Below are positions 1 through 37,467 of a stretch of 37,467 nucleotides of DNA, piece after piece. Made by a program: the position numbers and the translations under genes. Source of the DNA: Microcaldota archaeon (GTDB lineage Archaea; Micrarchaeota; Micrarchaeia; Anstonellales; Bilamarchaeaceae); NCBI GenBank assembly GCA_018812625.1, contig JAHJDH010000042.1:1-37467 (forward strand), read 5' to 3'. Position 1 is the first letter of the stretch, and every line of letters starts with the position of its first letter. Below the pieces are notes generated by a model that saw only the letters and a program-made list of their open reading frames with translations, ran no database searches and was not told the origin of the DNA.

Positions 1-52
1 GTAGTTTTCGCTCTGACTTAAAATTAATAATCTTTCCCACGTTATAGTGCCG

Positions 53-532
53 ATGTTAAAAAATTCGATCCGAACAGGAATCGCATTTGGATTAACTTCT
101 GCAATCATTACTACTTTGGGATTAATGGTTGGGCTTGATTCAACAACCCATTCCAAAGTAGTAGTTCTTGGGGGGATCCTGATGATTGCAGTCGGAGATG
201 CGCTCTCAGATTCACTTGGTATTCACATTTCCGAGGAATCAAAGAAAACAGATGGAAAATCCGTATGGGAAGCAACTCTATCTACGTTTGCAGCAAAATT
301 CTTTTTTGCATTAACGTTCGTTGTGCCAGTGCTTATTCTGGACCTTCCAACTGCAATGATTGTTAGTATTGTTTGGGGACTTTCTTGGCTTGCAGTTCTA
401 AGCTATGCAATTGCAAGGAATAACAAGGAAAATCCAGTGCATGTTATTGCAGAGCATATAGGAATTGCTCTTGTTGTCATTGTTGGAACTTTCCTGATTG
501 GAGGATATATCGGAACTAGCTTCACAGGATAA
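53..532 (+). CDS. VIT1/CCC1-like small membrane transporter
   Basis: The protein has about 159 residues and four to five hydrophobic segments, resembling the VIT1/CCC1 (DUF125) family of iron/manganese transporters. The N-terminal part (GLTSAIITTLGLMVGLD) and the stretch around AVGDALSDSLGIHISEES match the family pattern of a first helix followed by a small-residue helix ending in an acidic S-E-E-S-like turn. It lacks the cytoplasmic metal-binding domain of plant VIT1 and is shorter than typical members of 200-250 aa. I prefer ATG 53; an in-frame GTG lies at 47. An AT-rich element near 20-32 sits at the right distance for a leaderless promoter. It converges on tRNA-Ser. Transport of a divalent metal is a family inference; the substrate is unknown. 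Confidence 0.6.
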   Translation: MLKNSIRTGIAFGLTSAIITTLGLMVGLDSTTHSKVVVLGGILMIAVGDALSDSLGIHISEESKKTDGKSVWEATLSTFAAKFFFALTFVVPVLILDLPTAMIVSIVWGLSWLAVLSYAIARNNKENPVHVIAEHIGIALVVIVGTFLIGGYIGTSFTG

Positions 533-551
533 GAAAAACGCCGAGAGCAGG

Positions 552-610
552 ATTTTCATCGCTTTAGCACGCCCGCCTTTGGGCGCTTTTTGCTAAAAAG
601 CGCATTTGAA
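552..610 (-). other. T-loop intron of tRNA-Ser (about 52 nt)
   Basis: The T-loop interval between GCAGG and CCTGC is 59 nt, of which 7 (TTCAAAT) belong to the mature tRNA. The exact junction is ambiguous by a few bases because AAAT occurs at both ends. The insert contains a perfect 9-bp hairpin (GCGCTTTTT / AAAAAGCGC, 3-nt loop) and an alternative pairing of TTTAGCA with TGCTAAA that brings the splice sites together. I did not verify a full bulge-helix-bulge motif. Confidence 0.75.
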
Positions 611-650
611 CCTGCAATCCCGAAGGGACCGGTTTTCAAGACCGGCGCAC

Positions 651-692
651 TACCAGAATTCACGTCTTGTGTGAAGATCACTACAAGACTTT
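651..692 (-). other. D-loop intron of tRNA-Ser (about 33 nt)
   Basis: The D-loop between GCAT and GTGC is 42 nt; the conserved GG of the mature D-loop survives near its 3' end (CTGGTA). The extra sequence folds into a hairpin with stem GTCTTG/CAAGAC and inner stem GTGA/TCAC. The exact splice positions are uncertain by several bases. Confidence 0.72.
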
Positions 693-708
693 ATGCGATC
701 TCGGCACG

Positions 709-742
709 AGAATAATTAATTCTGAGTTAAGAGAATTATTCT
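709..742. repeat. Inverted repeat between scpB and tRNA-Ser
   Basis: Nine-base arms AGAATAATT (709-717) and AATTATTCT (734-742) are separated by 16 nt and span the scpB stop codon. The repeat could mark a processing site or weak terminator between the mRNA and the tRNA. No clear TATA box was seen 25 nt upstream of the tRNA, which fits cotranscription with scpB. Confidence 0.4.
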
Positions 743-1191
743 TGGACGAAATACTTCTTAAACTTCTCGGTTAGGAAAAGCTTGGAGCTTCTTCCTGCTT
801 TTTTTGATTTTATATACTCTGCCTGGACAAGCTCTTTGACATCCATGTAGGCTTGAGTTCCGATTTTTTTAACCAAAATGGATTTGAGCATACCGTCATG
901 TTTTGAAATGAATGCAAGAGTTCGAAGAGCACTTTTACTAATTTCAGTATCTTGAGCAAATTCTTTTACTTTGCCAATATAGTCATTGTTAACGCGCATT
1001 GCATATTTGCCGCCAGCTTCAGTAATTTCTATTGCGCTTCCGCGATCATGATATTCAGATTGTATTTCAGAAAGAGCATTCTGGAGATAACCAAGAGCGC
1101 CAATACCAGTAAGGGTCCGAAGCTCTTCAAGAGACATTCCTCTGCCACTGATGAAAAGCGCTGCTTCAATTAACTTCTTTTCTTCTTTCAT
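736..1191 (-). CDS. scpB: Segregation and condensation protein B (ScpB)
   Basis: The 151-aa protein matches ScpB, the winged-helix partner that with ScpA (kleisin) loads on SMC to organise chromosomes. The opening KLIEAALFISGRGMSLEEL is the typical first winged helix of ScpB, and the second half (ISKSALRTLAFISKHDGMLKS) corresponds to the conserved second winged helix, where bacterial ScpB has LSxAALETLAIIAY. The length is at the short end of the family, as is usual in archaea. Its ATG overlaps the stop codon of the upstream kinase gene by ATGA, so the two are translationally coupled. Confidence 0.88.
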   Translation of the reverse strand: MKEEKKLIEAALFISGRGMSLEELRTLTGIGALGYLQNALSEIQSEYHDRGSAIEITEAGGKYAMRVNNDYIGKVKEFAQDTEISKSALRTLAFISKHDGMLKSILVKKIGTQAYMDVKELVQAEYIKSKKAGRSSKLFLTEKFKKYFVQE

Positions 1192-1751
1192 TCTGAAATG
1201 CCTCCATGAATGTCTATTGTTGATGGTCCTGCGCCAAGAAGACGCGATAGTGAATCTGAATAATCTACATCATCGAGCTTTTTCTTATTAAGCTTTATGG
1301 CACTGGCAATAGCATCTGCACACTCTTTCGGAGTTTTAGAAGAAGTATCAAGCTCAAGTGGAGAAACAGAATAGCTTGCCTGGCTTCTCTGGGTGCAATA
1401 ATCAAGTATTTCTGCCATAAGGTTTTCCCGAAGTTTTTCAGCATTATAATTTCGCTCAGATAATCTTTCTCGAAGTACTTCTGGATCTGCTCGAAGCACA
1501 AATACAAAATCAGCAGGAACTTCCAGCTCGCATGCAAGATGCCCTTCTATGATATAATCACTTTTTTCTTCCAGAAATTCAAGGGATTTTTTTAATTTTG
1601 GAATATCTACTTCACATTCTTCTCCTTCGCAGAGATTATTTTGCTCGACATGTTCTTTGATAGAAATAAGTTCCAGCTTTAGCTGTTTTGATAATAGTTT
1701 TGAAATGGTGGTTTTTCCAGTTCCTGGAGAACCAGTAATAACAATTTTCAT
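1188..1751 (-). CDS. AK6/Fap7-family adenylate kinase (ribosome assembly NTPase)
   Basis: The 187-aa P-loop kinase has Walker A GSPGTGKTT at residues 7-15. The segment LRERLSERNYNAEKLRENLMAEILDYC (given here only as its key parts LSERNY and AEIL) matches the lid region diagnostic of archaeal Fap7/AK6 (hCINAP) proteins, which act as adenylate kinase/ATPase in late small-subunit rRNA maturation with uS11. The last about 30 residues extend past the usual family end. It is followed by scpB with a 4-nt overlap and preceded by a 50-nt gap to the PadR gene, whose stop is at 1802. An in vivo role in ribosome assembly is inferred from the family. Confidence 0.85.
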   Translation of the reverse strand: MKIVITGSPGTGKTTISKLLSKQLKLELISIKEHVEQNNLCEGEECEVDIPKLKKSLEFLEEKSDYIIEGHLACELEVPADFVFVLRADPEVLRERLSERNYNAEKLRENLMAEILDYCTQRSQASYSVSPLELDTSSKTPKECADAIASAIKLNKKKLDDVDYSDSLSRLLGAGPSTIDIHGGISE

Positions 1752-1801
1752 ATGATAGATGATAGAACAAATGCTTTTTTAGATATTACAGATTTTAAAA
1801 A

Positions 1802-2107
1802 TCAGAGCTTTTCAGAGAGGAATTTGAAATGAGCTCTGGCAGAATCCAGCGCTTTTTTTCCATCATTAGTGATAGTATAATACTTTCTTCTTTCTTTGAA
1901 TTTTGAAGTGATCAAACCTTCGTTTTCAAGCTTGTAGAGCACAACATAATTCATGATCTTATTTGGCTTAAAGGAAAATTTTGCTTCGATCTCTGAATCA
2001 AGCTCATATGCATAAACAGTAGACTTTTCAGTAAGAGAAAGAATATAGAGCCAAAGATTTCCTGAAGTTAAGAGGCGGTTTAGCCTCTTAATTGGCTTTG
2101 AGCTCAT
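1802..2107 (-). CDS. PadR-family winged-helix transcriptional regulator
   Basis: The 101-aa protein has the PadR layout: an opening helix (LWLYILSLTEKS), then YAYELDSEIEAKF, the recognition region ending in VVLYKLENEGLI, and the wing RRKYYTITNDGKKAL. PadR proteins are dimeric repressors whose C-terminal helix dimerises; this copy has the minimal size. Its start codon overlaps the stop of the 1255-aa protein gene by one base (TAATG), so the pair is translationally coupled. That arrangement suggests it regulates this locus, perhaps the 86-bp divergent promoter at 5875-5960, but no operator was identified. Confidence 0.82.
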   Translation of the reverse strand: MSSKPIKRLNRLLTSGNLWLYILSLTEKSTVYAYELDSEIEAKFSFKPNKIMNYVVLYKLENEGLITSKFKERRKYYTITNDGKKALDSARAHFKFLSEKL

Positions 2108-5100
2108 TAGGACCCATCTCTAGGATCCCCAGGTCTAGGACGCATTGAACGTCTGGTTTTACCCAGAACAGTCGGAGTAGGAGTATCAGATCCAGACGCT
2201 TGAATAAGAGCCTCGTGTCCAAGCCCCATATGCTGCCATCTTCGATCAAGAGTTTCACGTGCAACATCAGCAGCGCCAGGCATTCTTGGTCCATGTTGAT
2301 CTGGAGCAAGAGGAGCACCACCGCGAAGAAGGCCAATCTGACTATTGAGCTCAGCACGTGAGCGCTCAAGTGCAGCTCTTTCAGTCTCATCAATAGTCCC
2401 GCCACTTGCTCTTGCAGCCCGATATTCTGTTCTCACCCGATTGATATCAGTAGCTAGTGAAGTATATTGACTAGCGCGTGCATCATCACCAATTGTTCGG
2501 AAATAACGGGCCTGCTGAGCAGCAGCAGCCATAGCAGTTCCATAATCATGAGACCCATGCTCTGATGTAGCTAACACTCCAATCCGAGTCAATGCATCAG
2601 ATTCTGCCCTAGCCTCTGCACTAACCCTAGCATACCTTGTTGCAACCTCAGCAGCAGGAGGCATAACCCGAAGTGAAATATCAACATTATCCCTCAGAGA
2701 ATCTCCTGGAAGTGCTTGTTGAGGATCAACATTGGGCCTGCCACTTGAATCAATTGTAACTCCATAATGTTCAAGAACCCTGTCGTACATGTGAACTGCA
2801 TATTCATTTCCAGCAGTTGTGTGCATACGGCGTGCATCAATAGCACTTTCAATTGCAGTGGCTCGAGCTCGTTCTAAAGCTTGAACATCTGCTTGCTGTG
2901 GAGTGCCTCCATGCTCTTGAGCACTGGCCTCTACTCTTGTCTCAGCAGCAATTACGGCTTCTGCTTGTTGACGAACTCTTTGCCTAGCAGCTTCCTCAGC
3001 AGCAGCAGTTGCCTGAATTTGATCTTCTGATGGATTGTGCATAGATACTGCCATTTCAGCTTGCTCATATAAATGACCAAGTCCCTGTCTTGCAGTATCA
3101 ATAGCTTGCCGATCAGCAGCAGTCTCTGCTTGGTCTGCAGCAACATTAACAAGCCGGGTTTCAACATAAACATTATTCATTTCAAGATATCCATCTCTTG
3201 CAGCAAGTACTCTCTCAGGAGTGTCAGCAGTTCTGATTCGATCTATTTGCTGCATCGTACCAGTAATAGCACGATATTCCATTGCAGCTGAGGATACATC
3301 AGATGAATAAGCAGATGGATCACGACCAATTAAATCTGCCCGGTTATGTTCATAATCACCTAAACAAGAAGTGTCACCAGCATAAGTTGCAAGTGCAGAA
3401 ATATCTGCAGTGGAATATGCGCGAGCCAGTTCAGGACTTTGGGCGAACTGCTCGCTGAATCCTCCAGTTCCATGAGAACCTGCTTCCTGGAGTCTTTCGA
3501 TTGTATGCTCTGGAACAGAGGCCAGTATGGTATTGGCTCGCTCGATAGATTGTTCCATGCGTACTGCTGTTTGTTCAGCAGTAAGAGGAGGAAGACCTCT
3601 ACGAGCATCGTCTAATTGACCTTCCACCATTAGGTGGTCAACAACCCTGTTTCGAAGTGTGGTCCGGTCCATTACTTCAAGATCAGCAGCACTGCTTGTT
3701 GAAATAACAGCAGAAACAGCATCACGATCACCACTCCTAAGATCACTTCCCTCAAGAGCATGCGCAACTACTGTAGCAGGACGTGCTAATGAGACAGGAT
3801 TGCCCTCAGAATCAGTAGTATATTCGCCAGTTATTACATCGCCAGCTCTTAATGCAGCAGTTTCCTGAACTGTACGCTGTCCACCATAGGGACTATCTTC
3901 TGGAGTTAGGCCAGCATATATTGAAACTCCGTGTGCTCCCAATACATCTTGTTGTGCTTCGCTTGCTATAGTAGCACTCTGTGCACGAGCCGTACTTCTA
4001 TCTGTAGCAGTCATATCATCGGTCATATCGTCTGCTCTTAGTGTTTGAATCATTTGCGCTTCACTTCTTGCAGAAGCTAAAACCATAGCCCTTTGCCCGG
4101 CACGATCTGGATCATCCTGAGCAAGATCAGGATTTCCCATGATTGTTTCGTATGTGCCTACGAATTCAGATGCATTCATGCCAATTGCCAAATCACCAGA
4201 GACACCAGGAGCTCCAATGGCCGGACCTGCAATATTATTCCATTCAACTCTTTCAACACTTCCCTCACTCACAACAAGCGGATTTCTTTGTCCAGTTGCT
4301 GCTTCACCTTCGGCTGGTTGAATTGGAGATCCAACGTTGGATCCATCACGATTCGTAATTGTTGCAGTAAATCCACCTTCGGCAGCTTCTGTTATTGTAA
4401 CAATCCCAATTCCCTCAGGATTAGCTGAACCTCTTTGATCTTGAGGTATAACCCCAGCTGCTTGATATTGAATTCCAACTACGATTCCATCCGAATTAAG
4501 TTGTAGGGTCCTTCTATCACCAACTTGTCCCTCGACTTCTCCAGTAACAATTTCCATGGATTCAATGAAAGTATTTCCTCGAGCATCAGGTTCGCTTCGA
4601 GTAACGGCAGTAACAACAACTTCCCTGCCATCAATAACCATCCTGCAGCCGCCAGTCTCTTCATCTATAGTACTAAGAGCAGCTTGCATATCCTCTCCTC
4701 TTCTCTGATCATGATCAACAAATGCCATGTCAAATAGACCCTGATCAGCATGTATGTAAACAAAACCATCAACAAGACGGCCGACGGATGTTTGAGTTGC
4801 AACAAGAAGAGCCATTCTAAGAAGAGTATTCATTCCTCCTGATCCGACTAATTCAGTTCCACGCACTCCCCCTCCACCTGGAAGGAAAGCCATACCCTGA
4901 GAAGTAGCCTGACCAGAGCTAGCACGACTCTCACCACCTTCAACATCACGAATACTGATTCTTGCATTCATCTGTCTTGTGAAAGACTTGGTATCAGTTG
5001 AGGCACGCAAAGAAGCTTTGAACGCCTTTACACCTTTGCTTGCTCTTTTGATTCCACTATAACCGAAAACTCTTTGCTTTGCAGCAGCTTTTTCAGATTT

Positions 5101-5874
5101 TAAAAGAGCGCCTTTTCCTTTTCCTGCTGTTTTTATTGCAGATCCCACAGTAACAAGAGCACTTATTGCAGCCATTCCTGAAAAGGAATATCCTCTTCCC
5201 CGAGCCTGGTATCTGATGTGTTTTCCAACCTTCATTCCGCCAATGTTAAAGCCTGCAAATGGATTTCTTCCAGTTAAAAAAAGTGAACCTGATAAAAGTG
5301 AGAAAATAATAAGCAGAGGAAGGCAAAGTCCAGGAGTCGCAGCCATTGGTGCTGGCGGAGGAGAATATTCAAGCTGATCAATTGCCGGAAAGTATTTCTT
5401 TGGATTTAAAGTAGCTGGAATTGTTGTTGAAGACGCTCCAAGACCAAGCGGAATTTCATCAACAGAAGTTGCAGATGTTTCTATGTTTGAATAATTAAGA
5501 CAGGCTTCAAAACCACAAACTTCAGATGATGGATCGCAAAATGGACAATAGAGAATCTTGAAATTTATACCTCCAGATTTCCTGGAATTAAAATCAAATA
5601 TGGCAGCGCCTTCATCATCAGTATAAATCCTGTAGAGATCGTTAAGTCCAGTTGCATTTGACATTTGAACAAGAAGAACAAAGTCACTAACAGGCTGCCT
5701 TGATGGACTTACAGAAAGATTTTCATAATAGACATAAATTTCAAGAATCCCCGCATCATCATCCATACTAGTTAGGATATTTGCATCAGATGCATTCTCA
5801 AGTTCGTTGCAAGAAATACAATCAGCAGATAACGCGCCGCAAAACAGTAACAAGATGAAGAGTAAACGTCTCAT
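2107..5874 (-). CDS. 1255-aa signal-peptide membrane protein with giant helical cytoplasmic-type domain
   Basis: I do not recognise this family. Residues 1-17 form a signal peptide (RRLLFILLLFCGALSA). Residues 18-180 form a small exported domain with Cys pairs (CISC, CPFC) and a Pro-rich end. Residues 182-202 are a strong transmembrane segment, followed by a basic Gly/Arg/Lys-rich stretch and a weaker hydrophobic segment at 231-248. The remaining 1000 residues are hydrophilic and rich in Ala, Arg, Glu and Gln, with long predicted helices and many A-x-x-A-E/R patterns. With an outside N-terminus, the large part would be cytoplasmic if there is one crossing. It is divergent from the six-paralogue operon and coupled to the PadR gene. 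A consensus TATA element lies 26 nt upstream of its ATG. A structural or scaffold role for the envelope locus is inference. Confidence 0.75.
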   Translation of the reverse strand: MRRLLFILLLFCGALSADCISCNELENASDANILTSMDDDAGILEIYVYYENLSVSPSRQPVSDFVLLVQMSNATGLNDLYRIYTDDEGAAIFDFNSRKSGGINFKILYCPFCDPSSEVCGFEACLNYSNIETSATSVDEIPLGLGASSTTIPATLNPKKYFPAIDQLEYSPPPAPMAATPGLCLPLLIIFSLLSGSLFLTGRNPFAGFNIGGMKVGKHIRYQARGRGYSFSGMAAISALVTVGSAIKTAGKGKGALLKSEKAAAKQRVFGYSGIKRASKGVKAFKASLRASTDTKSFTRQMNARISIRDVEGGESRASSGQATSQGMAFLPGGGGVRGTELVGSGGMNTLLRMALLVATQTSVGRLVDGFVYIHADQGLFDMAFVDHDQRRGEDMQAALSTIDEETGGCRMVIDGREVVVTAVTRSEPDARGNTFIESMEIVTGEVEGQVGDRRTLQLNSDGIVVGIQYQAAGVIPQDQRGSANPEGIGIVTITEAAEGGFTATITNRDGSNVGSPIQPAEGEAATGQRNPLVVSEGSVERVEWNNIAGPAIGAPGVSGDLAIGMNASEFVGTYETIMGNPDLAQDDPDRAGQRAMVLASARSEAQMIQTLRADDMTDDMTATDRSTARAQSATIASEAQQDVLGAHGVSIYAGLTPEDSPYGGQRTVQETAALRAGDVITGEYTTDSEGNPVSLARPATVVAHALEGSDLRSGDRDAVSAVISTSSAADLEVMDRTTLRNRVVDHLMVEGQLDDARRGLPPLTAEQTAVRMEQSIERANTILASVPEHTIERLQEAGSHGTGGFSEQFAQSPELARAYSTADISALATYAGDTSCLGDYEHNRADLIGRDPSAYSSDVSSAAMEYRAITGTMQQIDRIRTADTPERVLAARDGYLEMNNVYVETRLVNVAADQAETAADRQAIDTARQGLGHLYEQAEMAVSMHNPSEDQIQATAAAEEAARQRVRQQAEAVIAAETRVEASAQEHGGTPQQADVQALERARATAIESAIDARRMHTTAGNEYAVHMYDRVLEHYGVTIDSSGRPNVDPQQALPGDSLRDNVDISLRVMPPAAEVATRYARVSAEARAESDALTRIGVLATSEHGSHDYGTAMAAAAQQARYFRTIGDDARASQYTSLATDINRVRTEYRAARASGGTIDETERAALERSRAELNSQIGLLRGGAPLAPDQHGPRMPGAADVARETLDRRWQHMGLGHEALIQASGSDTPTPTVLGKTRRSMRPRPGDPRDGS

Positions 5875-5896
5875 GCTGAAGATTGAAATTAGTAAA

Positions 5897-5904
5897 TTTA
5901 TAAA
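5897..5904 (-). promoter_or_regulatory. TATA box for the 1255-aa protein gene
   Basis: The palindromic TTTATAAA is centred 26 nt upstream of the ATG at 5874, the normal archaeal TATA-to-start distance, so the transcript is probably leaderless. Confidence 0.55.
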
Positions 5905-5932
5905 TTAGCCTGTTTTTGAAATAAAGAAAACG

Positions 5933-5940
5933 TTTAAATG
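5933..5940 (+). promoter_or_regulatory. TATA-like box for the six-paralogue operon
   Basis: TTTAAATG is centred about 25 nt upstream of the ATG at 5961, giving a leaderless first gene. Together with the opposite TATA box at 5897-5904 it makes a compact divergent control region of 86 bp. Confidence 0.5.
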
Positions 5941-5960
5941 TATGAGTTAGAAGATTTAGC

Positions 5961-7163
5961 ATGCAGTTTTGGAGACTTGGAGTATTATTATTTTTGATGG
6001 CTCCTACTGTTTTTGCTATAGGGGCAATAGATCTTACAGTTGCAGTACCGGGAGTTGCAATGATAGTCATTGCAGTTCTTGTAATATCTAGTATGATGGC
6101 AACTGCAACTTCAAATCCGAGATTAACAGCATGGTCAAAGAGGGAGATTCAGGAATTCATAGTAGGAATTCTTCTTGTTGCAATAGTAATTGCGTTCTTC
6201 ACAGGCGGAGTCCCTGGAGTTAGCATTGCACTGACTGGCAATGCAGATTATTCATCAGCATCCCAGACAATTCTTGATGGATGGATAGCTGGATATAGCA
6301 GCGCATTTGAATACATCATAATTGCAGCAAGCAGAATAAGGGCAGCTGCAACATACGCCCCATACCTCAACATCCCGCTGTGGTATGTTTCAGTTAATTA
6401 TTCAACAAACCCACTTGCAGGAATTGGCATATTATTAGGTAGCTTAAATATGGCCACTTCGGCACTTACTAATGCGATATTCATTGCAGAAGGAATAAGG
6501 ATGATGATTGGGTTTATGAAAGCAACTGGGCCAACAGTGCTTCTTCCGATTGCATTTATTGCAAGAATCATTCCATTTACAAGAAAAACCGGAAACACAC
6601 TTCTTGCGATTGTAATAGGTGGAATGGTATTCCTTCCATTTGGAGTTATCTTCGCAGATGTTCTCAATAGTTCTATAGATATGCCACACCCGAGTATGGA
6701 TACAGATAATTTAACTGCAAAACCGTGGGCAATGACAGTGTTTGAACCCATGTGCGAAACAAAAGTAATCAGACTATTGCTCTCACTAACAGATCCATTA
6801 TTTGCACTTGTTGTATGTCTTCCACTTTACCTCATTCCAGTTGCAGGACCAGGATTGTTTGCTGCATGTTTCCCAGTTGTACAGAATGTTGTATATCCAA
6901 TAATTAACATCATCTTCCAATTGACCGGGGCAGCTTTGATGCTTACGTGGGAAGGAATTTTCGGAACGCCCATAGGATCAGGGGTTTATGTTGATGATGT
7001 TTGGGGAGAGCTGTACCCATTCTTAACAGCTGTAAATAATCTCGTATTAGTTGGATACCTGGATTTCGTATTCATTGGAATAGTGACAATGGCAGGAGCG
7101 CGAAGCATTTCGTCAGTACTTGGAGGAGAATGGTACATGGCAGGAGTACAGAGGTTAATATGA
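5961..7163 (+). CDS. Polytopic membrane protein, paralogue 1 of 6
   Basis: This 400-aa protein has a signal-like first segment (residues 1-19) and several transmembrane helices. It shows the three signatures shared by the six tandem proteins: (a) near residues 51-65, after the first helix, a polar linker with NPRLTAWSKREIQ before the second helix; (b) at 195-230 a motif LPIAFIARIIPFTRKTG followed by a hydrophobic stretch ending in P; (c) a C-terminus with SVLGGEWYMAGVQRLI. It is the first gene of the operon and overlaps the next by ATGA. Function is unknown; a VirB6/TrbL/CedA-like channel subunit is possible because of topology and the TR motif after a helix, but this is weak. Confidence 0.72.
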   Translation: MQFWRLGVLLFLMAPTVFAIGAIDLTVAVPGVAMIVIAVLVISSMMATATSNPRLTAWSKREIQEFIVGILLVAIVIAFFTGGVPGVSIALTGNADYSSASQTILDGWIAGYSSAFEYIIIAASRIRAAATYAPYLNIPLWYVSVNYSTNPLAGIGILLGSLNMATSALTNAIFIAEGIRMMIGFMKATGPTVLLPIAFIARIIPFTRKTGNTLLAIVIGGMVFLPFGVIFADVLNSSIDMPHPSMDTDNLTAKPWAMTVFEPMCETKVIRLLLSLTDPLFALVVCLPLYLIPVAGPGLFAACFPVVQNVVYPIINIIFQLTGAALMLTWEGIFGTPIGSGVYVDDVWGELYPFLTAVNNLVLVGYLDFVFIGIVTMAGARSISSVLGGEWYMAGVQRLI

Positions 7164-8149
7164 GACTCGCATTGTTCTTGCTACTGATGGTTGCGATTTC
7201 ATTCCAAGCATCTTGCCTAGATTTTGGCGATGCTGAGCACACCATACTTTCTGAACAAGGAACAAATATTATCATAGTTTTCATGATTACGGCACTGTTG
7301 ATCGCATCAGCATACATGATTGGAAAAACAATCAACAAAGTAGATTTTGTCGTTTTTGCAAAAGACGAGGCATATCACCTCGGATTCTCATTAGTTGCGC
7401 TCCTCTCAATTGGAGGAGTACTTATATTCTCATGCTATGCCATGGATATGTTCTATGAATCATTATTTGAAAATTTGAGCAGCGAACTTAGTGCAGGTTG
7501 CTACAGTTCATCCGGACAGGGAATGAATGTTGTTTCAAGCTGCTACATGAATAAAATGAAAAAATTCGCAGCAGGTATGTCCGAAAGTTACATTGACCAT
7601 TATATCGATGAGCTTATGGAATCCACATTCACATATAATATCCAGATTCCTCTGCTTACTTCATACTCTTCAACTGCCGGAGCTTTCAGAAAAGTGATAT
7701 CAAATCAATATGATATAATTAACAATTCATTCCTAATCCCAGCATTGATGAGCATAAGCATGCAGAAACTTGCACTTGATTTCATCAATGAAAATGTACT
7801 TCGCTGGATTTTACCTGTTGCATTTTTACTTAGAGTATTTATCCCAACTCGTCCAATGGGCAATGTATTGATTGCTCTGGTAATCGGATTATATGTTATT
7901 GTCCCATTTATGTATGTGTTCAATTATGCAATGAATGATGCCGTCTCTGGAGACTGTCATTTATTTTCAGATGCTATATGCGACTATGTAGTTGATAGTT
8001 ACGATTGTGCAAACACTTGCACTAATTCAGATGGATTTTGGAATGTTGGAAGGCTGATCCCGCAGGCATTCTTCCTGCCAAATTTAACAATTGTAATTCT
8101 AGTGACATTCATGACTTCAATAAATAAGGCTTTGAGGGTGATCGGATGA
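7160..8149 (+). CDS. Polytopic membrane protein, paralogue 2 of 6
   Basis: The 329-aa product starts at ATG 7160, which overlaps the upstream stop (ATGA) and opens a clear signal peptide (RLALFLLLMVAISFQA); an upstream in-frame ATG at 7130 would put a polar extension before it. Signature (a) reads VDFVVFAKDEAYHLG, signature (b) begins near residue 217 with LPVAFLLRVFIPTRPMGNVL, and signature (c) is degenerate (SINKALRVIG), so this copy lacks the GGE/D tail. Two Cys-containing loops, the last just before the final helix (CDYVVDSYDCANTC), probably face outside. It is coupled to both neighbours by 4-nt overlaps. Confidence 0.72.
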   Translation: MRLALFLLLMVAISFQASCLDFGDAEHTILSEQGTNIIIVFMITALLIASAYMIGKTINKVDFVVFAKDEAYHLGFSLVALLSIGGVLIFSCYAMDMFYESLFENLSSELSAGCYSSSGQGMNVVSSCYMNKMKKFAAGMSESYIDHYIDELMESTFTYNIQIPLLTSYSSTAGAFRKVISNQYDIINNSFLIPALMSISMQKLALDFINENVLRWILPVAFLLRVFIPTRPMGNVLIALVIGLYVIVPFMYVFNYAMNDAVSGDCHLFSDAICDYVVDSYDCANTCTNSDGFWNVGRLIPQAFFLPNLTIVILVTFMTSINKALRVIG

Positions 8150-10188
8150 AAAAATTACTATTGATCTTGCTTTTGATCGGACTTTCGTTCGCAACAACAG
8201 TAACCGAAGGAAAATTTGAATCAGCAACTTCATCATCGCCTCTTGAGCTTGTCAAAGACTGGAAAATTCTTTCAGTTGCAGCGATTATGATATCTATTGT
8301 TCTTGTTGCAATTGCATATACAATTGGAATAGGACTTGAATTGCCAGAGATAAAGGCGTGGGCTGGAAATGAGCTGGTGCAAATTGTTGCAAATGCCATA
8401 ATTGTAATAATGTTAATTGTCAGCATTGCATTCATCGATGTCTTGATTGTTGGAATAGTCATGAGCAGTAACATAAACATTGCAGATTGTAGCAATCCAT
8501 CAACAAGCTGCCTTCAGGCAGTAACAAAAGAATATTTAGCAGAACATATTTCAGCTGCAGAGGATGATGCAAAAAATGTTGTCAAAAACAACGTAGATGC
8601 TGCTGGAATGGCAAGCAGAAGATTGGGATTATACTGTCTTACTATATACTGTGCTCAAATTGGATTGACAACAACAATAGCAGGCAACTATGCAATAGAT
8701 GCTGACTACTATGCAATAATATTTGAATATTATACTAATCTGCTCGCATCAATGAACTCGCAGCTTTTCTTCGTAGAGCAAATTTCATTTAACATGGGCC
8801 CCATAATTCTTGCTGCAGGCATAATTGCAAGAGCATTCTTCTTTACGCGTAAACTTGGAGGACTGCTAATAGCAATAGCACTCGGAGTGATGTTCTTCTA
8901 CCCAGGAATGTATATTTTTGACTGGATTACTCTTGAAACAACAGTTACAGGAGATAAGGGACTTGAAAGTGAAGAACCTCATTGTCCTGGAGAATGCAGT
9001 CTGGCAGCTCCACTAGCATATATTGCTGGCGAAGAAAATGGCGGACTTGCTGGTATGAAAGAAGTATATGGAGCATTTTCTGTTGCAGATCGAGGAAAGG
9101 GTGCGCAAATAATAGACGGATCGCTTTCAAGTGCAACTGGATCAAATGGAACTGCAAATGGAAAAACAGTTATATCCTGTAATGCGGGAGCATATGCAAA
9201 TTGTCCACAGTTATGCAGAGAACTCCCATACCCTGCCAGTGTTTCTGCTTGCATCAACACTTCTGCTGGAACTGAAATGGCTTGCCAACAACTTCCAGTA
9301 GAATGCAAAGTCATTCGTTATATTGCAGATTCACAAATAAACTGGGAGGAATACAATAAATGCCCAGCATCATGCAAAGTGACGCCACCACTAAATAGCA
9401 ACTGTGGAATTGATCCGCTTTGTGTTCAGTCAAGTCCTGATTGTAGATTAACATACAATGATGATCTGGATTGGAGACCACACAAAACAGCTAAAAGCTT
9501 GGAGATAGAATTAAGATGCGCACTAGCTAGCCATTGTAATGCCAGCACAGTTGCAACAGAATCATGCGTATTTGTACTTCCAAGAACTGGAAATTGCAAT
9601 GATCTTTGTATTGATTGTCCTGCCCACTGTAGAATAACTGGAGCAAATCCAGCTAACATGCAGCCAGATTGTAAGGAGGGAGATGCGATAAAGCCTGCAT
9701 GCGTTTCATGTGTTGAAAGCTGCAAGATAACAATTGAAAACCTAGGGAATCTACCTGAAGACTGTGGCGCGTGTCCTGATGAAAAAAGAGTGCTCACACC
9801 ATCACTGCCAAACGCATACATAACAGGTGATTGTGATCCAAGTGTGTGCCCATTTGATGGAGACCACAGGATGACAATTCCAAGAAATACTTGCGAAACT
9901 TGCCTCTTTACTGAAGAATCATACATGTATGATCCACCAATAAATGCAAGGTGTACAGACATCTGCGCTCCATCAAACAACGTTCCAGTAAAAGAACCAG
10001 GGTCGTACACAAAAATAGGAGAAGAGGGATTAGTCGGAAAAGAAGAGATAAAGAATATTGCAAAATTAATATTGCCAGCATATCTACTGCCTCTCTTCAA
10101 CATAGTCGCAACACTGGTGTTCATAAAAGGACTTTCTGGAATTCTTGGAGGAGACATTGACATCCCAGGAATATCAAAGGTGTTCTGA
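8146..10188 (+). CDS. Polytopic membrane protein, paralogue 3 of 6, with Cys-rich loop
   Basis: The 680-aa protein has a signal peptide (KKLLLILLLIGLSFA), signature (a) LPEIKAWAGNELVQI, signature (b) near residue 217 (GIIARAFFFTRKLGG) and signature (c) GILGGDIDIPGISKVF. Unlike the other copies it carries an insertion of about 330 residues (278-606) between the TR-motif helix pair and the last helix, with about 32 cysteines. Units of the form C-P-x-x-C-K/R-h-T/x recur (CPGECSL, CPQLCRE, CPASCKVT, CPAHCRIT, CVESCKIT, with variants PVECKVI and SPDCRLT). The loop most likely faces outside and is disulfide-rich, or binds metal. The next ATG overlaps the stop by one base (TGATG). Confidence 0.75.
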   Translation: MKKLLLILLLIGLSFATTVTEGKFESATSSSPLELVKDWKILSVAAIMISIVLVAIAYTIGIGLELPEIKAWAGNELVQIVANAIIVIMLIVSIAFIDVLIVGIVMSSNINIADCSNPSTSCLQAVTKEYLAEHISAAEDDAKNVVKNNVDAAGMASRRLGLYCLTIYCAQIGLTTTIAGNYAIDADYYAIIFEYYTNLLASMNSQLFFVEQISFNMGPIILAAGIIARAFFFTRKLGGLLIAIALGVMFFYPGMYIFDWITLETTVTGDKGLESEEPHCPGECSLAAPLAYIAGEENGGLAGMKEVYGAFSVADRGKGAQIIDGSLSSATGSNGTANGKTVISCNAGAYANCPQLCRELPYPASVSACINTSAGTEMACQQLPVECKVIRYIADSQINWEEYNKCPASCKVTPPLNSNCGIDPLCVQSSPDCRLTYNDDLDWRPHKTAKSLEIELRCALASHCNASTVATESCVFVLPRTGNCNDLCIDCPAHCRITGANPANMQPDCKEGDAIKPACVSCVESCKITIENLGNLPEDCGACPDEKRVLTPSLPNAYITGDCDPSVCPFDGDHRMTIPRNTCETCLFTEESYMYDPPINARCTDICAPSNNVPVKEPGSYTKIGEEGLVGKEEIKNIAKLILPAYLLPLFNIVATLVFIKGLSGILGGDIDIPGISKVF

Positions 10189-11177
10189 TGAAAAAACTGT
10201 TAATATTCTTGCTTTTAGTTCCGATGGCCTTTGCGGCATGGCAAAGTGTTGCAGGAGTAGCCATAATGATATCTCTTGGAATAGTTGCAGCAATTTACAT
10301 GGTCGGAAAAGGCTTTGGAATAAATGAACTTCAAATGATGGGAAAAGAAGAGATGTTCCAGCTTATTGCAACAGGAATATTAGTAGTTGTTTTAGTAAGC
10401 TCTGATGGGCTTTTGAATGCGATTTCAACAAGTGATGCATTTAGTGAAGGACAGCCAACAATGCAGACAAATGCAATGGCAATGCTAGACAATACCATAG
10501 GAGAAATGGGAGGCATTCTTTCAACAATTCAAAATAATGATAGAAAGAATCAGGTAGAAGGATCAAAATCATCACAATGCAGTATTATGGGAACAGGTTA
10601 CAGTGTTAGCGGATGCGGGGGCTACAGCATGCTTGCTAGCCCAATGTCTATGGCTGGTGGTATTGTAGGCTTCTCAATTGGAGAACTTAGTGCAGTACAC
10701 AGATTAATACAAATTTCAAATGAATATGCATTTTCTCTTCTTCTGCCTCTTGGGATTGTACTTAGAACAATAAAACTCACAAGGGGCGCTGGAGGACTTC
10801 TTATTGCACTTGGAATTTCGCTTCATATAATGCTTCCTGCAGGAATAATATTTTCTGAAATGCTTGCATCATCATTTGCTGCATCTCCAGAAAGCGCTGC
10901 TTATACGGGTGCTGCAGAGGATATTGATTGGGACGATTATGAGTGCAATGCAGGAGATACAATGCCAGTGACTGCCGATAAAACAGAAAACGAAGAGAAT
11001 GTGATAGACGTATTCAATATAATGAAATCCAATATTAGAAAGTACATGTTTCAGGCAATGATCCGTGGAACTCTTGGTCCTGTCCTTGCACTTTTATTGA
11101 TGGCAGGAAGCATAAAGGCAATATCATCTGCAGCAGGTTCAGAAGTAGATGTTAGTGCACTATCGAGGTTTGTATAA
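10188..11177 (+). CDS. Polytopic membrane protein, paralogue 4 of 6
   Basis: The 329-aa protein has a short signal-like segment (KKLLIFLLLVPMAFA). Signature (a) is INELQMMGKEEMFQLI, signature (b) lies near residue 185 (LPLGIVLRTIKLTRGAGG followed by LLIALGIS), and the tail is AISSAAGSEVDVSALSRFV. The loop between the helices after signature (a) is Gly/Ser/Met-rich and contains three Cys. Spacing to both neighbours is a one-base overlap, implying strong translational coupling and stoichiometric synthesis. No enzyme motif was seen. Confidence 0.72.
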   Translation: MKKLLIFLLLVPMAFAAWQSVAGVAIMISLGIVAAIYMVGKGFGINELQMMGKEEMFQLIATGILVVVLVSSDGLLNAISTSDAFSEGQPTMQTNAMAMLDNTIGEMGGILSTIQNNDRKNQVEGSKSSQCSIMGTGYSVSGCGGYSMLASPMSMAGGIVGFSIGELSAVHRLIQISNEYAFSLLLPLGIVLRTIKLTRGAGGLLIALGISLHIMLPAGIIFSEMLASSFAASPESAAYTGAAEDIDWDDYECNAGDTMPVTADKTENEENVIDVFNIMKSNIRKYMFQAMIRGTLGPVLALLLMAGSIKAISSAAGSEVDVSALSRFV

Positions 11178-12244
11178 TGAGCGCAGAAATATGTGGCCCT
11201 GGATTTGATAGTTTCTTCAGCAGCACAATCATACCACTAGTTGCATATGCCACAATAGTAACTTCTATTTTGATTGCACTTTCATTCATGGTTGGACGGG
11301 CAACTGCCAATCCAAAATTAACGCTTTGGTCAAAAACAGAAGTAGTTCAACTGGTAATATCAGTATTCTCAGTATTCACACTTTCAATTATTATCAATTC
11401 ATTCTGCATTGTGGATATAGGAGAGGTTGCAGTAATGTTTGGCCTCCCAAGCCCTGGCTCCAATAGCATCTTTGGCGCTGCGCAGGATTATCTTCATGAA
11501 TCAACGCTTTACGCGCACAATGCAATGACAGTTGTGAGATACCATCTTGAGGCATATACAGTAATGGCTTACCTTAATGCATTTGCATGCGATTTCAAAA
11601 CCGGTTCAATTGGATGGGGATGCCTGTTTGGATATTCTGGAGAAAACATGCAACCATTTGGAGGACACGGCGCTAGCATGGCTGCCTTGAACATATTTTT
11701 CAACGGATCAATAATGGCATTTTTCACTTCACTTAATTTCCTGTTTATTCTATTGTTTGTTTACAAGGGATTCGTATTCTTGTTCCTTCCAATGGGGGTA
11801 TTCCTTCGAGCAATGCCATACATGCGTTCGTTTGGATCACTATTAATAGCCCTTGCCATGTCTTTTCTGATAGTCTACCCTCTCATGCTTTCAGTATTCT
11901 GGCTGATGAGAAATATTGTTGTAGATGCATCAAATGGTTTTGTACCCCCAAGCAGTCCTGCATTAACAAATTACATGGATGAAGATGTATTCCCAGATGA
12001 GGAGGGGGCAGGTTCAGCAGGACAAAGCGCAGCAGCAGCATTTGTAGGAGATAGTGCTGTCTCGGATACATATTTCCCAAATGACCCCAATATCGTAGGA
12101 GCAATAATGTTTGCAGCAAACGCATTTGTAGCAGCAGTATTTCTGCCAACAACTGCACTCATAGCTGCAATTGCAAGTGTATCTTATCTTGCAAGACTTT
12201 ACGGAGAGGAAATCAACCTCACAAGTATAACACGATTAATGTAA
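11177..12244 (+). CDS. Polytopic membrane protein, paralogue 5 of 6
   Basis: The 355-aa protein lacks an obvious cleavable signal peptide; its first helix starts near residue 18. Signature (a) is NPKLTLWSKTEVVQLV, nearly the same as in paralogue 1, suggesting these two are close. Signature (b) near residue 203 reads FLPMGVFLRAMPYMRSFG, with the T of the TR pair replaced by M. The tail is ARLYGEEINLTSITRLM. A polar loop with Asp/Glu/Ser and a Pro-rich start precedes the last helix. The start overlaps the previous stop as TAATG. Confidence 0.72.
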   Translation: MSAEICGPGFDSFFSSTIIPLVAYATIVTSILIALSFMVGRATANPKLTLWSKTEVVQLVISVFSVFTLSIIINSFCIVDIGEVAVMFGLPSPGSNSIFGAAQDYLHESTLYAHNAMTVVRYHLEAYTVMAYLNAFACDFKTGSIGWGCLFGYSGENMQPFGGHGASMAALNIFFNGSIMAFFTSLNFLFILLFVYKGFVFLFLPMGVFLRAMPYMRSFGSLLIALAMSFLIVYPLMLSVFWLMRNIVVDASNGFVPPSSPALTNYMDEDVFPDEEGAGSAGQSAAAAFVGDSAVSDTYFPNDPNIVGAIMFAANAFVAAVFLPTTALIAAIASVSYLARLYGEEINLTSITRLM

Positions 12245-12254
12245 TGGTGAAAAC

Positions 12255-13280
12255 ATGGAACTTCCAATACTCGCGGCATTCAACTTTTATGGCCAATGGG
12301 GCATTGGATGGCAAGGAATTGCCATTCTAGCAGTAATGACTGCTGTAATCATCAATGCCACATTTATGATGATTGGAAGGGCATTTTCAATCAAGGAACT
12401 CGAGACATTTGCAAGATCCGAAATTCTTCAGGCAGTTGCAACTGCATTCATGGCCATATTCTTAGTCACTATGGTTGAGAGTGCAATGGGCATTTCAAGA
12501 GAATTCATACATGGTGATCTAACCTGCGGAGGAGAATCAATACATATCGGAACTACTAATGAGACAACAATGAATGAAGCATACTCAGCAATCCGCTGCA
12601 GATTACAGCATAGGGCATCAGATGTTGCAGCAATTCAGGACGAGGTTACAAGTGGAGCAGATACATATTTCAAGTATTTTGGACTGAACTTAGTGGTAAC
12701 CCTATTCGGACTCCAGGTTTTCAAAGGAGATTGGGTGGAAGCACTTTACGAAAGTGTAGAGCAGGACAGAATTACAAATAATCTCGCAACAGTCCTTCTA
12801 ATTGGACTAAATGCACAATCAGCACTACTTGAATATCTTAGAATGAATATGCTTCATGTGTTTATCCCAGTTGGAATTTTACTTCGAAGCTTATACTTTA
12901 CCAGGTCAGTTGGAGCACTGTTTATCTCACTGGGAATTGGAATGTATTTCTTATTCCCAATTTTCTTTGTGTTGCTTGACCCAGGATTTACTGCATCTCC
13001 GCTTCCAGCAACCTTGGATGTGCCAATTCCACAACCATATTGCTATGCTACTATGAGTAGCACTGTTTCAGTTATGAAATCACTTGAGACTGCCGGGGTT
13101 GGAAGCACATCGAGTCTTGCTGTTGCAGGGGTAAAAGAAAACTTATCAAAATCATATGTTACTCTCATGCTCCATCCGCTTATTGCATTATTCCTAACTC
13201 TTACTTTTGTCAAATACATGATGACAATTTTAGGAGGAGATACTTACGAACTTACTAAAATGGTCTCCAAAGTGATTTAG
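12255..13280 (+). CDS. Polytopic membrane protein, paralogue 6 of 6
   Basis: The 341-aa protein has no signal peptide. Signature (a) is SIKELETFARSEILQAVA, signature (b) near residue 202 is FIPVGILLRSLYFTRSVGALF, and the tail is TILGGDTYELTKMVSKVI. It is the only paralogue separated from its upstream neighbour, by a 10-nt gap containing the ribosome binding site GGTGA. The next gene starts on the base after its stop codon. A Cys in the first loop and one in the later loop could form disulfides outside. Confidence 0.72.
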   Translation: MELPILAAFNFYGQWGIGWQGIAILAVMTAVIINATFMMIGRAFSIKELETFARSEILQAVATAFMAIFLVTMVESAMGISREFIHGDLTCGGESIHIGTTNETTMNEAYSAIRCRLQHRASDVAAIQDEVTSGADTYFKYFGLNLVVTLFGLQVFKGDWVEALYESVEQDRITNNLATVLLIGLNAQSALLEYLRMNMLHVFIPVGILLRSLYFTRSVGALFISLGIGMYFLFPIFFVLLDPGFTASPLPATLDVPIPQPYCYATMSSTVSVMKSLETAGVGSTSSLAVAGVKENLSKSYVTLMLHPLIALFLTLTFVKYMMTILGGDTYELTKMVSKVI

Positions 13281-16200
13281 ATGAAAAAATGGATATTTGT
13301 ATTAGCCCTGGTCATTTTTGCTTTTGGTTGCATTAAACCAGTTCAGCAGATAGGCTGCTGTTTAAGAGAAAATGCCACTAGTGAAACTAATCCCGGATGT
13401 GTATTGTATAATACAACAACATACCAGGAAATGCCGCAATATTTCGATAAAACGGATTCCTGCAATGCAACAGCAGGCAACTGCAATGTCAGCTTTACCA
13501 TTCCAAATGGTACAAGTGATTATATAGAATACCATTTAGTTCCGATTTGTACTGAAGACCAGCTAGTTCCTTGTATTGAACCGAATTGTACTGCTATGGT
13601 TTGTGGAGACTTTAAGTTCAAACCAAAAATTGCACCAGGATTCTCAAGCCCGGAAGAATCTTCAGGCGATGTTCCTCCAGATGAGGAAGAGAGTGGTGCG
13701 ATGAATTTCTATAAAGCGCAATGCAGGTTCCTCAAAATGGATGCAACATTAAGACAGGTAATGAAAAATTCAAAATCAAGCATAAATGTCTTTAGAGTTG
13801 GTGTTGGAGGAAGCTTTGATGAATTTGAACAATACAGATATTATTTCCCGATGTCAGACCAGTTCTGCACCTCAAATCCAAAAAGGATGCCAGGTGATGA
13901 GAGAGTAGATAGATACATCAATTATCTTGGATGGGATTCCGGAGCAGGAAAAGTAACTGATGCAGATCCAACATTAATCGAAGAAAATTGCTTTGATGAA
14001 GGAGATGTTCCAGAACCATTTACATTTGAGGAAAGCGCTGCAGTCAAATCATCGTCAATATTCTACACAGTTAATTATGCCCCAGTTACACCAGACCTTC
14101 ACAACTATAAATTCGCTCACTATGGAAGATTAGATTATTGGGCACAATTTGTTAATGAGGATGGAGGATATTACAGATACACATCTCCGTTTATAGATCA
14201 GTTTAGCATTTACAAAAAAATTGACTCGGAATACTATAGAAAATATCTTTCCATTGCACACGCTGATCGGATATATGGAAAAACTGCAGAAGATACAACA
14301 AGAGCCCCATTTGAATGCGATATCGAAGGATCTGACTGCTATTCTGGAATGTGCAATATTGAAACATACAACAGGGGAGTACTTCTTAAAACCGGATTTG
14401 GAACAGGTTCAGAGCCTGAAGTAGTTGCTGATTGTAATAAGGGAGCAGATGCGACAGGACATAATGTTGTTTATTGCGCCCCAACTCAATCAGTTACAAC
14501 AGCTGATGGAGTAAAACCAGCATTTGACTATGCAACAGCAAACGTAGTAACAGCCCAGATTGCGAGCCTATACAATTCAGTATATGATTATAATTCATTA
14601 TCACAGGATGATGAGCTGCTTGATCCAATATGGGATCAGTTTCAGGGATATCTATCATATATGTATGACGGTGGAGGAAAGTCAAGGACCATCACAAATG
14701 TTCCATCCTCAATTAGTTCTTATGATACACTAAGGAAGTATTGTACAGAGGATTTCCCAACAGTTGAATCAAAGGAAAATGATAGCATCATATGTACGCA
14801 TGTTGAGCAATCAGGAAACCCGCCTCCAGCAGCCGGAGTAACATTCTTTGGACTTGTTGATGATTCTGAAGTAAAATACGGAGGTTCAACGATCATAGGA
14901 TATGGAATTGCATCGGATGATACTGAGTTTGAAAACATGCTTGTAGTTAAAAACTGCGAAATGGAAGAAGGAGAAGACTATGAAGTTGTAACTATTGACG
15001 GAATAAATGATCCAGATTTTTGGGCACTTAGAGATGCATTCCGACCATATTTCAGAGACAGATTAAAAGGCATAACCAAAAATGGATTTAACGATGGATG
15101 CGGCGGATTGATAAATGGACTAGACCCTGTAATTTCAGCAATGCCATGGGTACTCTCATATGAAAAGGGCCTTCGTGATAACGGATTTATTGGAGATGAC
15201 TATTACCACCCCATATCCAACCACGTTAATTCAGTAACCGCCCAGGAACTTCGAGAAAGAAATATTTATGACGAACCTATGCTAGCACCATATAGTAATC
15301 CAGGAACAAGTAGCTGTGAACTTCGAAGAAGCACATATTGGTGGTTCTGGAGCAATGCTAATTTCTACTATAACCTCGCAATAGCAAAGAAATTCTACCT
15401 ATTCAAATACAAACCAGGAAACATGACCATAGGAAAGTGCGTAGTAGATGATGGCACCTATCTTCCAAAAGTCAAAACATTTGGCTGGTGTGATTCATGC
15501 ACAACCTCAACCCTAGCTTTCCAAAGCATTGCTGCACATGGCAGGGTATACATGCCTGCATACAGTGCAAAGATCGAACAAACAACAGGAACGAATTATG
15601 AGGGAATCTGTCAAAGTGCTTATAATTCAGAATGGGAACTTTGGACTGGATTTGACATATCAGATACTGTTTCGTGCTTCCATCCAAGAATCACAGATAT
15701 TGGAGAATACAAGGATTCAATTGGATTTATGGGGTCCCCAAGAACATCCCCAGAAGCAAGTGTAATGAAGGAGAGAATGGGGGATTACATGAAATCAGGT
15801 ATTCTGCCAGTAATTGATATGAGCGATGATAGCAACTGGATTATTGACAATCCAGACTCACAAAATGAGACAAGTTTCCTTGGCTGGACAATCAATTATG
15901 GATCTCCGGATAATTTTGTGGAGTATGACTTTGAGCGATTACTTGGCAATATGGGAGCGTCTGTTGTGATTGTTGATCATGTAAGCAGTAAGGCAGAAGC
16001 TGAAGCAAATGTGGATCTTATTATTGACAGAGCAGCTATTGTCAGAGAAAATTGTTATGGCTGTTTGACAGCATTCCATGTTGATAGTCCAGATAGCAAC
16101 AGCAGCTTTGAAGACATAATTACGCCTATTATGAGCCATCCAAGCGGGGAGTACAACATTGAACTAATAACTTTCGATTATTCGCCCTCAGAACATATAC

Positions 16201-17099
16201 AATCATTAGGTGGAGGGGATTGGGTTATTGAAAATATTGCAAGCTATGGGAGAGTCTCACTTCGAACGCCAAGCCCTGGCCGAGGATCTCCGGTTATGGT
16301 AGTTGGATTCAATGTCCAGGATAATGATGGAGTTTGGGACGAGACAAATTATGATGAAATATTTGGAGCAATTGTAACAAACCAGGATGAACTGATTAAT
16401 TCTGGAGTAGTTGGCATAATATATTCACCAGCAAGAGGCTCAGGCGTAGACAACAGCGGACTTGTAGATGTTTCTAGCGGAGTTGGATTAAAATCAGAAA
16501 AGTTCTGTGCATTCCAAAAAGCCATGCAGAGAATGTCGGAGTCTCCTCCAACTGCAATGTTTAGTAAAGCGCTGGTAGTGCAAAACGCAACTTGTGAGAT
16601 ATGCACCAGCCTGGATAAACTGCCAGGTGGAAACTGCGAACCAGAATGTGATAATGGAGTTAAATGTTTGCTTCCAGAGGGAGCTGTTGGGGATATAGAT
16701 ACAGATTACAAATGTCCAGTCAATACAGTTGTTGAGGATTGTGATCTTTGCAAAGATCTTTCTGGAAACTGGGAATGTCTTATTAAATACACTAATGGGA
16801 CACAAGAGACAATCAGTGGCAGTATGAGCGAGCTGGAAACTGACCTATACATGGATGTCATTGGATCCCTTGAAAAACCAATAAAATGCTGTCTTGAAGA
16901 TTCAAGCGGAAGAAGATATTCGTATTTCAAACAATCATCTTCAAGTGCAATCAACAAGCCAGTTGTATTTCCAAGAAGTGGAGACCCCAATGTAGATTGT
17001 GGTATGGGAGACTCTGCTGCAATAGGAGAGCTCACTAGTTTCTGTAACCTAAACGAGCTGCCGCTAAAGGACTATGATCTTGAATGTGAGGTAAGCTGA
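13281..17099 (+). CDS. 1272-aa exported, Cys-rich protein (putative lipoprotein)
   Basis: I do not recognise the family. The N-terminus KKWIFVLALVIFAFGC looks like a lipoprotein signal with Cys17, so membrane anchoring by that Cys is possible. There is no other obvious transmembrane segment, so the rest is probably outside. Cysteines are spread along the whole length. Residues about 834-1075 alternate hydrophobic strands ending in small polar motifs (ILPVIDMSDD, ASVVIVDHV, ITFDYSP, VMVVGFNV, VVGIIYSPARG), reminiscent of an alpha/beta barrel such as a glycosidase-like fold, but I see no catalytic pair I can defend. The C-terminal part is Cys-dense (CEICTSLDKLPGGNCEPEC). It directly follows paralogue 6, so it is probably the surface partner of the six membrane proteins. 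Confidence 0.7.
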   Translation: MKKWIFVLALVIFAFGCIKPVQQIGCCLRENATSETNPGCVLYNTTTYQEMPQYFDKTDSCNATAGNCNVSFTIPNGTSDYIEYHLVPICTEDQLVPCIEPNCTAMVCGDFKFKPKIAPGFSSPEESSGDVPPDEEESGAMNFYKAQCRFLKMDATLRQVMKNSKSSINVFRVGVGGSFDEFEQYRYYFPMSDQFCTSNPKRMPGDERVDRYINYLGWDSGAGKVTDADPTLIEENCFDEGDVPEPFTFEESAAVKSSSIFYTVNYAPVTPDLHNYKFAHYGRLDYWAQFVNEDGGYYRYTSPFIDQFSIYKKIDSEYYRKYLSIAHADRIYGKTAEDTTRAPFECDIEGSDCYSGMCNIETYNRGVLLKTGFGTGSEPEVVADCNKGADATGHNVVYCAPTQSVTTADGVKPAFDYATANVVTAQIASLYNSVYDYNSLSQDDELLDPIWDQFQGYLSYMYDGGGKSRTITNVPSSISSYDTLRKYCTEDFPTVESKENDSIICTHVEQSGNPPPAAGVTFFGLVDDSEVKYGGSTIIGYGIASDDTEFENMLVVKNCEMEEGEDYEVVTIDGINDPDFWALRDAFRPYFRDRLKGITKNGFNDGCGGLINGLDPVISAMPWVLSYEKGLRDNGFIGDDYYHPISNHVNSVTAQELRERNIYDEPMLAPYSNPGTSSCELRRSTYWWFWSNANFYYNLAIAKKFYLFKYKPGNMTIGKCVVDDGTYLPKVKTFGWCDSCTTSTLAFQSIAAHGRVYMPAYSAKIEQTTGTNYEGICQSAYNSEWELWTGFDISDTVSCFHPRITDIGEYKDSIGFMGSPRTSPEASVMKERMGDYMKSGILPVIDMSDDSNWIIDNPDSQNETSFLGWTINYGSPDNFVEYDFERLLGNMGASVVIVDHVSSKAEAEANVDLIIDRAAIVRENCYGCLTAFHVDSPDSNSSFEDIITPIMSHPSGEYNIELITFDYSPSEHIQSLGGGDWVIENIASYGRVSLRTPSPGRGSPVMVVGFNVQDNDGVWDETNYDEIFGAIVTNQDELINSGVVGIIYSPARGSGVDNSGLVDVSSGVGLKSEKFCAFQKAMQRMSESPPTAMFSKALVVQNATCEICTSLDKLPGGNCEPECDNGVKCLLPEGAVGDIDTDYKCPVNTVVEDCDLCKDLSGNWECLIKYTNGTQETISGSMSELETDLYMDVIGSLEKPIKCCLEDSSGRRYSYFKQSSSSAINKPVVFPRSGDPNVDCGMGDSAAIGELTSFCNLNELPLKDYDLECEVS

Positions 17100-17101
17100 T
17101 A

Positions 17102-17431
17102 ATGGGATTGCTGGATATTTTTAAGAGCCAAAAATCATCATCTGGCCGCAAAGGACAAAAGCAAAAATGTCCCAATTGCGGTGAAACAGTAGACCTTAGC
17201 ATGGAACGATGCCCAAAATGCGGGGTTCGAATCAAGAGCATGTTCAGACGCAAGTGCCCAAAATGCAAAAATCTTATAGAGCTTGATGCTAAAAAATGCA
17301 ACAAGTGCGGATATAGCTTCGAAGCGGAACTTCAGCGTGCGAAAAAGACTTATTATGTATGCCCAATATGTGGATATAAGATGGAGGCAATGTTAACACG
17401 TTGTCCTGCATGCAATAGACGCTTTATGTGA
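17102..17431 (+). CDS. Triple zinc-ribbon protein
   Basis: The 109-aa protein has six CxxC knuckles in order (CPNC, CPKC, CPKC, CNKC, CPIC, CPAC), enough for three zinc ribbons, after a short polar N-terminus that begins with the hydrophobic MGLLDIF. No enzymatic domain is present. It starts 2 nt after the 1272-aa protein gene and overlaps the next gene, so it belongs to the same operon and is probably a cytoplasmic adaptor or nucleic-acid/protein-binding factor; that role is inference. Confidence 0.72.
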   Translation: MGLLDIFKSQKSSSGRKGQKQKCPNCGETVDLSMERCPKCGVRIKSMFRRKCPKCKNLIELDAKKCNKCGYSFEAELQRAKKTYYVCPICGYKMEAMLTRCPACNRRFM

Positions 17432-17436
17432 GAACA

Positions 17437-18036
17437 ATGGAATCATTCAAAGTCACAGAAGAGAAAAAAACAGGTGAAGACGGACCAAAGGTTAAATTCA
17501 CCCATCTTCTTGATGAGGAAAAAGTTGAAATAGAAAGACTAACAGAAGAAGATGTTGAAGAATCTGTTAAGGTCATGAGAAAATGCGCATTTGATGTGAC
17601 TGATACAGAAGTAAGCAATATTATCAAATATGGAAAAAGTTTTGGTGCAACTGTTAACAGAATGATTATTGGGGTTGGTCTTGCCTGGCCAGCCAGATTT
17701 GATCTCGAAGAAAAGAACATTACCGGCGGAGAGGCAAATGCTCTTTATATGGAAGACCCCGCAGTGCTTCTTGCATATGAAGGCAGGGGAATCAGAAGAA
17801 TACTTTTAGAAGAGCGAGAAAAAGAAGTTGGACGATCATCTTACAGTTATTCGATAGGATACCTCTATGAGGATATACCAAAGGGGAATATAGGAGATTA
17901 TATTACTGAAGCAGGTTCGCAATTAGAAAAGCTCTACTTATCAGAAGGTTATGAATTCTTCAGAACAGAAAAAGGAATTTTGGCATTTAAGAAAATAGAG
18001 AAAAGAGAAGATAGTGCAAAGTTCTCAATAAACTAG
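17437..18036 (+). CDS. GNAT-like acetyltransferase-family protein
   Basis: The about 199-aa protein shows a GNAT-like acetyl-CoA loop (YEGRGIRRILLEER) after a beta strand, and a C-terminal segment with the family pattern LYLSEGYEFFRTEKG. The N-terminal 35 residues are charged. ATG 17437 is preferred; a GTG at 17428 overlaps the previous stop. Sequence support is moderate and the substrate unknown. It is the last gene of the operon starting at 5961 and converges on the LarE-like gene with a 4-nt overlap. Confidence 0.55.
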   Translation: MESFKVTEEKKTGEDGPKVKFTHLLDEEKVEIERLTEEDVEESVKVMRKCAFDVTDTEVSNIIKYGKSFGATVNRMIIGVGLAWPARFDLEEKNITGGEANALYMEDPAVLLAYEGRGIRRILLEEREKEVGRSSYSYSIGYLYEDIPKGNIGDYITEAGSQLEKLYLSEGYEFFRTEKGILAFKKIEKREDSAKFSIN

Positions 18037-18743
18037 TTTGAACTTAGAAGAACATCTGAAAACCCAAGAGATATCATTTTCTTTTTGATTTTATCAAGCT
18101 GACGAACAAGTTTTAGCATACCAGTCTTATTCGAAGAAATATTGAGTTTTTTACCGCGGGATTTTACTACAACTGTTTTTATCCCAATTCGAACAAGGTA
18201 TTTTTCAGCCTTCTCAAGATTAGGTTTTAGAGTGGTTTTCTTTTTTGTATCAGATGATGGTTCATCCCAATTAGGAAGGCCAAGCTCTTTGGAAAGTAGC
18301 CGAATTTCTGCCTTGGTGAGATTGCTCTCAAGCAGCGGGCTAGAGAGACCGGCTTTCTGAGCTGCAATATAGCTGTCGCTGCCATCAATCTCATCATCCT
18401 TATGAGAACCATCTAAAACAGTTTGTACTTTCATCCTCATTGCAAGGCTTTTCAGAGATGAATAAATGTTTGAGCCATCGCAAACTGGAGAGGGTTCTTT
18501 TTCAGGATCAATAGTTATGTGTTTTGCCCCAATAATTTTGGCAACTCTTCGAGCAAGCACTAATTCAGACTTTGGATAATTACCAGAAAAGGTAACTGCA
18601 ATTGCTTTTTCACCAAGCTCTTCTCTGCAAATGCGCATGAGAAAACTGCTGTCAACACCGCCAGAAAATGCAACGATAGTAGTATCAAGCCTTCTGATAC
18701 TATTTCGAAGCATTTCAAGCTTTTTTTCTAAGGTTTTATCCAT
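18033..18743 (-). CDS. LarE-like PP-loop ATP pyrophosphatase
   Basis: The 236-aa protein begins with an ATP-PPase PP-loop (FSGGVDSS, residues about 26-33). It then follows LarE closely: a V-L-D-G-S-H-K-D-D-E-I-D-G stretch, LSSPLLESNLTKAEIRLLS and LGLPNWDEP. LarE sulfurises the pyridinium cofactor of nickel pincer enzymes. The LarE motif around the sacrificial Cys (usually KPxxxCxxSR) is here EPSSDTKKK, and the RCYxCK segment is also missing, so classical sulfur donation is unlikely. No larB or larC is nearby. It may be a diverged PP-loop enzyme with another substrate. Confidence 0.7.
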   Translation of the reverse strand: MDKTLEKKLEMLRNSIRRLDTTIVAFSGGVDSSFLMRICREELGEKAIAVTFSGNYPKSELVLARRVAKIIGAKHITIDPEKEPSPVCDGSNIYSSLKSLAMRMKVQTVLDGSHKDDEIDGSDSYIAAQKAGLSSPLLESNLTKAEIRLLSKELGLPNWDEPSSDTKKKTTLKPNLEKAEKYLVRIGIKTVVVKSRGKKLNISSNKTGMLKLVRQLDKIKKKMISLGFSDVLLSSN

Positions 18744-18796
18744 AACTATAACAATCCATGAATAGATTTTTAATGTAGTTAGAGGAAATTTGGCTT

Positions 18797-20482
18797 ATGA
18801 GAGTCTTTCTTTTTCTTGTGTTATTACTAACAGCTTCAATCGCCTGCAACACTAGTATTTCTCAGCAGGTCCCAGCAGTGGTGGGCAATGGCGGAAGCCT
18901 TGTCAATGTGACAGTTGAATTGATACCTGGAGACGGGCAAATTTATGTTAGTGTATTTCCAAGAACTGGAGTTAACACGCAGCAATCAATTGAAAGTGCA
19001 GTTGGTTATGCTAAGATCATAAGCAATAGTAAAGAGAATTGCGATGTAATAATAAAATTTGCAGAGGATGATGCTTCATATATTGAAGGCCCAAGTGCAG
19101 GTACTGCTCTAACGGTGATGAGTTATGCTGCACTTGAAAATAAAACTCTTAGAAACGACACAATAATCACAGGAACAATAGAATATAATGGGGAAGTAGG
19201 CCCTGTTGGTGGGCTCTATGAAAAGGCAAAAGAAGCAGCAAGAGCAGGTGCAAAATATTTCATCACACCAACAGAAAATTTTTATGAGATGCTCATCCTA
19301 AAAAATGTAGAAAGTGATTATGGCATTGAGATTATCGAGGCAAAACATATCAGCGATGTTATTGGATTTATGATTGAAAATAAAACAATTAAACAAGAAA
19401 ATATTTCCTCAAGAGCTCGCGAAATTCCAGAATTAACTGAATATGATGATTCTAAAATGCCAAAATTCGACCAGATTTCAAGCACAATGGTGGATTTAGA
19501 AGAGAATGTAGTAAGCTCTATTGGAGACGATAATAAAGAGATCAGAGATTTTTTTGAAAACGAAGTTATACGCCAGCGCAGTCTCATAGAGCAGGGATAT
19601 ATGTTTAGTGCAGCCAATGAGGCGTTTCTCAACTTGATTGACTTATCAACAATATCTGCAATATTAAATGATAATGTGGACCTTCCAAGAAAAAAAGGAG
19701 ACATATCAATTTGCCTGAGCAGAATATCAACACCAGAGATTACTGATGAGAACTTTGAATGGGTTGTTGGAAGTGATTTAAGATTCCAATGGGCAGAAGA
19801 TAAACTGGACGTTGATATTGAATCTCCAGAATTACAGGAAGAGAAATTCGTTGTTTACAATGACCTTATGTATGGACATGCATGGTGCCATGTTGCAAAT
19901 GAACTGAGCAATGCAGCTCCAAGGGAGGGAACTGTCATTGAGCAGGGAGACTGGAAAGAACTTGCAGAGCAAAAAATTTCAGAAGCACGTTCACTTAGCC
20001 CAACCGGAGCTCTTGCTTCAAGACTTTCAATTGCAGAGGATTCGTATTCAAAAGAACTTTATGGAGCTGCTATCTTTGATTCGGTTTACGTGATAAAAAC
20101 AATAGAAGCAGATACTAATTTGGCTGAAAATTTTGAGGTTGAAGATGAGGTAATAGAACTTCTTGATCAGCAAAGAACTTCGCTTTGGGCTAATGTCTAT
20201 CAATCCCATGGAGCCTTTCTTTATGAACTCAATGAAAGCGTACCAGCATACAGAACACTTGTTTATGCAGAAGGACTTGAGCAGGCAGTTCTTGAAATGG
20301 ATGATCTAATTGTAGAGCGAAGTGAAGAGATTGAGGAGACTGATGATATGATTGTGGTATTTGTTGCAACAATATCAATGTTTTTATTGTTTGTTCTACT
20401 AATCCTTATTGCCAGGCGAGTTAATGGAAATAAACGAGATCGCAAAACTTATCGACCTAAACAAAAGAAAGGCAGGACTTGA
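18797..20482 (+). CDS. Membrane-anchored Lon-like (S16) serine protease without ATPase
   Basis: The 561-aa protein has a signal peptide (residues 1-17) and an S16 peptidase domain with the catalytic dyad in place: Ser100 in EGPSAGTAL and Lys143 in VGPVGGLYEKAKEA, 43 residues apart as in Lon. There is no AAA+ domain. Residues 200-510 are mostly helical and acidic; the last transmembrane helix (MIVVFVATISMFLLFVLLIL) is followed by a basic tail, giving an outside protease anchored at its C-terminus. Such S16 proteins without ATPase occur in archaea; the substrate is unknown. An AT-rich element about 25 nt upstream suggests a leaderless start. Its end overlaps the next gene by 59 nt. Confidence 0.8.
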   Translation: MRVFLFLVLLLTASIACNTSISQQVPAVVGNGGSLVNVTVELIPGDGQIYVSVFPRTGVNTQQSIESAVGYAKIISNSKENCDVIIKFAEDDASYIEGPSAGTALTVMSYAALENKTLRNDTIITGTIEYNGEVGPVGGLYEKAKEAARAGAKYFITPTENFYEMLILKNVESDYGIEIIEAKHISDVIGFMIENKTIKQENISSRAREIPELTEYDDSKMPKFDQISSTMVDLEENVVSSIGDDNKEIRDFFENEVIRQRSLIEQGYMFSAANEAFLNLIDLSTISAILNDNVDLPRKKGDISICLSRISTPEITDENFEWVVGSDLRFQWAEDKLDVDIESPELQEEKFVVYNDLMYGHAWCHVANELSNAAPREGTVIEQGDWKELAEQKISEARSLSPTGALASRLSIAEDSYSKELYGAAIFDSVYVIKTIEADTNLAENFEVEDEVIELLDQQRTSLWANVYQSHGAFLYELNESVPAYRTLVYAEGLEQAVLEMDDLIVERSEEIEETDDMIVVFVATISMFLLFVLLILIARRVNGNKRDRKTYRPKQKKGRT

Positions 20483-21209
20483 GTTCAAAAAAGCAATTGG
20501 AATTGAATGCGATAATGAACTAGAGCGAGTTCGCAAAGAGGCAGAGGTAGTATCAAACATTGCCAAATCCACAGGAATTGAAATCATTTTTCCAAATCAA
20601 AATAGATTGGAAGATCTTGAGAAAATGCTGGAGGGAACAACTCCAGAGCAAAAAAAAGAAGCTATCGCAAGCAAAAGCGGAGAAACATTTGACCTTCTGA
20701 GCAAGAGAGCAGAAATTGCAGGAACTAATTACGAAAATAGATATGAAGTTGCAAAAATTGCACACATTCTCTCAAAAATGGATGAAATTGAAAAGGCCAA
20801 AATAAAAGAGGCGATTGTAGAAGGTACATTTGAAGGGCAACTAAAGATAGGGTCTCTGAATGAGAAAAAGAGGCAAAAACTAGCCAGATCCCTCAATAGA
20901 TGCGGAATAAAGTGTACAGTCAGCGAAGCAGAACTTGTTCCAACTGATCCAGGAGAAGATGAAATTTCAATAAAAATTGAAAACAGAAAGGTATGGGTAA
21001 ACAAAGAGACAATGGAGCATCTTGAAAACAATCTAAAGAGAATTGAAGTAATTGGATCTGAATTGCAAGTTAGAAACGCAAAGAGACAGGTTCTGGAATT
21101 CAGTGAAGAGGAAGAGCAGAAATACGCTGAGTTTCAGCAAGAATACCTCGAGCTCCTAAAAAAACAGGATGAACTTTTGCATGAGTATCATAATGAAATA
21201 AAAAACTAA
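20424..21209 (+). CDS. Conserved hydrophilic coiled-coil protein
   Basis: The 261-aa protein is soluble, charged and largely helical; I recognise no domain. The N-terminal helix is MEINEIAKLIDLNKRK; the C-terminal 50 residues form a Glu/Lys/Gln-rich coiled coil (FSEEEEQKYAEFQQEYLEL). ATG 20424 is preferred over an upstream TTG at 20409. It begins inside the last transmembrane/tail codons of the S16 protease gene in another frame, so the two are likely cotranslated and may act together. It converges on elp3 with a 4-nt overlap. Confidence 0.6.
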   Translation: MEINEIAKLIDLNKRKAGLEFKKAIGIECDNELERVRKEAEVVSNIAKSTGIEIIFPNQNRLEDLEKMLEGTTPEQKKEAIASKSGETFDLLSKRAEIAGTNYENRYEVAKIAHILSKMDEIEKAKIKEAIVEGTFEGQLKIGSLNEKKRQKLARSLNRCGIKCTVSEAELVPTDPGEDEISIKIENRKVWVNKETMEHLENNLKRIEVIGSELQVRNAKRQVLEFSEEEEQKYAEFQQEYLELLKKQDELLHEYHNEIKN

Positions 21210-22738
21210 CAAAGAATTTTTGACATGTAGGGACCAAGTCGTGAATATCCGTGTTTTGCATAATACTCCCGCACTCCAACCCCACTGATTATTACCATTT
21301 TTTTCCTGCCATAATTCTGCGCTATTTTCTCTGCTTCCTGAAGAAGCCGAATTCCAAAGCCCTGATGCTGCACCTGCCCAGGAGAATGGATTGGAACTGA
21401 GGTTCCATAAACATGAAGCTCACGGATTAGTGCAGTCGTACCATCTATTTCTGGCCTGGAGCTTTCATCTGGAAGCCTAAGCCGGAGAAACGCAGCAATA
21501 AAACCATCTTTCTCAAACGAGAGAAAAATTTCTTTGCATTTGCTCGCTTCATAATCAAATCTCTCAAGGATAAAATCATCAAGATTGGTCTTTGAATTGA
21601 GATTCAATCCAACCTCACGATAACGAATTTCATTTGGAACAATTCCCTTTTCTCTGAGTCTTGATTCAACCATCTCACGAAGGTTGCTCTTGCGAACTCC
21701 GCCCTCTATTTTATTTGCAGGTATATCCCTTTGGATTCTCATAACACGAACATATTTGGGAATATATCTGTAGAATTCTGATATAATATCTGCTGCCTCC
21801 TCTGCAGGATAGGGTGAATAGTTTCCAGATTCCATCATTCGAAATAATTCTGTATTTTCAAGAACAAGAGTTGGGTAGATCTTTAGCATATCTGGCCTGA
21901 AATCCGGATTCTCAAACAGCTGTTTTACCATGCTAATATCTTTTTGAGGGTTAGACCCGGGAAGACCCGGCATTATATGATATAGAACCTTGAGAGCAGA
22001 ATTTTTCAGATTTGCAGTTGATTGTATAACATCAGAGACAGTATGACCTCGATTTATTTTTTTGTAGATATCATTATCAGGATGCTGAACTCCAAGCTCA
22101 ACTCGAGTTGCTCCAAAACTTAGAATCTCGTCAACTGGACAGGCATCTGGACGAGTTTCAATTGTAAGGCCAATAGCACGATGAGAGGATGTTTCATTTT
22201 CAGAGATTGCCTGGTCAAGTGTTTCTGATCTTTTATTGTTCAGGCCTTCATAAACTCCTTTGATAAATGAATATTTGTACTGCTCATCCATCTCAAGGAA
22301 GGTGCCCCCCATAATAATCACTTCACATTTGTCTGCACTATGGCCAGCTGCAACATACTGGGAAATACGTTCAGAGGTTTGAGAAAATGGATCAAAATTG
22401 TTCTGAATGCTCCTCATAGCAGCAGGCTCAAGACCAGTATAACTTTTTGCAGCTTTTCCAGTAAATGGACAGTAGATGCAAGCATGATTGCAAGAATCCT
22501 GAGGCCTTATCATTACTGCAACAGGAGTAACGCCAGAAAGAGTTTTTGTTGGTTTTTTTAGAAGAAGCTCTTTGATCTTCGGAGTAAGCTGATCTTTTGG
22601 GAACCTTGCTAGAATTTCTGGTTTTTTTATCATTGAGCCTAGTTTGTATTTTCTTGCTGCTTCTCTTTTGACCAGCTCAATATTGCTTGAGCCTGCAAGA
22701 ATTGCTTTAATGATAAAATCAATTGCCTCTTCTCTCAT
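21206..22738 (-). CDS. elp3: Elp3 radical SAM / acetyltransferase tRNA-modifying enzyme
   Basis: The 510-aa protein has the two Elp3 domains. The radical SAM cluster motif is C83-NHA-C87-IY-C90 (CX3CX2C), followed by GGTFLEMD, LTIETRPDAC and ELGVQHPDNDIY, all diagnostic of Elp3. The C-terminal GNAT domain has the acetyl-CoA loop VQHQGFGIRLLQEAEK and ends with YYAKHGYSRLGPYM. It carboxymethylates U34 of tRNAs using acetyl-CoA and SAM; archaeal Elp3 acts without the other Elongator subunits. The length is within the family's range. It is a single gene, with no neighbour clearly linked. Confidence 0.96.
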   Translation of the reverse strand: MREEAIDFIIKAILAGSSNIELVKREAARKYKLGSMIKKPEILARFPKDQLTPKIKELLLKKPTKTLSGVTPVAVMIRPQDSCNHACIYCPFTGKAAKSYTGLEPAAMRSIQNNFDPFSQTSERISQYVAAGHSADKCEVIIMGGTFLEMDEQYKYSFIKGVYEGLNNKRSETLDQAISENETSSHRAIGLTIETRPDACPVDEILSFGATRVELGVQHPDNDIYKKINRGHTVSDVIQSTANLKNSALKVLYHIMPGLPGSNPQKDISMVKQLFENPDFRPDMLKIYPTLVLENTELFRMMESGNYSPYPAEEAADIISEFYRYIPKYVRVMRIQRDIPANKIEGGVRKSNLREMVESRLREKGIVPNEIRYREVGLNLNSKTNLDDFILERFDYEASKCKEIFLSFEKDGFIAAFLRLRLPDESSRPEIDGTTALIRELHVYGTSVPIHSPGQVQHQGFGIRLLQEAEKIAQNYGRKKMVIISGVGVREYYAKHGYSRLGPYMSKILC

Positions 22739-22766
22739 AGAAATAAAAATGTGCAGGATTTGGTTT

Positions 22767-23570
22767 TTAGCCTAATAGGTTTGAAAGAAGACCCGCAATG
22801 GCATATATTGGAGCTTGAAAAATTGGGAATACAAGAACTCCATTATTGGTTGCAACATAATCTCCAATAAGACTTGGTTTTATAAACAGAGTAACATTCT
22901 TCTCACTTGCAATATTATTGCTTGCAAGAGAGACTACTGAGATTGTTGTATAGTAAGTTTCCTCCTCCTCTCCAACAATTTCATAAGTGATTGTCTTGGA
23001 GCTTTGTGCTGGGACAAAAACAGGTTTTTTGAATTCCCATCTCTTGGAACCAAGAGCACTTACCTGGAAAACATCGCTTGTAGAGCCCTTGTTTGCAATT
23101 GTGATTGAAAAGCGGGCAGGCTGATTTGGACCAACTTCAAGAGATTCTGGAGTAACGTTAAAATCCATCACATCATGAGTTATCTCAACATTTACATCAA
23201 AGGTAATATTTCCAAGTTGCTCTCCATTGAATTCATCTATTACTACCATTTGTGCAGTATAGTTTCCCTCTGGAGCATCTGGATCAGCTGTTAGAGTAAC
23301 ATGAAGGGGGTTCTGATACAATTTGCTTTCTTTGGAAGCCCAACCACTTGGAAGTCCTTGTGCTTCGGCAGTATCATATGTTCCTCCGATTCCATGAATT
23401 CCGCCAGTTGTTACTATTGGATTAATCTCGATTAGAACTGTCTGTCCAGGACCTATAGTACCAAGATCTATGGAGTCGCCATTGCCAATTTCAGCTTCAA
23501 ACGGCGTTAGAAGTGAGATGGAAAAAGATAGAGAAACAAGAAGAATTAATGCGAGAGCCGAGCGGATCAT
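22767..23570 (-). CDS. Exported Ig-like (NEW3-type) domain protein
   Basis: The 267-aa protein has a signal peptide (residues 1-17) and two beta-rich segments (about 20-125 and 130-232). The second, with NVTPESLEVGPNQPARFSI and SKTITYEIVG, resembles the NEW3/CARDB type of Ig-like domain found on archaeal cell surfaces. The C-terminus has a hydrophobic stretch (VLVFPIFQAPIYAIAGLLS) that may anchor it, without a positive tail. No catalytic residues. An AT-rich TATA-like element lies near 23594-23603, about 25 nt upstream. Confidence 0.6.
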   Translation of the reverse strand: MIRSALALILLVSLSFSISLLTPFEAEIGNGDSIDLGTIGPGQTVLIEINPIVTTGGIHGIGGTYDTAEAQGLPSGWASKESKLYQNPLHVTLTADPDAPEGNYTAQMVVIDEFNGEQLGNITFDVNVEITHDVMDFNVTPESLEVGPNQPARFSITIANKGSTSDVFQVSALGSKRWEFKKPVFVPAQSSKTITYEIVGEEEETYYTTISVVSLASNNIASEKNVTLFIKPSLIGDYVATNNGVLVFPIFQAPIYAIAGLLSNLLG

Positions 23571-23617
23571 GGCAGTATATCAAGATTAAGAATTAAAAAG
23601 TCTGCCAATTTGCAAAA

Positions 23618-25102
23618 CTAAAGGAATGCTTCTGCTCCACTTTCCTTTTTCTCCTGTTTTTCCTCAAAATCTATTGCCTGCTTATGAAGTGGCGCTCCTT
23701 TTTCACGTTTTTCTGATTTGCGGTCCCGAACGCTAATAAAAACTGGATAGTTAACAGCCTCTCCGACAACAATAGCCTCTCCAACTTTCAGCCCGGTGAT
23801 GCTTTTGGCAGTTCTAGAATCAATTCCTTCGGAGCTCATTTGAATATGATCAAGATCATTTGGATTTGTTACCCTGAGGATAATGTGGGTATTGCATTGT
23901 GAGAGTGCGGTTGTGCTGAGATTAACCGGCCTTTGGCTAACAAGGCAAATGGATGCTCCAAATTTTCGCCCCTCTCTTGCAATTGTTTCGATGATGCTTC
24001 TTGATACTGCTTCGCGCTCTTCTGCATTTTGCCTGGCAAAATTATGCGCTTCTTCAATTAAAAGCAAAAATGGAGGAATCTTGCCTTTTTTGCGAAGCAT
24101 AAAAAGACGTCTTGCAACAAGAGAAACAAGAATCTGTTTTTTTCGAAGTGAATCAATATCACTGAAATCCATAACCATAAGATGTCCGGATTTGACATCT
24201 TTAGAGAGAATGGGATTTTCCTTTGTTTTTGAGAGAAAACGATATCTTCGAAGCTCCCGAAGGCTGCGAATAAGTGCACGCTTAACTTCATCTCTTGAAA
24301 CTTCAGAAGCATCAATTGTTTCGATTAATTGCTTGAAGCTAAATGGTTCTGAGCGAAGTTCATTCATTGCATGGCGAAGAACATCTCTTTGAGGAACGGA
24401 AAGATTTGGAAGCCACTGGCAGATTGTTTCTGGACCAGTTTTCTTTAGAGGAATTGAAATGTCATTTCCTTCGATAATGGTTGTCTGATTTCCATATTTT
24501 GAATCCTGCTTAAATCCAAGATACTCTCCATGAATATCGATAACAATAATTGCCACTCTTCCATCTTCGCGTTTGCGATCAAGAAGCTCTTCGATTAGAA
24601 CGCTTGAGAGATGGGATTTTCCAGCTCCGCTCATAGCAAGAATTGCAAAATGTTTTTGCAGAAGCCTGGTTAAGGATAGTTTTGCTGGAACATCATGATG
24701 TTCGATTGAACCTAGTAGAAGGCCCTCATCAGTAAAACCTAGAAAAGATCGAAGAACATCCGAATCTGCATTTGAAACAGCAAGACCTGGAGACGGAGGG
24801 CTGAATGCACGTTGAAATTTCCCATCAGCATGCACTCCTAGTATTTTCACATTGCCTATTACATACTCCCAAGAGGAAGTTGGAAAATGAGAATCAATAC
24901 TTGAATGTTTTTCAAATTCTGCAACACTTTCTGCACGCTCAAAATACCGATTGGATTTGTATATTTCAGATATATAACCAAAAAGCAGGCCTTGTGAATG
25001 ATTAAGCTGTACATACTGGCCTTTTTTTGCATGGCTCTTTAGAACAAATGAAAATTCTGAAGTAGATGGAGATCCATCTGTAGCTATGATAGTTCCTAGC
25101 AT
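23618..25102 (-). CDS. herA: HerA bipolar DNA helicase/ATPase
   Basis: The 494-aa protein begins with a HAS-barrel domain (residues 1-100) followed by a FtsK/VirB4-class ATPase: Walker A AMSGAGKSH (156-164) and Walker B LLLIEEAHNFA, then SIIETIAREGRKFGASICLVSQRP, which is the HerA sensor/arginine region. HerA pairs with NurA nuclease and Mre11-Rad50 in DNA end resection. None of these partners lies beside it here. A TATA-like AATTTAATAA lies 25 nt upstream of the ATG, overlapping the endonuclease gene end. It might serve as energiser for the membrane locus 6 kb away, but nothing in the sequence shows this. Confidence 0.93.
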   Translation of the reverse strand: MLGTIIATDGSPSTSEFSFVLKSHAKKGQYVQLNHSQGLLFGYISEIYKSNRYFERAESVAEFEKHSSIDSHFPTSSWEYVIGNVKILGVHADGKFQRAFSPPSPGLAVSNADSDVLRSFLGFTDEGLLLGSIEHHDVPAKLSLTRLLQKHFAILAMSGAGKSHLSSVLIEELLDRKREDGRVAIIVIDIHGEYLGFKQDSKYGNQTTIIEGNDISIPLKKTGPETICQWLPNLSVPQRDVLRHAMNELRSEPFSFKQLIETIDASEVSRDEVKRALIRSLRELRRYRFLSKTKENPILSKDVKSGHLMVMDFSDIDSLRKKQILVSLVARRLFMLRKKGKIPPFLLLIEEAHNFARQNAEEREAVSRSIIETIAREGRKFGASICLVSQRPVNLSTTALSQCNTHIILRVTNPNDLDHIQMSSEGIDSRTAKSITGLKVGEAIVVGEAVNYPVFISVRDRKSEKREKGAPLHKQAIDFEEKQEKKESGAEAFL

Positions 25103-25132
25103 AAACAGTATTTTGCAGGGAAAATTTAATAA

Positions 25133-25621
25133 TTAATCAAAATTCAACCGAGCAAATTTGATGAAAAATGGTTTTTCCAAAGCAAGATCAACAACTGCCA
25201 TCGTCAGTTCTTTTCTAAGTTTTCCAGCAGTGATAAGATGAGGCATCAGAGCTTCTGTTGTTGCGCTCCAGTCTTTTGAAACTACCTGAATCAGATAATA
25301 AGTCTTATCCTCTCCAGGACGATAACCCTTGCGATGAAGCCGAAGATATGGGGTTCCATCAAGACTTGGACGAACTATATAGCCCCGGTCACGTAGATAT
25401 TTGATTACGAAAAAGCGCTCTTTGTATAGTGGATCTGTTTTTGCAGCTTCAAGGAAAATCTTTTCCTTATCCATGGGAAGAACGCCCCTATCTGCAAAAT
25501 ATGCAGCTTCAAGAAGAGTGATTTTTGTTTCATCTGCTTCTTCTACTCCAGCGCCCAGGCTACGAAGCTTAAGTATCAACGGTTTGTCCGTGATCACAAG
25601 ATAATTGTCTTTGAAAATCAT
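25133..25621 (-). CDS. endA: tRNA-splicing endonuclease family protein with altered active site
   Basis: The 162-aa protein has the EndA layout: an N-terminal domain with LLEAAYFADRGVLPM, then the catalytic-type domain with YLRDRGYIVRPSLDG and YYLIQVVS. It is the one-unit size of alpha or beta subunits in heteromeric archaeal enzymes. By alignment with the Methanocaldococcus Tyr115/His125/Lys156 triad, the Tyr position is His (LRLH) and the His position is Lys (DKTYYLI), while the third Lys (GKLRKE) remains. Hence it may be the structural subunit, with a catalytic subunit elsewhere. Its ATG overlaps the upstream PH-domain gene stop by 4 nt. This inference depends on a hand alignment. Confidence 0.82.
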   Translation of the reverse strand: MIFKDNYLVITDKPLILKLRSLGAGVEEADETKITLLEAAYFADRGVLPMDKEKIFLEAAKTDPLYKERFFVIKYLRDRGYIVRPSLDGTPYLRLHRKGYRPGEDKTYYLIQVVSKDWSATTEALMPHLITAGKLRKELTMAVVDLALEKPFFIKFARLNFD

Positions 25622-26073
25622 TGTTTTTGTCCCTTTCCTGATTTTTTATTAACATCTGCTATGATCATATCAATATCGCGTTTTTTGATGTTTGCAACAT
25701 TTATAGCTACCATTGAACCGCCAGCACTGTCAAGATGAAGTGTGCCAACTCCGAAGATTCTTTGCATGATAGTTTGAGTATATGTTGCTTCTGTAACTTT
25801 AGTATATGGAAGCACCACATTTCTCTTTGAAAGAATGCCTTTGGTATGGGTCACGGAAGTCTCACTTAAGGTAATAACTTCGAATTTGGCTGCAGCATAA
25901 ACAAGCGCCACATAGATTATTGCGACGAGCCAAACAAGTCCAACAAGAGGAATGAAAATCCTCTCCATATAAGACTGCAGGAAAAATGCTGCGATGGATA
26001 GTATAACTGAAAGAATAATGATCCTAGATCCACCAATTATTGGATTTGGATTAAAGGAATATGCCATGAACAT
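25618..26073 (-). CDS. Membrane protein with bacterial PH-like (bPH2/DUF304) domain
   Basis: The 151-aa protein has two transmembrane helices (about residues 15-35 and 40-62) followed by a PH-like domain with the typical opening FEVITLSETSVTHTKGIL and a middle segment with VLPYTKVTEATYTQTIMQR and GTLHLDSAGG. Such proteins resemble YdbS/YdbT; molecular function is unknown. In-frame ATGs occur at 26073 and 26067; the TATA-like element near 26086-26096 fits the second slightly better. It is coupled to endA. The gene is divergent from rnhA with only 44 nt between start codons. Confidence 0.75.
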   Translation of the reverse strand: MFMAYSFNPNPIIGGSRIIILSVILSIAAFFLQSYMERIFIPLVGLVWLVAIIYVALVYAAAKFEVITLSETSVTHTKGILSKRNVVLPYTKVTEATYTQTIMQRIFGVGTLHLDSAGGSMVAINVANIKKRDIDMIIADVNKKSGKGQKQ

Positions 26074-26117
26074 AGCAGAGCCAAAGATTATAAAAAGCGT
26101 GAGCCAAGGATTAGTGT

Positions 26118-26528
26118 ATGCTTACTATTTATACGGATGGAGCTTCACTTGGAAACCCGGGGCCAATGGGAATCGGAGTCGTCATATACAAGGGTGGTGT
26201 CCGAGCAGAGGAACTGAGCGAATATCTTGGAGAAGGCACAAACAATATTGCAGAATATACAGCAGTACTTCGGGCACTTGAGACTGCAGTTCGCATGGGA
26301 GAGAATGAAGTTCATCTCAAAAGTGACAGTCAGCTTGTTGTTCGGCAGCTCAATAACGAATACAAGGTAAAAGATGAGAAACTCAAAGAAATAAAAAAGA
26401 AAATAGACGCAATCAGATCCAATATGAAGGTCACATTCGAGCATATACCAAGAGAGAGAAATGATGAGGCAGATGCACTCTCAAAATCAGCAGCAAAAAG
26501 AGGACGTGGGAACCAAACCTGTTTGTGA
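26118..26528 (+). CDS. rnhA: Ribonuclease HI (archaeal type)
   Basis: The 136-aa enzyme cleaves RNA in RNA/DNA hybrids. The four acidic catalytic residues are present: Asp7 (YTDGAS), Glu46 (NNIAEYTAV), Asp70 (KSDSQLVV) and Asp119 (RNDEADALS). Length and lack of the basic protrusion match archaeal type-1 RNases H such as that of Sulfolobus. A TATA-like ATTATAAAAA lies about 26 nt upstream, consistent with a leaderless transcript. The stop codon overlaps a GTG in frame with the following methyltransferase, so the two are probably cotranscribed. Confidence 0.93.
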   Translation: MLTIYTDGASLGNPGPMGIGVVIYKGGVRAEELSEYLGEGTNNIAEYTAVLRALETAVRMGENEVHLKSDSQLVVRQLNNEYKVKDEKLKEIKKKIDAIRSNMKVTFEHIPRERNDEADALSKSAAKRGRGNQTCL

Positions 26529-26533
26529 GCATT

Positions 26534-27676
26534 ATGAAAATTTCAGAAAACCTAGAGCTCGGGAAGCTGATGACTTTTGAACTGCCCAAACACGACCCAG
26601 TTCATGGGTGGTTTTGGTACAAGGAGGGATTTGCACCAGGAATCTTGGATTATTCAACGCAAGATAAAAAACCAAACGTAGTACTTGATCCATTTTGCGG
26701 GGTTGGAACAACGCTCCTTGCTGCAAAAGAACAGAAAATTGATTCTGTTGGAGTCGATGCTTCACCTCTTGCAGTTTTTATTTCAAAAACAAAAACAGAA
26801 GATTATGGCCAGGATGACATTGATGAGCTTAAGGCTTTTCTTCACAGATCAAAAGGAATGAAAAGTAATGAACAGCTTCGCTGGGAATTTGAACTTTTTG
26901 ATCCTCGGGCAGTTTTCCCAAAAAGAAACTTAAATCAGATTCTTACTCTTCGAAGTTCAATTGAAGAAGAGGTGCCAAGAGTACGAAACCTCTTGTTACT
27001 TGCATTGTTATCTGTAATTCCACAGGCAAGTATAATGGTCAAGGATGGGGGTGTTTTGAAAATTAAAAAGAATAAACGAGCCCTTCCAGCAAAAGAGATA
27101 TTCAAGAGAAAAGTGAAGAAAATTGTAAGAGAACTTGAAGCAAGAGAAACATTTGGCCATGTTCCTAAAGTTTTTCTTGGAGATGCAAGAGCACTTGATA
27201 TTCCAGAGAACAGTGTTGATCTTATTTTGACATCACCACCTTATTTGAACAATATTGATTATTCCAAAGTTTATGGACTGGAGCTCAGTCTGCTTCAAAT
27301 GAGCAAGGCCCTTGCTCAAGAGGTTAGAATGAGGGCAATTAGATCATTTATTGGAAAGCAGATGGAGGTTTCGCAAATGCCCCCAGAAGTTGGAGAAATC
27401 GGAGAGAAAATTCCGATTGTTGGAACATATTTCAAAGACATGGAACTGGCTATTGAAGAGATGTTTCGGACGCTAAAGCCTGGCGGACATGCAGATATTG
27501 TTGTTGCAAATTCAGTAATACATGAAAATCATATTTTAGTTGATGAGATTTTCGGACAAATGGCAGAGAGAATCGGATTTTCTGATGTTGAAATTATTGT
27601 GGGATCTTACAGAATTGCAGATGTTAAGCCCCAAAAAGTAAAGACGAGAGAAAGTATTGTCAGAATAAAGAAGTGA
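26534..27676 (+). CDS. Amino-methyltransferase with TSPPY motif (DNA methylase-like)
   Basis: The 380-aa protein has the SAM-binding motif DPFCGVGTTLLAA (about residues 54-66) and the catalytic TSPPY (about 234-238), in the order typical of N4-cytosine/N6-adenine DNA methyltransferases of the beta class and related proteins. The insert between them is long and helical. No restriction enzyme or specificity subunit is nearby, so if it modifies DNA it is an orphan methylase. An RNA substrate cannot be excluded. The ATG at 26534 is preferred over GTG 26525, which overlaps the rnhA stop. Confidence 0.75.
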   Translation: MKISENLELGKLMTFELPKHDPVHGWFWYKEGFAPGILDYSTQDKKPNVVLDPFCGVGTTLLAAKEQKIDSVGVDASPLAVFISKTKTEDYGQDDIDELKAFLHRSKGMKSNEQLRWEFELFDPRAVFPKRNLNQILTLRSSIEEEVPRVRNLLLLALLSVIPQASIMVKDGGVLKIKKNKRALPAKEIFKRKVKKIVRELEARETFGHVPKVFLGDARALDIPENSVDLILTSPPYLNNIDYSKVYGLELSLLQMSKALAQEVRMRAIRSFIGKQMEVSQMPPEVGEIGEKIPIVGTYFKDMELAIEEMFRTLKPGGHADIVVANSVIHENHILVDEIFGQMAERIGFSDVEIIVGSYRIADVKPQKVKTRESIVRIKK

Positions 27677-27683
27677 ATATAAA
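27676..27683 (+). promoter_or_regulatory. TATA box for ychF
   Basis: AATATAAA is centred 27 nt upstream of the ychF ATG at 27707 and overlaps the methyltransferase stop codon by one base. The distance predicts a leaderless ychF transcript. Confidence 0.5.
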
Positions 27684-27706
27684 GCCAGCTAAACAAATCA
27701 AAATCT

Positions 27707-28894
27707 ATGCTTATTGGTATCGTTGGAAAACCATCTACAGGCAAATCGACCTTTTTCATGGCAGCAACATCAGTTACAGTAGAGAGATCAGAGCGGCCAT
27801 TTACAACAATAAAACCAAACCGTGCAGTAGCTTACGTAGAAGTAGAATGTGTGGACAAAGAATTTGAAAAACAGTGCAATCCAAGAACAGGATATTGTAT
27901 TGATGGGAGAAGATTTGTTCCTGTAGAGCTTCTGGATGTTGCTGGACTTGTCCCAGGAGCGCATGAAGGAAAGGGACTTGGAAACAAATTTCTTGATGAT
28001 CTTCGCCAGGCAGATATCCTGGTTCACATAGTTGATGCCAGTGGCTCAACCAACGAAATTGGAGAAAAAATTGCTCCTGGCAGCTATGATCCATGCAATG
28101 ATGTTAGATTTTTAGAGGATGAACTTGATTACTGGATTTCAGGAATTTTAGATCGAAACTGGAAGAAGTTAATTAGAGAAGCTAGATTACACAAAAATGA
28201 AGATGTTATTGGAGATCAGTTTACAGGACTTGGAGTTGCAAAAGAAGTTGTTACCAGGATATTGAAGGAATTAGGACTTGAGGAAAAACCACTTGAAGAA
28301 TGGACTCCGGATGAGAAAAAAACTCTTGGAAAGAAAATTCGCGAACTTGGAAAACCCATAATTATTGCAGCAAATAAATGTGACTTGTCTGCTGGATTGG
28401 AGAATTATCAGAAGATGAAAAAGGAATTTCCTAATTACCTTGTAGTGCCTTGTTCAAGTGAAGCGGAAATCACATTGAAAAATGCAGCAAAAAACAAATT
28501 CATCAAATACCTGCCAGGAGACGGAGATTTTGAAATAACAGGAAATTTGAATGAAGCACAAAAAGGCGCAATGGACATCTTGAAAAAAATCCTTGAGAAA
28601 TATGGGGGCACTGGAGTTCAGAGATGCCTGAATACAGCAGTGTTTGACTATCTGAAATATATTGCGGTATTCCCGGGCGGAGTTAAGAAACTTGAAGATT
28701 CACAAGGTCGAACATTAGCAGATTGTCTATTGCTTCCTAGTAAGAGTACTGCCCTGGATTTTGCATTTGCATTGCATTCAGATATGGGAAATGGATTCAT
28801 AAGAGCTATTGATGTTAGAACCAAAAAAGCACTTGGAAAAGAACATATTCTAAAACACAGAGATATTCTTGAAATTGTCTTCAAGAAACCATAA
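27707..28894 (+). CDS. ychF: YchF/OBG-type GTPase (archaeal)
   Basis: The 395-aa protein has G1 GIVGKPSTGKST (residues 4-15), G3 DVAGLVPGAHEGKGLGN, and a G4 in the form AANKCDLS, then a helical insert and the C-terminal TGS domain. This is the archaeal form of the OBG/YchF family, a ribosome-associated GTPase/ATPase. Its 3' end is unusual: the last codons read EIVFKKP-stop, and a second copy of EIVFKK-stop lies 1.36 kb downstream next to the HIT gene, with a homing endonuclease gene between. The C-terminal Pro is therefore probably element-derived. The coding end overlaps the endonuclease gene's end by 14 nt. Confidence 0.93.
   Translation: MLIGIVGKPSTGKSTFFMAATSVTVERSERPFTTIKPNRAVAYVEVECVDKEFEKQCNPRTGYCIDGRRFVPVELLDVAGLVPGAHEGKGLGNKFLDDLRQADILVHIVDASGSTNEIGEKIAPGSYDPCNDVRFLEDELDYWISGILDRNWKKLIREARLHKNEDVIGDQFTGLGVAKEVVTRILKELGLEEKPLEEWTPDEKKTLGKKIRELGKPIIIAANKCDLSAGLENYQKMKKEFPNYLVVPCSSEAEITLKNAAKNKFIKYLPGDGDFEITGNLNEAQKGAMDILKKILEKYGGTGVQRCLNTAVFDYLKYIAVFPGGVKKLEDSQGRTLADCLLLPSKSTALDFAFALHSDMGNGFIRAIDVRTKKALGKEHILKHRDILEIVFKKP
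28869..28888 (+). repeat. Direct repeat, upstream copy (ychF 3' end)
   Basis: Twenty bases of the ychF 3' coding end (codes L/I-E-I-V-F-K-K) are repeated exactly at 30232-30251. Similarity extends a further 7-8 nt upstream with mismatches. The pair brackets the homing endonuclease gene. Confidence 0.9.
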
Positions 28895-30155
28895 ATGGCA
28901 CGCACCAGTCTCCAATATTCGAAATATAAAGATAATGATTCGTTTTTCCTCTGCCTTTGTTTTCTTCATTCTTTATAATATTCGCTCGCCTCAACAGTAA
29001 TAAATATTTCCATAAAGTTGCATGAGATATACCAAGCTCTGTCATTAATTGATGTTTTGTGATTTTTTTCTTCTTTTTAGCAAAGTGAAATATCGAGGTT
29101 ATGGAAACTTTTGATGTTGCCCTTTTTCTTGTGAAATACTCTAATGAGGCCAATGCATTTTCTTCGGAGTTTGGTGGATATCCAATCCCATTTATTAAAA
29201 AGTTAAGTCTATTCCCTTTAGTAGTTTTATCCCCAAAGATGGAAATCCATTTTTTACTATCTGTACATTGAGAAAGGTACTGGGATTTAAGAAAGAAAAA
29301 GCCAGATTTTGAGCAGGAATACTTAAACTCAAACCCGTTTTCATAGAATATTTCGCTTAAATCATTAATAAATTTTTTACTTTTAAGTCCTATGGTAACA
29401 GTGCTATCTAATTCGACAGATCCGTCGAACGACATCACACCTCTAGCAAACTCAAAACGATAATGAGATTTTTTTAATATTTCGGGTTCGTGTATATTTT
29501 TTGCTTTATAACCATAGGAAAAACCAAGGAACATAGTAAAAAATCTAGAAATTGCTTTGCAGTCTACAATTAAAAGCCAGCAATTCTCTTTTTTGCTCTT
29601 TTTTAATGAAAATTTTATCCCAAAGATCTTTTCGAATTTTTCTTGTCCCATTCTTAGGACACATGCATTTTGATCAACAATCCCAAGTCTTTCTTTTCCT
29701 TGTTTATCTCTACTTATCCACCCATCAGCTGCAATTGCTCCTATGAGCCATGCAAGTTCTTTAGTCAGTCTTTTTGGAAATTTAACCCAGTTCTTGCTTA
29801 TTCCAAATTTAAAGAACTCCACACCCATTTGGATTTTACTGCAGAAAAAATCCTTCCTGTATTGAGGAAGTTTGGATAACATGACATTTAATAAAAAAAC
29901 AGGAAAAAAGGTATGTTCCCGAAAATATTTGAGAATTGTTGATTTTTCAGTTCCAATTTGGACAGTTATCTCACGACTTAGTTCATACTGATTAATTTTC
30001 TCTCGTTTACAAATTTCATTCACTATTTCATCAAAGATAGATCGTAGGTTCCTACCTTGGATATAAAAACAAGAATTGATTGTTTCTGGTTTTGTACCAT
30101 CTAGCTCTAAAATATGAAAATGCTTAACGCTCCCACCACGAGTTTTACAACCCAT
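28881..30155 (-). CDS. Free-standing LAGLIDADG-type homing endonuclease
   Basis: The 424-aa protein has two LAGLIDADG-like helices: LAWLIGAIAADG (134-145) and FEFARGVMSFDG (234-245), each ending in an acidic residue followed by Gly, as in the catalytic helices of the family. The N-terminal 120 residues may bind DNA; the C-terminus has a winged-helix/HTH segment (KHQLMTELGISHATLWKYL). There are no intein splicing residues, and the gene is antisense to ychF and independent of it. Composition is Lys/Phe/Ile-rich and AT-richer than neighbours. The direct repeats at its borders mark it as an inserted element. It should cut an allele of ychF lacking the insert; that is an inference. Confidence 0.82.
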   Translation of the reverse strand: MGCKTRGGSVKHFHILELDGTKPETINSCFYIQGRNLRSIFDEIVNEICKREKINQYELSREITVQIGTEKSTILKYFREHTFFPVFLLNVMLSKLPQYRKDFFCSKIQMGVEFFKFGISKNWVKFPKRLTKELAWLIGAIAADGWISRDKQGKERLGIVDQNACVLRMGQEKFEKIFGIKFSLKKSKKENCWLLIVDCKAISRFFTMFLGFSYGYKAKNIHEPEILKKSHYRFEFARGVMSFDGSVELDSTVTIGLKSKKFINDLSEIFYENGFEFKYSCSKSGFFFLKSQYLSQCTDSKKWISIFGDKTTKGNRLNFLINGIGYPPNSEENALASLEYFTRKRATSKVSITSIFHFAKKKKKITKHQLMTELGISHATLWKYLLLLRRANIIKNEENKGRGKTNHYLYISNIGDWCVPFMVS

Positions 30156-30231
30156 AAGAAAATTTAGGTTTTGAAATTTAACTATTTTTTGCAGCCTAGT
30201 TCATTTCCGCAGAATAAACAAAAAGATGTAA

Positions 30232-30251
30232 TTGAAATTGTCTTCAAGAAA
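30232..30251 (+). repeat. Direct repeat, downstream copy (displaced ychF terminus)
   Basis: The exact 20-base copy of 28869-28888. Read in frame it gives DVIEIVFKK followed by TAG, a natural-looking YchF C-terminus, and it overlaps the last codons of the HIT gene on the other strand. It is probably the original end of ychF, displaced by the insertion. Confidence 0.85.
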
Positions 30252-30690
30252 TAGTTTTCAGTTGTTTTCGGATTTTCATTGCAATTTCATCCAATTCTTT
30301 ACGGGACATTTTAACAAAATTGTTTGAGCCGTGTTTCAATCCAAAACCATCTCCCTTGTATCTTGGAATAACATGCATATGGAAATGAAAAACTTCCTGC
30401 ATTGCAGATTCTCCATCTGCAAGAAAGAGATTTATCCCTTCGCTCCTGAATGTAGATTTTCGTATAGCAGCAGCCATTAGCTTTGTAATTTTCATGACAT
30501 GCACAAAGCTTTCGTCATTAAGATCAGCCATATAAGGGATATGGATCTTGGGAATTACTAAAAGGTGGCCGGGGTTGACAGGTTCTAATGGTGGAAAAAC
30601 AGCTACCAGTTCATCCTCATATACCATACTGACCGGAGAATTGCCTTCTAGAATTTTACAGAAAACACAGTTTTCCTTATCCTCTTTCAT
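30244..30690 (-). CDS. HIT-family hydrolase
   Basis: The 148-aa protein has the N-terminal zinc-type pair CVFCKI (residues about 8-13), the segment GHLLVIPKIHIPYM and the catalytic triad motif HFHMHVIPR, all of the HIT (Hint/Ap4A hydrolase) family. It hydrolyses nucleotide phosphoramidates or dinucleoside polyphosphates; the precise substrate is unknown. The C-terminus (KQLKTIS) overlaps the downstream ychF repeat in antisense. The ATG at 30690 is the first in-frame start and gives the normal family length. Confidence 0.93.
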   Translation of the reverse strand: MKEDKENCVFCKILEGNSPVSMVYEDELVAVFPPLEPVNPGHLLVIPKIHIPYMADLNDESFVHVMKITKLMAAAIRKSTFRSEGINLFLADGESAMQEVFHFHMHVIPRYKGDGFGLKHGSNNFVKMSRKELDEIAMKIRKQLKTIS

Positions 30691-30744
30691 AAGAAAATTG
30701 TCATTCTGAATATTCTTAAATCATACATCCTAAAGATAAAATTG

Positions 30745-31155
30745 ATGATATTGGTCATGTCAACATACCCGACAAGAAAAAGTGCGGATAATGCTGCAAT
30801 AAAAATAATTGAAAAGGAACTTGCAGCATGCGTAAACATCATCAAAATTGATGAGTCGGTCTATAGGTGGAAAGGAAAGATAGAAAGACATCCAGAGTAC
30901 CAGCTTCTGATTAAAACAAGAAAAAAAGCATACCTCCAGCTTGAGGCATTTATCAAACAAACACACCCTCATGAAGTACCAGAGATTATTTATATTGAAA
31001 TAAAAGGCGGATCAAAGGATTACTTGAGCTGGATGGATTCAACAGTACTTCCAAGGCCTTTGAGAGTGCCGCTTGATCTAAGAGCCCTAAAACGAGCATC
31101 AGATCCATCCAAAGAACTCAAAAGCGCCAGGAACCCAAGCACTTTGTCATTATAA
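30745..31155 (+). CDS. cutA: CutA1 divalent-cation tolerance family protein, extended
   Basis: The protein shows CutA hallmarks: the opening ILVMSTYPTRKSADN, ELAACVNIIKIDESVYRWKGKIE, the E/L-rich ending LLIKTRKKAY and HPHEVPEIIYIEIKGGS. CutA forms trimers and is linked to copper or metal tolerance. The family normally ends about where SWMDSTV is found (near residue 98); here 35-40 further residues (PRPLRVPLDLRALKRASDP) run on over the convergent pop5 gene. The ATG at 30745 follows a TTG one codon earlier. The tail may be non-functional read-through after stop-codon loss. Confidence 0.88.
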   Translation: MILVMSTYPTRKSADNAAIKIIEKELAACVNIIKIDESVYRWKGKIERHPEYQLLIKTRKKAYLQLEAFIKQTHPHEVPEIIYIEIKGGSKDYLSWMDSTVLPRPLRVPLDLRALKRASDPSKELKSARNPSTLSL

Positions 31156-31349
31156 TCACGTTCACAGCGGATGATTCCGGATTTTCCATCAAAACTGACC
31201 AGCTTTAGTGCTGCATAAGAAAGTCCAAGTTCTCCAAAGAACTTCAATGCTTCAGCATAGAGCAATGGCTTGAGGGTATTCTCATCAATATGTTTGCCTT
31301 CATACTCAAATAAGACATATCTTTTGTGAAGTGCTCTTGCCTTGGTCAT
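31020..31349 (-). CDS. rnp2: RNase P protein subunit Pop5 (Rnp2)
   Basis: The 109-aa product starting at ATG 31349 matches archaeal Pop5: RYVLFEYEGKHIDE, then LLYAEALKFFGELGLSYAALKL, GIIRCERDYNDKV and LRSSGTLKGL. Pop5 pairs with Rpp30 in the catalytic-domain core of archaeal RNase P. A longer reading frame to 31430 would overlap the upstream gene and start with an unrelated leader, so it is rejected. Three genes 32161 to 31020 run in one direction with 4-10 nt spacing. The 3' end overlaps cutA by 136 nt. Confidence 0.9.
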   Translation of the reverse strand: MTKARALHKRYVLFEYEGKHIDENTLKPLLYAEALKFFGELGLSYAALKLVSFDGKSGIIRCERDYNDKVLGFLALLSSLDGSDARFRALRSSGTLKGLGSTVESIQLK

Positions 31350-31353
31350 GCAT

Positions 31354-31686
31354 TCACTCTTTTTCAACAATAACAGCAGTTCCTGTAGATGAGAATAATA
31401 GTGTTGCCCTAAAAACTTCACTGGTTTCAAAATCTGTTTTCAAAACAGCATTAGCTCCCATTGCTTTTGCACTTTCCTTTAGTCTTGAGAGAGATTCCAT
31501 TCTTGATTTTTCAATCTCAGAGGTAAATGCAGTAACTTCTCCGCCAAACATTGATTCTATGCCAGCAATGAACTTTCCACCAACTCCACGGGTTCTTGCA
31601 GTAAGTCCTGAAACAAGACCAATTACTTTCTTCACCTTGTATCCTGGGATACTGTCCATTGTTACGACCATTACATCGTCTTCCAT
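31354..31686 (-). CDS. YbjQ/UPF0145 family protein
   Basis: The 110-aa protein starts at ATG 31686 with ribosome binding site AGGTGA close upstream. It matches YbjQ (UPF0145, DUF74): MVVTMDSIPGYKVKKVIGLV, then GGEVTAFTSEIEKSRMESL and AMGANAVLKTDF. These proteins form pentamers and were named heavy-metal binding, but the function is unsettled. It lies between the CPGC-protein gene and pop5, in the same operon. An upstream in-frame ATG at 31767 is rejected because it would begin inside the previous gene. Confidence 0.85.
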   Translation of the reverse strand: MEDDVMVVTMDSIPGYKVKKVIGLVSGLTARTRGVGGKFIAGIESMFGGEVTAFTSEIEKSRMESLSRLKESAKAMGANAVLKTDFETSEVFRATLLFSSTGTAVIVEKE

Positions 31687-31696
31687 AGTTTTCACC

Positions 31697-32161
31697 TTAT
31701 TCAATTCTTCCAAAAAGTGCTCCCTGAACTTTGCCGAATTTTTTGGCGCATCCAGGACAAAGAGCATAGAATGAGATTATTTCTTTTGTATCCTTCACAT
31801 CAGCCTTGAAAAGCTTAAACCAATTTCCAACATCCTTGTAGTCTTTTCCTTCATAAAATCGAGTTACAAATGTTCCAGAAATTGTATCAGTTTCATACTT
31901 AGAATCTTTTTCTTTGACAGCAATGTAAACATCCCCGCCAAACATCCCCTCATTTCTCCAGACCATAATAGGAGCTTCTTCTGCCAGATTGTTCTTTGCA
32001 TGAAGATGCTTCATGATGGTATCAAGTGCTTTGTCAAGGCCAAGAGGCATATAGAAAAATGCAAAATAATGCTTTTTCACAAACAACTTATTCTTCCATT
32101 TTACTGTTTTGTTATCCCAGTCTTTTTTGCTGATGAGCTCGCAACATTTTTCATCATCCAT
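31697..32161 (-). CDS. Conserved hypothetical protein with C-terminal CPGC
   Basis: The 154-aa protein is soluble. I recognise no domain with certainty. Notable features: an early Cys pair (KCCELIS), a region KALDTIMKHLHAKNN, and a C-terminus with ALCPGCAKKFGKVQGALFG, which could be half a metal-binding site with the N-terminal Cys pair. It begins the three-gene operon with YbjQ and Pop5. Its start codon faces purE; the two lie 55 nt apart, with a TATA-like AATATATC about 22 nt upstream. Confidence 0.65.
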   Translation of the reverse strand: MDDEKCCELISKKDWDNKTVKWKNKLFVKKHYFAFFYMPLGLDKALDTIMKHLHAKNNLAEEAPIMVWRNEGMFGGDVYIAVKEKDSKYETDTISGTFVTRFYEGKDYKDVGNWFKLFKADVKDTKEIISFYALCPGCAKKFGKVQGALFGRIE

Positions 32162-32216
32162 AAAATCTACCAGAATCGATATATTCGCAATACTTTAAAC
32201 AGTTTCTTGGGAATTT

Positions 32217-32660
32217 ATGTCTATGGAAAAAGTCCTAATTATATCCGGATCCAAAAGTGATGAGGAGATTGTGAATAAAGCAATTGATGTGCTCAGGGCA
32301 TTTGACGTGGAATACAGGTATGAAGTTGCTTCGGCTCACAGAAATCCGGACAAGGTTGAATCTCTTGTTCAGGAAAGCAGTGCTGATGTGTTCATTGCAG
32401 TTGCAGGCCTTAGTGCAGCTCTTCCAGGAGTAATAGCTTCAAGAACAACAAAACCAGTAATTGGAGTTCCTGTAAATGCAGCACTTGATGGACTTGATGC
32501 TCTTTTATCCATTGCACAGATGCCACCAAATGTCCCAGTTGCAGCAGTTGGGATTAATAATGGCAAAAATGCAGCAATGCTTGCCATACAAATTCTTGCA
32601 CTAAGTGACAGCGGACTTGCACAAAAGCTCCTCGAATTCAAAGAAAAAATGAAACAGTGA
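32217..32660 (+). CDS. purE: N5-CAIR mutase-like protein (PurE family)
   Basis: The 147-aa protein has PurE signatures: [12 protein letters not shown] (residues 6-17), [26 protein letters not shown] and [17 protein letters not shown]. PurE moves the carboxylate of N5-CAIR to CAIR in purine synthesis. Family members normally have G-S-x-S-D with W or L next; here it is SDEE. No other purine gene is in the window, and DPANN genomes often lack the full pathway, so the role may differ. Two start codons occur, ATG 32217 and ATG 32223; a TATA-like CTTTAAAC near 32194-32201 is just upstream. Confidence 0.88.
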
Positions 32661-32666
32661 AGATAT

Positions 32667-33266
32667 ATGAAAAAAGGATTATTTTCTAAAAAACCAGACT
32701 TCCATTTTCCGCCCCTTCTTAGAAAATTGAAGAGAGGAGGACCTGCAGTAACTCAGCCAAAGGATGCAGGGCACATCATCGCATATACCGGAATTGGAAG
32801 GGATTCAAAAGTAATTGAACTAGGCTCAGGCTCTGGATTTATGACGGTGCAGTTTGCAAACATTGTTTCAGAAGTTGTAAGCTACGAAAAGAGAGAAGAA
32901 TTTTTGGATCTTGCAAAATCAAATGTGAAGAGAGCAAAACTGGAGAATGTTGAATTCAAATTAAGGGATGTGCTCGAGGGAATTGATGAGCAGGATGAGA
33001 GCTATGATCTTGTGTTTTCCGATATTGCAGAAGCAGATAAAATAGTAGATTCTGCAAATATGGCCTTGAAAAAAGACGGATATGTTGCAGCTCACTGCCT
33101 CCAGTCAGAGCAGGCAAAAGCACTTCATCTGGCACTTGAGGGAGTATTTAGTGAAGTATTCACAATTGAAAGCATACTCAGAGAATATGAAGTTCGTGAA
33201 TTTGGTTTTAGGCCAAAGCATTTCGGACTGACTCATACAGCTTATTTAGTATTTGCAAGGAAATAG
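32667..33266 (+). CDS. TrmI-like SAM methyltransferase (tRNA m1A58 type)
   Basis: The 199-aa protein resembles the TrmI/Gcd14 family: SAM motif I VIELGSGSGFMTVQFA, the anchor RGGPAVTQPKDAGHIIAYTGIG, motif near VSYEKREEFLDLAKSNVKRA and the acidic DLVFSDIAEAD. The family catalyses m1A at position 57/58 of tRNA. The N-terminal beta domain of typical TrmI is missing, leaving just a 10-residue leader, so the protein is shorter (typically 250-280 aa). It starts 6 nt after purE and overlaps the reductase frame. Confidence 0.8.
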   Translation: MKKGLFSKKPDFHFPPLLRKLKRGGPAVTQPKDAGHIIAYTGIGRDSKVIELGSGSGFMTVQFANIVSEVVSYEKREEFLDLAKSNVKRAKLENVEFKLRDVLEGIDEQDESYDLVFSDIAEADKIVDSANMALKKDGYVAAHCLQSEQAKALHLALEGVFSEVFTIESILREYEVREFGFRPKHFGLTHTAYLVFARK

Positions 33267-33276
33267 ATGTGATGAA

Positions 33277-33795
33277 ATGTATGTACCGATAATTCTTGGA
33301 ACTGCAAGGGCAGGAAGACAATCAGAAAAAGTAGCAAATTTTGTTCTTGAGCAAGCAAAAAAGGCAGAGCTGGATAGTGAGATCATTGATGTTAGAGATT
33401 ATAGGATTGGTGCAACAGACAATTCTGGAGAAAGCTCCCAGGCAGTAAAATTTGCGGAGAAGATCAAGAAGGCAAATGCGCTAATTGTAGTTACTCCTGA
33501 GTATAATTTCAATATCCCAGGAGAGCTCAAAATGATGCTAGATATGCTATATAGAGAGTATGCAGGACTTCCTGTTGGAATTGTAAGCGTCTCTGCAGGA
33601 GACTTTGGCGGAGTTCGTGCTGCTCAGGAGCTGAAACTTATCTGCACTACATTTTGCATGCATCCGAGTTGTGAAACGTTATTTTTCCCAAATGTTCAGG
33701 ATCAGTTTGATGAAAATGGGAAGATAAAAAACGAGAAATATTACAAAAGAGCATCCAGATTTTTAGCTCGAATAATTGAAAATTCAAGAAAATAA
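33277..33795 (+). CDS. NAD(P)H-dependent FMN reductase family protein
   Basis: The 172-aa protein has a flavodoxin-like fold of the NADPH-dependent FMN reductase type: YVPIILGTARAGRQSEKVA (phosphate-binding loop), then VVTPEYNFNIPGELKMMLD (the conserved P-E-Y-N motif) and SVSAGDFGGVRAAQEL. It reduces flavin or quinone-like substrates; the substrate is unknown. I use ATG 33277; the TTG at 33253 would overlap the upstream gene by 14 nt. It ends just before the ferredoxin promoter. Confidence 0.9.
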   Translation: MYVPIILGTARAGRQSEKVANFVLEQAKKAELDSEIIDVRDYRIGATDNSGESSQAVKFAEKIKKANALIVVTPEYNFNIPGELKMMLDMLYREYAGLPVGIVSVSAGDFGGVRAAQELKLICTTFCMHPSCETLFFPNVQDQFDENGKIKNEKYYKRASRFLARIIENSRK

Positions 33796-33798
33796 AGA

Positions 33799-33833
33799 TT
33801 TATAACTTGTTTACAGTGATATGAAAAGGTGAG
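33799..33833 (+). promoter_or_regulatory. Ferredoxin promoter and ribosome binding site
   Basis: TTTATAAC at 33799-33806 is a TATA box; about 26 nt further would place the transcription start near 33829. AGGTGAG at 33827-33833 is a perfect ribosome binding site 4 nt before the ATG at 33837, so the leader would be very short. Confidence 0.5.
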
Positions 33834-33836
33834 AAT

Positions 33837-34109
33837 ATGGCAGAAGTAGAAGTAAAGAACGATGGAAAGACAATTGAAGTAGCAGACAACTCATTGCTCA
33901 CTGAACTAGATGGAAAATGTTCAATTTTGTTTGCATGCAAAGCAGGAGCATGCGGCTCATGCAAAGTAAAGGTTCTTGAGGGAATGAAAAACCTTGAAGA
34001 GCCAAGTGAAGAGGAAAAAGCAGGCCTTGCAACATTTGGTACCGGAGACAATGAGAGACTTTTGTGCCTTTGTAAGATCAAATCCGGCAAAGTCGTAGTT
34101 GAATACTAA
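33837..34109 (+). CDS. [2Fe-2S] ferredoxin (plant/adrenodoxin type)
   Basis: The 90-aa protein has the loop C34-KAGA-C39-GS-C42 and a fourth ligand at C77 or C79 (LLCLCK), plus an extra Cys28, a pattern of C-X4-C-X2-C-X(34-36)-C. The fold is the beta-grasp of 2Fe-2S ferredoxins. It carries electrons to unidentified partners; the upstream flavin reductase is a plausible donor, but it has its own promoter. It ends with a T-rich terminator-like tract near 34111-34120. Confidence 0.93.
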   Translation: MAEVEVKNDGKTIEVADNSLLTELDGKCSILFACKAGACGSCKVKVLEGMKNLEEPSEEEKAGLATFGTGDNERLLCLCKIKSGKVVVEY

Positions 34110-34176
34110 CTTTTTATTTCTTATTCTTCATACTTACTTCTCCTTTTGGAGAGTTTTGATGAAACTTTTCCAAAAG

Positions 34177-34197
34177 TTTCACGCAGGAGTAGCGAAG
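34177..34197 (+). repeat. Duplicate of the tRNA-Leu 5' end, copy 1
   Basis: Twenty-one bases identical to 34249-34269, 72 nt downstream. The repeated sequence covers six leader bases plus the first 15 bases of tRNA-Leu. Confidence 0.85.
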
Positions 34198-34241
34198 AAC
34201 TTGAAACAAGTTTCAAGAATCGCCATCCTGCTGTCGTGAAA
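34177..34241 (+). ncRNA. Imperfect 23-bp hairpin in the tRNA-Leu 5' leader
   Basis: The arms pair as TTTCACG/CGTGAAA, CAGGA/TCCTG, GCGA/TCGC and CTTGAAA/TTTCAAG with small internal loops. The 5' arm (34177-34197) is identical to 34249-34269, the start of tRNA-Leu. The 3' arm could pair with either copy, so two mutually exclusive folds exist. ACA follows directly at 34241-34243, which recalls an H/ACA guide RNA but is not enough to call one. It may also be a decayed tRNA copy. No coding frame is seen in 34110-34254. Confidence 0.4.
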
Positions 34242-34254
34242 CATCTGTTTTCAC

Positions 34255-34391
34255 GCAGGAGTAGCGAAGCGGTCAAACGTGACAGACTCAAGAGGCCTTT
34301 GGCCATTTAGTCGCGTTATTTCCTAATCCAAACGCGGTTTGGGAAATCTGTTGGCTCAGCGCCTTCGAAGGTTCGAATCCTTCCTCCTGCA
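34255..34391 (+). tRNA. tRNA-Leu(CAA) with canonical-position intron
   Basis: The acceptor stem is GCAGGAG (34255-34261) with CTCCTGC (34384-34390), discriminator A. The D-arm is type II like (GCGAAGCGGTCAAACGT). The anticodon stem ACAGA pairs with TCTGT (34347-34351), with loop CTCAAG | A, anticodon CAA at 34289-34291. An intron of about 53 nt (34293-34345) separates position 37 from 38, the usual archaeal intron site; it contains the hairpin CCAAAC/GTTTGG. A leucine-type long variable arm follows, then T-arm GAAGG-TTCGAAT-CCTTC. Confidence 0.9.
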
Positions 34392-34394
34392 TTT
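34367..34394 (+). repeat. attL-like: 3' end of tRNA-Leu
   Basis: The T-arm and acceptor end of tRNA-Leu recur with small differences at 35187-35213. The longest identical part is 14 nt (TTCCTCCTGCATTT). It is compatible with integration at a tRNA 3' end. Confidence 0.45.
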
Positions 34395-34399
34395 TTTTT
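34392..34399 (+). terminator. T8 terminator after tRNA-Leu
   Basis: Eight consecutive T residues follow the discriminator base directly, the usual archaeal intrinsic terminator pattern. Confidence 0.55.
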
Positions 34400-34571
34400 C
34401 CAATTAAAAACCACATAGTTTTTGAATTCATCAACTACCTACTTTCGGGGAACTGAGATTAGGTCTCAAATCCTGAACCGCTCATATTAGCACATTCAAG
34501 GTACCGAGATGTGACCGATACATAAGCTTTTCATATTTTTCCTGCGAAAGCTAGAATAATCGTTGATAATT

Positions 34572-35027
34572 ATGGCCCCAATAATAAACAAATATCTTGA
34601 AGCGGCAATGCTGCCCGCGGCTGTACTTATCATTGTATCGCTAATAACAGTATTACCTGAACCATTATTCTCTGCAATCTCGCTTGATATCTGGATCAGA
34701 ATTCTAGTTTTGATTATCTTCTACGCCGTAGCCGCATGGACAGGCTACCGTTCAGTAAATAAGTGGGGTATGGGCATCAAGGGCGGAGCACTCACCAGCG
34801 CTATTGCAGGCGCCACTCAAAGCTTCGTGATGGTTTTTGTAGGTGCCATTACTGGAGGTTACCCCCCAGATGTAAGCAGCAATGTACTAGCATTGGCATT
34901 TGTGGCCGTGGTACTAGGTATGGTCAATGCGTTAATATGTGGAATATTCGGAACAATAGGAGCGTTCATCGCCAGCAGGAAAACCAAACCTGAATCGGTT
35001 TCCCCCACCACTTCTGAGAACACTTGA
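34572..35027 (+). CDS. Small four-helix membrane protein
   Basis: The about 151-aa protein has four hydrophobic segments, with a small-residue pattern in the third and fourth (GGALTSAIAGATQSF, GAITGGYPPD, GIFGTIGAFIASRK). It resembles uncharacterised prokaryotic membrane proteins; I recognise no family. ATG 34572 is preferred over TTG 34563. It is the only gene between the tRNA-Leu end and its att-like repeat at 35187, so it may be cargo of a small integrated element. The upstream stretch 34400-34571 has no gene and no clear structure. Confidence 0.55.
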   Translation: MAPIINKYLEAAMLPAAVLIIVSLITVLPEPLFSAISLDIWIRILVLIIFYAVAAWTGYRSVNKWGMGIKGGALTSAIAGATQSFVMVFVGAITGGYPPDVSSNVLALAFVAVVLGMVNALICGIFGTIGAFIASRKTKPESVSPTTSENT

Positions 35028-35186
35028 CTGTTTCTGGAATTCCACGGCCCCATATTTTCAAACTAAATTGTCATTAATTACAATAATTTCAGATTTGCTC
35101 TGAGGGCTTCCTCATGAAGGGATTCAAAGAGCTAGTAAATGAACAAATGTCTGCATTTACCTCAAAAAAATCGATAAACCTAACTT
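35028..35186. other. Intergenic stretch without a gene
   Basis: No coding frame is supported. A weak hairpin (GCTCT at about 35096 with AGAGC at about 35131, inner CTTC/GAAG) is present. Otherwise nothing is seen. Confidence 0.4.
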
Positions 35187-35213
35187 GAAGTTAAATCCAT
35201 TCCTCCTGCATTT
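35187..35213 (+). repeat. attR-like: degenerate tRNA-Leu 3' end
   Basis: GAAG-TTAAATCC-ATTCCTCCTGCATTT aligns with the tRNA-Leu 3' end (34367-34394) with few differences; no complete tRNA is present here. It could be the distal site of an old integration. Confidence 0.4.
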
Positions 35214-35248
35214 CAAAGAAATTGCGGCAATCATATTTGTAATGCGAA

Positions 35249-35330
35249 TAGGATGCGCCTTGAACTAAGTGTAGTTCAAGTGCGAGCCTTGGCTATAAAG
35301 CCAAGAACTCATGCATTTTGTCTTATCCTA
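35249..35330 (+). ncRNA. Three-way-junction-like RNA candidate
   Basis: Outer arms TAGGAT (35249-35254) and ATCCTA (35325-35330) enclose two strong hairpins: CTTGAACTA/TAGTTCAAG (35259-35280) and CTTGGCT/AGCCAAG (35288-35305), the second extended by GAG/CTC and TGC/GCA. It is not a tRNA: no 7-nt anticodon loop or T-arm consensus is visible. It lies between the att-like repeat and the metallopeptidase gene. Strand cannot be decided. Function unknown. Confidence 0.4.
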
Positions 35331-35364
35331 GGACTTATTAAATTGTTACTTGAAATATATAAAC

Positions 35365-36738
35365 ATGGTAAAAGGTAGAAAACCAATGAAACGGGCAATG
35401 AGCAAAATGAAAAGCTGCATGCTCAAAGCAGCCAGACCAGCATTTAGAGCGGCTTTGCCTTTGATAGCCTCTAGCATGACCTCATGCGCACCAGATATAA
35501 TAGTACCTGAAACAACTATTGAAGACCCTTGCGCAGTCCACAATGACAGCACCATAATTCTAAATGAACGCGAATTTGAAACTGACAGAAGGGTAGCTGG
35601 AATAGATGGATTAAGAGGATCTGACAGCCTGATGAGTGATGAACTTGTGCATGCTGTTCGATCTTCACACAACCTGGCAACATCAGGACTTCCAGAACAA
35701 TTCCAGACTGCGTTTACCCAGCTTGAAGAAGAGTGCTTTGTCAATCCAGAAACTGGACTCTTGGGCACTGCATATGCAGTTACTCCAGACAGTAACCAGA
35801 GCGGAGATTATGGAGTTTATACTCATTTATCAGAACTTAACCTTGATGATTTCTCACTAATAGCCCATGAAATAGGACACCTGCAAATGCCATGCGGAGA
35901 ATTCGGCGCAGAAGTTAACGCTGCTGAGCAAATGCTTATGTTATTTGTAGCATACTCAAATCAAGAGAACTCAGTTCGCGATGAAAACAGATGGGCTGCT
36001 CAGGCAACCAATCAAATATACGGACTAGAGGCCATTCGGGATGCACTTCGCCACATATACCAGGAAACTTTCCAGCTTGATCCTGATCCTGCAACCTCTA
36101 TGAGGATGCATCCAAAGTGGAGATACATCAAAGCAGACATTTACATTCTTGACAGACTGCTCAGGTATGATGGAGATTTTTCCGCAGTGCGAGAGGAAAT
36201 CACGAACCAACAGAGAGAAGATCTGCAAGCTGTTGCCAGAGAAAGTGTTAGGCGATTTGTGGAAAGGTACTCACACACAGACATACAGACAGCTTTTGCA
36301 GAAATAATTGCTGAAATCAGGATGGCGCACTATAGTGAGCTTTCCCGTCGTTTTGGAGCTCAAACTGCAAATGATTATTTCGATTCAAATTCACATGCAG
36401 CATACTGGATGTCAGAACCCAGAGAAATAGTGAGAGTAATTGGACTCGAAGACATGAACTGCATGAGTACAGACGCAGAAGAAGACACCCGAAGAGTTCA
36501 TTGCGCACAGGGATGCCTAAATGTTGGTGGAGCAAACGCAATAAGAATTACAGACACTCATTTCCGCTGTTTCGCTGTAGAAGGCGATGATACAATCAGT
36601 TTCCAGAACTGGAATGTGACTGCAAGTGGAATGAGATACCTTGGAGTAGATGGCAGTCAGATAACAGCAAACAGTGTTTCTTATGAGGCGATCGTGAGAT
36701 TCGATGTGGTTGTAATGGATCCAATAGAACCACAGTAA
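35365..36738 (+). CDS. Exported zinc metallopeptidase-like protein (HEIGH)
   Basis: The 457-aa protein contains a zinc-peptidase helix LIAHEIGHLQM near residue 168, with the two His zinc ligands and the catalytic Glu. Candidate third ligands are the Glu residues in CGEFGAEVNAAE shortly after. The N-terminus is basic, then weakly hydrophobic up to SSMTSC, which could be a poor lipoprotein signal; so export is likely but not certain. The remaining 250 residues are helical and then beta-rich, with two Cys near the end (NCMS, HCAQGC). I do not recognise the family. ATG 35365 is preferred over TTG 35350. Confidence 0.6.
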   Translation: MVKGRKPMKRAMSKMKSCMLKAARPAFRAALPLIASSMTSCAPDIIVPETTIEDPCAVHNDSTIILNEREFETDRRVAGIDGLRGSDSLMSDELVHAVRSSHNLATSGLPEQFQTAFTQLEEECFVNPETGLLGTAYAVTPDSNQSGDYGVYTHLSELNLDDFSLIAHEIGHLQMPCGEFGAEVNAAEQMLMLFVAYSNQENSVRDENRWAAQATNQIYGLEAIRDALRHIYQETFQLDPDPATSMRMHPKWRYIKADIYILDRLLRYDGDFSAVREEITNQQREDLQAVARESVRRFVERYSHTDIQTAFAEIIAEIRMAHYSELSRRFGAQTANDYFDSNSHAAYWMSEPREIVRVIGLEDMNCMSTDAEEDTRRVHCAQGCLNVGGANAIRITDTHFRCFAVEGDDTISFQNWNVTASGMRYLGVDGSQITANSVSYEAIVRFDVVVMDPIEPQ

Positions 36739-36757
36739 CAGTCATTACACATTAATG

Positions 36758-37009
36758 CTATTCGCTTAGATCACAAATTCCGTTATTATCAAGATCAACA
36801 TAACGTCCGCATGAACCTGGATAAGAATCATTTATCTTTCCAAACGGACATTCTTCTGATTCTGAATTATCAACATGAGATAGATTTGACGAAGTTGTCC
36901 CGCCATCTAAAGTAGGCTTGGATTGATCTGTTGATGGAGAAGCCTCATTTTGCTGTGAAAGGCATCCAAAAAGAAAGATAAAGAAAAATAAAACGATTAA
37001 TCTTTGCAT
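36758..37009 (-). CDS. Small lipoprotein with CPFG...CGRYVD motif
   Basis: The 83-aa protein has a lipoprotein signal (FFFIFLFGC, Cys16), a Ser/Thr/Asn-rich linker and a C-terminal motif ([19 protein letters not shown]) followed by DLDNNGICD, which looks like an EF-hand-type calcium loop. The motif is known to me from small lipoproteins next to membrane electron-transfer proteins. It is preceded by GGTGA, overlaps the upstream gene by 13 nt, and is the last of a minus-strand trio. Confidence 0.7.
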
Positions 37010-37272
37010 TTTTTTTCACCCTTGCCTTTTATGATAGATTTAGTAACGGACACAATCCAATTCCAATGGAGAATCAGATGGACTAGAACAAGTAGTCCCA
37101 TAATAAGACCACTCCAATCATGCAAAGTAGATATGTTTGGAACTAATTGGTAGATGGAAGTGCCGAATAATTTAGTTAGACCCGGCCATTTAAGCAAACC
37201 AGTAACGAAAGATGAAAAAAAAGAGAAAAACAATCCAACATCAACCAGGTAATTTAATTTAATCCGATCCAT
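36997..37272 (-). CDS. Cytochrome-b-like membrane protein (DUF4405 type)
   Basis: The about 91-aa product starts at ATG 37272, behind the ribosome binding site GGTGA. It has two to three transmembrane helices; [11 protein letters not shown] and [12 protein letters not shown] carry His residues in positions typical of bis-heme four-helix cytochrome b-type proteins of the DUF4405 family. A frame opening further upstream to 37401 would overlap the neighbouring iron-sulfur gene and is rejected. It probably passes electrons together with its neighbours. Confidence 0.72.
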
Positions 37273-37288
37273 ACATTCACCACATTTT

Positions 37289-37467
37289 TTATCCAGTATT
37301 AGTTTTTTTAAGTCTGTGAATTTGAGTCTGCAACGTCCCCATAGGACAAAACGTGCACCACGTTCTTGGAGAGTAAAAAAACCCAAGGATAGTTGCTGCA
37401 ACAGTTGTTATAAGACAAATGCTGGCAAATACAAATCCGATTTTTTCAAGTAGAATCCATGCTTCAA
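37289..37467 (-). CDS. NapH-like 4Fe-4S membrane protein, partial
   Basis: A minus-strand frame open to the window edge ends at TAA 37291-37289. Its 58 or so residues give a transmembrane helix (FVFASICLITTVAATILGFF) followed by RTWCTFCPMGTLQTQ, the C-x-x-C-P-x-G iron-sulfur motif of NapH-like proteins. Only the C-terminal part is in the window, so the remaining Cys motifs and start are unseen. It lies 16 nt upstream of the cytochrome-b-like gene. Confidence 0.72.
   Translation of the reverse strand, partial: EAWILLEKIGFVFASICLITTVAATILGFFYSPRTWCTFCPMGTLQTQIHRLKKTNTG

What the first reader, a model, noticed from the sequence alone, without database searches (positions are those of the whole stretch)
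5961..13280. Six tandem paralogous polytopic membrane proteins in one translationally coupled operon
All six products share three signatures: a polar linker h-x-x-W/F-x-K-x-E-h-x-Q after the first helix, a motif h-P-h-G-h-h-h-R-x-h-x-h-T-R-x-x-G followed by a hydrophobic stretch ending in P, and a C-terminus G-G-E/D-x-h-x-h-x-x-h-x-R/K-h-h (missing in paralogue 2). Gene overlaps are ATGA, TAATG or TGATG except for one 10-nt gap. This is a local expansion, comparable in layout to the tandem VirB6 genes of Rickettsiales secretion systems and to VirB6/TrbL/CedA-like channel proteins of archaea, but relatedness to these is unproven. Together with two giant exported proteins this may be an undescribed envelope machine.
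Basis: partly seen in the sequence, partly recalled or inferred. Interest (0 to 1): 0.87.

Follow-up and report, generated by a model that had tools for sequence, protein, structure and literature searches.

The report
Ordered six-gene VirB6-like array in Micrarchaeota
Six related membrane-protein genes sit in a row here, and almost every genome checked across this phylum of tiny archaea carries relatives of them, in the same order wherever a full set was examined, together with relatives of the pilin and motor of bacterial DNA- and protein-transfer machines, so they probably build a previously undescribed six-part version of such a machine.

Summary
Six tandem, translationally coupled genes (5961-13280) encode true paralogues, beyond what hydrophobicity explains. 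It is not a local expansion. The contig is Micrarchaeota, and the family occurs in 134 of 146 genomes of the phylum. In every complete multi-gene array examined (44) there are exactly six genes. Positions 1-6 match each other in order across three array types, so this is an ancient ordered hexad. The window's genome has two hexads plus a lone copy.

In other families the hexad lies directly downstream of VirB2/TrbC-type pilin genes and upstream of a CedB/VirB4-like ATPase. Pilin modules are fused to hexad members. Pilin, ATPase and membrane family are absent from the same few genomes.

Best reading: the membrane platform of a domesticated type-IV-secretion/Ced-like machine, with six different VirB6-like subunits where known bacterial rings use one subunit five times. 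Direct VirB6 homology rests on context and one in-register motif; Pfam, profile-profile and fold searches were not significant. No held paper found describes it.

The parts
5961..7163 (+). m1, VirB6-like hexad position 1 (400 aa, about 7 hydrophobic segments)
   Evidence: position-1 counterparts
7160..8149 (+). m2, hexad position 2 (329 aa from the ATGA start at 7160; longer start at 7130; lacks the C-terminal GGE/D tail)
   Evidence: orthology
8146..10188 (+). m3, hexad position 3 (680 aa; 'extended' form with a Cys-rich insert of about 378 aa holding 32 Cys before the last helix)
   Evidence: starred position-3 group
10188..11177 (+). m4, hexad position 4 (329 aa)
   Evidence: in-order assignment in held-out arrays
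11177..12244 (+). m5, hexad position 5 (355 aa)
   Evidence: starred position-5 group
12255..13280 (+). m6, hexad position 6 (341 aa); AlphaFold model pLDDT 76, all-helical
13281..17099 (+). G7, giant exported lipoprotein-like protein (1272 aa), abutting m6; conserved directly downstream of window-type (type A) hexads across the order
2107..5874 (-). GL, divergently transcribed giant membrane-anchored protein (1255 aa); conserved beside type A hexads in the window's family, with a weaker match in one other family
17102..18036 (+). zinc-ribbon protein (109 aa) and 202-aa protein continuing the operon; genes of similar size follow G7 in several relatives (matched by size only)

Best explanation
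The six genes encode the polytopic membrane platform of a chromosomal ('domesticated') type-IV-secretion-like or Ced/Ted-like machine that is a core feature of Micrarchaeota. Shown: six paralogues in fixed order, conserved across the phylum and copied as a block; linkage (in relatives) and co-occurrence with a CedB/VirB4-family ATPase and VirB2/TrbC-type pilins; fusion of pilin modules to hexad members. Inferred: the six occupy distinct places in one hetero-oligomeric complex that does the job of the VirB6 ring of bacteria (or CedA/TedA of other archaea). That complex would recruit pilins with ATPase energy and provide the channel or pilus base through which DNA or protein passes between cells. 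The giant exported proteins G7 and GL would be surface parts specific to the window-type hexad. The substrate and direction of transport are unknown.
For: Phylum-wide presence: 58/59 relatives, 134/146 genomes. Exactly six genes in 40 called arrays; four further arrays, not used to build the position profiles, resolve to exactly six in order 1-6 when read by frame. Position identity is the best of 720 pairings in A-B, A-C and B-C comparisons. The tree needs 8 label changes against a shuffled mean of 53. Operon in other families: VirB2-like pilin(s), hexad, 2-TM proteins, ATPase, 2-TM/CxxC protein, ~260-aa protein, ~800-aa 2-TM protein. ATPase: CedD 1e-19, VirB4 CD1110 1e-19, CedB 1e-18; the ATPase beside the lone copy hits CedB 1e-25. 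Pilin: 24/26 members hit PF18895 (best 1e-6) and 14/26 PF04956 VirB2 (best 3e-8). Pilin-to-hexad fusions. Shared absences. Minimal pilin, single VirB6-like and ATPase locus in G115. Motif P-x10-T-R in register with the VirB6 core.
Against: No Pfam/NCBIfam hit to TrbL/VirB6 for any member tested. Profile-profile comparison with plasmid VirB6 is not significant (prob. 0.1-4%). Foldseek of the m6 model finds nothing significant; R388 VirB6 (7o3v_G) is only rank 8 at E 1.6. The pilin model, a bare helical hairpin, has no significant structural match either. In the window's own genome neither hexad is beside the orthologous ATPase (L078), and only one weak free-standing pilin was found; the link is taken from relatives. 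VirB8, VirB10, relaxase and coupling protein were not identified. Shared absences fall in few families, so they are few independent events.
Confidence: 0.77

Rival explanations
1. The six form separate homo-oligomers (six alternative VirB6-like channels for different substrates or partners), not one mixed complex.
For: Known VirB6 and DotA are homopentamers (PMC12624023, PMC12857230), and six genes do not fit five places. Rickettsiales keep several VirB6 paralogues (PMC7648143). Large position-specific inserts (pilin modules in B1/B2, Cys-rich insert in position 3) could reflect separate tasks.
Against: Invariant number and order with block duplication is what co-assembly of all six predicts; independent channels should be lost or multiplied singly.
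Confidence: 0.3
2. An envelope complex unrelated by descent to T4SS (for example an adhesion or S-layer assembly or lipid/solute system) that merely uses a HerA-type ATPase and two-helix pilin-like proteins.
For: No significant sequence or structural match of the six to VirB6; the giant partners G7 and GL have no known domains.
Against: ATPase closest to the CedB/CedD/VirB4 branch, pilins matching T4SS pilin families, pilin-membrane protein fusion resembling the CedA/CedA1 homology (PMC9905601), VirB6 core motif in register.
Confidence: 0.15
3. A local lineage-specific expansion without functional coupling.
For: Tandem layout and about 20-25% identity among the six.
Against: Positional orthology across families and across three array types, phylum-wide occurrence, always six.
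Confidence: 0.02

Closest known systems
Ced (Sulfolobales) and Ted (Thermoproteales) DNA-exchange systems: CedA/CedE/TedA, CedA1/TedC pilin, CedB/CedD/TedB ATPase (PMC9905601, PMC11868833)
   Same: Chromosomal; VirB6-like polytopic protein with VirB2-like pilin and HerA/VirB4-like ATPase; homology between pilin and the membrane protein's N-terminus has its parallel here in pilin modules fused to hexad proteins; a paralogous CedA (CedE) exists in Saccharolobus
   Different: One or two CedA paralogues against an ordered set of six (or twelve plus one) here; additional conserved operon genes and giant exported proteins; DNA transfer untested here
Bacterial VirB6/TrbL/DotA ring of T4SS (R388 TrwI)
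   Same: Polytopic proteins encoded beside VirB2 pilin and VirB4 ATPase; motif P-x10-T-R in register
   Different: Bacterial ring is five copies of one protein (PMC12624023, PMC12857230); no significant profile or fold match; six different genes here
VirB6 paralogues of Rickettsiales (four in Anaplasma phagocytophilum, PMC7648143)
   Same: Duplicated VirB6 genes, some with very large extensions, in reduced genomes of host-dependent cells
   Different: Number and extensions differ; here six with block duplication, archaeal, with CedB-like ATPase and no recognised VirB8-VirB11
Patescibacteria T4SS (PMC12102498)
   Same: Widespread domesticated T4SS in a phylum of ultra-small symbionts; VirB2-like pilins near VirB4; virB6 reported essential for epibiont growth
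   Different: Bacterial MPF-FATA origin; no ordered six-gene VirB6 set is reported in the passages read
VirB4-type ATPase domains of giant proteins in Nanohaloarchaeota (PMC10266531)
   Same: DPANN T4SS-like ATPase linked with giant surface proteins
   Different: ATPase domain is part of the giant protein; no VirB6-like hexad described

Membership tests
VirB6/TrbL (PF04610) | Match to the family HMM | tested here: not met
   No match in the own genome or five relatives; none of 28 members hit it at E<=10
VirB6/TrbL (PF04610) | Profile-profile similarity to plasmid VirB6 proteins | tested here: inconclusive
   Probability 0.1-4%, controls 0.1-0.2%; the best local alignment in several runs is the core motif GPLFI...TRxF onto LPxGxxxRxxxxTR
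VirB6/TrbL (PF04610) | Fold like R388 TrwI/VirB6 | tested here: inconclusive
   7o3v_G rank 8, E 1.6, TM 0.26-0.31, not significant
VirB6/TrbL (PF04610) | Encoded beside VirB4-type ATPase and VirB2-type pilin | tested here: met
   Type C loci L150, L152, L153, L158 and L199-L202; not adjacent in the window's own genome
VirB6/TrbL (PF04610) | Ring oligomer forming pilus base or channel | not testable with these tools
   No multimer prediction or experiment available
Ced/Ted-like system | CedB/TedB-like HerA-VirB4 family ATPase | tested here: met
   NCBIfam CedB, CedD and VirB4 CD1110 are the top hits, all below the full-length equivalog cut-offs
Ced/Ted-like system | VirB2/CedA1-like pilin | tested here: met
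   24/26 hit PF18895 and 14/26 PF04956, best 3e-8; helical hairpin model, but no significant PDB fold match
Ced/Ted-like system | Homology of pilin with the N-terminus of the VirB6-like protein | tested here: inconclusive
   Pilin modules are fused N-terminally in B2 of seven genomes and B1 of two, but most hexad members show only weak, non-significant similarity there
Ced/Ted-like system | DNA import or exchange between cells, UV-inducible | not testable with these tools
   Needs experiment
Complete bacterial T4SS | VirB8, VirB10, VirD4 and relaxase components | not tested
   Neighbouring 2-TM and ~800-aa proteins have no family hits; remote homologues of VirB3/VirB8 were not sought

The most novel reading that the evidence does not exclude
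Micrarchaeota possess a core, phylum-wide T4SS/Ced-like machine whose VirB6-type platform is a hetero-oligomer of six different, position-specific subunits, where known bacterial systems use one repeated subunit. In the window's order the whole platform was duplicated to give two machines, one of them carrying giant surface proteins.
Probability: 0.45. Interest if true: 0.9.

Novelty: new variant of a known kind. Interest (0 to 1): 0.77.

Why it matters
If correct, nearly every member of a large phylum of ultra-small archaea carries a trans-envelope transfer machine that searches of the held open-access literature did not turn up. That would supply a concrete candidate for how these archaea exchange DNA or proteins with partners or hosts, an open question for DPANN biology. 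An ordered set of six VirB6-like subunits would also be a natural case of a symmetric ring turned into an asymmetric one, and would bear on the unexplained five-versus-six symmetry mismatch at the base of bacterial T4SS.

Tried and rejected
Direct annotation: Pfam, NCBIfam and PADLOC scans of the six and the giants gave nothing usable. PDB sequence search with the 13-member profile: no relative. The 13-member alignment was too divergent for the search for related loci, so the linked ATPase was used to name the phylum. PF04610 HMM over six genomes: none. Profile-profile against eight plasmid VirB6 proteins: not significant, though the same motif keeps being chosen. Sulfolobus conjugative plasmids pHVE14 and pNOB8 were fetched as a source of CedA-like proteins; their CedA-like protein has a P-x11-R segment resembling the motif by eye, but with so few diverse sequences no profile test was made. 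The window's own DUF87 ATPase (23618-25102) was considered as the motor and set aside: it is closest to the HerA repair helicase. 'Local expansion' was rejected by positional orthology. My simple gene caller missed members in L150, L172, L199 and L162; reading by frame showed six in each.

Full report
OBSERVATION. They are coupled by ATGA, ATGA, TGATG and TAATG junctions and one 10-nt gap; m2 most likely starts at 7160, and the giant gene G7 abuts m6. The products are homologous beyond hydrophobicity. phmmer scores between different members reach 55.6 bits, against a maximum of 14.4 bits in about 1,460 comparisons with hydropathy-preserving shuffles; m1 and m6 are linked only through the others. 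Residues invariant in the six-way alignment are one Glu after the first helix, R-x5-R-x2-G, a later Pro and one C-terminal Gly.

ORIGIN. The window is contig C26 of a 1.27-Mb genome. Named relatives of the linked ATPase are almost all Candidatus Micrarchaeota, including the chromosome of Ca. Fermentimicrarchaeum limneticum Sv326. None of the six, nor the two giants, has a Pfam or NCBIfam assignment.

NOT LOCAL. The same genome holds a second six-gene array on contig C12 and a lone copy on C23 that sits beside a VirB4/CedB-like ATPase. A 13-member profile finds the family in 58 of 59 relatives and 134 of 146 genomes of the phylum.

AN ORDERED HEXAD. Arrays from many genomes fall into three types. 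Type A is the window's type, followed by G7. Type B is the C12 type. Type C is joined to the ATPase operon. In 40 called arrays there are exactly six members; two of these (L080 and L152) appear to be the same array reached by two routes. The exceptions are two lone copies, one array cut by a contig end, and four arrays that my ORF caller misread; read frame by frame these four have six as well. Profiles built for each position of each type score the same position in the other types best overall: identity is the best of 720 pairings in each of the three comparisons (from the matrix). Position 4 is the weakest in that matrix. The four arrays not used in building the profiles are assigned 1 to 6 strictly in order. 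A tree of 80 members needs 8 changes of position label (least possible 6; shuffled mean 53); positions 3, 5 and 6 are single, well-supported groups, position 2 a single weakly supported one, and positions 1 and 4 are not resolved as single groups but not ruled out. The six-gene set is therefore ancient and was copied as a block. Whether the A/B duplication came before or after separation from type C is not resolved.

LINK TO A T4SS-LIKE MACHINE. In type C genomes the hexad follows small signal-peptide proteins with two further helices and precedes two 2-TM proteins, a ~510-aa ATPase, a 2-TM/CxxC protein, a ~260-aa protein and a ~800-aa 2-TM protein. In the window's order the orthologous ATPase operon exists without an adjacent hexad (L078). 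The ATPase's nearest models are CedD, VirB4 CD1110 and CedB at 1e-19 to 1e-18, and CedB 1e-25 for the ATPase beside the lone copy; all are below full-length equivalog cut-offs. Of 26 small proteins, 24 hit the T4SS pilin family PF18895 and 14 hit TrbC/VirB2 PF04956 (best 3e-8). The pilin family is found in 91 of 97 genomes; the six without it also lack the membrane family, and lack the ATPase or have only a generic HerA-level match. Those genomes belong to few families, so the nominal probability (1e-9) overstates independence. Pilin modules are fused to the N-terminus of the second type B gene in seven genomes, including the window's own, and of the first in two others. This resembles the CedA/CedA1 homology reported in PMC9905601. 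One genome (G115) has a minimal pilin, single VirB6-like gene and ATPase, like Ted.

IS IT VIRB6? Direct evidence is thin. There is no TrbL hit. Profile-profile comparison with eight plasmid VirB6 proteins is not significant, but several runs align the VirB6 core motif GPLFI...TR onto the family's LPxGxxxRxxxxTR with the same P-x10-T-R spacing. That spacing occurs in 128 of 242 members, in 3 of the 8 plasmid VirB6 proteins and in 0 of 62 unrelated polytopic proteins. The m6 AlphaFold model (pLDDT 76, pTM 0.69) has no significant PDB match; R388 VirB6 is rank 8 at E 1.6. The pilin model is a helical hairpin without a significant match. I therefore say that the array works like a VirB6/CedA platform, and do not file it as a member of PF04610.

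MECHANISM. Shown: co-inheritance, order, and linkage to pilin and ATPase. Inferred: the six are distinct subunits of one membrane platform that, with the ATPase and pilins, forms a channel or pilus base for transfer of DNA or protein between cells. Known VirB6 and DotA rings are pentamers of a single protein (PMC12624023, PMC12857230), so six obligatory genes would be a new design. The rival that the six act as separate channels is not excluded. G7 directly follows nearly all type A arrays, across the order (one, L196, lacked it in the stretch read, and in L177 a 204-aa ORF intervenes); GL lies beside type A arrays in the window's family, with a weaker match in one other family. The position-3 protein m3 carries a Cys-rich insert (32 Cys in about 378 residues), comparable to extended VirB6 proteins.

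LITERATURE. Searches of the open-access library for T4SS, VirB4, VirB6 or CedB with Micrarchaeota or DPANN found no description of such a system. Subscription papers are mostly not held, so novelty is limited to that library. The closest precedents are Ced/Ted, with CedE as a CedA paralogue, Rickettsiales VirB6 paralogues, the Patescibacteria T4SS and VirB4-type giant proteins of Nanohaloarchaeota.

VERDICT. It is a new variant of a known kind.

Noticed in passing
L009:11457-13013 (own genome C12): Type B hexad gene 2 carries two pilin-like modules fused N-terminally to the VirB6-like domain; pilin modules seen in this gene in seven genomes, and as a single module in gene 1 of two others.
   Followed up: yes
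L011:9962-14173 (own genome C23): A lone VirB6-like gene followed by a 2-TM protein, a second CedB/VirB4-like ATPase and a 236-aa protein: possibly an independent minimal Ced-like system beside the hexads.
   Followed up: partly
L150:15674-21832, L153:14204-20398, L161:7249-13359, L162:15855-21812: In some type C genomes the ATPase operon ends with a ~2000-aa exported protein family, with no detectable sequence similarity to the window's giants G7 and GL.
   Followed up: partly
window 8932-10065 (m3 insert): Hydrophilic insert of about 378 aa with 32 Cys in hexad position 3; position-3 proteins of other type A arrays are mostly 650-1143 aa.
   Followed up: partly
window 17102-18036: Zinc-ribbon protein and ~200-aa protein directly after G7; genes of similar size follow G7 in L168, L170, L174 and L179, possibly further operon members.
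   Followed up: no
window 18797-20482: Membrane-anchored protein with a Lon-type (S16) proteolytic domain and no ATPase domain detected.
   Followed up: no
window 23618-25102: HerA-type (DUF87) ATPase, distinct from the array-linked ATPase; best models are the HerA repair helicase, with CedD at 2e-30.
   Followed up: partly
L010:1446-5110 (own genome C12, downstream of hexad B): Run of genes mostly starting with a single hydrophobic segment (pilin- or adhesin-like) a few kb downstream of the second hexad; not examined.
   Followed up: no
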